From: Candidatus Planktophila vernalis
Lineage (GTDB): Bacteria; Actinomycetota; Actinomycetes; Nanopelagicales; Nanopelagicaceae
Reading direction: 5' to 3'
Assembly: GCF_002288185.1 (NCBI RefSeq)
Contig: NZ_CP016776.1
Coordinates: 124,001 to 188,000, forward strand
Length of the DNA: 64,000 bases
This document shows positions 1 through 64,000 of this stretch, piece by piece. The translations under genes and the position numbers were made by a program. Below the pieces are notes generated by a model, which was given only the letters and a program-made list of their open reading frames with translations, was not told the DNA's origin and ran no database searches. Position 1 is the first letter of the stretch; every line of letters starts with the position of its first letter.

Positions 1-517
1 CCATAGGTATGGCACACAAAACACTCAGGGCGGTGACACGACCAGTTTGTGCATAGAACGTACCAACTGTTGCAGTCAAACCGAAAAAGACAAATACTGA
101 AACTTCACCCAAACCGCTATAGCCATATGGATTCTTTCCGCCGGTGTAACCCCATGCTGCAGCAATAGCTGCAATACCCACAACTATTAACCATGGTGAA
201 CTAAGTAGCGATAGCCAGATTCCGGCGATAGAGGCGATACCAAAAGATATGAATGCTGCCCGTTTTACTTGCGCAGCTGTTGCTAAACCACTTGCAACTA
301 AACGTGTTGGCCCAATGCGATTGTCATCGCTTCCCTTAACGCCATCTGAATAATCGTTGGCATAGTTAACGCCGATCTGAAGCCAAACTCCCACCTTTAG
401 AGCAAGAGCTGCTCGAAACCAGTTCCAATCACTACCTGCTAGAGCAGTTGCAACAAATACTGGTGCGATTGCTGCGGGCAGTGTGCGCGGGCGCGCACCG
501 AGAATCCATTTATTCAT
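1..517 (-). CDS. menA: 1,4-dihydroxy-2-naphthoate polyprenyltransferase (partial, 3' end outside window)
   Basis: The reverse strand encodes the first 172 residues of a UbiA-family membrane prenyltransferase that attaches the isoprenoid tail to dihydroxynaphthoate in menaquinone synthesis. It begins MNKWILGARPRTLPAAIAPV and carries the MenA-type metal/diphosphate-binding segment ANDYSDGVKGSDD followed by NRIGPTRLVASG near residues 55-80, then several hydrophobic segments. The start ATG (517-515) lies inside the end of menE, an 8-base overlap, so the two are translationally coupled. The C-terminal part is cut off by the window edge. Family assignment is firm; full length cannot be judged. Confidence 0.9.
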   Translation of the reverse strand, partial: MNKWILGARPRTLPAAIAPVFVATALAGSDWNWFRAALALKVGVWLQIGVNYANDYSDGVKGSDDNRIGPTRLVASGLATAAQVKRAAFISFGIASIAGIWLSLLSSPWLIVVGIAAIAAAWGYTGGKNPYGYSGLGEVSVFVFFGLTATVGTFYAQTGRVTALSVLCAIPM

Positions 518-1586
518 GTCCCACCATTTTCGCAAGGGCTATGCGATCGACTTTGCCGATACCGAGCAAGGGTAACTGTTCTAAGTGATGAATTCCTTTT
601 GGCTTTGATGCAGCCCCTAACGCTGCCTCTAAATAATGCGCAATTTCACTCTCACCGATTTCACCAACGACAGCTAGGTGCAAAGCATGTCCCCACTGAA
701 TGTCATTGACTGCAAAGGCAGCAAATTCAATCTCTGGATAACGAATTGAAAGCGTTGCTTCTATGGCAGTGAGTGAGACATTCTCTCCACCTGAAATGAT
801 TACATCATCGGCTCGTCCCAAGATATGAAGCTTGCCATTTATGATTTCACCAAGATCATTTGTAACAAACCATCCATCGCTAAGAATATAGAGCTCTGGA
901 GCGTTCAGGTAAGTCTCTGACATTACCGAACCACGGATTTGAACTAAAGATTTTTCATTGAGGCAATATTCAACACCTTCAATTGCTTGACCGTTATAAA
1001 TACAGCCACCAGAAGTTTCAGTCATTCCGTAGGTTTCAACAACATTGATTCCAGCATCTTTCGCTTGCTGGCTAAGAGCTGGTGATATTGCTGCGCCTCC
1101 CACTAATACTGCTTGTGCACTTTGTAGATGGCGCAGTAAACGCTCATCACTATTGAGAGCTCTAAATAACTGTGTCGGAACAATTGACGTGAAATCAACT
1201 TTTGGATATTTACCTTGGTGTTCACGCAAATCAATAGGAAGTGTTCCAAGTTCCATTGATCGAATAATTACATTAACCGCGGCAATATGTGTTAACGGTA
1301 AGAACAAAGACCACTGCTGGCCAGACTTTGCTTCTAAGAACTTATTTGATGCCCGCGCAGATGCAAGTAATGCCGAAGCTGTGAAAGCAACCTCTTTACT
1401 CATTCCAGTAGTGCCACTAGTGCCAATAACTAATGCGATACGTGAAGGGGCGCTAGTTGATCGAACTTCGCCAAGACCTAAGGCTGGGCCAGTACCAGCC
1501 AGGGCTGCTGTGATTTCTCCCGCTAAATCAGGGATTGCGCACGCAGGGCTGACCCGGTGAATATCTCGTTGTGACGTCATCTCCAT
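510..1586 (-). CDS. menE: o-succinylbenzoate--CoA ligase
   Basis: 358-residue AMP-forming acyl-CoA synthetase that activates o-succinylbenzoate for menaquinone synthesis. The P-loop-like AMP-binding motif GTSGTTGMSKEV sits near residues 55-66, ETYGMTETSGG supplies the adenine/AMP loop near residue 185, and NDLGEI plus GRADDVIISGGENVS give the hinge region. The C-terminal KPKGIHHLEQLPLLGIGKVDR holds the catalytic lysine. It is shorter than the 450-500 residues of many MenE proteins, as often in actinobacteria. A second ATG two codons downstream (1580) is equally possible. It overlaps menA and is divergent from menB, with 41 bases between. Confidence 0.92.
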   Translation of the reverse strand: MEMTSQRDIHRVSPACAIPDLAGEITAALAGTGPALGLGEVRSTSAPSRIALVIGTSGTTGMSKEVAFTASALLASARASNKFLEAKSGQQWSLFLPLTHIAAVNVIIRSMELGTLPIDLREHQGKYPKVDFTSIVPTQLFRALNSDERLLRHLQSAQAVLVGGAAISPALSQQAKDAGINVVETYGMTETSGGCIYNGQAIEGVEYCLNEKSLVQIRGSVMSETYLNAPELYILSDGWFVTNDLGEIINGKLHILGRADDVIISGGENVSLTAIEATLSIRYPEIEFAAFAVNDIQWGHALHLAVVGEIGESEIAHYLEAALGAASKPKGIHHLEQLPLLGIGKVDRIALAKMVGHE

Positions 1587-1627
1587 TGCACCCGTAGGGT
1601 ATCCCTTGTAAAGACAATGGAGGAAAT
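1587..1627. promoter_or_regulatory. menE/menB divergent intergenic region
   Basis: Only 41 bases separate the two start codons, so promoters for both directions must overlap or extend into coding sequence. A strong Shine-Dalgarno GGAGG at 1619-1623 precedes the menB GTG start. I see no convincing -35/-10 pair. Confidence 0.35.
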
Positions 1628-2506
1628 GTGAGCAAGCCCTTTAAGCGTGATTTTGGTAGCCGTGAGATACCTCATTGGATAACTGCGCCCGGCGGTGAAG
1701 AGTTCGTTGATATTAAATATCAAATGGGTGATGGCATTGCCAAGATCACAATTAATCGACCTCAAGTTCGTAATGCATTTCGTCCTCAAACAATTATTGA
1801 ATTAATTGAAGCTTTTCATTTAGCGCGAGATAACGAAGAAGTTGGCGTCATTATCTTTACTGGCGAAGGTACTGAAGCTTTTTGTTCAGGTGGCGATATA
1901 AATGTGCGCGGTGACGACGGATATCTTGGCGATGACAAATTAGCTAAAAAGGGTATTGGCCGTCTTAATGTTTTAGATTTACAGGTACAAATCCGTCGCA
2001 CACCAAAACCAGTTGTTGCAATGGTTGCAGGCTGGGCAGTTGGCGGGGGACATGTATTACATGTTGTCTGTGATTTAACAGTTGCTGCAGATAATGCAAA
2101 GTTTGGCCAAACGGGTCCAATGGTTGGTTCATTTGATGGCGGATATGGTGCAGGTCTACTTGCAGCACATGTTGGTCAAAAGAAAGCCCGTGAAATTTGG
2201 TTTATGACTCGCCAATACAACGCCCAAGAAGCCCTCGATATGGGACTTGTAAACACTGTTGTTCCAATCGCAGAGCTAGAAGCAGAAACTGTTTCTTGGT
2301 GTCGCGAGATGCTACGTAACTCTCCACTTGCACTGCGCTTACTTAAAGCAAGTTTAAATGCAGCAGATGATGGATTAGCCGGTGTTCAGCAGTTAGCAGG
2401 GGATGCAACCTTGTTGTTCTATATGACTGAAGAAGGTCAAGAAGGACGCGATGCATATATGGAAAAACGAGATCCTGATTTCGGGAAATTTCCAAAGCGC
2501 CCTTAA
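1628..2506 (+). CDS. menB: 1,4-dihydroxy-2-naphthoyl-CoA synthase
   Basis: 292-residue crotonase-fold enzyme that closes the second ring of the menaquinone headgroup. After the extended MenB N-terminus ([20 protein letters not shown]) come the oxyanion-hole segments [15 protein letters not shown] near residue 85 and [20 protein letters not shown] near residue 135, and the typical end [19 protein letters not shown]. The GTG start at 1628 has a GGAGG ribosome site 4 bases upstream; an ATG two bases earlier is followed at once by a stop. menC starts 3 bases after its stop. Confidence 0.96.
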
Positions 2507-2509
2507 GCG

Positions 2510-3457
2510 ATGCTTGATTTGATTCTCGACTCTTTAAGAGTCATTAGCCTTCCCATGAAGACCAATTTTCGTGGAATCAATCACCGTGAAGTTGCTTTCT
2601 TTGAAGGCCCACAAGGTTGGGCAGAGTTTTCACCTTTTCTTGAATACTCAGATGAAGAATCTTCACGCTGGTTAGCCTGTGCAATAGAGGCTGCAACACA
2701 GCCAAGACCAAAGCTTTTTCGCACATCGGTTACGGTTAATGGAACAATTCCTGCCACCAACGACAAAAAAGTCGTGGATGATCTAGTCGCCTCCTATCCA
2801 GGTGTAAAAACCTACAAAGTTAAGGTTGGCGATAACCTCAGCGAAGATATTGTCCGATTGGCAAGAATTCGTTCACTTGGTCGCAAAGTAAATATTCGTA
2901 TCGACGTCAACGGCCTTTGGAGCGTTGAGCAAGCGCTTACCAATCTCTATGCCTTCTACGAAAATGTTGGACCATTTGAATATGTTGAACAACCCTGTGC
3001 AACTCTGGATGAATTAAGGGAACTCAAGAGCAAGATCCGTATTCCGCTGAAAATCGCAGTGGATGAGGTAATCCGAAAGTCAGCAGATCCATTTTCGCTG
3101 GAGTTACAAGGCGCGGCCGATATTGTGATGCTAAAAGTTCAACCTCTAGGTGGAATAAGAAATGCACATGCCTTAGCAGCTCACCACAAATTACCTGTCG
3201 TTGTTTCAAGCGCCCTTGAAAGTGCCGTGGGAATTAATTACGGACTAATTTTGGCCGCCTCCTTTGAAGAGATGAGTTATGACTGCGGCCTTGGCACAGG
3301 CTCACTGCTAGCAAAGAACGTTGCAGAGATTCCAATTGTTGATGGAAAAATGCAGATTCAGCGCTTTGAGCCCAACTTTGATGGGTTGGAAGTGTCGGCT
3401 GAGCGCTTTGATTGGTGGAAGAATCGAATCATGAGAACAGCGGCGCTACTGGGATGA
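2510..3457 (+). CDS. menC: o-succinylbenzoate synthase
   Basis: 315-residue enolase-superfamily dehydratase converting SHCHC to o-succinylbenzoate. The catalytic layout is visible: TYKVKVGDN (KxK acid/base lysines, about residue 98), RIDVNGLWS (metal Asp), EYVEQPC (metal Glu), KIAVDEVIRK (metal Asp) and VMLKVQPLGG (second catalytic Lys). An ATG further in (2555, MKTNFRGI) is also a possible start; ATG 2510 follows menB directly and is the default. Its TGA stop overlaps the menD ATG, so it is coupled to menD. Confidence 0.93.
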   Translation: MLDLILDSLRVISLPMKTNFRGINHREVAFFEGPQGWAEFSPFLEYSDEESSRWLACAIEAATQPRPKLFRTSVTVNGTIPATNDKKVVDDLVASYPGVKTYKVKVGDNLSEDIVRLARIRSLGRKVNIRIDVNGLWSVEQALTNLYAFYENVGPFEYVEQPCATLDELRELKSKIRIPLKIAVDEVIRKSADPFSLELQGAADIVMLKVQPLGGIRNAHALAAHHKLPVVVSSALESAVGINYGLILAASFEEMSYDCGLGTGSLLAKNVAEIPIVDGKMQIQRFEPNFDGLEVSAERFDWWKNRIMRTAALLG

Positions 3458-5028
3458 ACAACTCAACCAGCCTTGCGCGCGTGATGGTTCGCCAGATTAT
3501 TGAAGCGGGAATCACTGACGTAGTTGTTTCTCCAGGTTCTCGAAATGCCCCACTCTCACTTGCATTCTTTGCTGCATCAAAGCGTGGATTAATTAAGTTG
3601 CACATGCGAATTGATGAACGCACAGCAGCTTTCTTTGCATTAGGAATCATTAAAGCAACTGGTCGCCCGGTTCCAATTGTTTGCACAAGTGGAACGGCAG
3701 TTGCTAATTACCATCCAGCAGTACTAGAGGCCAGCCACACCAATGCTCCGCTATTAGTTTTAACTGCTGATCGCCCTGCCATCTTGCGCAAAACTGGTGC
3801 AAATCAAACGACCGAACAAGCAAGAATTTATGGAAAAGCAGTTCGCTACTTTGCAGATATCGACGGACCAGTATTTCCGATGGATCTGCCTTTTGATAGT
3901 TTGCGAAATGGTCCAGTGCATTTAAACGTTCAATTCGATGAACCGATGCTTCCAGATGATTCTGATCAGTGGCTAGATGAAATTAAAGTCTCTGCCAAGG
4001 CTTTCGAAACTAGAACTAAGCCAACAACTCTCAAGAGTGATGCCAACAGAGGTGTTCTGGTTATTGGTCATGATCGAGGCGGATTAAGCGTTGAGAGCGT
4101 TAGAAAGTTTGCTAGAGAATTAGGTTGGCCGATCATTGCCGAAGATCCACTCACATTTGCCGATGCAGTAGCTCATGCCGCTATCTTCTTAACATCAGCT
4201 CAAATTCGCGCAGCGTTGATTCCACAAACAGTAATTGTGATAGGTCGCACGACTTTGTCGCGCTCAATTAATACCTTCTTAAAACTTGCGCCCACTCAGA
4301 TTGTTATCGATCCACGCATGGCCACTGTAGATAGTGACAGGCATGCAGATAAGCGCTTTATGCAGATTCCAGAGCTCAACACAAAAAAAGCATCACCTGA
4401 GTGGAGTGAGCAGTGGGAGAAATATGCAGATCGCGCTGCCAAGAGTATTGACGCGCTAACTGGATTTAGCGAAGCTGTGATTTCCAGAGAAGTAGCAGCT
4501 AATTTGCCTGAGGGTTCCACCCTCTTTGTTTCATCATCTAGACCCATTAGAGACTTAGAAGGTTTTGCAGCTCCACGTAGTGGTGTGACAACACACGCAA
4601 ACCGTGGACTAGCAGGCATCGATGGCAATATCTCAACTGCACTAGGAATTGCTTCAGCAAGCAAGCAAACTTTTGCAGTACTGGGTGATTTATCTTTCTT
4701 GCATGATTTGACTGGATTAATTCATCGTGAAGATATCAATTGCTGCTTCATTGTGATTAACAACGATGGAGGCGGCATTTTTTCTACTTTGCCACAGCGC
4801 GGTGTGGATGGCTTTGAAAGCGTCTTTGGCACACCACATGGCCTTGACCCAGCTGCAATTGCCGGCGCAATGGGGATTAGCGCATCAACAATTTCATCTA
4901 CTGATGAGCTGAAGAAGGTATTGAAATCAGCAGTTAAAGGAATTTCAATTGTTGTGGCAAATGTTGCATCCAGAGACGAGAATGCAGATTCACTTAAAGC
5001 TATCTATGAATCGATGAACTCTATTTAA
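3454..5028 (+). CDS. menD: 2-succinyl-5-enolpyruvyl-6-hydroxy-3-cyclohexene-1-carboxylate synthase
   Basis: 524-residue thiamine-diphosphate enzyme joining isochorismate and 2-oxoglutarate in the first committed menaquinone step. The N-terminal PYR domain has VVSPGSRNAPLS and RIDERTAAFFALG; the C-terminal PP domain has LGDLSFLHDLTG and the ThDP/Mg motif VINNDGGGIFS. I place the start at ATG 3454 (MNNSTSLARVMV), which overlaps the menC stop as ATGA and matches the usual MenD N-terminus; the upstream in-frame extension lies wholly inside menC. It converges on menF, sharing the four bases TTAA. Confidence 0.95.
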   Translation: MNNSTSLARVMVRQIIEAGITDVVVSPGSRNAPLSLAFFAASKRGLIKLHMRIDERTAAFFALGIIKATGRPVPIVCTSGTAVANYHPAVLEASHTNAPLLVLTADRPAILRKTGANQTTEQARIYGKAVRYFADIDGPVFPMDLPFDSLRNGPVHLNVQFDEPMLPDDSDQWLDEIKVSAKAFETRTKPTTLKSDANRGVLVIGHDRGGLSVESVRKFARELGWPIIAEDPLTFADAVAHAAIFLTSAQIRAALIPQTVIVIGRTTLSRSINTFLKLAPTQIVIDPRMATVDSDRHADKRFMQIPELNTKKASPEWSEQWEKYADRAAKSIDALTGFSEAVISREVAANLPEGSTLFVSSSRPIRDLEGFAAPRSGVTTHANRGLAGIDGNISTALGIASASKQTFAVLGDLSFLHDLTGLIHREDINCCFIVINNDGGGIFSTLPQRGVDGFESVFGTPHGLDPAAIAGAMGISASTISSTDELKKVLKSAVKGISIVVANVASRDENADSLKAIYESMNSI

Positions 5029-6245
5029 AGCAAGGCGCTTCGCATTGGAATGAACTTTGCTTCACTTTCAGCTAACTCTTTTACCGGATCTGATCCAACA
5101 ACAATGCCGCACCCAGCAAAGATTCGAATTGAATCACCTTTAATCTGACCACAACGAAGAGCAATACCTAATTCACCATCTCCTGCAGCATCAATCCAAC
5201 CAACAGGGCCTGCATAGCGGCCACGAGAGATTGCTTCAATTTCATTAATAAGGGCGGCAGCTTTATCTCTAGGAGTTCCACAGACCGCAGCCGATGGATG
5301 AAGTTGTTCCAAGATTGTGAATGCATCAACATGGGCCAAAGTTTCAGCAAGAGCCCCAGTCACATCAGTTGCAAGGTGCATGACGTTTGCTAAGTGCAAA
5401 ACAAAAGGAGATTCTGGAACGTTGATGGATGTGCAGAAAGGCTCAATGGCATCTGCAACCGAGCGCACTGCATATTCATGTTCTTCTAAATCCTTTGATG
5501 AACGCGCAAGTGATGCAGCAAGTGCTAAATCTCGCTCATCATCACCGGTCTTGCTAATAGTTCCGGCCAAGACTCGGGATGTGACCATGCTCTTTGTTAA
5601 ACGCAAAAGAAGTTCAGGCGTTGCTCCTACTAATCCAGCAACTGAGAAATTCCAAGTGGAAGGGTATTCAGCAGCCAAGGTCTTTAAAATAGAGCGTGCA
5701 TCGATTGCACTCTCTGAAGTTCCAACAACATCGCGAGCCAATACAACTTTGTCCAATCCATTATTGTGAATACGATCAACTGCGGTTTTCACACCTGATT
5801 TCCAGGCTTCATCACTACTTTCACTCACTTCCCAGGTCACAGAAGTCTTAGGCAAATCTGCTCTTTCTGAATTAAGAATTGGTTGTGGATCAGAGCCAAC
5901 CCAGGTAATCCATGATTTATCGCCCTTTTTACCCACTATTACTTTAGGAATAACAAGGACAGAGACATCATCGGGTGAGAAAGAAAATGAAGAGAACAGA
6001 ACTGGTCCGGTGCCGTTTCCGTGAACGGTATTAGTAACTGCAAATGTCTCTAACTGCTTCTGCCACCAGTGTCTGGCATCGGCAAATCTATGTGGCCCGC
6101 TAACAGTTGTTGTCGCATGAACACCCCAACCAACTAAACCTTCACCGCCTCGCACCCACGCAGTTGGTGCTGAATCTGGAAGCAAATCCAATAAGGGTAG
6201 ATGATCGCCAAGGCGGGTGGTTGTAACAGGAATGAGGGAAGTCAT
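5025..6245 (-). CDS. menF: isochorismate synthase
   Basis: 406-residue chorismate-utilising enzyme that makes isochorismate for MenD. Family motifs are LAGTISKTGDDERDLALAASL, LHPSAAVCGTPRDKAA, RGRYAGPVGWID and FAGCGIVVGSDPVKELAESEAKF. I chose ATG 6245 (MTSLIPVTTTRLGD), which fits the usual actinobacterial N-terminus; an in-frame ATG at 6290 would overlap bioY by 31 bases. Gene order (bioY then menF on the reverse strand) suggests co-transcription. The stop overlaps the menD stop, so transcription from either side must run into the other gene. Confidence 0.92.
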   Translation of the reverse strand: MTSLIPVTTTRLGDHLPLLDLLPDSAPTAWVRGGEGLVGWGVHATTTVSGPHRFADARHWWQKQLETFAVTNTVHGNGTGPVLFSSFSFSPDDVSVLVIPKVIVGKKGDKSWITWVGSDPQPILNSERADLPKTSVTWEVSESSDEAWKSGVKTAVDRIHNNGLDKVVLARDVVGTSESAIDARSILKTLAAEYPSTWNFSVAGLVGATPELLLRLTKSMVTSRVLAGTISKTGDDERDLALAASLARSSKDLEEHEYAVRSVADAIEPFCTSINVPESPFVLHLANVMHLATDVTGALAETLAHVDAFTILEQLHPSAAVCGTPRDKAAALINEIEAISRGRYAGPVGWIDAAGDGELGIALRCGQIKGDSIRIFAGCGIVVGSDPVKELAESEAKFIPMRSALL

Positions 6246-6259
6246 AAGTGAAGTTCTAC

Positions 6260-6844
6260 TTAATTGTGCTTTCGATTTACTATCCGCCAAATAATTGGAA
6301 GTGAGGTTCCGGCAATTGCAATCTTTAGTACTTCACCAACTATAAATGGAGTTAATCCTGCATTTATTGTCCAACTCCAACTTTGGCTAGTGAACTGATG
6401 GAGCCAGAGCAAACCGAATGTAAATGTTGTTAGTGTTCCAAGTAGCATTGAAGGCAGAGCTGTTGCAAACTTTTGATCTAAACGCTTCTGTGCAAGTAAA
6501 CCTAAAAGAAATGTTGAAACAAGCATTCCCACTAAATAGCCACCAGTTGCCCCAACGACTTTTTCAATTCCATAACTTTGTCCAGCAAATACTGGAGCAC
6601 CAGCTATTCCTGCTAAGAGGTATATGGCAAAGGTTGTAAAGCCAAGTGATGCGCCATAGGTGGTTCCAACTAAGAGAACACCAAGAGTTTGCCCAGTAAC
6701 CGGAACAGGTGAACCTGGAACTGGAATCGCAATTTGGGCGAGGGCAGCTAAGAAAAACACGCCCCCAACAATTAACACCGCATTGCTCAGAGCACTTGCT
6801 CGAGGCAGCACGATTGTTCGAAGGGATGTGGCTGGAAATGACAT
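6260..6844 (-). CDS. bioY: biotin ECF transporter substrate-binding S component
   Basis: 194-residue membrane protein of the BioY family, which binds biotin and works with an energy-coupling module (EcfA/A'/T or BioMN). Seen: hydrophobic segments throughout, the signature PVPGSPVPVTGQTLGVLLVG near residues 38-57, and the late GLTPFIVGEVLKIAIAG. The start ATG 6844 has a good GAGAGGA ribosome site; longer forms starting upstream would run into the menG 5' region. No ECF ATPase or T gene is nearby, so it probably shares a module encoded elsewhere. Confidence 0.92.
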   Translation of the reverse strand: MSFPATSLRTIVLPRASALSNAVLIVGGVFFLAALAQIAIPVPGSPVPVTGQTLGVLLVGTTYGASLGFTTFAIYLLAGIAGAPVFAGQSYGIEKVVGATGGYLVGMLVSTFLLGLLAQKRLDQKFATALPSMLLGTLTTFTFGLLWLHQFTSQSWSWTINAGLTPFIVGEVLKIAIAGTSLPIIWRIVNRKHN

Positions 6845-6905
6845 ATTCGAGTCCTCTCGTGTTGGCTGAGTTGTGGATGAGCCTACTTCAAGGGAGAATA
6901 CGGCT
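6845..6905. promoter_or_regulatory. bioY/menG divergent intergenic region
   Basis: 61 bases hold start signals for bioY (reverse) and menG (forward). AGGGAGAA at 6891-6898 is the menG ribosome site, and GAGAGGA on the reverse strand serves bioY. This must contain the promoter for menG and possibly for the whole nuo operon, since no gap larger than 20 bases occurs downstream until the end of the polyprenyl synthase gene. No clear consensus promoter is readable. Confidence 0.4.
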
Positions 6906-7598
6906 ATGTCGCGCGCTAATTTGAGCAAAGATCCTGATGAAGTAGCAGCGATGTTTGATGGCGTGGCCAAGCGCTATGACCTGGTCAATGATTTACTCAG
7001 TTTGGGTCGCACCAAGGCCTGGCGCAAAGCTGCAACGAAGATAATCGCCCCAAAGGCAGGAATGCAGATTCTCGATTTAGCCGCTGGCCCGGGCTCATCC
7101 TCTGAACCCCTCCATAAAGCAGGGGCAACGGTCTTTGCTACAGATTTCTCTGAGGGAATGCTGGCCGTGGGCCGCAAAAGCCGCCCTTATCTGAACTTCT
7201 CAAAGGCAGATGCCCTCAATCTGCCCTTTGAAGCCAATCGCTTTGATGTTGTGACCATCTCCTATGGCCTTCGAAACACTGTGGATTACCCCAAGGCGCT
7301 CGCAGAAGCCCTTCGAGTCACCAAACCAGGCGGTCGCATGGTCGTGGTCGAGTTCAGCCATCCCACCTGGCGCCCCTTTCGCACCATCTATACCGAGTAT
7401 TTGATGAAGGCCCTGCCAGCCATTGCCCGCAAGACCTCCTCTAACCCAGATGCCTATGTCTATTTGGCTGAATCCATTAGGGCATGGCCGGATCAAAAGG
7501 GTTTGGCTGCAGCCATGGAAAAGGCGGGGTGGGGCAAGGTGAGCTGGAAAAACCTTACAGGCGGGGTTGTTGCAGTTCACAGCGGGATAAAGGGCTAG
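6906..7598 (+). CDS. menG: demethylmenaquinone methyltransferase
   Basis: 230-residue SAM-dependent methyltransferase of the UbiE/MenG family, the last step of menaquinone synthesis. Motifs: VAAMFDGVAKRYDLVNDLLS at the N-terminus, ILDLAAGPGSSSEPL (SAM motif I, about residue 57), VVTISYGLRNTVDYPKALAEA and the C-terminal NLTGGVVAVHSGIK. Start ATG 6906 is preceded by AGGGAGAA; an ATG 33 bases upstream would include the ribosome site. Its third-codon positions look clearly richer in C and G than those of its neighbours. nuoA starts 19 bases after its stop. Confidence 0.94.
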   Translation: MSRANLSKDPDEVAAMFDGVAKRYDLVNDLLSLGRTKAWRKAATKIIAPKAGMQILDLAAGPGSSSEPLHKAGATVFATDFSEGMLAVGRKSRPYLNFSKADALNLPFEANRFDVVTISYGLRNTVDYPKALAEALRVTKPGGRMVVVEFSHPTWRPFRTIYTEYLMKALPAIARKTSSNPDAYVYLAESIRAWPDQKGLAAAMEKAGWGKVSWKNLTGGVVAVHSGIKG

Positions 7599-7617
7599 CG
7601 GTCATTGGCATTAGCCA

Positions 7618-8010
7618 ATGAACTCTAAGATTTCATCCGTGCCAGCTACATCAAATCCATACGTGCCAATTTTGGTACTAGGGGCTATTGGCTTTGGTTT
7701 TGCGGTCTTTTCAATAGTTGCAGGCGCTCTGACAGGTCCAAAGCGCTACAACCGTGCGAAGTTAGATGCTTATGAGTGTGGAATTGAACCTTCACCACAA
7801 GCTGCTGAAGGTGGACGTTTTCCAGTTAAGTATTTTTTAACGGCAATGCTTTTCATTATCTTTGATATTGAAATTGTTTTCCTTTACCCATGGGCAGTCT
7901 CATTTGATGCACTTGGACTATTTGGCTTAATCGAAATGGCTATCTTCATTGGAACAGTCTTTGTTGCATATGCATATGTGTGGCGACGCGGTGGATTGGA
8001 ATGGGATTAA
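7618..8010 (+). CDS. nuoA: NADH-quinone oxidoreductase subunit A
   Basis: 130-residue membrane subunit of complex I. Three hydrophobic segments and the conserved stretch KLDAYECGIEPSPQAAEGGRF and KYFLTAMLFIIFDIEIVFL identify NuoA. The ATG lies in the 3' arm of a small hairpin (ATTGGC, loop ATTA, GCCAAT, 7604-7619) and lacks a clear Shine-Dalgarno sequence; a GTG at 7639 is an alternative start that would keep all conserved residues. First gene of the 14-gene nuo operon. Confidence 0.95.
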   Translation: MNSKISSVPATSNPYVPILVLGAIGFGFAVFSIVAGALTGPKRYNRAKLDAYECGIEPSPQAAEGGRFPVKYFLTAMLFIIFDIEIVFLYPWAVSFDALGLFGLIEMAIFIGTVFVAYAYVWRRGGLEWD

Positions 8011-8013
8011 AAA

Positions 8014-8571
8014 ATGGGTCTTGAAGAGAAAATCCCAAGCGGTTTTGTTCTAACCACTGTTGAAAAGCTAGCCGGCTACATGCGCAAGAACTCATTGTGG
8101 CCAGCAACATTTGGTCTTGCTTGCTGTGCTATTGAAATGATGGCAGTGGGTTCAGCAGCTAAATACGATATTTCACGTTTTGGTATGGAAGTTTTCCGTG
8201 CATCCCCACGTCAAGCAGATTTAATGATTGTTGCTGGACGTGTTTCAAACAAGATGGCCCCAGTGCTTCGCCAGATTTATGATCAAATGGCAGCGCCAAA
8301 GTGGGTAATTGCAATGGGTGCTTGTGCATCTTCAGGTGGAATGTTTAACAACTACGCAATTGTGCAAGGTGTTGATCACGTAGTTCCAGTTGATATCTAT
8401 CTTCCAGGTTGCCCACCACGTCCTGAGATGTTGCTTGATGCAATCTTGAAACTACATTCAAAGATTTATGATGAAAAATTAGGCTCAAATCGCGCACAAA
8501 TCATCAAGGAAGTTGAACTTGCTGCAATGAATGCAAAGCCAACTATTGAGATGAAGGGCCTGTTGGCTTAA
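8014..8571 (+). CDS. nuoB: NADH-quinone oxidoreductase subunit B
   Basis: 185-residue peripheral subunit of complex I that carries the N2 4Fe-4S cluster, the last electron donor to quinone. The four cysteine ligands are visible in [11 protein letters not shown] (tandem Cys, about residues 37-38), MGACASSGG (about 102) and LPGCPPRPE (about 132). It starts 3 bases after nuoA and is followed directly by nuoC. Confidence 0.97.
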
Positions 8572-9201
8572 ATGAGTGAACAAGGAATGTTTGGTGCTCA
8601 GGGCACCGGCGACACATCAGGATATGGCGGGCTAGCCCGCACAGCTGCTTCTACAGGCTCATCCGAGCGTCCTTATGGCAGTTATTTTGATGAAGTTGCT
8701 GATGATTTAGAGCGCGCATATCCAATGTTTTCAGATGCAATTGAACGCGTAGTTGTTGATCGCGGTGAATTAACTTTGCATGTGAAGCGTGAAAAACTGG
8801 TGGAAGTTTCTAAGATTTTGCGTGATTCATTAAAGTTTGAAATGTGCATGGGTGTCTCTGGAGTTAACTATCCAGCAGATGCAGGACGTGAATTACACGC
8901 CGTTTATCCATTGCTGTCACTAACAAATAATCGACGCATTCGCCTTGAAGTATCAGTGCCTGATGCAGATGCTCACATTCCATCAGTTGTTGAAGTGTGG
9001 GCAGGAAATAACTGGCATGAGCGCGAGACTTTTGACATGTTTGGAATCATCTTTGATGGCCACCCAGGTCTTACTCGTATTTTGATGCCAGATGATTGGC
9101 AAGGACATCCACAACGTAAAGATTATGCACTCGGTGGAATTCCAGTTGAGTACAAGGGCGCAACAACTCCTCCTCCTAATGAGAGAAGGAGCTACAAGTG
9201 A
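8572..9201 (+). CDS. nuoC: NADH-quinone oxidoreductase subunit C
   Basis: 209-residue 30-kDa-type subunit of the hydrophilic connecting module. The conserved C-terminal block [20 protein letters not shown] followed by [20 protein letters not shown] is present. About 40 N-terminal residues are Gly/Ser-rich and probably disordered, as in other actinobacterial NuoC. It begins right after the nuoB stop; its TGA overlaps the nuoD GTG start (GTGA). Confidence 0.96.
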
Positions 9202-10535
9202 CAACTTTTGATCCATATGCACCGTCTCGAGATACCACTGAAGGAACTGTTTATTCAGTAACTGGTGGCGATTGGGATTCACTCGTTCAAGAGATTGGTT
9301 CAACTAAAGAAGAGCGCGTTGTTGTGAACATGGGTCCACAGCACCCATCTACTCACGGAGTTCTGCGTTTAGTTCTAGAGCTAGAGGGCGAAACAGTTAC
9401 TGAAGCTCGTGCTGGAATTGGCTACCTACACACAGGTATTGAAAAGAACATGGAATACCGCAGCTGGACTCAGGGCACGACTTTCGTAACGCGTATGGAT
9501 TATTTAGCTCCACTATTTAATGAAACTGCTTACTGCTTAGCTGTTGAAAAGCTTTTGGGAATTACACAGGATGTTCCAGAGCGCGCCAGCGTTATTCGCG
9601 TGATGATGATGGAGCTCAACCGAATCTCTTCTCATATGGTTGCACTTGGCACAGGAGCCCTTGAATTAGGCGCTATTTCACCTATGTTCTTTGCCTTCCG
9701 TGAGCGCGAAACTGTTCTAGATATCTTTGAAATGATTTCTGGTCTTCGCATGAATATGGCTTATGTGCGCCCAGGTGGAGTTCAGCAAGATCTTCCAGCA
9801 GGTGCGATTCCAAAGATTCGCGATGCTGTAAAGCTGATGCGCAAGAACTTTAAAGACAACACAACGTTGCTCGTTGGTAATTCAATTTGGATGAAGCGCA
9901 CACAAGGCATTGGTTACCTAGATCTTGCCGGTTGCACCACTCTTGGAATCACAGGCCCGGTTCTTCGTTCAACTGGATTGCCTTGGGATCTACGCAAGGT
10001 GCAACCGTATTGTGGTTATGAGGATTACAACTTTGATGTGATCACTGCAGATACTTGCGATGTTTATGGACGTTTCTTAATTCGCATGAATGAACTTGAG
10101 CAGTCACTTCGCATTATTGAGCAAGCACTTGATAAGTTGGAAAAACTAGAAGGTGCACCTGTCATGGTTGCTGATAAGAAGATCGCTTGGCCAGCACAGT
10201 TGGCAATGGGCGGTGATGGACTGGGTAACTCTCTCAATCACATCCGCGAAATCATGGGAACATCAATGGAGTCATTGATTCACCACTTCAAGTTAGTTAC
10301 AGAAGGTTTCCATGTTCCTGCAGGCCAGGTCTATGTGGCAATTGAATCTCCACGAGGTGAGCTTGGTGCCCAGGTTGTCTCTGACGGTGGAACTAAGCCT
10401 TATCGCATGCACTTTCGCGAACCATCTTTTAATAACTTGCAAGCAACTTCTGCGATGAGTGAAGGTGGCATGGTTGCCGACATCATTGGCGCTGTTGCCT
10501 CTATCGATCCAGTTATGGGAGGCGTTGACCGCTAA
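9198..10535 (+). CDS. nuoD: NADH-quinone oxidoreductase subunit D
   Basis: 445-residue 49-kDa subunit that forms the quinone pocket with NuoB. Recognised by [56 protein letters not shown] and the C-terminal [20 protein letters not shown]; the protein ends in VDR as usual. The start is GTG 9198, overlapping the nuoC stop, with GAAGGAG just upstream (9185-9191). Confidence 0.97.
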
Positions 10536-11164
10536 TGGCATTCTCACAAGAAGATCTAGCAATCATGGAAACGATTATTAAGCGTTATCCACGTCCTCGT
10601 TCTGCAATCATGCCGTTGCTCCACTTTGTTCAATCACGTGCGGGCTATGTGACTAATGAGGGAATTGAAATCATTGCCCAGCAGCTAGAGCTTGCAGCTG
10701 CTGAAGTCACTGCTGTGTCTACGTTTTATACCCAATATAAGCCAACGCCAGTGGGCGAATACCACGTGGGTGTGTGCACAAATACTTTGTGCGCCATCAT
10801 GGGTGGGGATGAAATCATGGGTGCGCTTAAAGATCACCTTGGAATTGAAAACGATGGTGTTACAGCAGATGGCAAAGTTTCACTTGAGCATATTGAGTGC
10901 AATGCTGCATGTGATTACGCACCAGTTGTTATGGCTAATTGGGAGTTCTATGACAACCAGACTGTTCAATCTGCAAAAGATTTAGTTGATTCAATGCGTG
11001 CTGGAAATCCAAAGCCTCCAACACGTGGACCAAATACTTTGGTTACATGGAAGCAAGCATCAGAAGTTCTTGCAGGATTAAATGATGGAAGAGCAAATGA
11101 AGGTGTTCAAGCCGGCGGACCAACACTTCTTGGTTTGAAAATTGCAAAGGGAGAAACTAAGTAA
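10535..11164 (+). CDS. nuoE: NADH-quinone oxidoreductase subunit E
   Basis: 209-residue 24-kDa thioredoxin-like subunit carrying a 2Fe-2S cluster (N1a). Cysteine ligands lie in VCTNTLCAIMGG (about residues 80-85) and ECNAACDYAPVV (about 121-125). It shares one base with the nuoD stop. The C-terminal tail, about 45 residues rich in Gly, Pro and Ala, is a typical actinobacterial extension. Confidence 0.96.
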   Translation: MAFSQEDLAIMETIIKRYPRPRSAIMPLLHFVQSRAGYVTNEGIEIIAQQLELAAAEVTAVSTFYTQYKPTPVGEYHVGVCTNTLCAIMGGDEIMGALKDHLGIENDGVTADGKVSLEHIECNAACDYAPVVMANWEFYDNQTVQSAKDLVDSMRAGNPKPPTRGPNTLVTWKQASEVLAGLNDGRANEGVQAGGPTLLGLKIAKGETK

Positions 11165-12445
11165 ATGACTAAGTTAACTCCAGTTCTTTCTGCCCATTGG
11201 GATGAAAAAGATTCATTCACAATTGAAGGCTATAAGCGTCACGGTGGTTACACCGCATCAGCTAAAGCACTTGCAATGGATCCAGATGCAATTATTCAAC
11301 TTGTAAAAGACTCTGGGCTACGCGGTCGTGGCGGAGCAGGTTTCCCAACAGGCATGAAGTGGGGATTTATTCCACAGGGTGATAACAGAGAGCATTACTT
11401 AGTTGTTAATGCTGATGAATCAGAGCCAGGAACATGCAAAGACACACCGCTATTGATGGCAAACCCACATGTTCTTATTGAAGGCTGCATCATCGCCTGC
11501 CATGCAATTCGTGCAAAGCATGCATTTATCTATATTCGAGGCGAAGTAACACATGTTGTTCGTCGAGTGAATCAAGCAATCGAAGATGCTTACAAAGCAG
11601 GATTACTTGGAAATGGCATTGATGTTGTTTTACATATCGGTGCTGGTGCATATATCTGCGGTGAAGAAACCGCACTCCTTGATTCACTAGAAGGCTTCCG
11701 TGGACAACCACGTTTGCGCCCACCATTTCCAGCTATTGCAGGCCTTTATGCCCGCCCAACAGTTGTAAATAACGTTGAATCCATTGCTTCAGTTCCAGCA
11801 ATTATTGCTAATGGCGCTGAGTGGTATCAGAGCATGGGAACTGAGAAGAGCAAAGGCGCAACGCTTTATTCACTCTCAGGCCACGTGAATAACCCTGGAC
11901 AGTTTGAAGCACCACTTGGAATTACTCTTCGCGAGATTCTTGAACTATCAGGTGGAATTCGCACTGGTCACACATTGAAGTTCTGGACACCTGGTGGATC
12001 TTCAACTCCACTATTTACAGCTGAGCATCTAGATGTTCCATTGGATTACGAAGGTGTGTCAGCTGCCGGTTCAATGCTTGGAACTAAGGCTCTACAAATC
12101 TTTGATGAAACAACATGTGTTGTTCGCGCAGTATTGCGATGGACTGAGTTCTATAAGCATGAGTCATGCGGTAAGTGCACACCTTGTCGTGAGGGCACAT
12201 GGTGGTTAGTACAACTTCTACGCGATCTTGAAGCAGGTAAAGGTACTGAAGCAGATCTTGCTAAGTTGCTCGATCTTTGCGACAACATCATGGGCCGCTC
12301 ATTTTGTGCTCTAGGTGATGGTGCAACAAGTCCAATCACATCATCTATTAAGTATTTCCGCGATGAATACATCGCTCACATCACTCATGGTGGATGTCCA
12401 TTTGATCCAGTTGCATCAACTCTCTTTGCAGGGGCAGGTGCATAA
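11165..12445 (+). CDS. nuoF: NADH-quinone oxidoreductase subunit F
   Basis: 426-residue 51-kDa flavoprotein where NADH is oxidised. GLRGRGGAGFPTGMKWGF near residue 50 is the NADH/FMN-binding motif, GAGAYICGEETALLDSLEG near 160 is the FMN site, and HESCGKCTPCREG near 333 plus FCALGDGATSP hold the four N3-cluster cysteines. It begins directly after the nuoE stop and is followed without gap by nuoG. Confidence 0.98.
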   Translation: MTKLTPVLSAHWDEKDSFTIEGYKRHGGYTASAKALAMDPDAIIQLVKDSGLRGRGGAGFPTGMKWGFIPQGDNREHYLVVNADESEPGTCKDTPLLMANPHVLIEGCIIACHAIRAKHAFIYIRGEVTHVVRRVNQAIEDAYKAGLLGNGIDVVLHIGAGAYICGEETALLDSLEGFRGQPRLRPPFPAIAGLYARPTVVNNVESIASVPAIIANGAEWYQSMGTEKSKGATLYSLSGHVNNPGQFEAPLGITLREILELSGGIRTGHTLKFWTPGGSSTPLFTAEHLDVPLDYEGVSAAGSMLGTKALQIFDETTCVVRAVLRWTEFYKHESCGKCTPCREGTWWLVQLLRDLEAGKGTEADLAKLLDLCDNIMGRSFCALGDGATSPITSSIKYFRDEYIAHITHGGCPFDPVASTLFAGAGA

Positions 12446-14794
12446 ATGACTACTGAAGTTGTAGACATGATCACTGTCGTTGTTGATGGATTTGAAGTGA
12501 GCGTTCCTAAGGGAACATTAGTAATTCGCGCCGCAGAACAACTTGGAATTCAGATTCCACGTTTTTGTGATCACCCACTTCTCGATCCAGTTGGTGCATG
12601 TCGCCAATGTTTGGTCGATATTGAAATTAATGGCCGTGCTTTTCCAAAGCCACAGGCTTCTTGCACGATTCCAGTTGAGCCAGGAATGATTGTTAAAACT
12701 CAACTCACTTCACCAGTTGCTGAAAAGGCACAGCGCGGTGTTATGGAGCTACTACTTATTAACCACCCACTTGATTGCCCAGTGTGTGACAAGGGTGGCG
12801 AGTGCCCACTGCAAAACCAGGCAATGAGCAATGGCCAGGGTGAAACTCGCTTTGAAGGCGTGAAGCGCACATTCCAAAAGCCAATCAACATCTCTTCTCA
12901 AGTTTTACTTGATCGCGAGCGTTGTGTTCTCTGTGCTCGTTGCACACGTTTTTCTGAGCAGATCGCATCTGACCCATTTATTACATTGAATGAACGTGGT
13001 GCTTTGCAACAAGTTGGTATCTATGAAAACAAACCTTTCGAATCTTATTTCTCAGGTAACACAGTTCAAATCTGTCCGGTGGGAGCACTTACTGGTGCTG
13101 CATACCGATTCCGTGCACGTCCCTTTGATTTAGTTTCAACACCATCTGCTTGTGAGCACTGTGCATCTGGTTGCGATATGCGCACAGATGTTCGCCGTGG
13201 AAAGACTTTGCGTCGCCTTGCTGGTGATGATTCAACTGTGAATGAAGAGTGGAACTGCGATAAGGGACGTTGGGCATTTAAATATGTCACTTCAGTTGAT
13301 CGTCTCACAACTCCAATGGTTCGAAATGCATCTGGAGAATTAGTTGCAGCATCGTGGCCAGAGGCTTTAGCTGCAGCAGCAAAGGGATTGAAAGCTTCAA
13401 AGGCTGCAGTTCTTGTTGGTGGTCGTGCAACGTATGAAGATGCATATGGCTATAGCAAGTTTGCACGTGTTGCACTTGGCACAAACGATATTGATTTCCG
13501 TTCACGTCTTTCATCAAATGAAGAGCGTGAATTCCTTGCAGCACGCGTAGTTGGTTCAACTACAACGTATTTGGATATCGATCGCGCAGATCACGTTCTA
13601 CTCGTTGGCTTTGAGCCAGAAGAAGAATCACCGATTGTTTTCTTGCGTTTGAATAAGCAAGTACGAAAGCGCGCGCTCAAGGTCACAGCAATTGCAACCA
13701 AGCTTTCAATTGGAGTGGAAAAACTCAAGGGTGAGTTTGTAAAGGTTGCTCCAGGGGCTGAAGCTGCTGCTATTGCCTCACAATCACTTACTTCAAAATC
13801 AGTGATTTTGGTGGGGGAGCGAGCTGCTGAAAGTGCTGGAGTATTAAGCGCAGTTGCAGCTCTTGCGGATTCAAGCAGTGCCAAGATTGCATGGATTCCA
13901 CGTCGTGCTGGAGAGCGCGGTGCACTTGAAGCTGGTGCGATCGGAAACGTATTGCCAGGTGGACGCCCAGTTACTGATGCATCAGGACGTGTTGATATAG
14001 CAGCGGTGTGGGGAACGGATTCATTACCAAGTGCAGAAGGTAAGAGCACGCAAGAGATTTATGCAGCAGTTAATGCTGGTGAAATCGGTGCATTAGTTGT
14101 TGGCGGCGTTGATCCACTTGATGGTGAAAATAGCCAAAGCGCACTTGCAGCACTTGATAAGGCTTTTGTAGTTTCTCTAGAAATTGCTAGCAGCGCGGTT
14201 ACACAACATGCAGATATTGTATTGCCAGTTGCTGCAGTTACTGAAAAGAGCGGTTCATTTTTGAACTGGGAAGGCCGACCACGTTCATTTGATGCTGCAG
14301 TGCAAGATTCACTTAATCGCAGCGATCTTCGTATTCTTTCCATGATTGCCCAAGAGATGGGTACATCAATAAATCTTGGAACTGTTACAGCCGCTATTAA
14401 GGAAATTGCTTCCCTTGGTAAGTGGGAGGGTGCTCGCGTATCAATGAGCAAAGTTTCTGCAGCTGCGCAGCCAGCAGTGTCTGGAGATCAATTCATTCTC
14501 ACATCATGGCGCCGCTTGCTCGATCTTGGAACTTTGCAACAAGGTGAAGAACACCTTGCAGGAACAGCCAGAAAAACTGTTGCAGTTATTTCACCTACGC
14601 GCGCTGGCGCTCTTGGCGTGGTCGATGGCGACAAACTTAAGATTTCAACTTCTCTAGGTTCAGTAACTTTGAGGGCACTTGTTGAAGATATTCATGACGA
14701 TGCTATCTGGGCACCACGTAATTCACGTGGTTCTCAATTACTAGTAAATCTAGGCGTTGCACATGGCGCAGTAGTGAGTGTGGTGAAGGTATGA
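12446..14794 (+). CDS. nuoG: NADH-quinone oxidoreductase subunit G
   Basis: 782-residue iron-sulfur subunit. The N-terminal 2Fe-2S domain has [15 protein letters not shown], followed by the His/Cys-ligated cluster segment [31 protein letters not shown] and [10 protein letters not shown] bind 4Fe-4S clusters, and [18 protein letters not shown] opens the molybdopterin-oxidoreductase-like domain, which carries the extra N7-type cysteines. That large domain (about residues 225-780) is usually without cofactor in complex I. The TGA overlaps the nuoH ATG (ATGA). Confidence 0.97.
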
Positions 14795-16038
14795 CAACAG
14801 CAGAGCTCATTGCCGCAGATTCAGGGACAACCATTCTCATAAAGGCACTCCTTGTCTTTATTTTCTGTGTTGTTCTCACACTTATGTCGGTATGGGGAGA
14901 GCGTCGCCTTGTTGGTCGCATGCAAGAGCGTCCAGGCCCAAACCGTGTTGGTCCATTTGGTTTAATTCAAGCTTTAGCTGATGGCGTGAAGTTAGCGCTC
15001 AAAGAGGATTTGATTCCAGCGGCCGCAGACAAGATTGTCTTCGTTCTTGCACCAATTATTAGTGCAACAACATGCTTTATGTCTTTTGCTGTCATTCCTA
15101 TTACTGGTGAAGTTTCACTCTTTGGCAAGACCACTGCGATGCAATTAACTGATCTTCCAGTCGGGGTTTTGTATGTATTAGCAATTGCATCAGTGGGTGT
15201 CTATGGAATTGTGTTGGCTGGTTGGTCATCTGGTTCTACATATCCACTCCTTGGCGGATTGCGCTCAAGTGCCCAAGTGATTTCTTATGAAGTTGCAATG
15301 GGACTTTCTCTCGTTGCTGTCTTTATTTATGCAGGTTCAATGTCAACTTCTGACATCGTGGCTGCGCAATCAACGTGGTGGTATGGCGTTGTGCTGTTCC
15401 CATCATTTGCAATCTATGCAATCTCAATGGTGGGTGAAACTAACCGTGCACCATTCGATTTAGCTGAAGCAGAAGGTGAATTAGTTGGTGGTTTCCACAC
15501 TGAGTATTCATCACTTAAGTTCGCACTCTTCTTCTTGGCTGAGTATGTAAACATCATCGCAGTTTCAGCTCTTGCCACAACTCTCTTCCTTGGCGGGTAT
15601 CACGCACCTCCAGGACTTGGCTTTACTGAAGCCTGGTTAGGCGGATGGTTTACCGGCATCTGGTTCTTCTCAAAGGTGCTTGTTTTCTTCTTCGTATTCG
15701 TTTGGCTACGCGGCACACTCCCACGCCTTCGCTATGACCAATTTATGCAGTTTGGTTGGAAGATCTTGATTCCAGTATCAATTCTCTGGATCTTGGTTGT
15801 TGCAACCCTTCGCACACTCTCACTTGAAGGTGCTCCACGCATTGTTGTCATTGGCTTTGCAAGCTTTGTAGTTCTTCTAGTTATGGCTGCAAACATCGGC
15901 TTTGAAAATGCTAAGAAGAAAAAGCTGGAATCACTTGAGGTTGAAGTCAGTGAGCCATCTTTTGCTGTTCCAACTGTTCCAATGAATGTTTCAAACATCA
16001 ATGTGTCACAAAGTAGCAAGGGAGGCGATCATGTCTGA
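14791..16038 (+). CDS. nuoH: NADH-quinone oxidoreductase subunit H
   Basis: 415-residue membrane subunit at the junction of the two arms of complex I, lining the quinone channel. Eight or so hydrophobic segments are visible, with the conserved loops [20 protein letters not shown] and [10 protein letters not shown] near residue 50 and the acidic loop [20 protein letters not shown] plus HTEYSS near 215-240. The last 60 residues form a hydrophilic tail found in actinobacterial NuoH. It overlaps nuoI by 8 bases. Confidence 0.97.
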
Positions 16039-16642
16039 GCAACTCGAACCGCTAAAGAAGAGTGAGATTTCAGTTAACGATATCGCCTACACAAAGATGG
16101 AAACAGGTGAATCAGTAGGACTACTTGGACACCTGAAAGGTTTCTGGATTCCATTTTCTAAGATTTTTAAGAAGACTCTTACAGTTGAATACCCAGAAGT
16201 AAAAGCACCAACAGCTGAGCGCTTCCATGGTCGTCACCAACTTAACCGTCACCCAGATGGTTTAGAAAAATGTATTGGTTGCGAACTTTGTGCTTGGGCA
16301 TGTCCAGCAGATGCAATTTATGTTGAAGGTGCAAATAACACTCCAGAGAATCAAATGTCTCCAGGAGAGCGCTACGGCAAGGTTTATCAAATTAACTATC
16401 TGCGTTGTGTGTTCTGCGGACTGTGTATTGAAGCTTGCCCAACACGTGCTTTAACTATGACAAATGAATATGAATTAGCTGATGAATCACGTGAAAAGTT
16501 AATCTTTGAAAAGGAAGATTTATTGGCACCACTTCGCCAGGGAATGTTGATGCCTCCGCATCCAATGTATCCAGATATGGATGACAGCAATTACTACAAG
16601 GGTGATGTGAAGCAATCACACCCATCTCAGGATGTGAAGTAG
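16031..16642 (+). CDS. nuoI: NADH-quinone oxidoreductase subunit I
   Basis: 203-residue ferredoxin-like subunit with two 4Fe-4S clusters (N6a, N6b): [16 protein letters not shown] near residue 80 and [16 protein letters not shown] near residue 128. Start ATG 16031 ([10 protein letters not shown]) has GGAGG 6 bases upstream, inside the nuoH coding end; an in-frame upstream ATG at 15986 lies deep inside nuoH and is rejected. nuoJ begins right after its stop. Confidence 0.97.
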
Positions 16643-17434
16643 ATGGTTGATTTAGCTATTTCAGTGGGTCAAACACAGACTCCAGAAGCTGTTTTGTTCT
16701 GGGTTCTTGCCCCATTGACTGTTGCTGCAGCGTTAGGGATGTTGCTTGTTAAGAAAGCTGTGCACTCTGCAATTTTGATGGCATCTGTCATGGTCAACTT
16801 GGCAGTTTTCTATATTGCTCAAGATGCACTCTTCCTTGGAATCGTGCAGATTGTTGTTTATACCGGCGCAGTAATGATGCTCTTCCTCTTTATTCTTATG
16901 CTTGTCGGTGTTGATTCATCTGATTCACTCACTGAAACAATCCCAGGTCTTCGACCAATTGCGATAGTTGCAGCGGTTGGCTTTGGTGGCTTGATGGTTT
17001 CCTTAATTGGTCGTGCAACTCTTGGTCGAAACGCAATTGGATTAGAGGCAGCCAATTCACTGGGAAATGTTCAAGGCATCGCACAGCTTCTATTTTCAAG
17101 ATATGTCTGGCCATTTGAAGTTGTTTCAGCGCTTTTGATCACTGCAGCGCTGGGTGCAATGGTTCTTGCACATCACCAAAGTATTCAAGTGCGACCAACT
17201 CAGCGCCAACTTTCAACCCAACGCTTCCGCGGGAAATCACTTGCTAACGCTGCAGGTCTTCCAGCGCCAGGTGTGTTTGCTCGTCACAACGCTGTAGATG
17301 TTCCAGCTCTTTTGCCAGATGGCACGCCAGCTGCGAACTCAATTAACGCCACTTTGCAAGCACGTGGAGACATGTTGACTTCAGGAACCTTTGAACTCGG
17401 CAAGGTCGACACCAGTAAGGGAGAGGAGAAGTAA
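16643..17434 (+). CDS. nuoJ: NADH-quinone oxidoreductase subunit J
   Basis: 263-residue membrane subunit with five hydrophobic segments in the first 175 residues and the conserved VQIVVYTGAVMMLFLFILML near residue 75. The remaining 85 residues are a hydrophilic C-terminal tail, which makes it longer than E. coli NuoJ but normal for actinobacteria. It is followed directly by nuoK. Confidence 0.96.
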   Translation: MVDLAISVGQTQTPEAVLFWVLAPLTVAAALGMLLVKKAVHSAILMASVMVNLAVFYIAQDALFLGIVQIVVYTGAVMMLFLFILMLVGVDSSDSLTETIPGLRPIAIVAAVGFGGLMVSLIGRATLGRNAIGLEAANSLGNVQGIAQLLFSRYVWPFEVVSALLITAALGAMVLAHHQSIQVRPTQRQLSTQRFRGKSLANAAGLPAPGVFARHNAVDVPALLPDGTPAANSINATLQARGDMLTSGTFELGKVDTSKGEEK

Positions 17435-17734
17435 ATGGATGCAGCTAACTATCTCTATCTATCCGCACTTCTCTTCACTATTGGAGCTGTTGGAGTGGTT
17501 GTTCGACGCAATGCAATCGTTGTTTTCATGTGTGTTGAACTCATGCTCAACGCTGCAAACCTAGCTTTTGTGACTTTTTCCAGAATCAACGGAGATCTCA
17601 ACGGACAAGTAGTGGCCTTCTTTACGATGGTTGTTGCCGCATGTGAGGTTGTAGTTGGTCTTGCAATTATCGTGACGATTTATCGCTCACGCCGTTCAGC
17701 ATCAGTTGATGATGCTAGTTTGTTGAAGCGATAG
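17435..17734 (+). CDS. nuoK: NADH-quinone oxidoreductase subunit K
   Basis: 99-residue, three-helix membrane subunit of the proton-pumping arm. The conserved Glu of helix 2 is seen in [16 protein letters not shown] (about residue 37) and a second in [11 protein letters not shown] (about residue 71), both essential for proton transfer in the family. A GGAGAGGAG ribosome site lies in the nuoJ end. Confidence 0.97.
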
Positions 17735-17736
17735 CC

Positions 17737-19629
17737 ATGACGACTTCAAACAGCCTCGTTTATTTAATTGCACTGCCATTACTTGGCGCAACCATTCTTT
17801 TACTTGCAGGTCGACGTGCTGATAAGTGGGGCCACATTCTCGGAACTCTTATGCCGGCATCATCATTTGCTGTTGGTCTCTACCAACTCTCATTGATGCT
17901 CGGCCGATCTACAGAAGAGCGCCCAGTGGGTCAAAAGCTATTTGAGTGGATCTCGGTTGGAAGTTTTAAGGTTGATGCGGGATTACTCCTCGATCAACTT
18001 TCAATCTGCTTCGTGCTACTCATTACCGGCGTTGGAACGTTAATCCACATTTATTCAATTTCTTATATGTCACACGATAAAGATCGCAGACGCTTCTTTG
18101 CATATCTGAACCTCTTTATTGCAGCGATGCTCTTGTTGGTGCTCGGTGATAGCTACCTCAACCTTTATGTTGGTTGGGAAGGCGTGGGTCTTGCTTCTTA
18201 TCTATTGATTGGCTTCTGGAATCAAAAGCCTGCTTATGCAACTGCATCAAAGAAGGCATTTGTTATGAACCGTGTTGGTGACATGGGGCTCTCTTTTGCA
18301 ATCATGATTGCCTTTGCAACAGTAGGAACTGTTTCATTTGCGGGAATCAAAGAGCAGGTCGATCAGACATCAACTGGGGCACTGACTGCCATTGGAATTA
18401 TGTTGCTAGTTGCAGCAGCTGGTAAATCAGCTCAATTCCCATTACAGGCATGGCTCGGCGATGCGATGGCTGGCCCAACCCCTGTTTCAGCACTTATTCA
18501 CGCAGCGACAATGGTTACAGCAGGCGTTTATCTCATTACTCGCTCCAACTTCATTTTCGATGCTGCGCCAACTGCCCAACTACTAGTTGTCATTGTTGGT
18601 GCGATTACATTGTTATTTGGTGCACTCATTGGTACTGCAAAAGATGACATCAAGAAAGCACTCGCTGCTTCAACAATGTCTCAAATTGGATACATGACTC
18701 TTGCAGCTGGATTAGGTCCAGTTGGTTATGCATTCGCAATCATGCATTTGCTAACACACGGCTTCTTTAAAGCTGGAATGTTCCTTGGTGCAGGTTCAGT
18801 GATGCATGGAATGAATGATCAAGTAAATATGCGCAGGTACGGCGCACTTCGAAAGTTCATGCCAATTACATTTGTGACATTTGGACTTGGGTATTTAGCA
18901 ATCCTTGGTGTGCCACCATTTGCAGGTTTCTATTCCAAGGACATGATTATTGAAACCGCATTTAACGCCGGTGGTATTAAGGGATTTCTTCTAGGCTCAA
19001 TTACATTGTTAGGTGCAGGAATTACTGCCTTCTACATGACTCGCGTCATGATTCTTACTTTCACCGGAACAAAGCGCTGGGATGAGGATGCTCATCCTCA
19101 TGAATCCCCATGGTTGATGTGGCTACCAATGGCAATTCTTGCAATTGGTTCAGTCTCATCTGGATTCTTGCTATCTCGTGGTGATGCACTCGTTAACTGG
19201 CTACATCCACTCTTTGATCATCATGAAGAGCACGAGCATCACCTGCTCGAACCAATTGTTGTTTCAGCACTTGCCTTAACAATGGTTGCCATTGGTGTTG
19301 CGATTGCATTCTTTAAGTATTCACGCCAAGAAGTTGCTGCGATCGCGCCAGAAAATGTCTCAGTATTAACAAAGATTGCGCGCCAAGATCTCATGCAGGA
19401 TCGCTTCAATGAGGCCGTCTTTATGCGCCCAGGTGCGCAGTTAACGCAGGCTTTGGTTAAAACAGATGAAGCGGTTATCGATGGTGCAGTGCGCGGAGTG
19501 GGCCAATTGGCGATGAACTCAGGTTCAGCTCTACGCGGGGTGCAAAGCGGATTTGTTCGTAGTTATGCAGCGCTGATCTTTGTTGGCGCGGCCCTTTTGA
19601 TTGGTGCGATTTGGGTGGTGGTTCAATAA
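17737..19629 (+). CDS. nuoL: NADH-quinone oxidoreductase subunit L
   Basis: 630-residue antiporter-like subunit at the far end of the membrane arm. Family motifs: [18 protein letters not shown] (catalytic Glu, about residue 147), GAAGKSAQ-like [19 protein letters not shown] (key Lys, about 230) and [20 protein letters not shown]. Many transmembrane segments and a long C-terminal helix region are present. The stop TAA overlaps the nuoM ATG by one base. Confidence 0.97.
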
Positions 19630-21137
19630 TGAATTCATTAACGTTATTGATGTTATTACCAATCATTGGCTCAATTGCCGTAGCAGCTACACCTAAGACA
19701 AAAGAGGTTTTGAGTAAGCAAGTTGCACTTGCAACCACTGTAATTGTTGCAGGAGCAACTATTGCAATGGCTATGAACTTCCAGCGCGATAACGTGGATC
19801 TTCAGTTTGTCGAGAAGTATTCATGGATTCCAACTTTTGGTATTAACTTTGCTGTTGGTATTGATGGTTTAGCCCTTGTCTTGATTTTGATGTCAACAAT
19901 TTTGGCACCAATTGTTGTGTTGTCAGGTTGGAATGAAGCTCACGGTGGCCGTTGGTCCGTTAAGACGTTCTACATTCTCATCCTTGTTCTTGAAACAATG
20001 ATGATTGGTGTCTTTGCAGCAACTGATGTCTTCTTGTTCTACGTCATCTTTGAAGCGATGTTGATTCCGGTTTACTTCCTTATTGGTGGTTACGGAACTG
20101 GTGAGCGCTCAGCGGCTGCAGTTAAGTTCTTGATTTACAGCCTCTTCGGTGGATTACTGATGTTGGCATCAATCATCGCGCTCTATGTGATGTCAGGTGC
20201 TCAAGGCGGACATACTTTTGATCTGCAAGCACTTTCACAACTTGAAATGAGTTCGACTACGCAGAACTTCCTATTCCTAGGCTTCTTTATCGCCTTTGCA
20301 ATTAAGGCACCTCTGTGGCCACTTCACACCTGGCTGCCAGATGCTGCTGCTTCTGCAACCCCTGGAACATCAGTGTTACTGCTAGGTGTTCTAGATAAAG
20401 TCGGAACTTTCGGAATGATTCGCTACTGCCTAACTTTGTTCCCAGAGGCAAGTAAGACTTTCACACCATTGATTATGGTTCTTGCAGTGATTTCAATTGT
20501 TTATGGCGCAATCCTTGCAATTGGTCAAAAGGATCTAAAGCGCTTAATTGCATTTACATCTATTTCACACTTTGGTTTCATCACCATGGGTATCTTTGCA
20601 ATGACTTCACAGGGCCATAGCGGGGCTACTTTGTATATGTTTAATCACGGCTTCTCAACGGCAGCGTTGTTCATCGTTGGTGGTTGGATGATTGCGCGTC
20701 GTGGTTCTTCAACGATTGCAGACTTTGGCGGACTACAGCGCGTCACACCAGTGATGGCTTGGTCCTTCTTCTTAGCTGGAATGTCTTCACTTGCGTTGCC
20801 AGGCTTGTCTAGTTTCGTGAGTGAGTTCTTAGTTCTTGTTGGAACATTTACTCGATATCCAGTGCATGCAGTGATTGCAACATTTGGAATTGTTCTAGCT
20901 GCGCTCTATATCTTGATTCCAGTTCAAAAAGCTCTGCACGGTCCAACAACTCCGGGTAATGAGGGATTAAGTGATCTCAATATTCGTGAGAAGGTTGCAA
21001 TTGCACCAGTGATGGCAATCATCATTGCACTTGGTTTCTATCCTTCGCCGTTATTAAATGTAATCAATCCAGCTTCAGCGCATGTGATTGCTCAAATGGG
21101 CTTCACTGATCCAGCTCCAACGAATGGTGATAAATAA
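19629..21137 (+). CDS. nuoM: NADH-quinone oxidoreductase subunit M
   Basis: 502-residue antiporter-like subunit. Conserved segments: FYVIFEAMLIPVYFLIGGYG (catalytic Glu, about residue 143), FAIKAPLWPLHTWLPDAAAS (Lys, about 229) and ISHFGFITMGIFA. Start ATG 19629 ([10 protein letters not shown]) overlaps the last base of the nuoL stop; a start six codons upstream is in frame but lies inside nuoL. It overlaps nuoN by one base. Confidence 0.96.
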   Translation: MNSLTLLMLLPIIGSIAVAATPKTKEVLSKQVALATTVIVAGATIAMAMNFQRDNVDLQFVEKYSWIPTFGINFAVGIDGLALVLILMSTILAPIVVLSGWNEAHGGRWSVKTFYILILVLETMMIGVFAATDVFLFYVIFEAMLIPVYFLIGGYGTGERSAAAVKFLIYSLFGGLLMLASIIALYVMSGAQGGHTFDLQALSQLEMSSTTQNFLFLGFFIAFAIKAPLWPLHTWLPDAAASATPGTSVLLLGVLDKVGTFGMIRYCLTLFPEASKTFTPLIMVLAVISIVYGAILAIGQKDLKRLIAFTSISHFGFITMGIFAMTSQGHSGATLYMFNHGFSTAALFIVGGWMIARRGSSTIADFGGLQRVTPVMAWSFFLAGMSSLALPGLSSFVSEFLVLVGTFTRYPVHAVIATFGIVLAALYILIPVQKALHGPTTPGNEGLSDLNIREKVAIAPVMAIIIALGFYPSPLLNVINPASAHVIAQMGFTDPAPTNGDK

Positions 21138-22654
21138 TGGAATTCAGCTCACCAGTTCTTAACTACACACTTCTCTCACCTATGCTTATTGTGCTGGGCG
21201 GAGCAATCATTGGCGTGCTAGTTGAAGCCTTTATGTCTAAGGCGCTACGCCCAATCACACAATTATCAGTGACTTTAGGCTCCTTAGTTTTGGCACTGGT
21301 GCAGGTCTGGCGAATTCGCAACGAACAATCACTCTCTACAGCAATGGGCTCTGTGGTGATAGATGGTCCTGCGGTTTTGATGCAGGCTTCAATTCTTATT
21401 ATTTCTCTCATCTCTGTTTTGTTAATCGCAGATGCCCAGCAATTCACTGCATTAGCTGCAGCACTTCCAGGTTCAGAAGAAGAGCGTCATGCGATGCAAA
21501 GCGGTAATCAAGTAACTGAGGTCTATCCACTTACCCTCTTTGCGGTTGCGGGAATGATGTTGTTCCCGGTTTCAAGTGATCTCATTACATTGTTTGTGGC
21601 ACTCGAAGTGCTCTCATTGCCGCTGTATTTAATGGCAGGCCTTTCTCGTCGTCGCCGTTTAGCATCACAGGAAGCAGCACTTAAGTACTTCCTACTGGGT
21701 GCTTTTTCATCAGCATTCTTCCTATTTGGTGCAGCTTTCCTCTATGGATACTCATCATCAATTACCTTTACCGGAATCCGCAACGCCGTTGTCGGAGGCG
21801 GTGGAAACGATGTCTTCCTACTTATTGGAATCGCATTTATATCTGTTGGTCTGCTCTTTAAAGTGGGAGCAGTTCCATTCCATGCCTGGTCACCAGATGT
21901 TTACCAAGGCGCACCAACACCAGTAACTGCATTTATGGCAGCTGCTACAAAGGTTGCAGCCTTTGGTGCGATGCTTCGTATTTACTACACCGTCTTTGCT
22001 AATGCCCAATGGTCATGGTCACCAATGCTCACAATCATTGCAATCATCACTATGGTCTTTGGTTCACTTGTTGCCATCGCACAGCGCGATGTGAAGCGCA
22101 TGTTGGCTTACTCTTCTATTGCTCATGCTGGCTTCTTGTTAACAGGTGTTATTGCCTTGAATAAGGCTGGCCTTGAGGCATCACTGTTTTATCTCTTTGC
22201 TTATGGCATCACAACAGTTGGTGCATTTGCCATCGTGACTTTGGTTCGCGATTCTGCCGGTGAAGTAACCGATCTCAACCGTTGGAAAGGTTTAGGAAAG
22301 CGCTCACCTTGGGTTGCTATTGCTTTTGCTACATTCCTGCTTTCCTTTGCTGGAATTCCACTTACTAGCGGATTTATTGGAAAGTTTTCAATCTTCTCTG
22401 CAGCATATGAAAGTGGCGCAACTAGTGTTGTTATCGCCGGTGTGCTCTCGAGTGCAATCGCAGCCTTCTTCTATGTCCGCGTTATTGTTTTGATGTTCTT
22501 CACTGATCCAATCGAAGATGGAACAAGCGTTGAAATTCCATCATCACTGACATCAATTGCGGTTATCTTCTCGATGATCGTGACGATTGCCTTGGGTGTC
22601 TTCCCAGCGCCAATTCTTGACTTCATCTCAAACCTCGCAACCTTCATTCGCTAA
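21137..22654 (+). CDS. nuoN: NADH-quinone oxidoreductase subunit N
   Basis: 505-residue antiporter-like subunit with about fourteen hydrophobic segments. Conserved pieces are ITLFVALEVLSLPLYLMAGL (Glu), FKVGAVPFHAWSPDVYQGAP (Lys) and RMLAYSSIAHAGFLLTG. It completes the set: all fourteen nuo genes are present in the order A to N with no insertion. The TAA stop overlaps the ATG of the polyprenyl synthase by one base. Confidence 0.97.
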   Translation: MEFSSPVLNYTLLSPMLIVLGGAIIGVLVEAFMSKALRPITQLSVTLGSLVLALVQVWRIRNEQSLSTAMGSVVIDGPAVLMQASILIISLISVLLIADAQQFTALAAALPGSEEERHAMQSGNQVTEVYPLTLFAVAGMMLFPVSSDLITLFVALEVLSLPLYLMAGLSRRRRLASQEAALKYFLLGAFSSAFFLFGAAFLYGYSSSITFTGIRNAVVGGGGNDVFLLIGIAFISVGLLFKVGAVPFHAWSPDVYQGAPTPVTAFMAAATKVAAFGAMLRIYYTVFANAQWSWSPMLTIIAIITMVFGSLVAIAQRDVKRMLAYSSIAHAGFLLTGVIALNKAGLEASLFYLFAYGITTVGAFAIVTLVRDSAGEVTDLNRWKGLGKRSPWVAIAFATFLLSFAGIPLTSGFIGKFSIFSAAYESGATSVVIAGVLSSAIAAFFYVRVIVLMFFTDPIEDGTSVEIPSSLTSIAVIFSMIVTIALGVFPAPILDFISNLATFIR

Positions 22655-23643
22655 TGTCATCATTTGGCATTCCCAACGTTGCTCCAGAGTTGGAAGCAAC
22701 GCTTATTCGACAGATGGCCGAAGTTGAAAGCCTGCTTCTCAGCCACACACGCAGCGAGTACCCATTTGTTGATGAAACTGCACACCACCTTGTTGCCGCT
22801 GGCGGTAAGCGTTTGCGCCCACTGCTCACATTGTTAACTGCTCAGTTTGGTGATTCAACACGTCAAGGAGTTATTGCAGCTGCAGTTGCCTGCGAAATTA
22901 CACACCTTGCAACTCTTTATCACGATGATGTTATGGATGAGGCACCACTTCGTCGCGGAGTGGAAAGTGCAAATATGCGATGGGGAAACACCATTGCGAT
23001 TTTGACGGGCGATTTTCTCTTTGCAAAGTCCTCTGATTTATTAGCCGACCTTGGCCCAGAAGCAGTGCGCTTACAGGCTCGCACATTCGAGCGCTTGGTA
23101 ATTGGCCAGATTATGGAAACTCAGGGACCAAACCCAGGACAAGATCCACTTGAGCATTACTTAAAAGTTGTGGCGGATAAAACAGGATCACTTATTTCAG
23201 CTTCTGCTAGATACGGTGGAATGATTTCTGGAGCACCTGCAGAAATCACAGATACAGTAACAAAATTTGGAGAAAAGATTGGTGTTGCATTCCAGTTAGC
23301 CGATGATGTTATCGATATTGCTAGTGAATCAAATCAATCAGGAAAGACCCCGGGTACGGATCTGCGAGAAGGTGTCCCAACACTTGTCACTCTCAATGTT
23401 ATGAAATCAACTGATTCATCTGATCGTGAATTGCAGCAGCTTTTATCGGCACCTATTGAAGATGAAGATACTGTGCAGCAGGTGCTGAGCTCACTGCGTA
23501 GTCACAAAGCTTTGGGTGAATCGCGTGAACAGTTATATCAGATTGCAAAAGAAGCTAGAACCGCTCTGGGCCCACTACCTGTGTGTGATGCAACAGGTGC
23601 GCTGATGTCACTTTGTGACGCTGTTATCGACCGCTCTGCTTGA
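22654..23643 (+). CDS. all-trans polyprenyl diphosphate synthase (menaquinone side chain)
   Basis: 329-residue trans-isoprenyl diphosphate synthase. The first Asp-rich motif is LYHDDVMDEAPLRRG near residue 91 and the second is QLADDVIDIASE near 216; GGKRLRPLLTLL near residue 50 binds isopentenyl diphosphate. Its placement as the last gene of the nuo operon suggests that it builds the isoprenoid tail used by MenA. The residues before the first Asp motif are not bulky enough to predict chain length by eye. Its end overlaps the convergent rarD gene by 36 bases. Confidence 0.93.
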   Translation: MSSFGIPNVAPELEATLIRQMAEVESLLLSHTRSEYPFVDETAHHLVAAGGKRLRPLLTLLTAQFGDSTRQGVIAAAVACEITHLATLYHDDVMDEAPLRRGVESANMRWGNTIAILTGDFLFAKSSDLLADLGPEAVRLQARTFERLVIGQIMETQGPNPGQDPLEHYLKVVADKTGSLISASARYGGMISGAPAEITDTVTKFGEKIGVAFQLADDVIDIASESNQSGKTPGTDLREGVPTLVTLNVMKSTDSSDRELQQLLSAPIEDEDTVQQVLSSLRSHKALGESREQLYQIAKEARTALGPLPVCDATGALMSLCDAVIDRSA

Positions 23644-24501
23644 TCGCACTAAATCTGTTCCTAAAGTAATCAGCGCAACCCAGATAATGAGAAAACCTGC
23701 CCAACGTGCAGGTGGCATATCTTCATGAAGCACCCACACGCCAATAGAGAACTGCAAGGTCGGTGTGATGTATTGCAAAAGCCCAATAGTTGAAAGCGGT
23801 AGGCGAGTAGTTGAACCATTAAAGAGAAGCAGCGGAATAGCAGTTATTGCACCAGCACTAATGAGGAGAAATGTTAAGCCTGGGGTGTTACCAAACTGTC
23901 CTGTGCCCTGATTGCCTAAGTAGATGAGGTATGCAGCATAAGGAATAAATGAAATGCCAGTTTCAATCGCAAGACCTTCAAGTGCCCCAAGACCCAACTG
24001 CTTCTTGATAAGGCCATAACTACCCCATGAAATAGCTAGCGCAAGTGCAATCCAAGGAAGACGGCCGTAGTCGATAGTGAGAACTAAAACGCCAAGGGAT
24101 GCAATACCAACTGCTACCCATTGCAAGACGCGCATCTTCTCTTTTAACAACAAGACACCAAAAGCAATAATGATTAATGGGTTGATGTAATAGCCAAGGG
24201 ATGCCTCAACTACGTGGCCATTATTAGTTGCCCAGATATAGACCAGCCAGTTAACAGAGATTAAAAATGAGGCCGCAAAGAGTTTGAGTGCTACTTGGGG
24301 GCGCTTGAGAGTTGTGACAGTAGATTTAAGCGCTTTAGTAATTGCCAAGATGATGATGCAGAAAACCAAAGTCCACACTGCGCGGTGGGAGACAATCTCT
24401 AGCGCATCGGCTGGTTCAAGCAGCGGCCAATATAGGGGAAACAAACCCCACAGCCCGTATGCGCTTAAGCCAAAGACAAGGCCTAACTTATTTTTACTCA
24501 A
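23608..24501 (-). CDS. rarD: EamA/RarD family membrane transporter
   Basis: 297-residue integral membrane protein with ten hydrophobic segments in two EamA repeats; GLSAYGLWGLFPLYWPLLEP and SHRAVWTLVF at the N-terminus and LPLSTIGLLQYITPTLQFSI in the second half are typical of RarD. The substrate is unknown for the family (an amino-acid or metabolite exporter role is often suggested). The start is TTG 24501, directly following the yajQ stop. It runs 36 bases into the convergent polyprenyl synthase gene. Confidence 0.88.
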   Translation of the reverse strand: MSKNKLGLVFGLSAYGLWGLFPLYWPLLEPADALEIVSHRAVWTLVFCIIILAITKALKSTVTTLKRPQVALKLFAASFLISVNWLVYIWATNNGHVVEASLGYYINPLIIIAFGVLLLKEKMRVLQWVAVGIASLGVLVLTIDYGRLPWIALALAISWGSYGLIKKQLGLGALEGLAIETGISFIPYAAYLIYLGNQGTGQFGNTPGLTFLLISAGAITAIPLLLFNGSTTRLPLSTIGLLQYITPTLQFSIGVWVLHEDMPPARWAGFLIIWVALITLGTDLVRSSRAVDNSVTK

Positions 24502-24993
24502 TTATCTAAAGTTCGTAAATTGAACTGCGAAATCCCAGCCACCATCTTTGATCATGGCCATAGTTGCTTGAAGATCATCACGACTCTTTGACGTTACACG
24601 TAGTTCATCACCTTGAATCTGAGTCTTAACTGATTTAGGGCCTTCATCGCGAACAAGCTTTGCAATCTTTTTGGCGTTCTCAGTTGAAATACCTTCTTTT
24701 AGAGGTGCTGCAATTTTGTAGATTTTGCCGCTCAGTTGTGGTGCTCCTGCATCTAGGTGCTTGAGTGAAACTCCACGCTTAATCATCTTGTCTTTGACAA
24801 CATCGAGTGCTGCTTTTGCGCGCTCTTCAGTATCGGCTTCAATCAAAACCTTTTCGCCCTCTAGTTCAATTTTTGAACCAGTGTTTTTGAAATCAAAGCG
24901 AGTATCAATCTCGCGAATAGCCTGGTTAATAGCGTTATCGAGCTCCATACGGTCGATCTTGGAGGTAACGTCAAAGCTTGCATCTGCTGCCAT
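24502..24993 (-). CDS. yajQ: YajQ family nucleotide-binding protein
   Basis: 163-residue protein with the two-ferredoxin-fold YajQ layout: [20 protein letters not shown] at the start, [15 protein letters not shown], and at the end [20 protein letters not shown]. Some members bind cyclic di-GMP and act as effectors; others were first described as nucleic-acid binding. Here the role is unknown. A GAAGGAG ribosome site precedes ATG 24993. It is followed directly by rarD, so the two form an operon. Confidence 0.93.
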
Positions 24994-25099
24994 GGTGAGG
25001 ACTCCTTCACTGGCTTAAAAGGCGGTTTGTGCGACTACGAGGCTAAGGTATCCTTTCCCTTCGCACTATCCATAATTGCCGCAGTACTTGTTCGACCTT

Positions 25100-25184
25100 G
25101 GCGGGTTGCCCGAGCGGCCAATGGGAGGGGACTGTAAATCCCCCGGCTCTGCCTTCGAAGGTTCAAATCCTTCACCCGCCACCA
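25100..25184 (+). tRNA. tRNA-Tyr (anticodon GTA)
   Basis: Class II tRNA. The acceptor stem GGCGGGT (25100-25106) pairs with ACCCGCC (25174-25180), the anticodon loop CTGTAAA gives GTA, a long variable arm follows, and the T arm has GGTTCAAATCC. The discriminator A and an encoded CCA (25182-25184) are present, unlike the other three tRNAs in the window. It marks the left side of the accessory block. Confidence 0.97.
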
Positions 25185-25220
25185 GTAAGAGCTTATGAAA
25201 ATGAGCGCAGTTGTTTAGCC

Positions 25221-25706
25221 CTACTTCGCAGAAGATCTTGCGCGTGCAGCGCGTGATAAAAACAGGGCAAAGACAAGGGCTAACACAATTCCAGTATTAA
25301 CGCCCATTTCAATAAGTGCGCGGTTGAAGTATTCAGTTGTCTTTTCTTTCTCCATAGTCAAAGAAGCACCAACTGTCAGAATATGTCGAACCGCTGCGAT
25401 AACACCAATAATCAAGAAGTTATCTAGTTGGAAAATTCCGTCAGTAAATCGCACAATCACTGTGCGCATGATTTCTAGAATAATGACCACGAACAAAATG
25501 TCGTTGATTCCTTGGATCATTCCAACTGGAAAGAATGGTCGAGTTTCGATCAGGCGCTGCAAGGTATAGCCGGCAGCCAAGATAGAAACTACAAAAAGAA
25601 GTATTCCAAGAAAGCCGTGCAAGATATCTTCCAGCTTGTCGATGAAAGTTACAGGGATGAGTGACTCATCTCCTGTTAGCAAACCTTTAACTGACTTGTA
25701 CTTCAT
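25221..25706 (-). CDS. PsiE-like phosphate-starvation-inducible membrane protein
   Basis: 161-residue protein with four hydrophobic segments, two on each side of a central stretch ILEIMRTVIVRFTDGIFQLD and NFLIIGVIAAVRHILTVG that resembles the PsiE family. PsiE function is unknown; in E. coli it is induced by phosphate limitation. ATG 25706 has a GGCGGAG ribosome site. It stands alone between tRNA-Tyr and the amino-acid ABC transporter, transcribed away from the latter. Confidence 0.75.
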   Translation of the reverse strand: MKYKSVKGLLTGDESLIPVTFIDKLEDILHGFLGILLFVVSILAAGYTLQRLIETRPFFPVGMIQGINDILFVVIILEIMRTVIVRFTDGIFQLDNFLIIGVIAAVRHILTVGASLTMEKEKTTEYFNRALIEMGVNTGIVLALVFALFLSRAARARSSAK

Positions 25707-25920
25707 CGTCTCCGCCCTCCGTTGGAATAATCAAGGGTAAATCCAGGCTAGCAATCCTGCAATATGTAGAGCTCAATGGACCCAAGTGCGATCCCCAGGC
25801 TTGGCCTGCTACCTCTAGTGGCTGTAAGCGGGGCGCGTTCTTGCAAACAAATCGCGTGTAGACAACGCCGAACTGCCTTATTAGCCTTCTCTTGTATCCA
25901 CCGACTTTGAGGAGTTATCC
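25707..25920. promoter_or_regulatory. Divergent intergenic region upstream of the amino-acid ABC transporter
   Basis: 214 bases between the PsiE-like gene and the binding-protein gene. A TGAGGAG ribosome site (25907-25913) precedes the GTG start. Weak AT-rich hexamers occur (for example TTGCAA near 25833), but I cannot name a promoter with certainty. No riboswitch or terminator was recognised. Confidence 0.4.
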
Positions 25921-26766
25921 GTGAAAAAACGTTTTGGAATTTTTGCAGCAGTTGTAATTGCAGCTGCGCTAACACTTACAGGCTGTTCTTCATCTGATTC
26001 TGCAACATCTGAAAGCGCATCATGTGCCAAGGCAGATCTTGCAACAGTTACTGAAGGCAAGCTAACAATCGCAACTGGTGAGCCTGCTTACTACCCATGG
26101 ATTATTGATGATGCACCACAGACTGGAAACGGCTTTGAAGGTGCAGTTGCATACGCAGTTGCTAAGCAACTCGGATTTGATGCAGCAGATGTCACATGGG
26201 TTCGTACAACATTTGATTCAGCTGTAACACCAGGAGAAAAGAACTTTGACTTCAACTTGCAGCAATTCTCAATTACAGAAGAGCGCAAGACTGCAGTTGA
26301 TTTCTCATCTCCTTACTACACAGCTCCACAAGCAATCGTTTCCTTCAAGGGAAGCAAGATTGATGGAAAGACCACTCTTGCTGAACTCAAGGATGCAAAG
26401 CTAGGTGCAGCAGTTGGCACAACATCACTTGATGCAATCGAAAACCAGATTGGTTCAAAGCCACAGGTATTTAACGATAACGCTGCAGGTGTTTCAGCAC
26501 TTAAGAACAAGCAGATTGATGGCTTAGTAGTAGATCTACCAACAGCCTTCTATCTATCAGGTGTTGAAGTTCCAAACGGAATCATCGTTGGTCAGTTGCC
26601 TTCAACTGGTTCAGGAGATCAATTTGGTCTCTTGCTAACCAAGGGCAGTGCATTAACTTCTTGCGTTTCAGGCGCAGTTGATGCAATCACTGCTGATGGC
26701 ACATTGGCAGCCATTACAGATAAGTGGCTTGCAACAGAGGCTGGCGCGCCAGCTTTGAAGCCATAA
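25921..26766 (+). CDS. Amino-acid ABC transporter substrate-binding lipoprotein
   Basis: 281-residue family 3 extracellular solute-binding protein. The signal peptide ends in the lipobox LTGC, so the mature protein is lipid-anchored at Cys22. The binding domain shows GKLTIATGEPAYYPWI, GFEGAVAYAVAKQLG and TEERKTAVDFSSPYY, typical of polar amino-acid binders; the ligand cannot be fixed from sequence. The GTG start has a TGAGGAG site. It is followed by permease and ATPase genes, forming a complete three-gene uptake system. Confidence 0.92.
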   Translation: MKKRFGIFAAVVIAAALTLTGCSSSDSATSESASCAKADLATVTEGKLTIATGEPAYYPWIIDDAPQTGNGFEGAVAYAVAKQLGFDAADVTWVRTTFDSAVTPGEKNFDFNLQQFSITEERKTAVDFSSPYYTAPQAIVSFKGSKIDGKTTLAELKDAKLGAAVGTTSLDAIENQIGSKPQVFNDNAAGVSALKNKQIDGLVVDLPTAFYLSGVEVPNGIIVGQLPSTGSGDQFGLLLTKGSALTSCVSGAVDAITADGTLAAITDKWLATEAGAPALKP

Positions 26767-26790
26767 GCGTAATAAAGAAGTAAACACGGT

Positions 26791-26839
26791 AGTTTGGCGA
26801 CCATGTCAGAGCGAGTTAACTCTGCTTGGTCGCCAAGCT
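26791..26839 (+). other. Hairpin enclosing the permease start codon (binding-protein/permease junction)
   Basis: The arms AGTTTGGCGACC (26791-26802) and GGTCGCCAAGCT (26828-26839) pair over 12 positions with one G-U. The 25-base loop carries the permease ATG and a second inner stem CAGAG/CTCTG (26807-26811, 26820-26824). In RNA this would hide the start codon and could protect the upstream binding-protein message. See the corresponding hairpins at the two other binding-protein/permease junctions. Confidence 0.7.
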
Positions 26840-27669
26840 CACGTGAGATTCAAAGACGTGGTGAACGAAAGCGAATAAGTAGACGGCAAGGAATTATTGC
26901 CGCAGTTTCAACCACAGTAGTTCTGGGCTCGTTGTTCACCGTTCTTGTTACATCCCCAGGCTGGGAAATAGTTAAAAAAACCTTCTTTGATATTGATTAT
27001 GGCCGCGAGGTTTTCCCAACAGTTATTGCGGGATTATGGATCAACTTACAGCTGACCTTCATCGGGGGAGCAGCCATTGGCATCATTGCCCTAGGACTTG
27101 CACTCCTGCGAACTACTAAATCTCCAGCCCTGACTCCCTTTAGATTTCTAGCAACTGCATACGTTGATATTTTCCGCGGGGCACCGCTTATCTTGATTAT
27201 CTTGCTGGTGGGTTTTGGTGTGCCAGCACTACGGCTCAAGGGAATATCTAGCAATGTAATTTTCTTGGGCACCGTTGCAGTTGTTCTCACATACTCTGCA
27301 TACGTCGCCGAAGTTATCCGAAGTGGAATTCTCTCCATTCACCCAAGCCAGCGGGCTGCTGCACGCTCATTAGGTTTAACTTCAGGACAGACCATGCGTT
27401 ATGTGGTCTTGCCACAGGCAATTAGACGTGTTGTTCCACCACTTCTTAATGACTTTGTTTCACTGCTTAAAGACACAGGTTTAGTTTCAATTCTGGGTGT
27501 AACAGATGCAGTTCGTGCAGCGCAGATTAATGCCTCTCGAACCTTTAATTACACACCTTATGTAGTTGCCGCAGTTTTGTTCTTGCTCATCACAATTCCA
27601 ATGACCCGCTACACAGATCGCGCCATTAGGCAGCGCACCAATGCTCAAAGTTCAGAGGGTGCTATCTAA
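26803..27669 (+). CDS. Amino-acid ABC transporter permease
   Basis: 288-residue His/Glu/Gln/Arg/opine-type permease with a basic cytoplasmic N-terminus of about 35 residues, then five or six hydrophobic segments. The EAA-loop region is IHPSQRAAARSLGLTSGQTM, which contacts the ATPase; RGAPLILIILLVGFGVPAL is typical of the family. ATG 26803 (MSERVNSAW) was preferred to a TTG three codons upstream. Its TAA overlaps the ATG of the ATPase gene. Confidence 0.92.
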   Translation: MSERVNSAWSPSSREIQRRGERKRISRRQGIIAAVSTTVVLGSLFTVLVTSPGWEIVKKTFFDIDYGREVFPTVIAGLWINLQLTFIGGAAIGIIALGLALLRTTKSPALTPFRFLATAYVDIFRGAPLILIILLVGFGVPALRLKGISSNVIFLGTVAVVLTYSAYVAEVIRSGILSIHPSQRAAARSLGLTSGQTMRYVVLPQAIRRVVPPLLNDFVSLLKDTGLVSILGVTDAVRAAQINASRTFNYTPYVVAAVLFLLITIPMTRYTDRAIRQRTNAQSSEGAI

Positions 27670-28415
27670 TGGCTAACGTCCTAGAACTGAGCAAGATTCG
27701 TAAATCCTTTGGCACAGAGCTCGTTTTAAATGATCTATCACTTTCGGTTCCAGAACACACTGCCACGGTCTTAATCGGCGCTTCAGGTTCAGGTAAATCA
27801 ACCTTGCTTCGCTGCATTAACCTGCTTGAATCAATTGATGATGGGCAGATATTTCTTGATGGTGAAGAGATTTCAGATCCACTCATCAACGTTGATGAAG
27901 TGCGGCGCAAACTAGGAATGGTTTTCCAATCCTTTAATCTCTTTCCACATAAAACAGTTCTTGAAAACATCACACTTGCCCCGATAAAGGTGCAAGGAAA
28001 GAACAAGGATGAGGCAACTACCGCAGCCCTTGCTCTCCTTAAGCGCTTTGACTTAGCAGATAAGGCCGATCAATATCCAGATCGCTTAAGTGGAGGGCAG
28101 CAACAGCGAGTCGCAATCATTCGCTCACTTGCACTTAACCCACGTCTGTTATTACTCGATGAAATTACATCTGCTCTTGATCCAGTTTTGGTTAATGAGG
28201 TATTGAGTATTGTGCGTGATTTAAAGTCCGATGGAATGACCATGGTGCTGGCAACACATGAGATGGGCTTTGCAACACAAGTAGCAGATGAAGTCTGTTT
28301 CTTGGAGTCTGGAAACATTTTGGAGCGAGGTTCGGCCCAAGATGTTTTGCATGCGCCAAAGAACCCAAAGACTCAAGAGTTCTTAAAGCGCGTGCATCAA
28401 GCTGGAAGGCTGTAG
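27669..28415 (+). CDS. Amino-acid ABC transporter ATP-binding protein (GlnQ type)
   Basis: 248-residue ABC ATPase: Walker A GASGSGKST near residue 38, Q-loop VFQSFNLFPHKTVLENI, signature LSGGQQQRVAI, Walker B LLLLDEITSALDP and the switch His in LATHEMGFA. It energises the adjacent permease. It overlaps the permease stop by one base and is followed 10 bases later by the M24-like gene. Confidence 0.96.
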   Translation: MANVLELSKIRKSFGTELVLNDLSLSVPEHTATVLIGASGSGKSTLLRCINLLESIDDGQIFLDGEEISDPLINVDEVRRKLGMVFQSFNLFPHKTVLENITLAPIKVQGKNKDEATTAALALLKRFDLADKADQYPDRLSGGQQQRVAIIRSLALNPRLLLLDEITSALDPVLVNEVLSIVRDLKSDGMTMVLATHEMGFATQVADEVCFLESGNILERGSAQDVLHAPKNPKTQEFLKRVHQAGRL

Positions 28416-28425
28416 GGTTTTAGTA

Positions 28426-29490
28426 ATGAGTGCATTTAATGAGCGAATGGCGCCCCTGCGAGAGCTAATGAAGCAAAAAGGGCTTGAGTCAATAGTTCTA
28501 CGGCGCAATCCCAATCTGGCTTGGGCAATAGCAGGACGGGCTCATGTCCCAACAACTATTGATGCAGCGTGTTTTGATCTCATCATTACTCAGGACTCTG
28601 CCACTGCAATAACTAATGTCGTTGAGGCTCCGCGTTTGAAAGCAGAAGAGCTTCCAATTGAAGTAACAGTAAAGACGATTAAGTGGTCAGAAGGTCGCGA
28701 CCCACAACTTCCTACTGGTGCAAAAGTTGGAAGCGATCAACCTGGCGCAGATTGCATTGATTTGGGAACTGAGATTGAGATTATTCGAGCATCACTTATT
28801 GAGTCAGATGTAGTGCGCTATAAAGAGATTTGTTCAGATGCAGCGATTGCTTTAGGAAATGCAATGAAGCAGGTTGCAAACAGTGATCGCGAAATAGATG
28901 TTGCTGGATTGATTACACATGCACTATGGCAAGCAGATCTTGAGATTGCTTTCTTAGGAGTTGCTGGTCAAGAGCGTGTGCATAAATTTAGACACCCATT
29001 GCCAACGGATGCCGTAGTTGGGAATCGAGTATCTGCATCCATTTGCGCAAAGCGCAAAGGATTAATTGCCTCCGTTACTCGCATTGTTAGTTTTGAAGCT
29101 ATCTCAGATGCGATGGCAAAAGACTATGAAGCAATCTATAAAGTCGAAGCAGCGATGCTAGATGCAACAGTTGTGGGCAAGCCCTTTTCAGATCCCGTTA
29201 ATGCAGCAATTGCTGCTTATCCAGCCAATGGTTTTGATGGCGATGAATGGACTAAGCATCACCAGGGCGGTCCAACTGGATTTTTGCCTCGTGATTGGCC
29301 AGCTAATACGGGCAGTGCGCGTTTGATTGCCAATAATCAGCCGATCGCATGGAATCCAACAGGTAAAGGCTTTAAGGCCGAAGACACCATTCTTGCTACG
29401 AACTCAGGCGTGAAAATCCTCTCGATGGACCCTGATTGGCCCTCTTTTGAGGTCAATGGTCGGACCAGACCATTTTTGCTCACCCCTTAA
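28426..29490 (+). CDS. M24 peptidase-fold protein, probably without peptidase activity
   Basis: 354-residue protein with the creatinase-type N-domain and a C-terminal pita-bread domain like aminopeptidase P. The metal-binding residues are mostly missing: the usual DxG and SDITR segments read SASICAKRKG and IASVTRIV (residues 203-220), the first Glu motif reads AWNPTGKG (Asn310) and the last Glu motif reads VKILSMD. Only the histidine motif KHHQGGPTGF (278-279) remains. This degenerate HQGG-type subfamily occurs in other bacteria; its activity is unknown to me. It lies 10 bases behind the amino-acid ABC ATPase, suggesting co-transcription. Confidence 0.7.
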   Translation: MSAFNERMAPLRELMKQKGLESIVLRRNPNLAWAIAGRAHVPTTIDAACFDLIITQDSATAITNVVEAPRLKAEELPIEVTVKTIKWSEGRDPQLPTGAKVGSDQPGADCIDLGTEIEIIRASLIESDVVRYKEICSDAAIALGNAMKQVANSDREIDVAGLITHALWQADLEIAFLGVAGQERVHKFRHPLPTDAVVGNRVSASICAKRKGLIASVTRIVSFEAISDAMAKDYEAIYKVEAAMLDATVVGKPFSDPVNAAIAAYPANGFDGDEWTKHHQGGPTGFLPRDWPANTGSARLIANNQPIAWNPTGKGFKAEDTILATNSGVKILSMDPDWPSFEVNGRTRPFLLTP

Positions 29491-29550
29491 AAATCATCAC
29501 AGTCCTATAACAAGGCGCAAAACTGCGATTCTGGCATTGACTCGCACACA

Positions 29551-29590
29551 CTCCAGTGGCACGCTCTGCCAAGAGGTCTTACCACTGGAG
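29551..29590 (+). promoter_or_regulatory. Inverted repeat covering the isomerase ribosome-binding site
   Basis: CTCCAGTGG (29551-29559) and CCACTGGAG (29582-29590) are perfect 9-base complements separated by 22 bases. The right arm contains most of the Shine-Dalgarno sequence GGAGG (29587-29591) of the isomerase gene, so the folded RNA could hide it. The repeat also encloses the operator-like element at 29575. A possible -35 TTGACT lies at 29537. Confidence 0.5.
29571..29586. promoter_or_regulatory. Candidate FadR/GntR-family operator, site A
   Basis: The 16-mer AAGAGGTCTTACCACT has the core GGT-NNN-ACC typical of FadR-subfamily GntR operators. It differs at only two positions from site B at 38780 and lies just before the isomerase start. 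The GntR gene in the same operon is the likely partner. Confidence 0.6.
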
Positions 29591-29595
29591 GTTTA

Positions 29596-30996
29596 ATGAG
29601 CACCGTTGCTCTCGTCGCACTCGCGCGCCCAACCTTTGACCTGGCATGTGCTCAAGCAAATTTCGATAGCGCACGAGCATTACTCACCGAGCTTGGTGCC
29701 ACTGTGGTCGGGCCATCTGAGTTAGTGATGACAGTGGATGATGTTGCAGCAGTTCAACTTCCACACGCTGACCTACATATCTTGTTCATGGCCTCATTCT
29801 CAGATGCATCTCCTGCCGTTGAACTGCTTGGAAAAGTTAAAGGCCCTGTTCTTGGTTGGTCCATGCGCGAACCTGGCGCCGTTGGGGATCGCCTTAAATT
29901 GAATTCAATGTGTGGCGTGAACCTTGCAGCTCATGCATTAATGAACGCCGGACAATCTATTCGCCACATTCATGGCAATGCTGATGAACCACAAGTACGC
30001 GCTGCAATTAAAGATGCGCTCGCAGGAAAACTTCCTGAAGCATCAGCACCAAAAACCGTCACTGGTAAGTTTGGATCAGAGGCAGATGCACAAAAAGCTT
30101 TGGATTGGCTGCGTGGTAAAAAGATTGGCGCAGTTGGGGATGCACCTATTGGTTTCACACCATGCATTTATGATGCAAAGCAGATATTTTCAACATTTGG
30201 TTTAGATATTCGTCAAATCACGATTGATGATGCCTTTGGCAGAATTTCAGAAGTAAAGCAAGAAGCTCGCGAACTTGCCTATGCCAACGCTGTTGCTGCT
30301 CAGCCATCATTAGCTACAGTTAATGTGGAAGAAGCAAAGAAGGTTTATGGCGTAGAAGTCGCACTCGATGAGTGGTGCAAAGAAGAAGTTTTGGACGCAA
30401 TCGCAATTCGCTGCTGGCCAGAGTTTCCAACTGATTTAGGTGCCTGTATTTGTTCATCCCTGGGTCGACTTTCAGATCGTGGAACTGTCACCACATGTGA
30501 GCGCGATGTTTTAGGCGCAGTAACAATGATGGTCTGTGAATCACTGGGCTCAGATGAAAACTACTTGGTAGATATCGTTGATCTTGATGCATCACAAGGT
30601 TTAGTTCGTTTATGGCACTGTGGTTCAGCTGCAACAAAACTTGCAGCAGATCCAGTAAATGCCACCCAATCAACCCACTGCAATCGCAAATTAGGCGTTG
30701 CAGGTAATTTTCCGCTCAAGACCGGAGCAGTAACACTGTTTCGTATTGATCGGGATGTGGATCCGAGCAACCGCACGGGTCTACGCATGGTTGTGAGCCG
30801 AGGGGAATCAATCCCTGCTCCCAATCACTTCCAAGGCAATACAGCAACTGTTATCACTGAACCTGATGCAGCTGCTTTAGTGAATGGAATCGTCACTGGC
30901 GGATATCCGCACCACTTGGTCATTTCATGGATCGATGTGCGACCAGGTATTCGTCAACTGGCAAAAAAGTTAGGGATACCCCTCACAGAATGGTAA
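29596..30996 (+). CDS. L-fucose/L-arabinose isomerase-superfamily protein, candidate sulfoquinovose isomerase
   Basis: 466-residue sugar ketol-isomerase. Putative metal ligands, spaced as in AraA/FucI, are Glu276 in RCWPEFPTDLGACICSSLGR, Glu302 in CERDVLGAVTM, His341 in LWHCG and His439/440 in GYPHHLVI. The superfamily includes SqvD/SftI-type sulfoquinovose isomerases, which interconvert sulfoquinovose and sulfofructose. That role is inferred here from the neighbours: a sugar ABC transporter, a YihV-like kinase and a YihT-like aldolase in the same direction. It has a strong GGAGG site. An ordinary hexose or deoxyhexose substrate is not excluded. Confidence 0.75.
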   Translation: MSTVALVALARPTFDLACAQANFDSARALLTELGATVVGPSELVMTVDDVAAVQLPHADLHILFMASFSDASPAVELLGKVKGPVLGWSMREPGAVGDRLKLNSMCGVNLAAHALMNAGQSIRHIHGNADEPQVRAAIKDALAGKLPEASAPKTVTGKFGSEADAQKALDWLRGKKIGAVGDAPIGFTPCIYDAKQIFSTFGLDIRQITIDDAFGRISEVKQEARELAYANAVAAQPSLATVNVEEAKKVYGVEVALDEWCKEEVLDAIAIRCWPEFPTDLGACICSSLGRLSDRGTVTTCERDVLGAVTMMVCESLGSDENYLVDIVDLDASQGLVRLWHCGSAATKLAADPVNATQSTHCNRKLGVAGNFPLKTGAVTLFRIDRDVDPSNRTGLRMVVSRGESIPAPNHFQGNTATVITEPDAAALVNGIVTGGYPHHLVISWIDVRPGIRQLAKKLGIPLTEW

Positions 30997-31030
30997 ACAA
31001 CAAACTAACCCTCGGAAAGCAAGGATAAAA

Positions 31031-32479
31031 ATGAAAACTAAAGGACTAAGTACCTTTGCTTCACTCCGTGCTGGTGTAGTTGCATTAGTTGCTACGGCAC
31101 TTGTAATTACTCCACTTGCGGTTGCACACGCTGCTGATGCTCCAACTTTCGGCAAGGCATGTACAACAGAAGGTGTAAGCACAGGACAAAAGACAACTTC
31201 ACTCATTTGCGCTGAAGGCTCAAGTGGAAAGCTAACTTGGCAGCGTGTGCGCCTTGGATCTTCAAAGGCAGCCCCAGTTGCATCTCTTACGCCACCAAAG
31301 GGAACTATTGAGTTCCATCACTGGCGTGGAGAAGACAAGGCAGTTCTACAGAGCATCATCGATAAGTTCGAAGCTAAACATCCAGGTACTAAGGTCAACC
31401 AGGTAATCATGACTTCTGGTGACTACGGTAACTTGGCGCTAACTAAGATCAGCGCAAATCCAAAGGCTGCTGCCTTTGTAACAATGCGCGGTGGACAGTT
31501 CGATAACTTCATGAAGGCTGGACTGTTGAAGGATCTAACTTCTCAGCGTTATGCTCAGCAGAACTTCATCCAAAGTGCTCTTACACCAGGAACTGTTGAT
31601 GGAAAGATCTACGGTCTTCCATACCAGTCACTATTTAACAACCCAATTTACAATGCAGAACTATTTACCAAGAATGGTTGGAAAGTTCCAACAACTTGGA
31701 CACAGACTCTTGCATTCTGTAAGACAGCTAAAGCAGCGGGATATATCCCATTTGCATGGCCAGGTGCTACCCGCGGTAACGCAGGTCAAATCCTCAATTC
31801 ATTCATGATGAACTCTGCTCCATATGCAACAGTTTTGAAGAATGCAACTGACATCGATAAGGGTCGTGCCGACCTGACAATCGATTGGTTCACAAATATT
31901 GCTAAGCAGTACAAGCAAATGGCTGATGCCGGTTGCTTCCCAGCCAATGCAACTGGATACACCGACACTGTCGCTCCAGCTGACTTTGCTGCTGGTAAGG
32001 CTGCTATTTATCCAACTGGAACATTTGGAATGAGCTCAGTAACAAAGCTCAATCCAGATATGAAGGGAAAGATGAAGATTATGGGTCTCATCACTACAGA
32101 TGCGAAGCCATACTATGAAGGAATCACAAACAACACCTTCATTCTTAGTGTGAATGCGAAGGCATCATCAACAGATCAGAAGATTGCCAATGCATTCATT
32201 TCATTCTTGGCTACTGCTCCAATTGCTCAGGAATACGCAGTTGGAACTTCACAGCACGTTTCAGTAATCAACGTTGATTACACAGCCAACGTTGATCTGT
32301 TAAATACATCAGACATCATGGGTAAGAAGCTTCTTCTAGCACCACGCTTCTTGTTCCTAAACCAAGGTGTAGTACGTGACAAGCTTGAAGATGCTTTGAT
32401 TGCAATTGTCGGTGGTGCAGATATCACCAAGACACTCGCAGACACATCAAAGATCATTAAGCAAGGCTTGGGTGCTTAA
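31031..32479 (+). CDS. Sugar ABC transporter substrate-binding protein with N-terminal Cys-pair domain
   Basis: 482-residue family 1 solute-binding protein. The signal peptide ends AHA-AD near residue 35 with no lipobox, unusual for a Gram-positive binding protein. Residues 36-72 form a small module with two cysteines (Cys44, Cys60) and the pattern GKLTW, seen in other exported actinobacterial proteins. The binding domain follows a linker (KGTIEFHHWRGEDKAVLQSI onwards). A ribosome site AAGGA precedes ATG 31031. It is followed by two permeases; the ATPase is absent, so a shared MsiK-type ATPase is expected. Ligand inferred: sulfoquinovose or its glycerol glycoside. Confidence 0.82.
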   Translation: MKTKGLSTFASLRAGVVALVATALVITPLAVAHAADAPTFGKACTTEGVSTGQKTTSLICAEGSSGKLTWQRVRLGSSKAAPVASLTPPKGTIEFHHWRGEDKAVLQSIIDKFEAKHPGTKVNQVIMTSGDYGNLALTKISANPKAAAFVTMRGGQFDNFMKAGLLKDLTSQRYAQQNFIQSALTPGTVDGKIYGLPYQSLFNNPIYNAELFTKNGWKVPTTWTQTLAFCKTAKAAGYIPFAWPGATRGNAGQILNSFMMNSAPYATVLKNATDIDKGRADLTIDWFTNIAKQYKQMADAGCFPANATGYTDTVAPADFAAGKAAIYPTGTFGMSSVTKLNPDMKGKMKIMGLITTDAKPYYEGITNNTFILSVNAKASSTDQKIANAFISFLATAPIAQEYAVGTSQHVSVINVDYTANVDLLNTSDIMGKKLLLAPRFLFLNQGVVRDKLEDALIAIVGGADITKTLADTSKIIKQGLGA

Positions 32480-32503
32480 TTAACACACTAGTTGATAACC
32501 AGA

Positions 32504-32534
32504 CCAGCCCCACCGCTCCAGGCGGTGGGGCTGG
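32504..32534 (+). other. Strong hairpin at binding-protein/permease junction
   Basis: CCAGCCCCACCGC (32504-32516) and GCGGTGGGGCTGG (32522-32534) form a perfect 13-base stem with a 5-base loop. There is no T run after it, so it is not a standard terminator. It probably protects the binding-protein mRNA from 3' decay and lowers permease expression. It lies in an open frame continuous with the permease. Confidence 0.75.
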
Positions 32535-32589
32535 CTCTGGCCACCCAAAAAAGAAGAAAGCAAAATTCTTCGACTCAAAAGTTTTAATC

Positions 32590-33441
32590 TTGATGGCATT
32601 ACCCGCTTTTGCGATTTATTCCTTTTTGTATTTATACCCATCGATTTCTAATCTTTGGAATTCCACAAAACGATGGGATGGAGTTTTACCTCCAGAATTT
32701 ATAGGTGCACGAAACTTCACATATTTGGCAACTAATGATGATCTTTTCCTAAAAGTTGTCGCCAATAACTTTAAATTTGCTTTTGTAGTTGTCGTTCTAC
32801 AAACTTCCTTTTCTCTTTTGTTCGCAACATTTTTACTCAAGAATACGAAAACCACAATATTTCTTCGCGTTGTATATTTCTTTCCAACGATTCTTTCATC
32901 GGTATCTGTCGGCTTAATTTGGTTGTTTTTGTACAACCCTAATTACGGCCTAATTAACGCAACAGCAAAATCGATTGGAATAATGAATGAGCCAGGCATA
33001 AATTGGTTGGGAGACGGTCGATACGCCCTTTATGCAATCGCTATTACCCAAGTATGGTTCCACACCGGACAGATGGTTGTTATCTATGTTGCTGGTTTAC
33101 AGCAAATTCCAGCTGAGCTTTATGAAGCCGCGGAGGTAGATGGCGCTTCTCGTTGGCAACAATTTAAGAACATTACGTGGCCTATGGCATTACCGACAAC
33201 GGCAGTTGTTGTTGCATACACAACCATTCAAAGCTTTAGAGCATTTGATTTGGTCTATGCAATGACTCAGGGTGGACCAAACAATGCCTCAGATGTGCTC
33301 GTAACCTTGATCTACAATACGGCTTTTGCCAGTTATAAATTTGGTTACGCATCTGCCCAATCTGTCTTACTTGTGGTCACGGTTCTTTTGATTACTTGGC
33401 TTCAAAGACGCACTCTACGAGTGAATTATGGGGATAAATAA
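32590..33441 (+). CDS. Sugar ABC transporter permease (MalF/UgpA type), start uncertain
   Basis: 283 residues from TTG 32590, with six hydrophobic segments and the EAA loop LYEAAEVDGASRWQQFKNIT. The frame stays open upstream to 32461 and would encode a plausible cytoplasmic N-terminus ending HPKKKKAKFFDSKVLIL, yet it has no ATG, GTG or TTG. The only initiator-like codon there is ATT 32479, next to the binding-protein stop. Neither TTG 32590 nor ATG 32593 has a ribosome site, so the true start may be a rare codon upstream. The stop overlaps the next permease's ATG. Confidence 0.85.
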   Translation: MMALPAFAIYSFLYLYPSISNLWNSTKRWDGVLPPEFIGARNFTYLATNDDLFLKVVANNFKFAFVVVVLQTSFSLLFATFLLKNTKTTIFLRVVYFFPTILSSVSVGLIWLFLYNPNYGLINATAKSIGIMNEPGINWLGDGRYALYAIAITQVWFHTGQMVVIYVAGLQQIPAELYEAAEVDGASRWQQFKNITWPMALPTTAVVVAYTTIQSFRAFDLVYAMTQGGPNNASDVLVTLIYNTAFASYKFGYASAQSVLLVVTVLLITWLQRRTLRVNYGDK

Positions 33442-34256
33442 TGCTGTACAAATCGACTAAGAATTTCCTGTTAACAGCATTTGCATTTATCGTTCTCATT
33501 CCATGCTCGATTGTTGTTTTAGGTACATTCAAAACTGATGCTGAAATCTACTCAACTCCTTTGGCACTTCCAAAAAACTGGACACTAGATAATTTCCGAA
33601 CTCTCTTTGATTCTGGTGGTTTAATCACTCCATTTAAAAACAGTGTTATCGTCGCTGTTTTTTCTGTTTTCATCACCTTAATTTTGGCAAGCATGGCGGC
33701 TTATGCAATCGCAAGATCAATAACAATTTCAGGAAAAGTTCTCTTCTTCCTCTTTACACTTGGACTAGCTATTCCAGGGCAGGTAAATATCATCCCAATT
33801 TATGTACTTTTCGTAAAACTCAACCTCAATAATTCACTCACTGGTTTGGTGCTGGTCAACATTGCACTCACCCTTCCGATTTCAATTTTTATTCTAAGTG
33901 CTTTCTTTAAGGATTTATCCCGCGAAATGTTTGAGGCAGCAAGCATTGACGGGGCGGGTCATTGGCGAATTTTCCGTTCAATTGCACTTCCTCTTTGTCG
34001 CCCAGCAATGGGTGCAACGGGTATCTTCCTCTTTGTTATTTGTTGGAATGACTTGCTGTATCCATTAATGCTTATTAGCGAATTGAGTAAAAAGACACTT
34101 CCTTTGATTTTGATTGATTACAGAGGTGAGTACTTCTCAAGCTTTAGTATGTTGTTTACAGCGATTTTTGTGGCATCTATTCCAATGGTCGTGATGTACT
34201 TGTTCTTCCAGAAGTCATTTATAGCTGGCATAACTGCTGGTGCGGTGAAAGGTTAA
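33441..34256 (+). CDS. Sugar ABC transporter permease (MalG/UgpE type)
   Basis: 271-residue second permease with six hydrophobic segments and the EAA loop MFEAASIDGAGHWRIFRSIA. The N-terminal segment TAFAFIVLIPCSIVVLGTFK followed by TDAEIYSTPLALPKNWTLDN is typical of carbohydrate uptake CUT1 permeases. It overlaps the previous gene by one base and precedes the regulator by one base. Codon use (many TTT, ATT, AAA) looks more AT-rich than in the core genes. Confidence 0.9.
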   Translation: MLYKSTKNFLLTAFAFIVLIPCSIVVLGTFKTDAEIYSTPLALPKNWTLDNFRTLFDSGGLITPFKNSVIVAVFSVFITLILASMAAYAIARSITISGKVLFFLFTLGLAIPGQVNIIPIYVLFVKLNLNNSLTGLVLVNIALTLPISIFILSAFFKDLSREMFEAASIDGAGHWRIFRSIALPLCRPAMGATGIFLFVICWNDLLYPLMLISELSKKTLPLILIDYRGEYFSSFSMLFTAIFVASIPMVVMYLFFQKSFIAGITAGAVKG

Positions 34257-34257
34257 A

Positions 34258-34971
34258 ATGAGCGCAATAACACCATTAGCCCCGCAGCGTGCAGCCCGAA
34301 TTGCTACCCAACTTGTAGAACTCATTGATCTTCAAAAATTAAATCCTGGTGACCGACTGCCTCCTGAGCGACAATTAGCTGACTTACTAGAGGTTAGCCG
34401 CCCAAGTTTGCGTGAAGCGTTACATATTTTGCAGGCGCAAGGGCTTGTGCAGATAAAGCATGGTCAAGGCACTTTTGTTCAAGAGCCAATTGTTGCGCAA
34501 GAGCTTCGTGCTTCAATGATGACTAAAACGCATGGACTAAATGAGCTTTTTGATGCACGTGAAGTTCTTGAAGTCCCAGCCTCTAAGTGGGCCGCTGAAA
34601 AAGCCACAAAAGAAGATATTCGATTACTTCGCACTACGCTAAACCAAATTGATACCGTGACAGCTTCCCACCCAATAGATTTTGATCAACTTCAGCTCTT
34701 AGATGCAAAATTCCATCTAACTATTGTCGGAGTAGCTGGCAATAGATTCATTAATCAAACCCTCAATGTTTTACAAGACGTAATGAGAATGTCTATGGAG
34801 ACGACTCTTCGTTTACCTGGCCGTTCTGAAATCTCTCGAAGTGAGCACAGTGAAATATTGACGGCAATTGAAAATGGTGATGGAGAACTTGCCTCAAAAT
34901 TAACCTTAAAGCACATTACTGGGGCTCGGAAAACTGCAGTTGCAGATGCTAAAGCGAAAGAAAATAATTGA
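34258..34971 (+). CDS. FadR-subfamily GntR transcriptional regulator
   Basis: 237 residues. The N-terminal winged helix-turn-helix is GDRLPPERQLADLLEVSRPS, LREALHILQAQGLVQIKHGQ, GTFV (residues 31-75). The C-terminal all-helical FCD domain has metal-site residues in LLDAKFHLTIVG, SEHSEIL and LKHITG. It sits between transporter and kinase genes and probably controls them. The GGT-NNN-ACC repeats before the isomerase, between the Gfo/Idh and suyA genes and before the second transporter match what this subfamily binds. The ligand may be a sulfosugar or sulfolactate, by inference only. Confidence 0.88.
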   Translation: MSAITPLAPQRAARIATQLVELIDLQKLNPGDRLPPERQLADLLEVSRPSLREALHILQAQGLVQIKHGQGTFVQEPIVAQELRASMMTKTHGLNELFDAREVLEVPASKWAAEKATKEDIRLLRTTLNQIDTVTASHPIDFDQLQLLDAKFHLTIVGVAGNRFINQTLNVLQDVMRMSMETTLRLPGRSEISRSEHSEILTAIENGDGELASKLTLKHITGARKTAVADAKAKENN

Positions 34972-35861
34972 GCACTGTTCAAGCCGTTTGTGTTGGTGTA
35001 ATAACAATAGACACTGTTGCATTAGTAGATAAATATCCAAGTGAAGATGAAAGAGTCATAGCACGTGACATTACACGTGGCGGCGGTGGCCCTGCTGCAG
35101 TTGCTGCAGTTGCGCTAAGCCGTCAAGGAATCAAAACTGCAATCATTGGAACCATCGGGGATGATGCTGATGGGAAAGAAGTACTTCGAATTTTTGAAAA
35201 AGAAGGCGTCGACACCACAGGTATTTCTATTGGATCCTCACCGACTGCGGGAAGCGTAATTGTTTCTTCATTAGAAAGAAGTTCACGCGCTATAAATACA
35301 CGTCAACCCGTAAACCAAGCACCTATAAATTCAGCTGCAAAAAATTTGGCATCTAATGCACAATGGGTACACGTAGACCATGTTGGAATAAATCGCTTGG
35401 CAGAGTTGGGCATATCCAGGGGCAGTGGCCCACTCATCTCATTTGATGCTGGATATGGTGTTGAAGATTTTGATCCTAAAATTGTGGATTTATTTGTGCC
35501 CACTGATCGGCAAATGGCACTTCGATACCCAGGTGTTGATTTAGCAGTTGCGTTGGAAAACGATTCCTTAAAGGGTGGGAATACCGTTGTTGCAACGCAA
35601 GGATCCGCAGGTAGTTCAGGATATTCATCTGAAACTGGATTAGTCACTTCATCTGGTTTTAAGGTAGAAGTAAAAAGCACTTTGGGTGCAGGGGATGTAT
35701 TTCATGGCTCTTTAGTCGCTCAAATCATCCATGGGTTTTCTCTTCAAGAAGCGCTGCATCGAGCAAATGCAGTTGCAGCTCTTTCATGTCGTGGTTTAGA
35801 CGGCCAATCAATGATTCCAACAACATCTGAACTCAATGCATTTCTGGAGGCAAACAAATGA
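34968..35861 (+). CDS. PfkB-family sugar kinase, candidate sulfofructose kinase
   Basis: 297-residue ribokinase-fold kinase. The N-terminal glycine motif is RGGGGPAAVAAVAL (38-51), and the catalytic anion-hole motif TLGAGDVFHG has base Asp243. Compared from memory with E. coli YihV (sulfofructose kinase), the overall pattern matches, including ARDITRGGGGPAA, INxxxP (Asn110) and VVATQGSAG; two positions of the reported sulfonate pocket appear changed (Lys to Arg29, Arg to another residue near 139). It would make sulfofructose 1-phosphate from ATP. TTG start overlaps the GntR stop (TTGA); the end overlaps the aldolase start (ATGA). Confidence 0.8.
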   Translation: MSTVQAVCVGVITIDTVALVDKYPSEDERVIARDITRGGGGPAAVAAVALSRQGIKTAIIGTIGDDADGKEVLRIFEKEGVDTTGISIGSSPTAGSVIVSSLERSSRAINTRQPVNQAPINSAAKNLASNAQWVHVDHVGINRLAELGISRGSGPLISFDAGYGVEDFDPKIVDLFVPTDRQMALRYPGVDLAVALENDSLKGGNTVVATQGSAGSSGYSSETGLVTSSGFKVEVKSTLGAGDVFHGSLVAQIIHGFSLQEALHRANAVAALSCRGLDGQSMIPTTSELNAFLEANK

Positions 35862-36739
35862 GGGCACCACTAACTAAATTGGCAAGACCATCTGGCGCAC
35901 TTGCAATGGTTGCAGTTGATCAGCGTGAGGCGTTACGCGGAATGTTTGCAGTCCACCAATCCACTCCAGTGCCAGATTCTCAACTCACGCAGTTTAAAGT
36001 AGATGTTGCACGAGAGTTGTCTCCTTTTGCATCGGCATTATTGGTGGATCAAGAATTCGGCATAGATGAAATTATCAAGCAGAAAGCTCTTAAGGGCAGT
36101 TGTGGACTAATCGCTGCAGCAGATCTATTAGTCGGACCTGCAGGCGGCGCAGCAACAGATACTGCAATTGATCCAGATGTAGATCCAATTCGTATGCGTG
36201 ATATCGGAAGTGTGGGATTAAAGTTTTTGATTTTATGGCGAAATGACGAATCACCAGATTCACGCGCAAAACTTGTTGAAGACTTTAATGAGCTATGCAA
36301 GATTTCTGGATTACCCTCAATTATTGAGATTATTGTGAAACCACCAACTGATACCTCAAGAACCTTTAATCGTGAAGAAGAATTGATTATTGCGGCAAGA
36401 GAGGCTGCGAGTTGGAAACCAGATCTTTATAAGGCTGAAGTTCCATTCCACGGTGAAGGCGATTTGAATCTAATTACTAAAAATGCTGAAAGAATTTCTG
36501 AAGCAATCGGATCACCCTGGGTTGTGCTTTCAAATGGAGTGAAGCAACCGTTCTTTAATAATGCTGTCAAAGCCTGCGCAATGGGTGGTGCTAGTGGTTT
36601 TCTTGCAGGACGGGCAGTATGGGCGGACATTGTTGGTGCAGCAGATATTCCAAAGGCCTTGCGTGAAGTTTCAATTCCTCGCCTCGAGCAATTAGCTGAA
36701 ATTGTGGATACCCATGCAAAGCCTTGGGCTAGCTGGTAG
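35858..36739 (+). CDS. Sulfofructosephosphate aldolase-like class I aldolase (YihT family)
   Basis: 293-residue class I aldolase closely resembling E. coli YihT and related to LacD. Shared blocks are AMVAVDQREALRGMF, LLVDQEFG, ILWRNDES, VEDFNELC and GASGFLAGRAVWADIVG. The Schiff-base lysine is Lys192 in DLYKAEVPFHGEG; Arg252 of GRAVW corresponds to an arginine implicated in sulfonate binding in YihT (from memory). Expected reaction: sulfofructose 1-phosphate to DHAP plus sulfolactaldehyde. It is the last gene of this arm; the convergent nucleoside-hydrolase gene ends on the very next base. A tagatose-1,6-bisphosphate aldolase role is the main alternative. Confidence 0.83.
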   Translation: MRAPLTKLARPSGALAMVAVDQREALRGMFAVHQSTPVPDSQLTQFKVDVARELSPFASALLVDQEFGIDEIIKQKALKGSCGLIAAADLLVGPAGGAATDTAIDPDVDPIRMRDIGSVGLKFLILWRNDESPDSRAKLVEDFNELCKISGLPSIIEIIVKPPTDTSRTFNREEELIIAAREAASWKPDLYKAEVPFHGEGDLNLITKNAERISEAIGSPWVVLSNGVKQPFFNNAVKACAMGGASGFLAGRAVWADIVGAADIPKALREVSIPRLEQLAEIVDTHAKPWASW

Positions 36740-37600
36740 CTAATTTACTTTCGCAATGAGGGAAATCATGGCGCTAACAGCCTCTAATGGCTTTGAGGGG
36801 GAGACTCTTTTTACATTTCCATCTTCATTTAAGCGCCAATCGCTCTTTCCGTCTTCACTAATTTGAACAGATCCGATTTCCGAGAAATCAAAAAATTCTG
36901 GCTCTAGCATCGCTAATACGGCGATTGGATCATGAGGTGTCGTCCAATCTTGATGACGTGGCTGAATCCAATTCAGGATTTCAGTGTGCAAAATTGGGCC
37001 GAGTTTCCCAGAGTTTTTAATCTGTTCTATTTCATCCTTCTTAATTATCGTTTTTTGTGAGGAGGGTAAATCCAAAATTGTTATGGAAATTTCTGACTCA
37101 AGAACAATCTTTGCTGCATCAACATCGCATTTAAAGTTGTGCTCAATCTTCTCCTTGGTGAAATCACCTCCCATTATCCAAAGGTGTTTAACATTTTTTG
37201 CAAAGTTTGGTGCTTGCATAATTGCAGTGGCGATATTTGAAAGAGGGCCAATAGCTATTACTTCAATTTCTCCTGGATTTTGATTTACTGCTTCAACGAG
37301 AAATTCAACCGCTTTTCTATCTTCAAGTGCGTACTGATTCAAATTTGAGAAGGCTTTTCCTTCAGATCCTGTACTCCATACCTTGCGACCAGATAAAGGT
37401 GTTTCGACTCCGGCGAAGACTGGAATTGATTTATTGGCGATGTGGCACAAATGATGGGCTATTCGTGCTCTTAGTTTGGTGTCACCATAAACAGTAGTTA
37501 TACCGAGTAAGTTCACTGATTCAGAACCCAACACCGTTGCTAGAGCTAAAGCATCATCTACATCGCTACCGATATCAGTATCGAGAATGATTGTGTGCAT
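36740..37600 (-). CDS. Inosine-uridine nucleoside hydrolase-family protein
   Basis: 286-residue IUNH-fold hydrolase: the N-terminal LDTDIGSDVDDALALA provides the Asp cluster that binds Ca2+ and ribose, and LWIMGGDF and TTPHDPIAVLAML are further family segments. Members cleave N-glycosidic bonds of ribonucleosides. Why it sits between sulfosugar genes is unclear. ATG 37600 overlaps the stop of the Gfo/Idh gene (TAATG), so the two are coupled. AGA, ATA and AAA codons appear more often than in neighbouring genes. Confidence 0.85.
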   Translation of the reverse strand: MHTIILDTDIGSDVDDALALATVLGSESVNLLGITTVYGDTKLRARIAHHLCHIANKSIPVFAGVETPLSGRKVWSTGSEGKAFSNLNQYALEDRKAVEFLVEAVNQNPGEIEVIAIGPLSNIATAIMQAPNFAKNVKHLWIMGGDFTKEKIEHNFKCDVDAAKIVLESEISITILDLPSSQKTIIKKDEIEQIKNSGKLGPILHTEILNWIQPRHQDWTTPHDPIAVLAMLEPEFFDFSEIGSVQISEDGKSDWRLNEDGNVKRVSPSKPLEAVSAMISLIAKVN

Positions 37601-38703
37601 TAACCCCACAGCTCTTTAATTTCAACAACTCTGCCCTCTTTTATGCTCTTATGAGCAGCAAGGCCTGTAACCACGCTTGTTACACCATCTTTAAGCGTTA
37701 CTTCCGCTGGAGTTGAGTTCAAAATCGCATCACGGAACTTAGTGTGTTCAATATAAGAAGCACCGTAGTGGTGGCCCATGTATTTCACATCATAGTTATG
37801 AACAATCTTCTGCTCACTCCCGCTTCCACGACTAGCTCCTTGCTTCCAACCAGAGAGCTTTCCAATAGTTTCACGACGTGAAGCGCGGACAACTTGAGAA
37901 GGTAAGAAGGATTCAATCTTTCCTTCATCGCCAACTATTGTGAGGATCTCTTTATCAAATGAGCCTTCGCCAAACATACAAAGATCTAACATTCCGCGAG
38001 CACCGTTTGCATACTCAAGAACTACATAGGCGTTATCCAACATATCTGCTTGCTTACCATCGTACTTTTCATCCAAATGGTTAACGCTCTGGCCACCGGA
38101 AGCAAAAATTCGAACAGGTTGTTCGCCGACAACAAGGTCCATCAAATTGAAGTAGTGACAACATTTTTCAACCAAAGTTCCGCCAGTGCGTTCGGCAAAA
38201 CGATTCCAGTTATCCACTTTTGGATAGAACGGTTCGCGGTGCTCTCGAATGGTTACTTGGTGAATTTTTCCGGCTTCACCTTCTTTTGCACGGGCAATAG
38301 CTTCAGCAACTGGGGGCATGAAACGGTATTCAAGACCCATCCATGTCATTGCACTTCGCTTCTCATCCCAGGCCAAAATAGATTTCAAATCTTCAACTGT
38401 TGTTGCAAGAGGCTTTTCGACAAAGACAGCAATGTCACTTGCAAGGCAATCCTTAAGTACGGCTGCATGTGTGTCATTGGGCGTTGCAACGATGATTGCA
38501 TCGACTAGACCAGAATCGATCAGGGCTCGGTGATCGCTGAATACTTTGGCACCCGGGGCCATAGCAAGGGCGGCCTCTTGAGATGGCTTATGGGGATCGC
38601 TGATAGCGCTAACTACCGCCCCGCCCATGACCTTGATGTTCTCAATATGCTCACGGCCCATGCTGCCTGCACCGATAATTCCGTACCGAAGCTCGCTTTT
38701 CAT
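37600..38703 (-). CDS. Gfo/Idh/MocA-family NAD-dependent protein, candidate sulfoquinovosidase
   Basis: 367 residues with an N-terminal Rossmann domain (YGIIGAGSMGREH, 7-19), the family EKP motif (96-98) and a C-terminal substrate domain with NWNRFAERTGGTLVEKCCHY (165-184). Members are usually sugar or inositol dehydrogenases, but the fold also includes NAD-using glycosidases, one family of which releases sulfoquinovose from its glycosides. No classical GH31 sulfoquinovosidase is in the window, so this is the best local candidate. A sugar dehydrogenase is equally consistent with the sequence. No ribosome site precedes ATG 38703, so a leaderless message is possible. Confidence 0.65.
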   Translation of the reverse strand: MKSELRYGIIGAGSMGREHIENIKVMGGAVVSAISDPHKPSQEAALAMAPGAKVFSDHRALIDSGLVDAIIVATPNDTHAAVLKDCLASDIAVFVEKPLATTVEDLKSILAWDEKRSAMTWMGLEYRFMPPVAEAIARAKEGEAGKIHQVTIREHREPFYPKVDNWNRFAERTGGTLVEKCCHYFNLMDLVVGEQPVRIFASGGQSVNHLDEKYDGKQADMLDNAYVVLEYANGARGMLDLCMFGEGSFDKEILTIVGDEGKIESFLPSQVVRASRRETIGKLSGWKQGASRGSGSEQKIVHNYDVKYMGHHYGASYIEHTKFRDAILNSTPAEVTLKDGVTSVVTGLAAHKSIKEGRVVEIKELWG

Positions 38704-38706
38704 GGC

Positions 38707-38722
38707 AACAGGTTAGACCACT
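38707..38722. promoter_or_regulatory. Candidate FadR/GntR-family operator, site C
   Basis: AACAGGTTAGACCACT with core GGT-TAG-ACC (38711-38719), placed 4 bases upstream of the Gfo/Idh start codon on the reverse strand, where it would overlap a promoter if the message is leaderless. It matches sites A and B in flanks (AA-A before, ACT after the core). Confidence 0.6.
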
Positions 38723-38779
38723 TCAAGATATTTGGGCAGGGGGCTAGACGGAACACGCTCAACTGTCCTAGACTCCCGC

Positions 38780-38795
38780 AAGAGGTCAGACCACT
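38780..38795. promoter_or_regulatory. Candidate FadR/GntR-family operator, site B
   Basis: AAGAGGTCAGACCACT with core GGT-CAG-ACC (38784-38792), 33 bases before the suyA start. It agrees with site A in 14 of 16 positions. Sites B and C lie 73 bases apart in the 125-base divergent region, a spacing that would allow control of both directions. Confidence 0.62.
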
Positions 38796-38828
38796 ACCCA
38801 ATTAAAGCGATGAGAGGCGTGTGTAGAT

Positions 38829-39131
38829 ATGGCAATAACACCACCGCAGTTCCTGCTTCACCATGATGGCGACAACGTTGCTGTTGCGATGACAGATCTG
38901 CAACCTGGAACCCTTCAAGGGCGTTCGGTAAAGGAAGGAACTGAGAGCACCGCGGTGTTAAATCACGCGATTCCTCTCGGACACAAATTTGCGCTCGCAG
39001 ATCTTGCTGAGGGTGACTCAATTATTAAGTACGGCATCAAGGTCGGACTTGCATCAGCTGCCATTAAAAAGGGCGATTACATTCACACACACAACATGAG
39101 GAGTTATCGATGGGAAGCAAGCCGCGCTTAA
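38829..39131 (+). CDS. suyA: (R)-sulfolactate sulfo-lyase small subunit
   Basis: 100-residue SAF-domain protein like the N-terminal part of altronate dehydratase UxaA: LLHHDGDNVAVAMTDLQPG, IPLGHKFALADLAEGDSIIK, KYGIKVGLASAAIKKGD and YIHTHN. As a separate small subunit beside a 388-residue large subunit it matches SuyA, which with SuyB splits sulfolactate into pyruvate and sulfite. A GAGAGG ribosome site lies about 11 bases before ATG 38829. It overlaps suyB by 22 bases. Split altronate or galactarate dehydratase is the main alternative, but the next genes are those of sulfolactate metabolism. Confidence 0.85.
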   Translation: MAITPPQFLLHHDGDNVAVAMTDLQPGTLQGRSVKEGTESTAVLNHAIPLGHKFALADLAEGDSIIKYGIKVGLASAAIKKGDYIHTHNMRSYRWEASRA

Positions 39132-40276
39132 CTGGATACCGCCGCGAAAACGGCACTATGGGTATCCGCAATCACGTCATTATTTTGCCTCTCGATGACC
39201 TTTCAAATGCAGCTGCAGAAGCTGTAGCAAAAGTTATTCCAGGCACACTAGCTCTACCTCACGCATTTGGTCGTCTGCAGTTTGGTGAAGATCTTCAGTT
39301 AACTTTTGACACACTTATTGGAACTGGCGTTAACGCAAACGTTGCAGCAGTCGTTGTTATTGGTATTGAGCCAAAATGGACACAACGTGTTGCAGATGGA
39401 ATTGCGAAGACTGGAAAGCCAGTTGCAGCATTTTCAATTGAAGGCAAGGGTGATCTACAAGTTATTCAAGAAGCTAGCCGCGTTGCAGCAATGTTCTTAC
39501 AAGATGCATCTGGTCTTGTTCGCACTGAAGCTGAAATGGGCGACATGATCATGTCAATCAAGTGCGGAGAGTCAGACACAACTTCTGGTCTTGGCTCTTG
39601 CCCAACAACATCTGAGGCAGTTGACCGTTGGGTTGAAGCTGGTGGAACTGTTTTCTTTGGAGAAACATCAGAGCTAACTGGTGGCGAGCACCTCATTGCA
39701 GAGCGTTGCATTGATGCTGCTACACGTGACCTCTTCCAGCTCACATATGACAACTACATCAAGGTTATTGAAGCAACCGGTGCAAACCTTCTTGGCTCAC
39801 AGCCAACACAAGGAAATATTGCTGGTGGCCTTACTACTATTGAAGAGAAGGCACTTGGAAACATTGCAAAAACTGGCTCTGTGCCAGTTGTGGGTGTTCT
39901 CAAGCCCGCCGAAATGCCAAGTGCATCAAAGCCTGGTTTGTACTTCATGGATTCATCATCTGCTGCAGCAGAGTGCGTAACTCTGATGGCTGCAGGTGGC
40001 GCTGTAATCCACTTGTTCCCAACAGGACAAGGAAACGTTATTGGTAACCCAATCGTTCCGGTATTGAAGTTAACTGCAAATATCAAGACTGCAAAGTCAA
40101 TGTCTGAGCACATCGATCTTGATGTTTCTGGAGTCCTTCGCTACGAATACGACATGACTAAGGCTGGCGACATGATGATGGATGTCATTTATGACACTGT
40201 TAATGGTCGTCTATGCAAGGCTGAAGTTATGGGCCACCGCGAATTCACATTCACAAAGTTGTATATCTCTGCATAA
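39110..40276 (+). CDS. suyB: (R)-sulfolactate sulfo-lyase large subunit
   Basis: 388-residue UxaA-family C-terminal enzyme that carries the Fe-dependent active site. Typical segments: RRENGTMGIRNHVIILP, ALPHAFGRLQFGED, SIKCGESDTTSGLGSCPTTS and FFGETSELTGGEHLIAERC. Its length fits SuyB rather than full-length altronate dehydratases, which are about 490 residues in one chain. A GAGGAG ribosome site lies in suyA. Product sulfite would be handled by the exporter two genes on. The stop overlaps the slcC ATG by one base. Confidence 0.87.
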   Translation: MGSKPRLTGYRRENGTMGIRNHVIILPLDDLSNAAAEAVAKVIPGTLALPHAFGRLQFGEDLQLTFDTLIGTGVNANVAAVVVIGIEPKWTQRVADGIAKTGKPVAAFSIEGKGDLQVIQEASRVAAMFLQDASGLVRTEAEMGDMIMSIKCGESDTTSGLGSCPTTSEAVDRWVEAGGTVFFGETSELTGGEHLIAERCIDAATRDLFQLTYDNYIKVIEATGANLLGSQPTQGNIAGGLTTIEEKALGNIAKTGSVPVVGVLKPAEMPSASKPGLYFMDSSSAAAECVTLMAAGGAVIHLFPTGQGNVIGNPIVPVLKLTANIKTAKSMSEHIDLDVSGVLRYEYDMTKAGDMMMDVIYDTVNGRLCKAEVMGHREFTFTKLYISA

Positions 40277-41214
40277 TGATTCTCATCTCTGAAGATGTAT
40301 GGGGAACTCCCTTCCAAAAGCTGGAAGGGAGTTTTCCCATTATTCGAAATGATGATTTGTGGAATGACCCTGAAAAACTCAAAGCTTCTCTTAAAGATGC
40401 AACAGCACTAGTAGTTCGTAATCGCACAAAGGTAACTGCTGAAATCATCGCAGCTGCTCCAAAACTAAAGGTGATTGCTAGAGCAGGTGTTGGATTAGAC
40501 AATATTGATATTAAAGCTGCAGATGCTGCAGGTGTAGTTGTGGTTGCAGGACTTGGTGCAAACGCTGTTAGCGTCGGCGAGTTAACTCTTGGCTTAGCAC
40601 TTGCATTACTTCGAAACATTCCAGGTCATGATGTTGCAACTCGTGATGGGGGTTGGGTGCGAACACCTGGCCGTGAACTCTCAGGTCTGACATGGGGTTT
40701 ATTGGGTTGCGGTGCTACAGGAGTTGCAACAGCAAAACTGATTCAAGGTTTTAACTGCAACGTTCTTGGATATGACCCATATGCAAAAAACCTTGCTGGA
40801 ATTGAATTAACTACTTTTGAAGATGTGTTAAAGCGCAGCGATGTAGTCAGTATTCATATGCCTTCAACACCTGAGACAAATGGAACAATCAACGCTCAGA
40901 CCATTGGATTGATGAAGTCCGATGCAATCATCGTAAATGTTGGTCGTGGGGAAGTTATTAATGAAGCAGATCTCATCGCTGCCTTAAAAGCAAAAACTAT
41001 TGCTGGGGCAGCACTTGATGTTCGTGCCCAAGAGCCACCTAGTAAAGGTGAAATGGAAGCTATTTCTAACTTGATCCTGACTCCACACGTGGCTGGCATT
41101 ACCAAGGAAAGTCAGCTTCGAATCAATCAGATTTTGACCTCTAACATTGAATTAGTTCTAAACTCAAAGCCAGCTACACATGCTGTTGGTGCATTAAAGG
41201 AAAGTAGTAACTAA
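40276..41214 (+). CDS. slcC: D-isomer-type 2-hydroxyacid dehydrogenase, candidate (S)-sulfolactate dehydrogenase
   Basis: 312-residue NAD-dependent dehydrogenase of the phosphoglycerate dehydrogenase family: ARAGVGLDNIDIKAADAAGV, a glycine motif LLGCGATGVA, catalytic Arg in NVGRGEVINEADL, Glu in DVRAQEPP and His in LTPHVAGIT. Beside suyAB and comC it matches SlcC, which oxidises (S)-sulfolactate to sulfopyruvate. With ComC it would convert the S form to the R form used by SuyAB. The gene overlaps both neighbours by one base, so it is tightly coupled. A general glyoxylate/hydroxypyruvate reductase cannot be ruled out. Confidence 0.8.
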   Translation: MILISEDVWGTPFQKLEGSFPIIRNDDLWNDPEKLKASLKDATALVVRNRTKVTAEIIAAAPKLKVIARAGVGLDNIDIKAADAAGVVVVAGLGANAVSVGELTLGLALALLRNIPGHDVATRDGGWVRTPGRELSGLTWGLLGCGATGVATAKLIQGFNCNVLGYDPYAKNLAGIELTTFEDVLKRSDVVSIHMPSTPETNGTINAQTIGLMKSDAIIVNVGRGEVINEADLIAALKAKTIAGAALDVRAQEPPSKGEMEAISNLILTPHVAGITKESQLRINQILTSNIELVLNSKPATHAVGALKESSN

Positions 41215-42221
41215 TGCCTACGTTAAACGTTGGTTCTGCAATTGCTACGGCTACATCTTTATTGGAAGCAGCTGGCGTTCCCAAAGAAGAAGCAGTAACA
41301 ACTGCTCGTTGTATTGTTGCAAGTGATCGATGGGGAATTGGCAGCCATGGATTGATGCGCCTTCCTTTTTATCTCTCTCGTTTACAAGCAGGTGGAATCA
41401 ATCCAAAGGCAGAGTTAAAGATTGTTACAGATTTGCCAAGCTTGGTTGTCTTTGATGGTGATGATGGATTGGGCCATTGGCAGTTACAAAAAGCATCTGA
41501 AATTGCATCTGAGCGCGCAATGGTCAATGGAATAGCTGCCGTTGGTGTTGGGCGTTCTAATCACTGCGGTGCTCTAGGTATTTATGTCTGGCCAATGATT
41601 AACCGTGGTCTAGTTGGTATTGCATTTAGTACAGGTCCTGCAGTTATGCCACCGTGGGGTGGTAATCAACCATTGCTTTCAACTTCTCCCATTGCTGCCG
41701 GTATTCCAACCAATCCACCCACTGTTGTTGATTTAGCAACGAGTGCAGTTGCTCGCGGAAAGATTCAGGCAAAAGCACAAGCAGGTGCAGAACTTGAACC
41801 TGGGTGGGCTTTTACAAAAGATGGTGCGCCAACAACAGATGCCAAGGAAGCCTTAGCTGGAATGCTTGCACCTTTAGGTGGCGTTAAAGGTTATGCGATT
41901 GCAGTTCTTGTTGAATCGTTAACTGGAATGTTGATTGGGCCAACTTTGGCTAAGAATATTCCTGACATGTTTGCAGCTAGCCAGGATGCACTACCTCAAC
42001 AGATTTCACATTTTGTCATTGCAATTGATGCTTCAAAGTTATCTGTCGATGGAAGCAACGATAGAACTAAAGAGTTTGCTCAAGAAGTTAATGCGGCCGG
42101 AGGCCGGCTTCCAGGTTCTAATCGTGTGAACCCTGAGAATCTCAATAACGGTGATGAAATAACAATTACTGATCAAGTCTCAGAGCAGTTGAGTACCTGG
42201 TCCACAAAGCTCGGGATCTAA
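41214..42221 (+). CDS. comC: Malate/L-lactate-type dehydrogenase, candidate (R)-sulfolactate dehydrogenase
   Basis: 335-residue member of the Ldh_2 (malate/L-sulfolactate dehydrogenase) family, which includes ComC. Signature pieces: SDRWGIGSHGLMRLPFYLSR, GVGRSNHCGALGIYVWPMI, ATSAVARGKIQ and GGVKGYAIAVLVESLTGML. It would reduce sulfopyruvate to (R)-sulfolactate. It lies directly between slcC and the exporter gene, with one-base overlap before and no gap after. Confidence 0.83.
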   Translation: MPTLNVGSAIATATSLLEAAGVPKEEAVTTARCIVASDRWGIGSHGLMRLPFYLSRLQAGGINPKAELKIVTDLPSLVVFDGDDGLGHWQLQKASEIASERAMVNGIAAVGVGRSNHCGALGIYVWPMINRGLVGIAFSTGPAVMPPWGGNQPLLSTSPIAAGIPTNPPTVVDLATSAVARGKIQAKAQAGAELEPGWAFTKDGAPTTDAKEALAGMLAPLGGVKGYAIAVLVESLTGMLIGPTLAKNIPDMFAASQDALPQQISHFVIAIDASKLSVDGSNDRTKEFAQEVNAAGGRLPGSNRVNPENLNNGDEITITDQVSEQLSTWSTKLGI

Positions 42222-43211
42222 ATGACTAAAACACTTCCAGGCCTTGGCTTAATTGCAGCGGTAGTTGCTGTTGCATTTCAGATAAATAGTTTTCAACCTG
42301 CAATCAGCCCCTTAGCACTTTGTGTTGGATTTGGATTCCTGATTGCAAATTTTGCTACATGGCCCACCTTTGCCGCAGCTGGTACGGCATTATCCAGCAA
42401 GAAATTAATGCGCATTGGTGTTGCACTCCTAGGTGCCCAAGTCAGTGTTGTTTCACTCAAGGCCATTGGCATAGAAGGTGTCATCACGGTTATTTTGGTA
42501 GTTAGCATCACAATTTTTGGAATCTTAGGACTTTCTAAATTATTCAAAATGAGTGGGGATTTAGGTCTGCTTATTGGTGTTGGATTCGGTGTTTGTGGTG
42601 CAACTGCTGTTGCAGCAATTCGACCTCAAACTCGTGCGACCGAAGAAGAAACCTCTTATGCAATTGCCCTAATTTCATTGTGTGGAACTCTCTCAATTTT
42701 TGTTTTGCCATTCCTTGGAAACTTAATGGGATTAAGTGATGAAACATTTGGTGCCTGGGCTGGTGCTGCAGTACATGATGTTGGTCAAGTTATTGCAACA
42801 GCCTCTGTTTGGAGTGATGATGCAGTTAAGTCTGCAATCGTCATAAAGCTCTCACGTGTGTGTTTACTTGCACCAATTGTTTTGATTCTTACACTTCGTC
42901 ATCGCAAATATCTAAAGGCTCAAGGTCAAAGCGCTCAAGAGTCAGCGAAAGTCCCACTTATTCCATTTTTCGTTTTAGGTTTCATTGCAGTAGCAATCAT
43001 TCAAAATGTTTTTGAGATTCCAACAGGAATTCATGATGCAATCGTGCTCACTAGCAAGCTCTTACTCGGTGCTGGATTAGTTGCACTTGGTACAGGAGTG
43101 CGTTGGAGGGCAATTCGCGCGATCGGTGCACGCCCAATGGTTATGGGCCTGATTGCTTGGGCGTTGGTGGCTGGTGTTGCCCTGGTTGCTGTTCGTGTTA
43201 CAGGGCTATAA
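42222..43211 (+). CDS. suyZ: YeiH-family putative sulfite/sulfate exporter
   Basis: 329-residue membrane protein with about ten hydrophobic segments. The YeiH-type signature is visible in LLIGVGFGVCGATAVAAIRP, AHDV-like AAVHDVGQVIATASVWSDDA and the final GLVALGTGVRWRAIR. Homologues beside sulfonate-degrading genes (SuyZ) are thought to export sulfite or sulfate released by desulfonation. Being the next gene after comC with no gap, it fits that role. Transport direction and ligand are inferred from context. Confidence 0.8.
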   Translation: MTKTLPGLGLIAAVVAVAFQINSFQPAISPLALCVGFGFLIANFATWPTFAAAGTALSSKKLMRIGVALLGAQVSVVSLKAIGIEGVITVILVVSITIFGILGLSKLFKMSGDLGLLIGVGFGVCGATAVAAIRPQTRATEEETSYAIALISLCGTLSIFVLPFLGNLMGLSDETFGAWAGAAVHDVGQVIATASVWSDDAVKSAIVIKLSRVCLLAPIVLILTLRHRKYLKAQGQSAQESAKVPLIPFFVLGFIAVAIIQNVFEIPTGIHDAIVLTSKLLLGAGLVALGTGVRWRAIRAIGARPMVMGLIAWALVAGVALVAVRVTGL

Positions 43212-43220
43212 GGTGTAAAT

Positions 43221-43391
43221 ATGTGTTCAAAAGTGATGTGTAATATGTGCCAAAAGCCAACCTGGTCAGGTTGTGGCCAACACATTGAGCAGGCTTTGGC
43301 TGGGGTGGCCAAAAAAGATCGCTGTCAGGGCCATCAAAATGACCCAAAAGAGCCTGGCTTGTTCTCACGTCTCTTTAGCACCAAAAAGTAG
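43221..43391 (+). CDS. Small Cys-rich protein, 56 residues
   Basis: ATG 43221 to TAG 43391 encodes a 56-residue protein beginning MCSKVMCNMCQKPTWSGCGQ, followed by H21 and a later DRCQGH. The CxxC and CGxH pattern suggests a small zinc or iron site. Similar small hypothetical proteins occur widely in bacteria; no function is known to me. It starts 9 bases after the exporter stop and is probably the last gene of the suy operon. A ribosome site is weak (AAGGTG). Confidence 0.65.
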   Translation: MCSKVMCNMCQKPTWSGCGQHIEQALAGVAKKDRCQGHQNDPKEPGLFSRLFSTKK

Positions 43392-43550
43392 CCAAAAAAC
43401 GGCAATTTACGCGTAAATGTAATCAATTCGTTACCTCTTAGGCCTATCTGTTCAATGGTATGACCTCTAGGTTGAGCGTGTTACCAGGCCTTGACCCCTT
43501 CAAAACCTGATGACCTTTCGAAAGGCTCAACTCTAGAGAAAAGGAAAACA
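43392..43550. promoter_or_regulatory. Upstream region of the second sugar transporter with operator-like palindromes
   Basis: 159 bases containing two perfect palindromes, ATTTACGCGTAAAT (43405-43418) and CCTTTCGAAAGG (43514-43525), plus a GGT-ATG-ACC element (43457-43465, TGGTATGACCT) like the FadR-type sites A-C. The first two resemble dimeric repressor sites. The ribosome site AAGGA is at 43541. No sure promoter hexamers. Confidence 0.5.
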
Positions 43551-44855
43551 ATGTCAGATGTAAACAATGGCATTTCCCGTCGTTCAGTACTTAAGGGTGC
43601 TGCAATCGGTGGAGCTGGACTAGTTGCTGGTGGATCACTTCTTGCTGGTTGTGGAAAGAAGCAAGTCACTGGAGATGTTCACTTCACAATTCGTGGAAAT
43701 CTAAGTGATGCTGGTGCAAAGATTGCGATCGCAGCAAACGATGCTTACACAGCAAAGACTGGCAACAAAGTTATTTCACAGGCAGTTAACTCAGATGACT
43801 TCCAGAATAACTTCGTTCAGATTTTGCAAGGAACACCAGATGATGCATTTGGTTGGATGGCCGGATGGCGCACCAATGCACGTGCTGATGCTGGACTACT
43901 AGCTGATGTTTCAGAGCAGGTAAAGGCTCTTGGAAGTTCACTTTCAGCTGCTGCAATCCAAGGTGCAACAAATCCTTCAGATGGCAAGCAGTACATCATT
44001 CCTACTACTTACTACCCATGGGGACTCCACTACCGTAAGTCAACAATGCAGGAATTGGGTCTTAACCCAGAGAGCATTGCAACATGGGATGACCTAATTA
44101 AATTGTGTGAAGCTACACAGAAGAAGGGTCTAGTTGGTTACGCACTTGGCGACAAGGGCGGCTGGGAAGCAATGGGAACATTCGATATTCTCAACATGCG
44201 TCTTAACGGATACCAATTCCACATTGACTTGCTTAACGGCAAAGAGCAGTGGACAGATGCCAAGGTTGTAGAAGTCTTCAACCACATGGGCGAATTGATT
44301 CCATTCATGAACAAGAACGTTCTTGATATCTCATGGGATGGCATGCGCGATCTTCTACTACAGAAGAAGTGCGGCGCCATGATGATGGGTTCATGGTTTG
44401 CTAACGACTTCCTAGCGAAGTCACAAGAAGACTATGACGATCTATGGATCGTTCCATTCCCAGAAATCAATCCAGAGCACGGTATTGACTCAATCGATGC
44501 ACCACTTGACGGTATTTCAGTTGCCGCAAATGGTAAGAACGTCGAAGGCGGAGCAGACCTTGCAGGATTCTTGGGATCAAAGGAAGGTATTGATGCAGCA
44601 GTTGCCGCTGGAGATACAAGTATCTACATCAGCAGCGACTTCGATACATCTACATACGATGCATTCAACAAGCAGAAGCTTGCAGTTCTTGGCGCAGCTA
44701 AGAACATCGGCTTCTTCCTTGACCGCGATACTCGCGGTGACTTTGCAGGTCCAGTTGTTGGTCCAGCAATTCAGAGCTTCCTTAAGAATCCAAAAGATCT
44801 CACAAAGATTCTTGAAAGCACTCAAGCACAATGGGATGCACTTCCTGCACTTTAA
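43551..44855 (+). CDS. Sugar ABC transporter substrate-binding lipoprotein (twin-arginine signal)
   Basis: 434-residue family 1 solute-binding protein. Start ATG 43551 has AAGGA upstream; an in-frame ATG 60 bases earlier would displace the signal. The N-terminus has SRRSVLKGAAIGGAGL, a twin-arginine pattern, and the lipobox LLAGC, so it is predicted to be exported folded and lipid-anchored. The mature part shows the usual two-lobe pattern (WDDLIKLCEATQKKGLVGYA). It is followed by two permeases without an ATPase. Ligand unknown; its place beside the suy genes suggests a sulfonated sugar or glycoside, by inference. Confidence 0.87.
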   Translation: MSDVNNGISRRSVLKGAAIGGAGLVAGGSLLAGCGKKQVTGDVHFTIRGNLSDAGAKIAIAANDAYTAKTGNKVISQAVNSDDFQNNFVQILQGTPDDAFGWMAGWRTNARADAGLLADVSEQVKALGSSLSAAAIQGATNPSDGKQYIIPTTYYPWGLHYRKSTMQELGLNPESIATWDDLIKLCEATQKKGLVGYALGDKGGWEAMGTFDILNMRLNGYQFHIDLLNGKEQWTDAKVVEVFNHMGELIPFMNKNVLDISWDGMRDLLLQKKCGAMMMGSWFANDFLAKSQEDYDDLWIVPFPEINPEHGIDSIDAPLDGISVAANGKNVEGGADLAGFLGSKEGIDAAVAAGDTSIYISSDFDTSTYDAFNKQKLAVLGAAKNIGFFLDRDTRGDFAGPVVGPAIQSFLKNPKDLTKILESTQAQWDALPAL

Positions 44856-44876
44856 TTCGTTAAAATTAACGAATTA
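44853..44876 (+). other. Inverted repeat over the binding-protein stop codon
   Basis: TAATTCGTTAA (44853-44863) and TTAACGAATTA (44866-44876) are perfect 11-base complements with two bases between; the left arm begins with the TAA stop. It is AT-rich and may act as a DNA operator or as a weak transcript-end structure. It is the first of two inverted repeats at this junction. Confidence 0.55.
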
Positions 44877-44891
44877 GACTAGGGTTAAGAA

Positions 44892-45803
44892 ATGAAAACG
44901 GCGGCTGCGAACAAGAAAGTTCGCAGCCGCCGTTCTCTTTCCCGTAACGATCGTTTTACTCTCAGTACATTCGTAGGTATCCCTACTTTATTGCAGGTAG
45001 TTTTCTTATGGGGACCCACACTCATCACAGTTGTTCTCTCTTTTACTTACTGGAACGGCATTAATGTCGGTGACATTAAATGGGCCGGTTTTGCAAACTA
45101 TAAAAACATATTTTTCGGTTCTCCAGTTTTCTATGATGCGCTAAAGAACAACGTCGTCTGGTTACTGTGGTTCACATTCATTGCAACACCACTTGGTATT
45201 TTGTTGGCTTACCAATTTGATCGCAAAATTAAGGGTCACCAGATTTATGAAACTATTTTCTATATCCCTGTAGTTCTCTCCCTAGCTATTATCGGAATTA
45301 TCTGGAACTTCATGCTCCAGCCTGGTGGCTTTGTGCAAGGTGTGATGGGTAGAGATATTGGAAACGCTATTTCTATCTGGGGTAACTACGACATTAATAG
45401 CTATGTGATTATGGCTTTGGCCTCCTGGCGCCATATTGGTTACATCATGTTGCTTTATTTAGCTGGCTTAAAGGCCTTTGATTCATCACTTCGGGAAGCA
45501 TCTGCAATCGATGGTGCGACAGAGTGGCAGACCTTTAGAAAAATCATTTTTCCTACGATGCGCCCAGTTAATGTGATCATCTTGGTAATCACAATTATCG
45601 ATTCCCTGCGTGCTTTTGACCTTGTTTACATTATTTATGGCACATCAACGGCCTGGCCATTGCTCAATATTTTGGCTTTCCAGAACTTTGCCGGACAGGG
45701 TATTTCAATGAAGGGTGCGGCGTATTCAGTTATTGCCCTTGTGCTCTGCGTTGTGCCAATCCTTGTTTATCTGCGCAATGTCTTTAAGGAGGACCTCCAG
45801 TGA
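44892..45803 (+). CDS. Sugar ABC transporter permease (MalF type)
   Basis: 303-residue permease with a basic N-terminus and six hydrophobic segments; the EAA loop is LREASAIDGATEWQTFRKII. ATG 44892 has AGGG upstream; no later methionine precedes the first membrane segment, so this start is likely despite the strong hairpin that begins 5 bases into the coding sequence. The stop TGA overlaps the next permease's GTG. Confidence 0.9.
   Translation: MKTAAANKKVRSRRSLSRNDRFTLSTFVGIPTLLQVVFLWGPTLITVVLSFTYWNGINVGDIKWAGFANYKNIFFGSPVFYDALKNNVVWLLWFTFIATPLGILLAYQFDRKIKGHQIYETIFYIPVVLSLAIIGIIWNFMLQPGGFVQGVMGRDIGNAISIWGNYDINSYVIMALASWRHIGYIMLLYLAGLKAFDSSLREASAIDGATEWQTFRKIIFPTMRPVNVIILVITIIDSLRAFDLVYIIYGTSTAWPLLNILAFQNFAGQGISMKGAAYSVIALVLCVVPILVYLRNVFKEDLQ
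44897..44934 (+). other. Very strong hairpin inside the first codons of the permease
   Basis: AACGGCGGCTGCGAAC (44897-44912) and GTTCGCAGCCGCCGTT (44919-44934) are perfect 16-base complements around the loop AAGAAA. The stem covers codons 2-15 of the permease. In mRNA it would protect the upstream binding-protein message and slow initiation or early elongation on the permease. One of three such structures in the window. Confidence 0.8.
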
Positions 45804-46687
45804 GTGCAACCATCGTCCAAAATAAAGAGTACAAGAATAAGCAAAAGGTTAAAGATAACTTCATCTCTGCCATTATCGGCTTCTTCGCTTTTGTCTGGAT
45901 TTTTCCAATCCTTTGGACACTCTGGACTTCACTTCGTCCTTATAACGACATTATTTCCTACGGTGTTTTCTCTTGGCCACGCCATTTAAACCTAGATAAC
46001 TATTTCCAAGCTTTTCGAGTTATGGGTCTAACGAAATACTTCTTGAATACTCTCTATGTGATGGTACCTAGCGTTATTTTGATCTTATTCTTAGGCTCAC
46101 TCATTGCCTTCGTAGTATCACGCTACTCATTTAGATTTAATCTCACTCTTCTACTTTTCTTTACTGCTGGCAATATGTTGCCAACTATTGCAACATATAT
46201 TCCAGTTTTCTGGCTATACATCAAGATCGGTGATTTTTTCGGAAACCGTTCATTGCTCTATAACAACTATTTTGGCATCATTCTTATCCACGTAGCATTC
46301 CAAGTTGGTTTTGCTACCTTCGTTCTCTCTTCATATATGAAGACTGTTCCAAAGGAAATTTCAGAGTCCGCAATTCTCGATGGCTGTTCAGTCTTTAGGC
46401 ACTATTGGAACGTTATGTTGCCGTTGCTTCGCCCACCTCTAGCAGCCCTTGGTGTGTTAATGAGTTGCTGGATTTATAACGACTTCTTTTGGGCGCTGAT
46501 TTTGATGTCTGAGGATTCCAAGCGTCCAGTGACTTCTGCTCTGCGACAGCTGCAGGGACAGTATGTAACAGACTTTAATTTGCTTGCCGCAGGCGCCAGC
46601 ATTGTTGCTGCGCCAACGATTATCTTGTTCCTTGTTTTACGTAAGCAGTTTGTTTCAGGCTTAACTCTAGGCGCAACTAAGGGATAA
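45800..46687 (+). CDS. Sugar ABC transporter permease (MalG type)
   Basis: 295-residue permease starting at GTG 45800 in the overlap GTGA with the previous gene; AGGAGG-like GGAGGACC lies just upstream. Six hydrophobic segments and the EAA loop ISESAILDGCSVFRHYWNVM are present. With the preceding two genes it makes a CUT1-type importer lacking its own ATPase. The quinone-oxidoreductase gene follows after 4 bases. Confidence 0.9.
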   Translation: MSATIVQNKEYKNKQKVKDNFISAIIGFFAFVWIFPILWTLWTSLRPYNDIISYGVFSWPRHLNLDNYFQAFRVMGLTKYFLNTLYVMVPSVILILFLGSLIAFVVSRYSFRFNLTLLLFFTAGNMLPTIATYIPVFWLYIKIGDFFGNRSLLYNNYFGIILIHVAFQVGFATFVLSSYMKTVPKEISESAILDGCSVFRHYWNVMLPLLRPPLAALGVLMSCWIYNDFFWALILMSEDSKRPVTSALRQLQGQYVTDFNLLAAGASIVAAPTIILFLVLRKQFVSGLTLGATKG

Positions 46688-46691
46688 AAAA

Positions 46692-47639
46692 ATGAAGGCA
46701 ATACAAATCACCGCATTTGGCGGTCCAGAATCCATGCACTTAGTTGATCTAGCCGAACCAGTTCCTGGTCCTGGCCAAGAGGTAATAGAAGTAACCTCAA
46801 TCGGAATTAACTATGCCGATACACACCAAACTGAAAACTCTTATCTATCTCCACAAAAACTTCCACTAGTTCCAGGTATTGAAGTTGTTGGTATTGCTAA
46901 TGGCCGTCGTGTGCTCGCACCTGTTGATGGTGGGGGATATGCACAAAAAGCATTAGCCCACTCAGCTGCAATGATTGAGATTCCAAATGGAGTAAGTGAT
47001 GAACAAGCGTTATGTATGTTGGTGCAAGGTTCAACCGCTTGGCACATCTTAAAAACTGTTGGCCACCTACAAAAAGGTGAAAGCGTAGTTATCCATGCTG
47101 CAGCTGGTGGCGTTGGAACTATTGCAATTCAATTGGCAAAGATGTGGGGAGCAAAAGTAATTGCAGTTGCCTCAAGTGAGAGCAAACGAGCACTTGCTAA
47201 ATCACTTGGTGCTGACGTTGTTATTGATGCAGATCAAGACAAACTTAAAGATGCGATTCTTGAGGCCAATGGCGGAAAGCCGGTTAACTTAGTTCTTGAG
47301 ATGGTTGGCGGTAAAACTTTTGATGTCAGCCTTGATGTGTTGGCACCATTTGGTCGCTTAGTTACTTTCGGAATGGCTTCACGAACTGCGCCAACACCGA
47401 TTCATCCAGGTGTGTTAATGGGTGGAACAAAGACCGTAGTGGGATTTTGGTTGGCGCATTGCTTTGGTAAGAAAGAACTTCTTAACGATGTAATTACTGA
47501 ACTATTTTCATTAGTAATTGAAGGAAAATTAAAGCCAGTAATCGGTGCAACATTTGGCTTAAGTCAGGCCACTGCTGCTCACCAAGCAATGTTGGCCCGC
47601 GAAACAACTGGCAAAATCACGCTAAATCCAGCCCTATAA
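46692..47639 (+). CDS. NADPH:quinone oxidoreductase-like medium-chain reductase
   Basis: 315-residue zinc-free medium-chain dehydrogenase/reductase. Seen: N-terminal GroES-like domain (EVTSIGINYADTHQTENSY), Rossmann nucleotide motif HAAAGGVGTIAIQLAK near residue 137 and the substrate-side TFGMASRTAPTPIHPGVLMG. Family members reduce quinones or enones with NADPH. It begins 4 bases after the transporter operon and may be co-transcribed. A role in sulfosugar metabolism is not supported by sequence. Confidence 0.85.
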   Translation: MKAIQITAFGGPESMHLVDLAEPVPGPGQEVIEVTSIGINYADTHQTENSYLSPQKLPLVPGIEVVGIANGRRVLAPVDGGGYAQKALAHSAAMIEIPNGVSDEQALCMLVQGSTAWHILKTVGHLQKGESVVIHAAAGGVGTIAIQLAKMWGAKVIAVASSESKRALAKSLGADVVIDADQDKLKDAILEANGGKPVNLVLEMVGGKTFDVSLDVLAPFGRLVTFGMASRTAPTPIHPGVLMGGTKTVVGFWLAHCFGKKELLNDVITELFSLVIEGKLKPVIGATFGLSQATAAHQAMLARETTGKITLNPAL

Positions 47640-47691
47640 GTAGGTCATTTTTCCAAAGTAGTTAATTGCCTGTACGCTCAGCATTCGATCT

Positions 47692-47764
47692 GCCCCCCTA
47701 GCTCAGTTGGTAGAGCGTTTCCATGGTAAGGAAAAGGTCACCGGTCCGATTCCGGTGGGGGGCT
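47692..47764 (+). tRNA. tRNA-Thr (anticodon GGT)
   Basis: Acceptor GCCCCCC (47692-47698) pairs with GGGGGGC (47757-47763); D arm GCTCAGTTGGTAGAGC; anticodon loop ATGGTAA gives GGT; T arm ACCGG/CCGGT. CCA is not encoded. Together with the next tRNA and rpmG this matches the actinobacterial thrT-metT-rpmG order. Confidence 0.96.
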
Positions 47765-47813
47765 CGAAAGAGTTCTTCACAAGAAGAAGATCTGTTGTAA
47801 ACGCACAACCCTT

Positions 47814-47887
47814 GGCGGGGTAGCTCAGCTTGGTAGAGCAAGCGGCTCATAATCGCTGTGTCGTGGGTTCAAATCCCGCCTCCGCTA
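47814..47887 (+). tRNA. tRNA-Met (anticodon CAT, elongator type)
   Basis: Acceptor GGCGGGG (47814-47820) pairs with CTCCGCT (47880-47886) with two G-U pairs; the anticodon loop CTCATAA gives CAT; T arm GTGGG/CCCGC. The first pair is not the C-A mismatch of initiator tRNA, and its position between tRNA-Thr and rpmG matches actinobacterial elongator metT. CCA is not encoded. Confidence 0.94.
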
Positions 47888-47969
47888 CTAGTTCCACACG
47901 CGTGAATTTCGCGCATCGAGAAGGCTCGGGTAACCTGAGCCCCTCGATAACCAATGAAGGAGTAAGACC

Positions 47970-48140
47970 ATGGCAAGCAAGAGCGCGGACGTACGTCCAA
48001 AGATCACCATGGCATGCGTTGATTGCAAAGAGCGCAACTACATTACAAAGAAGAACCGCCGCAACGATCCAGACCGCATGGAACTTAAGAAGTTCTGTCC
48101 ACGTTGCAAGTCTTCAACTCTTCACCGCGAAACTCGCTAA
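47970..48140 (+). CDS. rpmG: 50S ribosomal protein L33
   Basis: 56 residues beginning [20 protein letters not shown], with the zinc-binding cysteine pairs CVDC and CPRC intact and the usual end HRETR. A GAAGGAG ribosome site lies at 47955-47961. The stop TAA shares its last base with the ATG of the following MaoC-type gene. Confidence 0.97.
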
Positions 48141-48529
48141 TGATCAATCCCGATTCGGTCGGGCGCACCTTCAAGGGTGTGGAAGAAGTTACGGTCACAC
48201 AATCACAAATTGATGCCTTTGCTGACGTTATTGGCGAAACAGATACAAGCGTTGCACCGCCAACTTTTTCTATTCGCATTTCTCTCTCCCAATATGAATC
48301 AATCCTGACTCAACCTGAAATCGGCGTTGACTGGACACGGTTAGTTCATGGAGATCAAAAATTTGAAATCTTCCGCCCCATAGTTGCAGGCGATGTCTTC
48401 ACATGTTCTGCAACGATTGAAACGCTCAGAGTTGCAGCTGGAAATGAAATTGTCTCTGTGCGATCTGATCTACATAACGGCTCTGAACTAGTGGTTACTT
48501 CCTGGTCAACGTTGGTGGTGCGCGGATGA
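48140..48529 (+). CDS. MaoC-like dehydratase subunit (HadA type)
   Basis: 129-residue hot-dog-fold protein ([20 protein letters not shown]) equivalent in position to mycobacterial HadA and to the MaoC-type gene after rpmG in Streptomyces. HadA-type subunits lack the full catalytic motif and pair with a HadB-type partner to dehydrate 3-hydroxyacyl thioesters. I chose ATG 48140, overlapping the rpmG stop; an in-frame start upstream lies inside rpmG. No mycolic-acid genes are visible here, so the substrate is unknown. Confidence 0.83.
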   Translation: MINPDSVGRTFKGVEEVTVTQSQIDAFADVIGETDTSVAPPTFSIRISLSQYESILTQPEIGVDWTRLVHGDQKFEIFRPIVAGDVFTCSATIETLRVAAGNEIVSVRSDLHNGSELVVTSWSTLVVRG

Positions 48530-48921
48530 TTGAAGTTGGAATGACACTGCCAGAAAAGGTTTTCTATATTGATCGCGCTTTGCTTAAGGCATATGCAGAT
48601 GCAAGTGGAGATCAAAACCCAATCCACCAAAATGAAGAATTTGCGCTCTCTGTTGGCCTTCCTAATGTTATTTCTCATGGCATGCTCACCATGGCCCTTG
48701 CTGGGAAATATGTAACAGAGTGGGCAGGTGGAAGCGCCAATGTGCGTGAGTTCTCAGCTCGCTTTATTAAGCCAGTGATAGTTCCAGCGGGAGAAAAGGT
48801 TGATTTAACTGTTGTTGCAACGGTTACTGAAGTTGATGGCAACACAGTCAAACTAGATATCACTGCAACTTCTGCCGGGGTAAAAGTCCTAGGAATGGCA
48901 AAGGCCGTAGTAGTTAAATGA
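48526..48921 (+). CDS. MaoC-like (R)-specific hydratase/dehydratase subunit (HadB type)
   Basis: 131-residue hot-dog-fold protein with the hydratase motif ADASGDQNPIHQNEEFALSV and PNVISHGMLTMALAG (about residues 24-58), containing the catalytic Asp and His. It overlaps the preceding HadA-type gene by ATGA and the next gene likewise, so it is part of a coupled operon. It probably forms a heterodimer with the HadA-type subunit. Confidence 0.88.
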   Translation: MIEVGMTLPEKVFYIDRALLKAYADASGDQNPIHQNEEFALSVGLPNVISHGMLTMALAGKYVTEWAGGSANVREFSARFIKPVIVPAGEKVDLTVVATVTEVDGNTVKLDITATSAGVKVLGMAKAVVVK

Positions 48922-49805
48922 GCATTCCAGATTCAGTAACCCAGTTAGCCCAAGCGCGCATGGATGCGCGTGCTGCTAAAGATTTTAAATTAGCTGATAA
49001 ATATCGTGAAGATCTCATGCATGCAGGTTATGAAGTTGTAGATGTTGCTGGTGGCTATGAATTAAAGCCAAAGAAGCCATACATCACGCTGGCTTATCCA
49101 CGAGATATTCGCCCAATAGATCTTGAAAATGATGTCACAGTGGGAATCATCGTTGATGGCTTTACAGATGATGCCCTTGAAACTGTGAGAACCGTAAAAG
49201 CCAATAGCAATTGCGCAGTTGCAATTATCGCAATCGGTGATGCTGGGGCGCTATTTGAAGAGATGGATAAGCGCACATATTTAATTTCAGTCGCACCTGG
49301 TGCTAGCTGGGCAGATTGTGCAAATGTGTTTCTAGAAAAAGTAGCAAGCAAATACGTCGTCGTTATGGATCCCTCCACTCAATTCACCGGTGATGCAATA
49401 ACACCAGTAGTTGATGAGTTAGCAAAGGGGCAATATGTTGCTGTGGGTTGGCATGGGGGATTAGTTAACTTAGAAGATCAGTGGCGAAGTGTTGACGATA
49501 AGGGTGTTGGAGAAGTAGATGTTCTCTTTTCATACTTCATGGCATTTAATCGCGAAGCGATGACACAAGTGGGTGGTTTTAATCCACGTGCTGTTTATTA
49601 CAGAAATGCCGATATTGAATTCTCACTAAAAATCAGACAAGCCGGTGGCAAACTCTTGCAGATGGATCTACCTCTTACTCAAGGTCGCCATCATGGTTAT
49701 CACGATGCAGATCCTGATTATCGTGATGCCCAATCAAAGAAGACCTTTGACCGCATCCTGGAGAAGTACAGAGGCAAAGAAGCGATTTTGTCTCCTCGTC
49801 GGTAG
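48918..49805 (+). CDS. Glycosyltransferase family 2-like protein with CysS-like N-terminus
   Basis: 295 residues. Residues 10-45 (ARMDARAAKDFKLADKYRED, LMHAGYEVVDVAGGYEL) resemble the C-terminal anticodon-side region of cysteinyl-tRNA synthetase. From about residue 68 the rest looks like a degenerate GT-A domain (VTVGIIVDGFTDDALETVRT, VVMDPSTQFTGD, MTQVGGFNPRAVYYRNADIE). No classical DxD motif is clear. Function unknown; it lies between the MaoC genes and murB in a coupled row. Confidence 0.65.
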   Translation: MSIPDSVTQLAQARMDARAAKDFKLADKYREDLMHAGYEVVDVAGGYELKPKKPYITLAYPRDIRPIDLENDVTVGIIVDGFTDDALETVRTVKANSNCAVAIIAIGDAGALFEEMDKRTYLISVAPGASWADCANVFLEKVASKYVVVMDPSTQFTGDAITPVVDELAKGQYVAVGWHGGLVNLEDQWRSVDDKGVGEVDVLFSYFMAFNREAMTQVGGFNPRAVYYRNADIEFSLKIRQAGGKLLQMDLPLTQGRHHGYHDADPDYRDAQSKKTFDRILEKYRGKEAILSPRR

Positions 49806-49814
49806 CCTTAACCC

Positions 49815-50831
49815 ATGACCGATCTATCCAAATACACGAGCTTTCACGTGGGTGGCCCGGCGCAGAAAATTCTTCAAGTATCAACGCAAGAAGAAATCAT
49901 TGCTGCAATTGAAGAAGCAGGGGATTCACCTATTTTGATCTTAGGTGGAGGAACAAATGTTTTAGTTTCAGATTCAGGCTTTGAAGGCACAGTAATTAGA
50001 ATTTCAAATAACTCGGTGCAAGCAGAAGTTGATGCATGCAGTGGTGCGACTCTAACCATTGGTGCAGGCGAGGACTGGGATGAGTTAGTTGCAACCACCA
50101 TTGATCGCGGTTTTGCAGGGCTAGAGACTTTAAGTGGAATTCCAGGAACTGTTGGCGCTGCGCCAATTCAAAACATTGGTGCCTATGGCCATGAAGTCAG
50201 TGAGTTCATTACACGCGTGCGTACATATGATCGTGAAAAGAAAGAGATTCGAACCTTTACAAATAGCGAATGTGAATTCTCTTATCGCAGTTCTCACTTT
50301 AAATCTCACCCAGGTCGCTACGTTGTTTTGGAAGTTCAATTCCAAATACGACGTGGTGAAATGAGTGATCCCATTACTTATGCCGAACTTTCTAAAAAAC
50401 TTGGTATCGATATGGGAGATAAGGCATCTGTAGTTGATGTAAGAAAGGCAGTGTTAGAACTTCGCGGAGCTAAAGGCATGCTCATTACTGCGAACGATAA
50501 AGACTCCTGGTCAGCAGGCTCTTTTTTTACTAACCCAATTATTTCCCAGCAAGCAGCCGATGGACTTCCAAATGCTGCACCTAAGTGGCCACTAACAGAT
50601 GGCCGCGTGAAGATTTCAGCTGCATGGCTCATTGAAAACTCTGGAATACACAAAGGCGATGAAGTGGGCGGTGCAAGAATTTCAACTAAGCACGTACTTG
50701 CCCTGACTAATGCAGGAACTGCCACAGCTTCAGATATTGCAACGCTTGCGCGCAAAGCACGCGATCAAGTACAGAATACTTTTGGAATTACGTTAGAAGC
50801 TGAAGTAAATCTGATTGGTATTGAGATTTAA
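49815..50831 (+). CDS. murB: UDP-N-acetylenolpyruvoylglucosamine reductase
   Basis: 338-residue flavoenzyme of peptidoglycan precursor synthesis, completing UDP-MurNAc. FAD-binding segments: [17 protein letters not shown] near residue 45 and [20 protein letters not shown] near 100; the proton-donor Ser is in [12 protein letters not shown] and the final Glu in [12 protein letters not shown]. No ribosome site precedes ATG 49815. The stop overlaps the convergent aminotransferase stop by TTAA. Confidence 0.95.
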
Positions 50832-52027
50832 CCTTCAGTTATTAGCTTCTTGATACGCCCGATTCCTTCAACAATGTCAGCATCACTTGTTGCATAGGAA
50901 AAACGCAGGTATCCAGAGGGGCCAAAAGCCTCACCAGGTACTGCTGCAACTTCTACTTCTTCCAGAATAAGCGTGGCTAACTCTGCTGAAGTTGTTGGAG
51001 TTTTTCCACGAATAGTTTTGCCAAGCACACCCTTTACTGATGGATATACATAGAAAGCACCTTGTGGTGTTGGGCAGACAAAGCCTGGGATCTCATTGAT
51101 TAAATCAACAATTAACTTGCGGCGACGATCAAATGCCACACCCATTTCATGAACTGCATCTAAGTTGCCAGTCAACGCTGCAATTGCTGCGCGCTGTGAA
51201 ACGTTAGAAACATTTGACGTCATGTGTGATTGAAGGTTAGTTGCAGCCTTGATGACATCTTTTGGACCAATCATCCAGCCCACGCGCCAGCCAGTCATTG
51301 CATAGGTCTTTGCAACACCGTTAATAATGATGCAAGTATCAGCAAGAGCTGGAACTAGAACTGGAAGAGATGGAGCTGTAGCACCGTCATAGAGCAAGTG
51401 CTCATAGATTTCATCGCTGATAATCCAGATATTGTTTTTTACTGCCCATTCACCAATAGCTTTAACTTGCTCAACTGAATACACAGAACCAGTCGGGTTA
51501 GATGGAGAACAGAAAAGTAGCGCCTTTGTCTTTGGCGTGCGAGCAGCTTCAAGTTGTTCAACTGAAACTAAATAGTTTTGGGTTTCATCGGCAAAGATTT
51601 CAACAGCTTTTCCGCCAGCTAATTTGATGCACTCTGGATATGTTGTCCAGAAAGGGGAAGGAAGTAGTACTTCATCACCTGCATCAATAATCGTGGCAAA
51701 TGCTTGATACACCGACTGCTTGCCACCATTAGTCACGAGCACTTGATCTGCAGTAATTACATAGTTGGAATCACGCTTTGTCTTTGCAACAATCGCATCA
51801 CGAAGCTCTGGTAGACCTGGTGTTGGTGTGTAGCGATGGTTAGCAACAACTTGTGTTGCAGCAGCAGCTGCTTCAACAACGTATGCAGGTGTTGGAAAAT
51901 CTGGCTCACCTGCACCAAAACCAATTACTGGTCGCCCGGCAGCTTTGAGCGCTTTAGCCTTGGCATCAACGGCCAAAGTGGCAGATTCAGCGATGGCAGC
52001 GATACGCGATGAGATACGTGGAGTCAT
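50828..52027 (-). CDS. Aspartate aminotransferase (class I/II)
   Basis: 399-residue PLP enzyme: [19 protein letters not shown] at the N-terminus, [26 protein letters not shown], the Schiff-base lysine in [20 protein letters not shown] and a late RFSYATSD with the substrate-binding Arg. It transfers the amino group of aspartate to 2-oxoglutarate; broader specificity is possible. The same gene sits upstream of secE in Streptomyces. It converges on murB with a four-base stop overlap. Confidence 0.93.
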
Positions 52028-52142
52028 GGCCCTAAGTCTGCCGTATCTTCAGGCGCGAGTTAGACCTGGGAGGCCTCTTGCCCCTACACTTCGACGCTCA
52101 CGAGGGTTTGCTTTTCCCTATGGTTTTGCCATGCTCTCGCGA

Positions 52143-52216
52143 AGGGCAGTAGCTCAATTGGCTAGAGTTGCCGTCTCCAAAGCGGCCGGTTGGGGGTTCG
52201 AGTCCCTCCTGCCCTG
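52143..52216 (+). tRNA. tRNA-Trp (anticodon CCA)
   Basis: Acceptor AGGGCAG (52143-52149) pairs with CTGCCCT (52209-52215); the anticodon loop CTCCAAA gives CCA; T arm GGGGG/CCCTC; discriminator G as expected for tRNA-Trp. Located directly before secE as in other actinobacteria. CCA is not encoded. Confidence 0.96.
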
Positions 52217-52256
52217 CACAGTGTTTTACCTGAAGTACTAAACGAAAGGAACGACG

Positions 52257-52481
52257 ATGAGCGAGTCACACGAACAAGTTGCCGAGAAGCTCGGTCTATT
52301 TGCGCGCGTCGGTCTTTTCTACCGCCAAGTTGTTAACGAACTCACCAAAGTTGTTTGGCCAACACGTAATCAGTTAACCACCTACACAGCCGTGGTTATG
52401 GTTTTCGTAACTTTCGTTATTGCTGTCGTTTCATTGCTTGATCTTGTTCTTACAAAGATCGTCTTCTGGGTATTTGGATAA
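52257..52481 (+). CDS. secE: Preprotein translocase subunit SecE
   Basis: 74-residue single-spanning membrane subunit of the SecYEG channel. The amphipathic part FYRQVVNELTKVVWPTRNQL followed by one hydrophobic helix (residues 43-68) is the SecE signature. A GAAAGGA ribosome site precedes ATG 52257. nusG follows after 9 bases. Confidence 0.96.
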   Translation: MSESHEQVAEKLGLFARVGLFYRQVVNELTKVVWPTRNQLTTYTAVVMVFVTFVIAVVSLLDLVLTKIVFWVFG

Positions 52482-52490
52482 AGGAAGAAC

Positions 52491-53240
52491 ATGAGCGAAG
52501 AGATCAAAGCAGACGCCTTCGAGGCTGCGCTGGCAGCATCAGCTAGCGAGATTGCAACGCCTGTCGTTGAGGTAGTTGAAGAAATCGTTGCTGAAGTAGT
52601 TTCATCAACTGAGCCTGAATTGGCATTGGCATCTGATGAAGATGGCGATATCGAGTCAGATGAGAATGACCCAAATGCAGAATTCCGTCGCACACTTCGC
52701 ACAGCGTTGGGCGATTGGTATGTAGTCCACTCTTATGCGGGCTATGAGAAGAAAGTAAAGGGCAACCTTCAAACCCGTATTCAGTCACTTAATATGGAAG
52801 ATTACATTTTCCAGATTGAAGTTCCTGAAGAAGAAGTGAAGGAATTAAAGAACGGTCAGTTCAAGATGGTTAAGCGCAACATCTACCCTGGCTATGTTTT
52901 AGTTCGCATGGATCTCACCGACGAGTCATGGTCAGCAGTTCGTAACACTCCTGGTGTTACAGGCTTTGTTGGCAATGCACATCACCCAAGCCCATTGAGC
53001 ATGGATGAAGTTGAGAAGATTCTTGCACCACGTCCAGTTAAGAAGTCTGACAAGGTAGATATTCGCCTTATCGACTTTGAAGTTGGCGAATCAGTCACAG
53101 TTATGGATGGTCCTTTTGCAACCCTTCCAGCATCGATCTCAGAGATCATGCCAGAGCAGGCAAAACTCAAGGTTCTTGTCTCTATCTTCGGACGTGAAAC
53201 CCCTGTTGAACTTTCATTTGCCCAAGTACAAAAGATTTAA
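52491..53240 (+). CDS. nusG: Transcription termination/antitermination protein NusG
   Basis: 249 residues: an acidic, Ala/Glu-rich N-terminal extension of about 65 residues (common in actinobacteria), the NGN domain ([46 protein letters not shown]) and a C-terminal KOW domain ([20 protein letters not shown]). It links RNA polymerase to Rho or to the ribosome. AAGGAAG precedes the ATG. Confidence 0.96.
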
Positions 53241-53277
53241 TTTCAAGAACTACTAGAAAACAAAAAGAGGAAAAGAA

Positions 53278-53709
53278 ATGGCACCAAAGAAGAAGGTAAC
53301 CGGATTCATTAAGTTGCAGATCCAGGCTGGCGCAGCAACACCTGCTCCACCAGTAGGTCCTGCACTCGGTCAGCATGGTGTCAACATCATGGAGTTCGTC
53401 AAGGCATACAACGCTGCGACTGAAGCTCAAAAGGGCCAGATCATTCCTGTAGAGATCACTGTCTACGAGGATCGCTCATTCACTTTCATCACTAAGACAC
53501 CTCCAGCATCACGTTTGATCTTGAAGGCTGCTGGCGTTGAAAAGGGATCTGCAGTTCCACACAAGACCAAGGTTGCAAACATCACCATGGCTCAAGTTGC
53601 TGAAATCGCAAAGCTTAAGATGTCAGATCTAAACGCAAACGACATCGACGCAGCTTCAAAGATCATTGCTGGAACAGCGAGATCAATGGGAATCACAACT
53701 AACGGATAA
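53278..53709 (+). CDS. rplK: 50S ribosomal protein L11
   Basis: 143 residues; [40 protein letters not shown] and the C-terminal RNA-binding domain ending [10 protein letters not shown] are typical. An AGAGGAAAAG ribosome site precedes ATG 53278. Part of the GTPase-centre operon with L1. Confidence 0.98.
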
Positions 53710-53798
53710 ATAAAGAATTCTTCTTCTCAGAGTGAGAAGAAAATGTGGGAGAACCGCGCTGGTTCGCTAACCACAACCCAAGAAAGAATGAGGATGAA

Positions 53799-54503
53799 AT
53801 GAAGCGCTCAAAGAAATATAACGAGGCTGCAGCAAAGGTAATCAAGGATCACCTTTACACACCACTCGAGGCAGTAACACTTGCCAAAGAAACATCAACA
53901 GTTAAGTACAACGCTTCTGTAGAAGTTGCTTTAGTACTTGGCGTTGACCCAAAGAAGGCCGATCAAGCGATCCGCTCAACTGTTAACTTGCCACACGGAA
54001 CAGGTAAGACTGCTCGCGTTTTGGTTTTTGCTAACGGAGAAAAAGCAGATGCAGCTCGCGCAGCTGGCGCAGATATCGTCGGTGGCGATGAATTGATCGA
54101 AGAAGTTTCAAAGGGTCGTCTTGATTACGACGCAGTTGTTTCAACACCAGATCTCATGGGTAAGGTCGGTCGCCTTGGAAAGGTTCTTGGACCACGCGGC
54201 TTAATGCCAAACCCAAAGACAGGCACAGTGACAACTGATGTTGCTAAGGCTGTTGAAGATATCAAGGGCGGAAAGATTGAGTTCCGCGTTGATAAGAACT
54301 CAAACCTTCACTTCCTTATCGGCAAGGTTTCATTTACTGCCGATCAGCTAGCTGAGAACTACGCAGCAGCGATGGAAGAAGTTATGCGTGCTAAGCCAAA
54401 CTCTTCAAAGGGTCGCTATGTGCAAAAGGCAGTTGTTTCAACAACTATGGGACCTGGAATCGCAGTAGATCCAAACCTAGTTCGTGAGCCAGTAGCCAAC
54501 TAA
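53799..54503 (+). CDS. rplA: 50S ribosomal protein L1
   Basis: 234 residues starting [15 protein letters not shown] at ATG 53799 with AGGA upstream (53791-53794); an in-frame ATG at 53745 gives an unusual 18-residue extension and is rejected. Conserved segments [40 protein letters not shown] and [12 protein letters not shown] identify L1, which can also bind its own mRNA as repressor in other bacteria. Confidence 0.97.
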
Positions 54504-54514
54504 GAATTTGACGG

Positions 54515-54536
54515 GGGTAGGCCAGCCGGCCTACCC
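54515..54536 (+). other. Hairpin after rplA in the rplJ leader
   Basis: GGGTAGGCC (54515-54523) and GGCCTACCC (54528-54536) form a perfect 9-base stem with loop AGCC, 11 bases after the rplA stop. No T run follows, so it is more likely an mRNA-protecting or processing structure than a terminator. Confidence 0.65.
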
Positions 54537-54699
54537 TCTACCCATAACCAAAGACCGCAGGTCTAGATCAACCGCAAGGAAGATCTAAATAAATGAGGAA
54601 ATCTCAGCCCGCGTAGGTGTTCATGTTAATCCGTGGCGCTTACGCGTTACGGATTTTTTTATTTCCTGTGATCACTAAGTACCAGGAAAGGTGAACCGA
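54537..54699 (+). promoter_or_regulatory. L10 (rplJ) leader region with attenuator
   Basis: About 160 bases of non-coding leader before rplJ, with a small stem AGACC/GGTCT and the terminator-like hairpin at 54629-54661. In many bacteria L10-(L7/L12) complexes bind such a leader to control rplJL. By position and structure this is the likely counterpart; a match to known L10 leader models was not tested. Confidence 0.55.
54629..54661 (+). terminator. Intrinsic terminator/attenuator upstream of rplJ
   Basis: A 10-pair stem (54629-54638 with 54645-54654; outer part ATCCGT/ACGGAT, inner part with two G-U pairs) is followed at once by a run of seven T after the stem base. It lies 39 bases before the rplJ ATG, so it would act as an attenuator of rplJL rather than as an end of the operon. 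Confidence 0.8.
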
Positions 54700-55344
54700 A
54701 TGGCTCGCCCAGATAAAGCATCAGCAGTTGCAGAGCTAACGGAAGACTTCCGTACAGCCACAGCCACTGTCCTTACTGAATATCGCGGACTATCTGTGAC
54801 TTCAATGAAGGAACTTCGCCGTGCACTTGGTGAAAAGACCAAGTACTCAGTAGTTAAGAACACTCTTACAAAGATTGCAGCAAAGGATGCCGGAGTTGAT
54901 CTTTCACCAGATCTTCTCGTTGGTCCTTCAGCTGTTGCCTTCATTAAGGGAGACCCAATCGATGCGGCTAAGAGCCTGCGCGATTTCGCAAAAGAGAATC
55001 CATTCCTTGTAATCAAGGGTGGAGTCTACGAAGGCAAAGCAGTAACCAAAGAAGAGATCATGCAGCTCGCTAACCTCGAGTCTCGTGAAGTTCTATTGGC
55101 AAAGCTTGCTGGTGCGATGAAGGGATCGCTTGCTAAGGCTGCTCGTATTTTCGATGCATTGCGTATCAAGCTTGAAGCAGAACAAGGTGCACCTGCACCA
55201 GTAGCAGCAGCTGCACCAGTAGCTGAGGCAGTAGTAGAAGCACCAGCTGCAGAAGCTGTTGCACCAGAAGTTGTGGCTGAAGTTGCTGAAGTTCCAGCAG
55301 CAGAAGCAACTGAAGCATCCACAGAAACAGAAGAGAAGGAATAA
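54700..55344 (+). CDS. rplJ: 50S ribosomal protein L10
   Basis: 214 residues starting [20 protein letters not shown] at ATG 54700 (AGGAAAGG upstream; a GTG three codons earlier is in frame). The conserved [18 protein letters not shown] and [11 protein letters not shown] are present. About 50 C-terminal residues are an Ala/Glu/Val/Pro low-complexity tail, making it longer than the usual 165-180 residues. The tail follows the helix that holds L7/L12 dimers. Confidence 0.95.
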
Positions 55345-55349
55345 CGAAT

Positions 55350-55736
55350 ATGACAAAGCTCAACACACAAGACCTATTGGCACAATTCAAGGAAATGACA
55401 TTGGTCGAGCTCTCTGAGTTCGTTAAGTCATTTGAAACTGAATTCGATGTAACAGCAGCAGCTCCAGTAGCAGCAGCAGGCGGCGGCGCAGCAGCAGGCG
55501 GCGGCGATGCAGCAGCAGCACAAGATGACTTCACAGTTATCTTGGAAAATGCTGGTTCAGCAAAGATTGCAGTGATCAAGGAAGTTCGCGGATTAAATTC
55601 AAGCCTTGGCTTGAAGGAAGCGAAGGATCTTGTAGATGCAACTCCAGCGACTCTCCTAGAGAAGGTCAACAAGGAGACAGCAGAAAAGGCAAAGGCAGCC
55701 CTAGAGGCAGCTGGCGCAACTGTCACAATCAAGTAA
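55350..55736 (+). CDS. rplL: 50S ribosomal protein L7/L12
   Basis: 128 residues: N-terminal dimerisation domain ([20 protein letters not shown]), a flexible Ala/Gly hinge, and the C-terminal factor-binding domain ([40 protein letters not shown]). It is the stalk protein that recruits translation GTPases. It starts 5 bases after rplJ; a strong terminator follows. Confidence 0.98.
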
Positions 55737-55749
55737 TTCGTCAGAGATT

Positions 55750-55785
55750 GCCCCGCTTGGCATCACGCCAGGCGGGGCTTTTTCT
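55750..55785 (+). terminator. Intrinsic terminator after rplL
   Basis: GCCCCGCTTGGC (55750-55761) pairs with GCCAGGCGGGGC (55767-55778) over 12 positions (one G-U) around a 5-base loop, followed by TTTTT. It separates the rplJL transcript from rpoBC, so rpoBC expression depends on read-through or its own promoter. Confidence 0.93.
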
Positions 55786-55818
55786 ATTCCCAGCCCCTTA
55801 TTCACATTTTTTGGACAA

Positions 55819-55852
55819 TTGACTGACAAATCCCCCTCTTGGGGGGTATAAG
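55819..55852 (+). promoter_or_regulatory. Candidate rpoBC promoter
   Basis: TATAAG (55847-55852) as -10, with CTGACA (55823-55828) 18 bases upstream as -35; an overlapping TTGACT at 55819 would be 22 bases away and too far. The spacer holds the inverted repeat CCCCC-TCTT-GGGGG. Placed right after the rplL terminator and about 130 bases before rpoB. Confidence 0.5.
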
Positions 55853-55982
55853 CCCTGGGTTGGACAGGGTTGGGGGGTGCGCGATACCCTGCACCTTCGC
55901 ACAAAATTCAAATGGTCAGGGCATATAGCGGCTGAGACCTAATAGTTGTGCGTCCCCGCTTTACTGTCTGGAAGGACATATC
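55853..55982 (+). promoter_or_regulatory. rpoB leader region
   Basis: Untranslated stretch of about 130 bases with clustered G runs (55857-55859, 55867-55869, 55872-55877, after GGGGGG at 55841-55846) and a 6-base complement CAGGGT/ACCCTG. The ribosome site GGAAGGA (55970-55976) precedes the TTG start of rpoB. Confidence 0.45.
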
Positions 55983-58900
55983 TTGGCCGCGAATAAAAAA
56001 TCATCAGTAGCCCCACGCCGAATCTCTTTCGCAAAAATCCGTGAACCTCTCGAAGTTCCTAACTTATTAGCGTTGCAAGTTGAAAGCGTTGACTGGTTAT
56101 TGGGCAACGATGCATGGCGCTCACGTATTGCTGCAGCCGATTCAATGAATCGCGGAGAAATCCCAACAACTTCTGGCTTGGAAGAAATCTTTGAAGAGAT
56201 TTCACCAATCGAAGATTTCCAGGGATCAATGTCACTCTCATTCCGCGATCACCGTTTCGAGCCACCTAAGTACTCAATTGGTGAGTGCAAAGAGCGCGAC
56301 ATGACATATTCACAACCATTATTCGTAACAGCAGAGTTTACAAACAACATCACTGGTGAAATTAAGTCACAGACAGTTTTCATGGGCGACTTCCCAGTTA
56401 TGACTCCACGCGGAACTTTCGTTATTAACGGAACAGAGCGCGTTGTTGTTTCACAGCTAGTTCGCTCACCTGGTGTTTACTTCGAGCGCACAATTGAAAA
56501 AGCTTCTGATAAGGATGTTTTCACAGCTAAGGTAATTCCTAGCCGTGGTGCATGGCTTGAGTTTGAAGTTGATAAGAAAGATTTGGTTGGTGTTCGCATC
56601 GACCGCAAGCGTAAGCAGTCTGTAACTGTCTTCTTGAAGGCACTTGGTTGGACTGAAGAACAGATTCTTGAAGAGTTCGGTGATTTCGAATCAATGCGTG
56701 CAACTCTTGAAAAAGATACTGTTAAAACACAGGATGAGGCGCTGCTAGATATCTACCGCAAGCTACGTCCAGGTGAACCACCAACTAAGGAAGCTGCACA
56801 GAACTTAATTGAAAACCTTTACTTCAACCCAAAGCGCTACGACTTGGCCAAGGTCGGTCGCTTTAAGGTTAATAAGAAGCTAGGTCTTGATCTAGAACTG
56901 AAGGCATCACTACTTACTATTTCTGACATCGTTGCAACGCTGCGCTACCTAGTAGCCCTGCACCGCGGAGATGTATTGATGGAGTACGGCCGCGAAGTTC
57001 GCGTTGAAAAGGACGATATCGATCACTTCGGTAACCGTCGCCTACGTACCGTTGGTGAACTTATTCAAAACCAGGTTCGCATCGGTCTTTCACGTATGGA
57101 ACGTGTTGTTCGTGAACGTATGACTACGCAAGATGTTGAAGCGATTACGCCACAGACGTTGATCAACATCCGTCCAGTAGTTGCATCAATTAAGGAGTTC
57201 TTCGGAACTTCTCAGTTGTCACAGTTCATGGACCAAACAAATCCATTGTCAGGACTTACACACAAGCGCCGTCTTTCAGCACTTGGACCTGGTGGTCTTT
57301 CACGAGATCGCGCAGGCTTTGAAGTTCGTGACGTTCACCCATCTCACTACGGACGTATGTGCCCAATTGAAACTCCTGAAGGACCAAACATCGGTCTTAT
57401 CGGTTCACTTGCAACATATGGTCGCGTAACTGCATTTGGATTTATCGAAACTCCTTATCGCAAAGTTTCAAAGGGTCGCGTAACCGATCAAGTTGATTAC
57501 TTAACTGCTGATGAAGAAGACGAGCACATTATTGCTCAGGCAAATGCACCATTAACTGAAGACTCTCACTTTGCTGAAGCACGCGTACTTGTACGTCGTC
57601 GTGGTGGCGAAGTTGAATACATCCCAGCTGATGAAGTTGATTACATGGATGTTTCTCCACGTCAGATGGTGTCTGTTGCAACAGCGATGATTCCATTCCT
57701 TGAGCACGATGATGCTAACCGTGCGTTGATGGGTTCTAACATGATGCGCCAGTCAGTTCCGCTGATGCGCGCTGAAGCACCACTTATCGGTACAGGCATG
57801 GAGTTCCGTGCAGCCGTTGATGCTGGTGATGTTGTAACTGCAACTAAGGCTGGCGTTGTTACTGAAGTATCTGCTGAAGAAGTAAAGGTCATGGCAGATG
57901 ACTCCACATACCAAACATATTCACTTCACAAGTTCACACGTTCCAACCAAGGAACTTCATATAACCAGAAGGTTATTGTCTCTGAAGGTCAGCGCGTTGA
58001 AGTTGGCTCAGTAATTGCTGATGGTCCATGTACCGAACTTGGTGAAATGGCTCTTGGTAAGAACTTGCTCGTGGCATTTATGTCATGGGAAGGTCACAAC
58101 TATGAAGATGCGATTATCTTGTCGCAGCGCCTAGTTCAAGACGATGTTTTGACATCAATTCACATCGAGGAATACGAAGTAGATGCACGCGACACCAAGC
58201 TTGGTGCCGAAGAAATCACTCGCGATATTCCTAACGTTTCAGAGGAAGTTCTAGCTGATCTAGATGAGCGCGGAATCATCCGTGTTGGCGCTGATGTTGT
58301 ACCTGGCGATATCTTGGTTGGAAAGGTAACTCCTAAGGGAGAAACTGAACTAACTCCTGAAGAGCGTTTGCTCCGTGCAATCTTTGGTGAGAAGGCTCGT
58401 GAAGTTCGCGATACATCTCTTAAGGTTCCACACGGTGAATCAGGAAAAGTTATTGGCGTAAAGATCTTCGAATCTGAAGAAGGCTTTGAGTTAGCAGCTG
58501 GCGTTAACCAATTGGTTCGCGTTTATGTTGCACAAAAGCGCAAGATTCAAGATGGTGACAAGCTTGCTGGTCGCCACGGTAACAAGGGTGTTATTTCTAA
58601 GATTCTTCCAGTTGAAGATATGCCATTCCTTGAAGATGGAACTCCAGTAGATGTTGTCCTTAACCCACTCGGTGTACCTGGTCGTATGAACGTTGGTCAG
58701 GTTCTTGAAATGCACTTAGGTTGGGTTGCAAAAACTGGTTGGGATCTATCTGGTGTCGATGAAGCGTGGCAGAAGCACATGCGCGCAATCGGTGCTGAAA
58801 AGGGAGAACCAGGAACTAAGTTTGCAACACCGGTATTTGATGGTGCGCTAGAAGATGAAATCTCTGGTCTTCTTTCAGCAACATTGCCTAACCGCGATGG

Positions 58901-59438
58901 CAATCAATTAATTGGTCGTTCAGGAAAGGCCCGTTTATTTGATGGCCGTTCTGGCGAGCCATACCCAACACCAATTTCAGTTGGATACATGTACATCTTG
59001 AAGCTGCACCACTTGGTGGACGACAAGATTCACGCACGTTCAACTGGTCCATACTCAATGATCACGCAACAGCCACTGGGTGGAAAAGCTCAGTTCGGTG
59101 GTCAGCGATTTGGTGAGATGGAAGTGTGGGCACTTGAAGCTTATGGTGCTGCTTACACACTTCAAGAACTTCTCACAATTAAATCTGACGACGTTCTAGG
59201 ACGCGTAAAGGTTTACGAAGCAATTGTTAAGGGCGAAAACATTCCTGAACCAGGCATCCCTGAATCATTCAAGGTGCTTATTAAGGAAATGCAGTCCCTA
59301 TGTCTCAATGTTGAAGTGCTTTCTTCAGAAGGTGTCGCAATTGAAATGCGCGATACAGATGAAGAAGTATTCCGTGCCGCCGAAGAGCTAGGTATCAACT
59401 TGTCACGAGTTGAGCCAAGCAGCGTAGAAGAAGTGTGA
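55983..59438 (+). CDS. rpoB: DNA-directed RNA polymerase subunit beta
   Basis: 1151 residues, full length for actinobacteria. Start is TTG 55983 ([20 protein letters not shown]) with GGAAGGA 6 bases upstream. The rifampicin-binding cluster [20 protein letters not shown] then [14 protein letters not shown] appears unaltered, which predicts rifampicin sensitivity. Other blocks: [27 protein letters not shown] and [19 protein letters not shown]. rpoC follows after 13 bases. Confidence 0.98.
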
Positions 59439-59451
59439 GAGGGATAAAACC

Positions 59452-62400
59452 ATGTTAGACGTTAACTTCTTTGATGAACTACGTATCGGCCTTGCATCGG
59501 CTGAGAATATTCGCGAATGGTCTTTTGGCGAAGTAAAAAAGCCAGAGACAATTAACTACCGCACACTTAAGCCTGAAAAGGACGGCCTATTCGACGAGAA
59601 GATCTTCGGACCAACTCGTGACTGGGAATGTTATTGCGGTAAGTACAAGCGCGTTCGATTTAAGGGAATCATCTGCGAGCGATGCGGTGTTGAAGTAACA
59701 CGTGCAAAGGTTCGTCGCGAACGTATGGGTCACATCGAGCTAGCAGCTCCTGTTACTCACATCTGGTACTTCAAGGGTGTTCCATCACGCCTTGGCTACC
59801 TACTTGATCTTGCTCCAAAGGATCTAGAAAAGGTTATTTACTTCGCTGCTTACATGATCACAGTTGTTGACACAGAAGCGCGTGAAGAAGATATGCCACA
59901 ACTTGAAAAGAAGTTGGCTAATGATCGCAAGAAGATCGAAACACGTCGCGATAACGATCTAGATGTTCGTACCAAGAAGCTTGAATCAGATCTAGCAGAG
60001 CTTGAAGCTGAAGATGCTAAGTCAGATGTGAAGCGTAAGGTCCGCGAATCTGCAGAGCGTGAACTTAAGTCAATCCGTGATCGTTCAGAGCGCGAGCTTG
60101 ATCGCCTTGAAAGTGTATGGACTCGCTTTAAGAACTTGAAGGTTCAAGATCTTGAGGGTGATGAAAACCTTTACCGCGAAATGCGCGATCGTTATGGAAT
60201 GTATTTCAAGGGAGATATGGGTGCTGCTGCAATTAAGCATCGCCTAGAGACTTTTGATCTTGAGACTGAGCACAAGATGCTTACCGACCTTTCAGAAAAT
60301 GGAAAAGGTGCAAAGAAGACTCGTGCAATCAAGCGCTTGAAGGTTGTTAACGCATTCCTTACAACAAGCAACAAGCCAGCATCAATGGTTCTTGATTGCG
60401 TTCCAGTTATTCCACCTGATCTACGTCCAATGGTTCAACTCGATGGTGGTCGCTTTGCGACTTCAGATCTCAACGATCTATACCGCCGCGTTATCAACCG
60501 TAACAACCGTTTGAAGCGTCTAGCTGATCTTGGTGCACCAGAGATTATCGTTAACAACGAAAAGCGTATGTTGCAGGAAGCTGTAGATGCCTTGTTTGAT
60601 AACGGTCGTCGTGGTCGTCCAGTTACAGGTCCAGGTAACCGTGCACTGAAATCACTTTCAGACATGCTCAAGGGTAAGCAGGGACGTTTCCGTCAGAACT
60701 TGCTCGGAAAGCGCGTTGATTACTCAGGTCGTTCAGTAATTGTTGTTGGTCCACAGTTGAAGCTGCACCAGTGCGGTCTTCCAAAGCAGATGGCACTTGA
60801 ACTCTTCAAGCCATTCGTAATGAAGCGACTTGTTGACCTTAACCACGCGCAGAACATTAAATCTGCAAAGCGCATGGTTGAACGTGCTCGTCCAGTTGTG
60901 TGGGATGTTCTTGAAGAAGTTATTGCAGAGCATCCAGTACTTCTCAACCGCGCACCTACCCTTCACCGTTTGGGTATTCAAGCTTTCGAACCACAGTTGG
61001 TAGAAGGTAAGGCAATTCAGATTCATCCACTCGTTTGTACAGCTTTTAACGCTGACTTCGACGGTGACCAGATGGCAGTTCACTTGCCGCTATCTGCTGA
61101 AGCACAGGCTGAAGCTCGTATCTTGATGTTGTCTTCAAACAACATCTTGTCACCAGCTAACGGTCGCCCAATTACTTCACCAACACAGGACATGGTTCTT
61201 GGTCTTTATTACTTGACCATGGTTCGCGATGGTGAACTAGGAGAAGGTCGTGCATTTAGCTCGATTGCAGAAGCAATCATGGCTCATGATCAACATTCAG
61301 TTTCATTGCAGGCAAAGATCAAGATCCGTCTTGGTAACTCAACTGAAACTATTGAAACAACAATTGGTCGCGCTTTGTTTAACGAAGCGCTCCCAGCTGA
61401 TTTCCCATATGTAGACATCGATGTAACTAAGAAGCAACTTGGTGGCATTGTTGATCGCCTTGCTGAGTTCTATCCAAAGGTTGTTGTTGCACAAACGCTT
61501 GATGCGTTGAAGGCACTTGGCTTCCACTGGGCAACTCGCGCAGGAGCAACTATTGGTATTGAAGATGTTGTTACACCTCCACGCAAGAAGGAAATCCTTG
61601 AGAGCTATGAAACACAGGCTGACAAGGTTCAATCTCAATATGAAAAGGGACTCATCACTGATGACGAGCGTCGTCAGGAATTGATCGAGATCTGGACAAA
61701 GGCAACAGCTGAAGTGGGTAAAGAGATGGAAGAAAACTTCCCTCGCGTTAACCCAGTTTGGATGATGGTCTTCTCTGGTGCTCGTGGAAATATGATGCAG
61801 ATCCGTCAGATTGCAGGTATGCGCGGACTCGTAGCAAATCCAAAGGGTGAAATTATTCCTCGCCCAATTAAATCTAACTTCCGTGAAGGTCTTTCTGTAC
61901 TTGAGTACTTCATTTCTACTCACGGTGCACGTAAGGGTCTTGCAGATACAGCGCTTCGTACCGCTGACTCTGGTTACCTAACACGTCGTCTTTGCGACGT
62001 TGCTCAGGATGTCATCATCCGTGAAGAAGATTGCGGTACTGATCGCGGTCTTGTTCTACAGATTGGTGTTCGTCAAGAATCTGGCGGCCTAGTTAAGTTT
62101 GATCACGTTGAAACTTCAGTATTTGGTCGCACATTGGCCGATGATGTTGAAGTTGATGGCAAGGTCATCCTGCCTGCTGGCACAGATCTTGGAGATCGCA
62201 ACATTGATGAACTCGTTGCAGCTGGAGTAGATGAAGTAAAGATTCGCTCAGTTCTAACTTGCGATAGCAAGGTCGGACAGTGCGCAGCTTGCTACGGTCG
62301 CTCACTTGCAGCAGGACAACGTGTTGCAGTTGGTGAAGCAGTTGGAATCATTGCAGCACAGTCAATCGGTGAGCCTGGTACACAGCTAACAATGCGTACC

Positions 62401-63264
62401 TTCCACACTGGTGGTGTTGCCGGTGATGACATCACTCACGGTCTTCCACGTATCGTCGAGCTCTTCGAAGCACGTACGCCTAAGGGTGTTGCTCCAATCG
62501 CTGAAACAGCAGGTGTTGTTTCATTCCGTGAGGATGTAAAGGGCAAGAAGATTGTCGTAACTCCAGATGATGGTGGCGAAGAAGTTGCTTACCCAATTAC
62601 TCGTCGTCAGAAGCTACTTGTAGAAGAAGGTTCACGCGTTGAAGTTGGCCAGAAGATGGTCGTTGGCGCAATTGATCCAAAACAGGTACTTCGTATTCTT
62701 GGACCACGTGCAACTCAAGTTCACTTGGTAAATGAAATTCAATCTGTTTATCGCTCACAGGGCGTAGGCATTCACGATAAGCACATCGAAGTAATCGTTC
62801 GCCAAATGCTAAAGCGCATCACAGTGCTTGAAGCAGGAGATGCCGATCTACTTCCAGGTGAGCTCGTTGAGCGCGGTCGCTTTGAGACTGAAAACCGTCG
62901 CGTAGTTACGACTGGTGGAAAGGCAGCCTCAGGTCGCCCAGAACTTATGGGTATCACTAAGGCATCACTTGCAACTGAATCATGGTTGTCAGCTGCTTCA
63001 TTCCAGGAAACAACTCGCGTTCTAACCGATGCTGCCCTTTCAGAGAAGAGTGATCCATTGCTCGGACTGAAGGAGAACGTCATCATCGGTAAGTTGATTC
63101 CAGCAGGTACTGGTCTTGCTCGTTACCGCAACATTCGTGTTGAGCCAACAGAGGAAGCCAAAGCCGCTGTTTATGCAGCTTATGATGAATATGACTTCAC
63201 ACCATTTGACCAACAGGGTTCAGGTGAAGCAGTACGTCTTGATGAGGTAGAAATTCCTCGTTAA
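59452..63264 (+). CDS. rpoC: DNA-directed RNA polymerase subunit beta'
   Basis: 1270 residues. The N-terminal zinc ribbon has [20 protein letters not shown], the catalytic Mg site is [12 protein letters not shown], the second zinc site uses CGTDRG and [13 protein letters not shown], and [20 protein letters not shown] lies in the trigger-loop region. A coiled-coil, charge-rich insertion around residues 150-225 is as in other actinobacteria. Ribosome site GAGAGGGAT precedes ATG 59452. A UUCG-type terminator follows. Confidence 0.98.
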
Positions 63265-63283
63265 AGAATAATTAAATGAAAAG

Positions 63284-63307
63284 GGCTCCCTTCGGGGAGC
63301 CTTTTTT
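63284..63307 (+). terminator. Intrinsic terminator after rpoC
   Basis: GGCTCCC (63284-63290), the very stable tetraloop TTCG and GGGAGCC (63295-63301) are followed by TTTTTT. Marks the end of the rpoBC transcript, 20 bases after the stop. Confidence 0.96.
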
Positions 63308-63321
63308 ATTACACTCACATA

Positions 63322-63951
63322 ATGAGCAACGATGAGAAATTCCATGTGCAGCGCCACTCTGATCGAGAAGTTCACGATCGCTTGAATGTCAACGCACTTC
63401 TTGATTCCCAATACGTTGCACACGTTGGCTTCATTGATCCAGATATCAACGCACCTTTTGTTGTACCCATGGGTTTTGCTAGAGATGAAAACCGGATTCT
63501 GATTCATGGTTCAACAGGCTCTCGCATCATGAGGGCAATTGCAAAGGGAATAGATCTCTGTGTGACAGTCACTCAACTCAATGCAATCGTTGTTGCGCGC
63601 TCTGCATTTAACTCATCTATGAACTATGAATCAGTAATGATCTTTGGAAAAGCACGAGTGCTAAAGAAAGATGAAAAAGATGTTGCACTTGAGCGCATAA
63701 CAACAAAGTTAGTTCCTGGATTGTGGGAATACGGCCGCACGATGACTAAGAAAGAATCTGCAGCAACAATGATTGTTGAACTGAGCTTGGAAAAGATTTC
63801 AGCTAAGGCGCGAAGTGGTGATCCATCCGATGATGAAGAGGATCTAGACCTTCACTTGTGGGCAGGAATCATTCCGCTAAAAACTGTTCAAGAGAGTGCA
63901 ATTACTGCCAAAAATGCCGCTGGGATTGCCGTCCCGCCACATATTAAGTAG
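63322..63951 (+). CDS. Pyridoxamine 5'-phosphate oxidase-family (flavin-binding) protein
   Basis: 209 residues resembling the split-barrel PPOX/FMN-binding fold of the Pyridox_ox_2 type: ALLDSQYVAHVGFIDPD, VPMGFARDENRILIHGST, GIDLCVTVTQLNAIVVARSA and SVMIFGKARVL. Substrate unknown; family members bind FMN, F420 or haem. No ribosome site precedes ATG 63322, so a leaderless transcript starting near here is possible. It lies downstream of the rpoC terminator. Confidence 0.78.
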   Translation: MSNDEKFHVQRHSDREVHDRLNVNALLDSQYVAHVGFIDPDINAPFVVPMGFARDENRILIHGSTGSRIMRAIAKGIDLCVTVTQLNAIVVARSAFNSSMNYESVMIFGKARVLKKDEKDVALERITTKLVPGLWEYGRTMTKKESAATMIVELSLEKISAKARSGDPSDDEEDLDLHLWAGIIPLKTVQESAITAKNAAGIAVPPHIK

Positions 63952-64000
63952 TTATTTGTGCAGGTTAGCCAATCGATCAAGGATTGGTGGGTGTGAATAA
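63952..64000 (-). CDS. C-terminal end of a reverse-strand gene, possibly M48 peptidase HtpX (partial)
   Basis: On the reverse strand the last 15 codons before TAA (63954-63952) read YSHPPILDRLANLHK. The HPP-x-x-x-R pattern close to the C-terminus is typical of M48-family HtpX peptidases. Only 15 residues are visible, so the call is weak. It converges on the PPOX-type gene with no space between the stop codons. Confidence 0.35.
   Translation of the reverse strand, partial: YSHPPILDRLANLHK

Follow-up and report, generated by a model that had tools for sequence, protein, structure and literature searches.

How a small actinobacterium could gain access to sulfoquinovose (SQ) held in glycosides when no classical GH31 sulfoquinovosidase accompanies its other SQ genes is the question raised by a locus of Candidatus Planktophila vernalis. 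The stretch analyzed here, referred to as the window, spans 64,000 nucleotides (positions 124001-188000 of its genome, one contig of 1,364,004 bases that is 99.95% complete). It contains a gene for a Gfo/Idh/MocA protein (37600..38703, minus strand, ATG start, 367 aa) that a preliminary description, made from the DNA letters, had put forward as a candidate NAD-dependent sulfoquinovosidase. We conclude that this gene very probably encodes such an enzyme, a GH188 protein of the SqgA type acting within a sulfo-EMP/sulfolactate cluster.

The Candidatus Planktophila lineage is abundant in fresh water, and records under this name are found among the relatives of the window's genome, which are small actinobacteria. 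Whether such bacteria can use sulfolipid-bound SQ, which is how SQ commonly occurs, would depend on the enzyme, and a single cell would then take SQ to sulfite and pyruvate by means of the cluster. SQ production is put at ~10 billion tons a year in excerpts of PMC10755693. No paper linking SQ to Nanopelagicales or to Planktophila was found in the literature library searched, and searches there combining sulfoquinovose, freshwater and acI, or sulfolactate, acI and Actinobacteria, returned only matches unrelated by title.

Family, fold and active site

The computed family and fold of the protein are those of SqgA. Both GFO_IDH_MocA Pfam domains, N- and C-terminal, are present, and Pfam and the structural model agree on a Rossmann N-terminal and an alpha/beta C-terminal domain. 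Among PDB sequences, the best matches are the sulfoquinovosidases 8qc2 (3.7e-102), 8qc3 (4.7e-101) and the marine 8zn9 (6.2e-87), after which the values fall steeply to the fourth distinct match, the dehydrogenase 3ezy (5.1e-30). When an AlphaFold2 model built from 57 aligned sequences (pLDDT 91.5, pTM 0.90) was searched with VIA-align 2, six GH188 entries came out on top (Z 46.6-45.1, rmsd 1.7-1.9 over 344-348 residues), and the entries that followed scored Z 38.1 and below, with levoglucosan and inositol dehydrogenases among those at Z 34-38; GH188 chains ranked first in Foldseek too. The protein is 48% identical to SqgA of Arthrobacter sp. U41 and Flavobacterium sp. K172 (8qc2, 8qc3, 8qc5, 8qc6 and 8qc8; Z 46.0-46.6; excerpts of PMC10755693) and 43-44% identical to 8zn9 (Z 45.1), which differs from it in carrying Leu at position 170 and in grouping with a Ruegeria protein. 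The GH109 alpha-N-acetylgalactosaminidase 6t2b is another NAD-dependent glycosidase with this fold (Z 34.6); it shares only 17% identity and ranks 44th, among dehydrogenases.

A tree of 76 rows, reduced from 95 by the removal of 19 close relatives and holding no GH109 sequences, placed the GH188 rows, including the window protein, to one side of a split supported at 98/99, and 14 iolG-type and other Gfo rows to the other. Only this split is relied on, because three outgroup rows (L140, L141 and L146) kept untrimmed N-terminal extensions, relatives had been dropped, and the program warned that long branches meet. In this comparison with inositol dehydrogenases, which had been set beforehand, the protein groups with the GH188 enzymes, and clustering with ordinary dehydrogenases was not seen; the TIGR04380 model for inositol 2-dehydrogenase matches it at 144.4 bits (3.5e-42), under the curated cut-off of 355. 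The proposal of an NAD-dependent sulfoquinovosidase is thus upheld at family level by the matches to 8qc2, 8qc3 and 8zn9, the fold, the tree and the active-site residues discussed below. Two Gfo paralogues within the same genome are merely 27-28% identical to the protein, and its close relatives are found in IMCC19121 and SCGC AAA044-N04 (96%), Planktophila lacus (86%) and IMCC26103 (85%, as rounded). Homologues at 1e-50 or better are carried by 24 of 396 genomes of the phylum, the window's own included, and 22 plasmid records match at 1e-40.

According to excerpts of PMC10755693, Lys107, Tyr136, Glu189, His193 and His321 of SqgA serve the sugar hydroxyls and catalysis, and the sulfonate is held by Arg166, Lys172 and, through its backbone amide, Leu170. 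The equivalents in the window protein are K97, Y126, E179, H183 and H312 for the former, and the side chains of R156 and K162 for the latter, with Y160 at the position of Leu170. Catalytic residues and sulfonate Arg and Lys are therefore the same as in SqgA, and the sulfonate-binding residues singled out for checking in the preliminary description proved to be conserved. These seven columns are invariant in 78/78 GH188 rows, which comprise the window protein, three solved chains and 74 loci (from 96 loci proteins, leaving out identical copies and pieces <340 aa); the two dehydrogenase reference rows are without Tyr136 and without Lys172. Over the same 78 rows, the Leu170 column holds Tyr in 51, Leu in 26 and Phe in one. 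In PMC11465081, Leu occupies position 170 in 96.0% of GH188, and members with Tyr are still counted as GH188. Because the contact described in the excerpts of PMC10755693 is made through a backbone amide, Tyr160 does not exclude sulfonate binding at this position.

The GGTLVEKCCHY motif lies at residues 174-184, as had been read from the sequence (EKCCHYF begins at 179). GGTLVEKCCH marks GH188 as a whole, since its active-site Glu and His are invariant in 78/78 rows; the branch mark of the window protein is REPFYPK, residues 156-162. A point of numbering may be added: the excerpts of PMC10755693 print Glu163 as the residue that replaces Tyr226 of GH109, and the offset that fits the other residues given there puts this Glu at 164, corresponding to E154 in the window protein.

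Cluster genes and predicted pathway

The genes around the GH188 gene form a cluster with a sulfo-EMP segment on one side and a sulfolactate segment on the other. On the plus strand, a fucose-isomerase-like protein (29596..30996) is a candidate SQ-sulfofructose isomerase, as suggested by a sub-threshold Pfam match (23.4 bits, cut-off 29.3) and its position. It is followed by an ABC sugar-binding protein (31031..32479), whose best PDB match is 4g68 (2.3e-23), with the SQ-glycerol binder SmoF (7nbz) at merely 1.7e-4, by two ABC permeases (32590-33441 and 33441-34256) and by a GntR/FCD regulator (34258..34971). The sulfofructose kinase (34968..35861; best PDB match 7ag6, 7.5e-28; ribokinase 9.4e-18) and the YihT-type sulfofructosephosphate aldolase (35858..36739; 7ag1, 3.4e-75; tagatose-bisphosphate aldolases 1.3e-18 or weaker) make up, by sequence, the kinase and aldolase pair of a sulfo-EMP pathway. 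For the isomerase candidate, the only PDB matches were HLA-type chains at 0.003 or worse, which were taken as chance.

A nucleoside hydrolase-like gene (IU_nuc_hydro; 36740..37609, minus strand, GTG start), regarded as accessory, comes next, and beyond the GH188 gene the plus strand resumes with a suyA-like gene for the small subunit of (R)-sulfolactate sulfo-lyase (38829..39125, SAF domain), divergent from the GH188 gene across a 125-bp gap. The suyB-like large subunit (39110..40276) has galactarate/altronate dehydratase domains, and in the PDB galactarate dehydratase alone matched it (2.7e-29). An slcC-like 2-hydroxyacid dehydrogenase (40276..41214, domain matches) and a comC-like sulfolactate dehydrogenase (41214..42221; NF040650, L-sulfolactate dehydrogenase, 204.8 bits, cut-off 500) follow. 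The names suyA/B, slcC and comC are ones we assume, partly from domain matches and cluster logic. The YeiH-type membrane protein (PF03601; 42222..43211, plus strand) is possibly a sulfite exporter. Compared with the E. coli type of sulfo-EMP cluster, the kinase and aldolase are relatives of what we take to be YihV and YihT (these and further E. coli gene names are partly our assumption), whereas the GH188 gene replaces the GH31 gene YihQ, the fucose-isomerase-like protein replaces YihS, and SuyAB-like genes are added.

Computation shows the family, fold, active-site residues, cluster, operator-like sites and co-occurrence; we infer the substrate and chemistry of the window protein, every enzyme step and the pairing of regulator and operator, as follows. 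The ABC transporter encoded next to the GH188 gene would import sulfoquinovosyl glycerol and other SQ glycosides, which the GH188 enzyme very probably cleaves. In this step, bound NAD+ would transiently oxidize C3, a proton would be lost at C2 and the aglycone eliminated; water would then be added, followed by re-reduction, so that NAD+ would serve as a catalyst and not be consumed. For comparison, excerpts of PMC10755693 report a kcat of 0.24 per s and a KM of 3.7 mM for FlSqgA on SQ-glycerol. Freed SQ would pass through the isomerase, sulfofructose kinase and YihT-type aldolase of the sulfo-EMP route, yielding DHAP and sulfolactaldehyde, and the latter would be oxidized to sulfolactate by a dehydrogenase encoded elsewhere in the genome. 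The SlcC/ComC pair would turn sulfolactate into its (R) form, SuyAB would cleave (R)-sulfolactate into pyruvate and sulfite, and the YeiH-type protein may export the sulfite. The GntR regulator would control the cluster by binding the operators that its genes share. For the cluster of IMCC26103, an SLA dehydrogenase is listed in PMC11465081; relatives of the genome's own aldehyde dehydrogenases were found at 1e-15 in 0/52 sequences (the window plus 51 loci, of which many are short contigs), and ten PF00171 matches are found in other parts of the genome.

Operator-like sites and recurrence in related genomes

The gene had been described as facing suyA across a region with two shared operators, and the 125-bp gap does contain two operator-like sites. 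The proximal one, ACAGGTTAGACCACT (38708..38722, one mismatch to AGWGGTNNNACCWCT), lies directly upstream of the GH188 gene, and the distal one, AGAGGTCAGACCACT (38781..38795, exact), lies 73 bp from it, towards suyA. A further exact site, AGAGGTCTTACCACT (29572..29586), is found upstream of the isomerase gene, and a weaker one, AATGGTATGACCTCT (43454..43468, one mismatch), upstream of a second binding-protein gene. All four are intergenic within the cluster, the first two lying between the GH188 gene and suyA. At <=1 mismatch, AGWGGTNNNACCWCT, a pattern itself derived from these four cluster sites, occurs in the window four times versus 0.36 expected, with 0/100 shuffles as high. Across the genome at up to 2 mismatches, there was no enrichment (207 matches vs 240 for the reversed control). 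Among 100 of these 207 matches listed (~0.69 of 1.36 Mb), exact copies number two, both in the cluster, and two of the eight one-mismatch copies lie there as well. A one-mismatch site at 352549 was judged to be chance, because it falls within the coding part of an aldehyde dehydrogenase match (351190-352578), and a different pattern, TGGTCTGACC, was not enriched in the window at 2 mismatches (42 vs 44.6 expected).

Because the pattern was made from window sites, its recurrence in relatives is the independent test. Among related loci with upstream DNA (9 of 44 being without it), the distal site is found in 34/35 and the proximal site in 31/35, at a spacing of 73 bp in 29/31 and 65 bp in 2/31. 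In a diverged genus with a different gene order (g17), 7/7 loci have a palindromic site immediately upstream of the GH188 gene (four exact, three with one mismatch); the L041 locus has no operator-like site. The GntR/FCD protein would be the presumed binder.

The cluster genes were also counted in a set of 201 family genomes, which was sampled evenly from a larger group and includes the window's genome. GH188 was found in 47 (1e-60), suyB in 46 (1e-100), the aldolase in 29 (1e-60) and GH31 in 20. suyB is present in 44/47 GH188 carriers versus 2/154 non-carriers (Fisher 3e-38, ignoring kinship), the exceptions being G086, G158 and G199 (GH188 without suyB) and G062 and G163 (suyB without GH188). 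The aldolase is present in 29/47 GH188 carriers versus 0/154 others (Fisher 5e-23, likewise ignoring kinship), and the 18 carriers without it consist of 17 of g17 plus G035. Gene order around the GH188 gene is repeated in related loci as far as the contigs reach; exceptions include L041 as well as L012 and L016, which are different on the aldolase side. The g17 order runs M24-fold gene, operator, GH188, isomerase, transporter, GntR, kinase, suyA, suyB, slcC, comC, with no aldolase match in the long g17 loci; L041 has a gene set like that of g17, also without aldolase.

SqgA family members have been found in SQ clusters without GH31, and the preliminary description had built on such reports. 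A profile search, in which a control match was present in 6/14 genomes, detected no GH31 domain in the window's genome, so the absence noted for the window holds for the whole genome. A general mutual exclusion within the family has no statistical support: GH31 and GH188 overlap in three of the 201 genomes (3/47 GH188 carriers, p 0.42), which gives no significant avoidance. Five GH31 stretches were sampled from the 20 GH31 genomes, and in the four from GH188-free genomes no suyB, kinase, aldolase or GH188 match was found, the L150 contig being only 10.4 kb long.

The first 10 bases of the nucleoside hydrolase gene overlap the GH188 gene at its 3' end. Of 36 related loci in which the genes on both sides are visible, 11 have it, and in the other 25 it was not found; by coordinates, the overlap is kept in 10/11 (L009 differs), and the encoded proteins are 56-91% identical to that of the window.

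The Tyr160 branch and competing readings

Two GH188 groups in which Tyr replaces Leu170, Y160 (IMCC26103) and Y158 (Clavibacter sp.), are described in PMC11465081, supported by models and no assays, with an altered dimer interface predicted for the Tyr subgroup; no assay of it was found elsewhere. The window protein is a new member of this already described subgroup. It shares Tyr160 with IMCC26103, whose copy (L047) is 85% identical and whose cluster matches; the window differs in its overlapping nucleoside hydrolase gene, which was not found in L047. Numbering of the Tyr depends on the start codon chosen: it is 160 in 37 of the 51 Tyr rows, as in the window protein, and 158 in eight, all of which belong to the nine g17 rows.

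Beyond PMC11465081, our alignment suggests that several positions, and not just one, set the Tyr branch apart, and that its supposed marker, a shortened loop, is also short in other members; the position set and the loop result are each subject to the alignment and to a mostly actinobacterial sample. Compared to SqgA, the window protein has Tyr160 for Leu170 together with E157, P161, Y184, Y313 and an insertion that contains W286, and its cluster continues to sulfolactate cleavage. E157, which adjoins the sulfonate Arg in sequence, occurs in 49/51 Tyr rows versus 0/30 other GH188 rows, Y160 in 51/51 versus 0/30, P161 in 51/51 versus 3/30, and Y184, next to the catalytic His183, in 51/51 versus 2/30. 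N186 is found in 49/51 Tyr rows and Y313, adjoining His312, in 47/51, and the inserted W286 is present in 51/51 Tyr rows, with a gap in 30/30 other rows. Only the three solved rows have a long loop opposite residue 170 (P278-T293 of 8QC2), of 12-14 residues; it counts 0-1 residues in the other 75/78, Leu and Phe types included, so by this alignment a short loop is no marker of the Tyr group. In the tree, the Tyr rows fall outside the clade containing all three solved enzymes, and they may or may not form one clade, the Tyr state requiring two changes there because L041 falls outside.

With Tyr at the Leu170 contact and several neighboring positions different, activity or specificity of the Tyr branch could have changed. 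One reading of this kind, which we consider unlikely, is an enzyme with the GH188 fold that works in this pathway with a sulfonate pocket remodeled as a set for another sulfonated glycoside or aglycone, or for one anomer only. The near fixation of E157, Y160, P161, Y184, Y313 and W286 in the Tyr rows and the dimer interface predicted in PMC11465081 would fit this, but neither the catalytic residues nor the two sulfonate side chains vary, Leu170 makes its contact through the backbone (excerpts of PMC10755693), whose amide Tyr provides as well, and the downstream genes are those for SQ itself. Very unlikely is an SQ dehydrogenase that oxidizes free SQ for a sulfo-ED-like route without glycoside cleavage. 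Gfo-fold proteins often oxidize sugars, and the 18 aldolase-less carriers leave their C-C cleavage step unexplained; the window, however, holds the sulfo-EMP kinase and aldolase pair, and the equivalent of His321, near the glycosidic C1, is kept.

An ordinary Gfo/Idh/MocA sugar or inositol dehydrogenase, placed in the cluster by chance and forming NADH from a free sugar, would share the superfamily fold, the TIGR04380 match at 3.5e-42 and the structural neighbors at Z 34-38. This reading is extremely improbable, given the 144 bits against a cut-off of 355, the separation in the tree, a GH188 site complete except for Leu170 and the joint carriage of the gene with suyB. Counting against the sulfoquinovosidase explanation itself are the description of the Tyr subgroup by models only in PMC11465081, the change of Leu170 to Tyr, the position of the Tyr rows outside the solved clade, the lack of an aldehyde dehydrogenase in the cluster, a binding protein far from SmoF and the 18/47 carriers without aldolase. 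The branch-specific changes, taken as a set, make the published Tyr subgroup a worthwhile target for assays.

A broader proposal, that the Tyr158/Tyr160 lineage is a second functional GH188 type with a rebuilt pocket (E157, Y160, P161, Y184, Y313, W286) for another sulfoquinovoside pool, and that an M24-fold protein performs an undescribed pathway step, is speculative and seems improbable to us as a whole. The gene of this pita-bread (M24-fold) protein (28426..29490, plus strand), assigned by domain, model and co-occurrence and not mentioned in the text of PMC11465081, appears to travel with the cluster, an association that is new here: at 1e-40 it occurs in 46/201 family genomes, of which 44 are GH188 carriers, in two gene orders. 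The protein model (pLDDT 91.2) has the pita-bread fold. Read against what we take to be the M24 peptidase metal-binding motif, the aligned protein seems to have replaced the metal-binding residues. Its best 50 structural entries (Z 31.4-26.5) include prolidases, creatinase, ectoine hydrolase and the DMSP lyase DddP.

Genes and operator-like sites around the GH188 gene

The pita-bread (M24-fold) protein encoded on the forward strand at 28426–29490 probably lacks the metal ligands of peptidases, judging from its sequence. Its gene is present in 46 of the 201 family genomes sampled, 44 of which also carry the GH188 gene (the likely NAD-dependent sulfoquinovosidase), and it is placed beside the GH188 cluster in both of two gene orders. 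On the reverse strand, a nucleoside hydrolase gene (36740–37609) overlaps the GH188 gene by 10 bases; this overlap is kept in 10 of the 11 loci having the nucleoside hydrolase gene, which was not found in the other 25 of the 36 loci where both flanking genes are visible.

The pair of operator-like sites between the GH188 gene and suyA (38708–38795) is separated by 73 bp in 29 of the 31 relatives possessing both sites, a spacing of about seven DNA turns, and DNA looping between them is conceivable.

Clusters of different composition

The GH188 clusters of loci L117–L123 (from the diverged genus g17) and L041 contain isomerase, kinase, and SuyAB-like genes, and no recognisable sulfofructosephosphate (SFP) aldolase was found in them.

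GH188 homologues on plasmids

One GH188 homologue lies on pYA7-1a of Arthrobacter sp. YA7-1, which is typed as conjugative, with an ABC sugar transporter, a galactonate dehydratase, and an SDR gene as neighbours. Another lies on pZZM402 of Zymomonas mobilis ZM4, within the stretch 128–8633, alongside a class II aldolase, an aldose epimerase, a fucose-isomerase-like gene, an MFS transporter, and a TonB receptor; this gene group is possibly a sulfoquinovose cluster.
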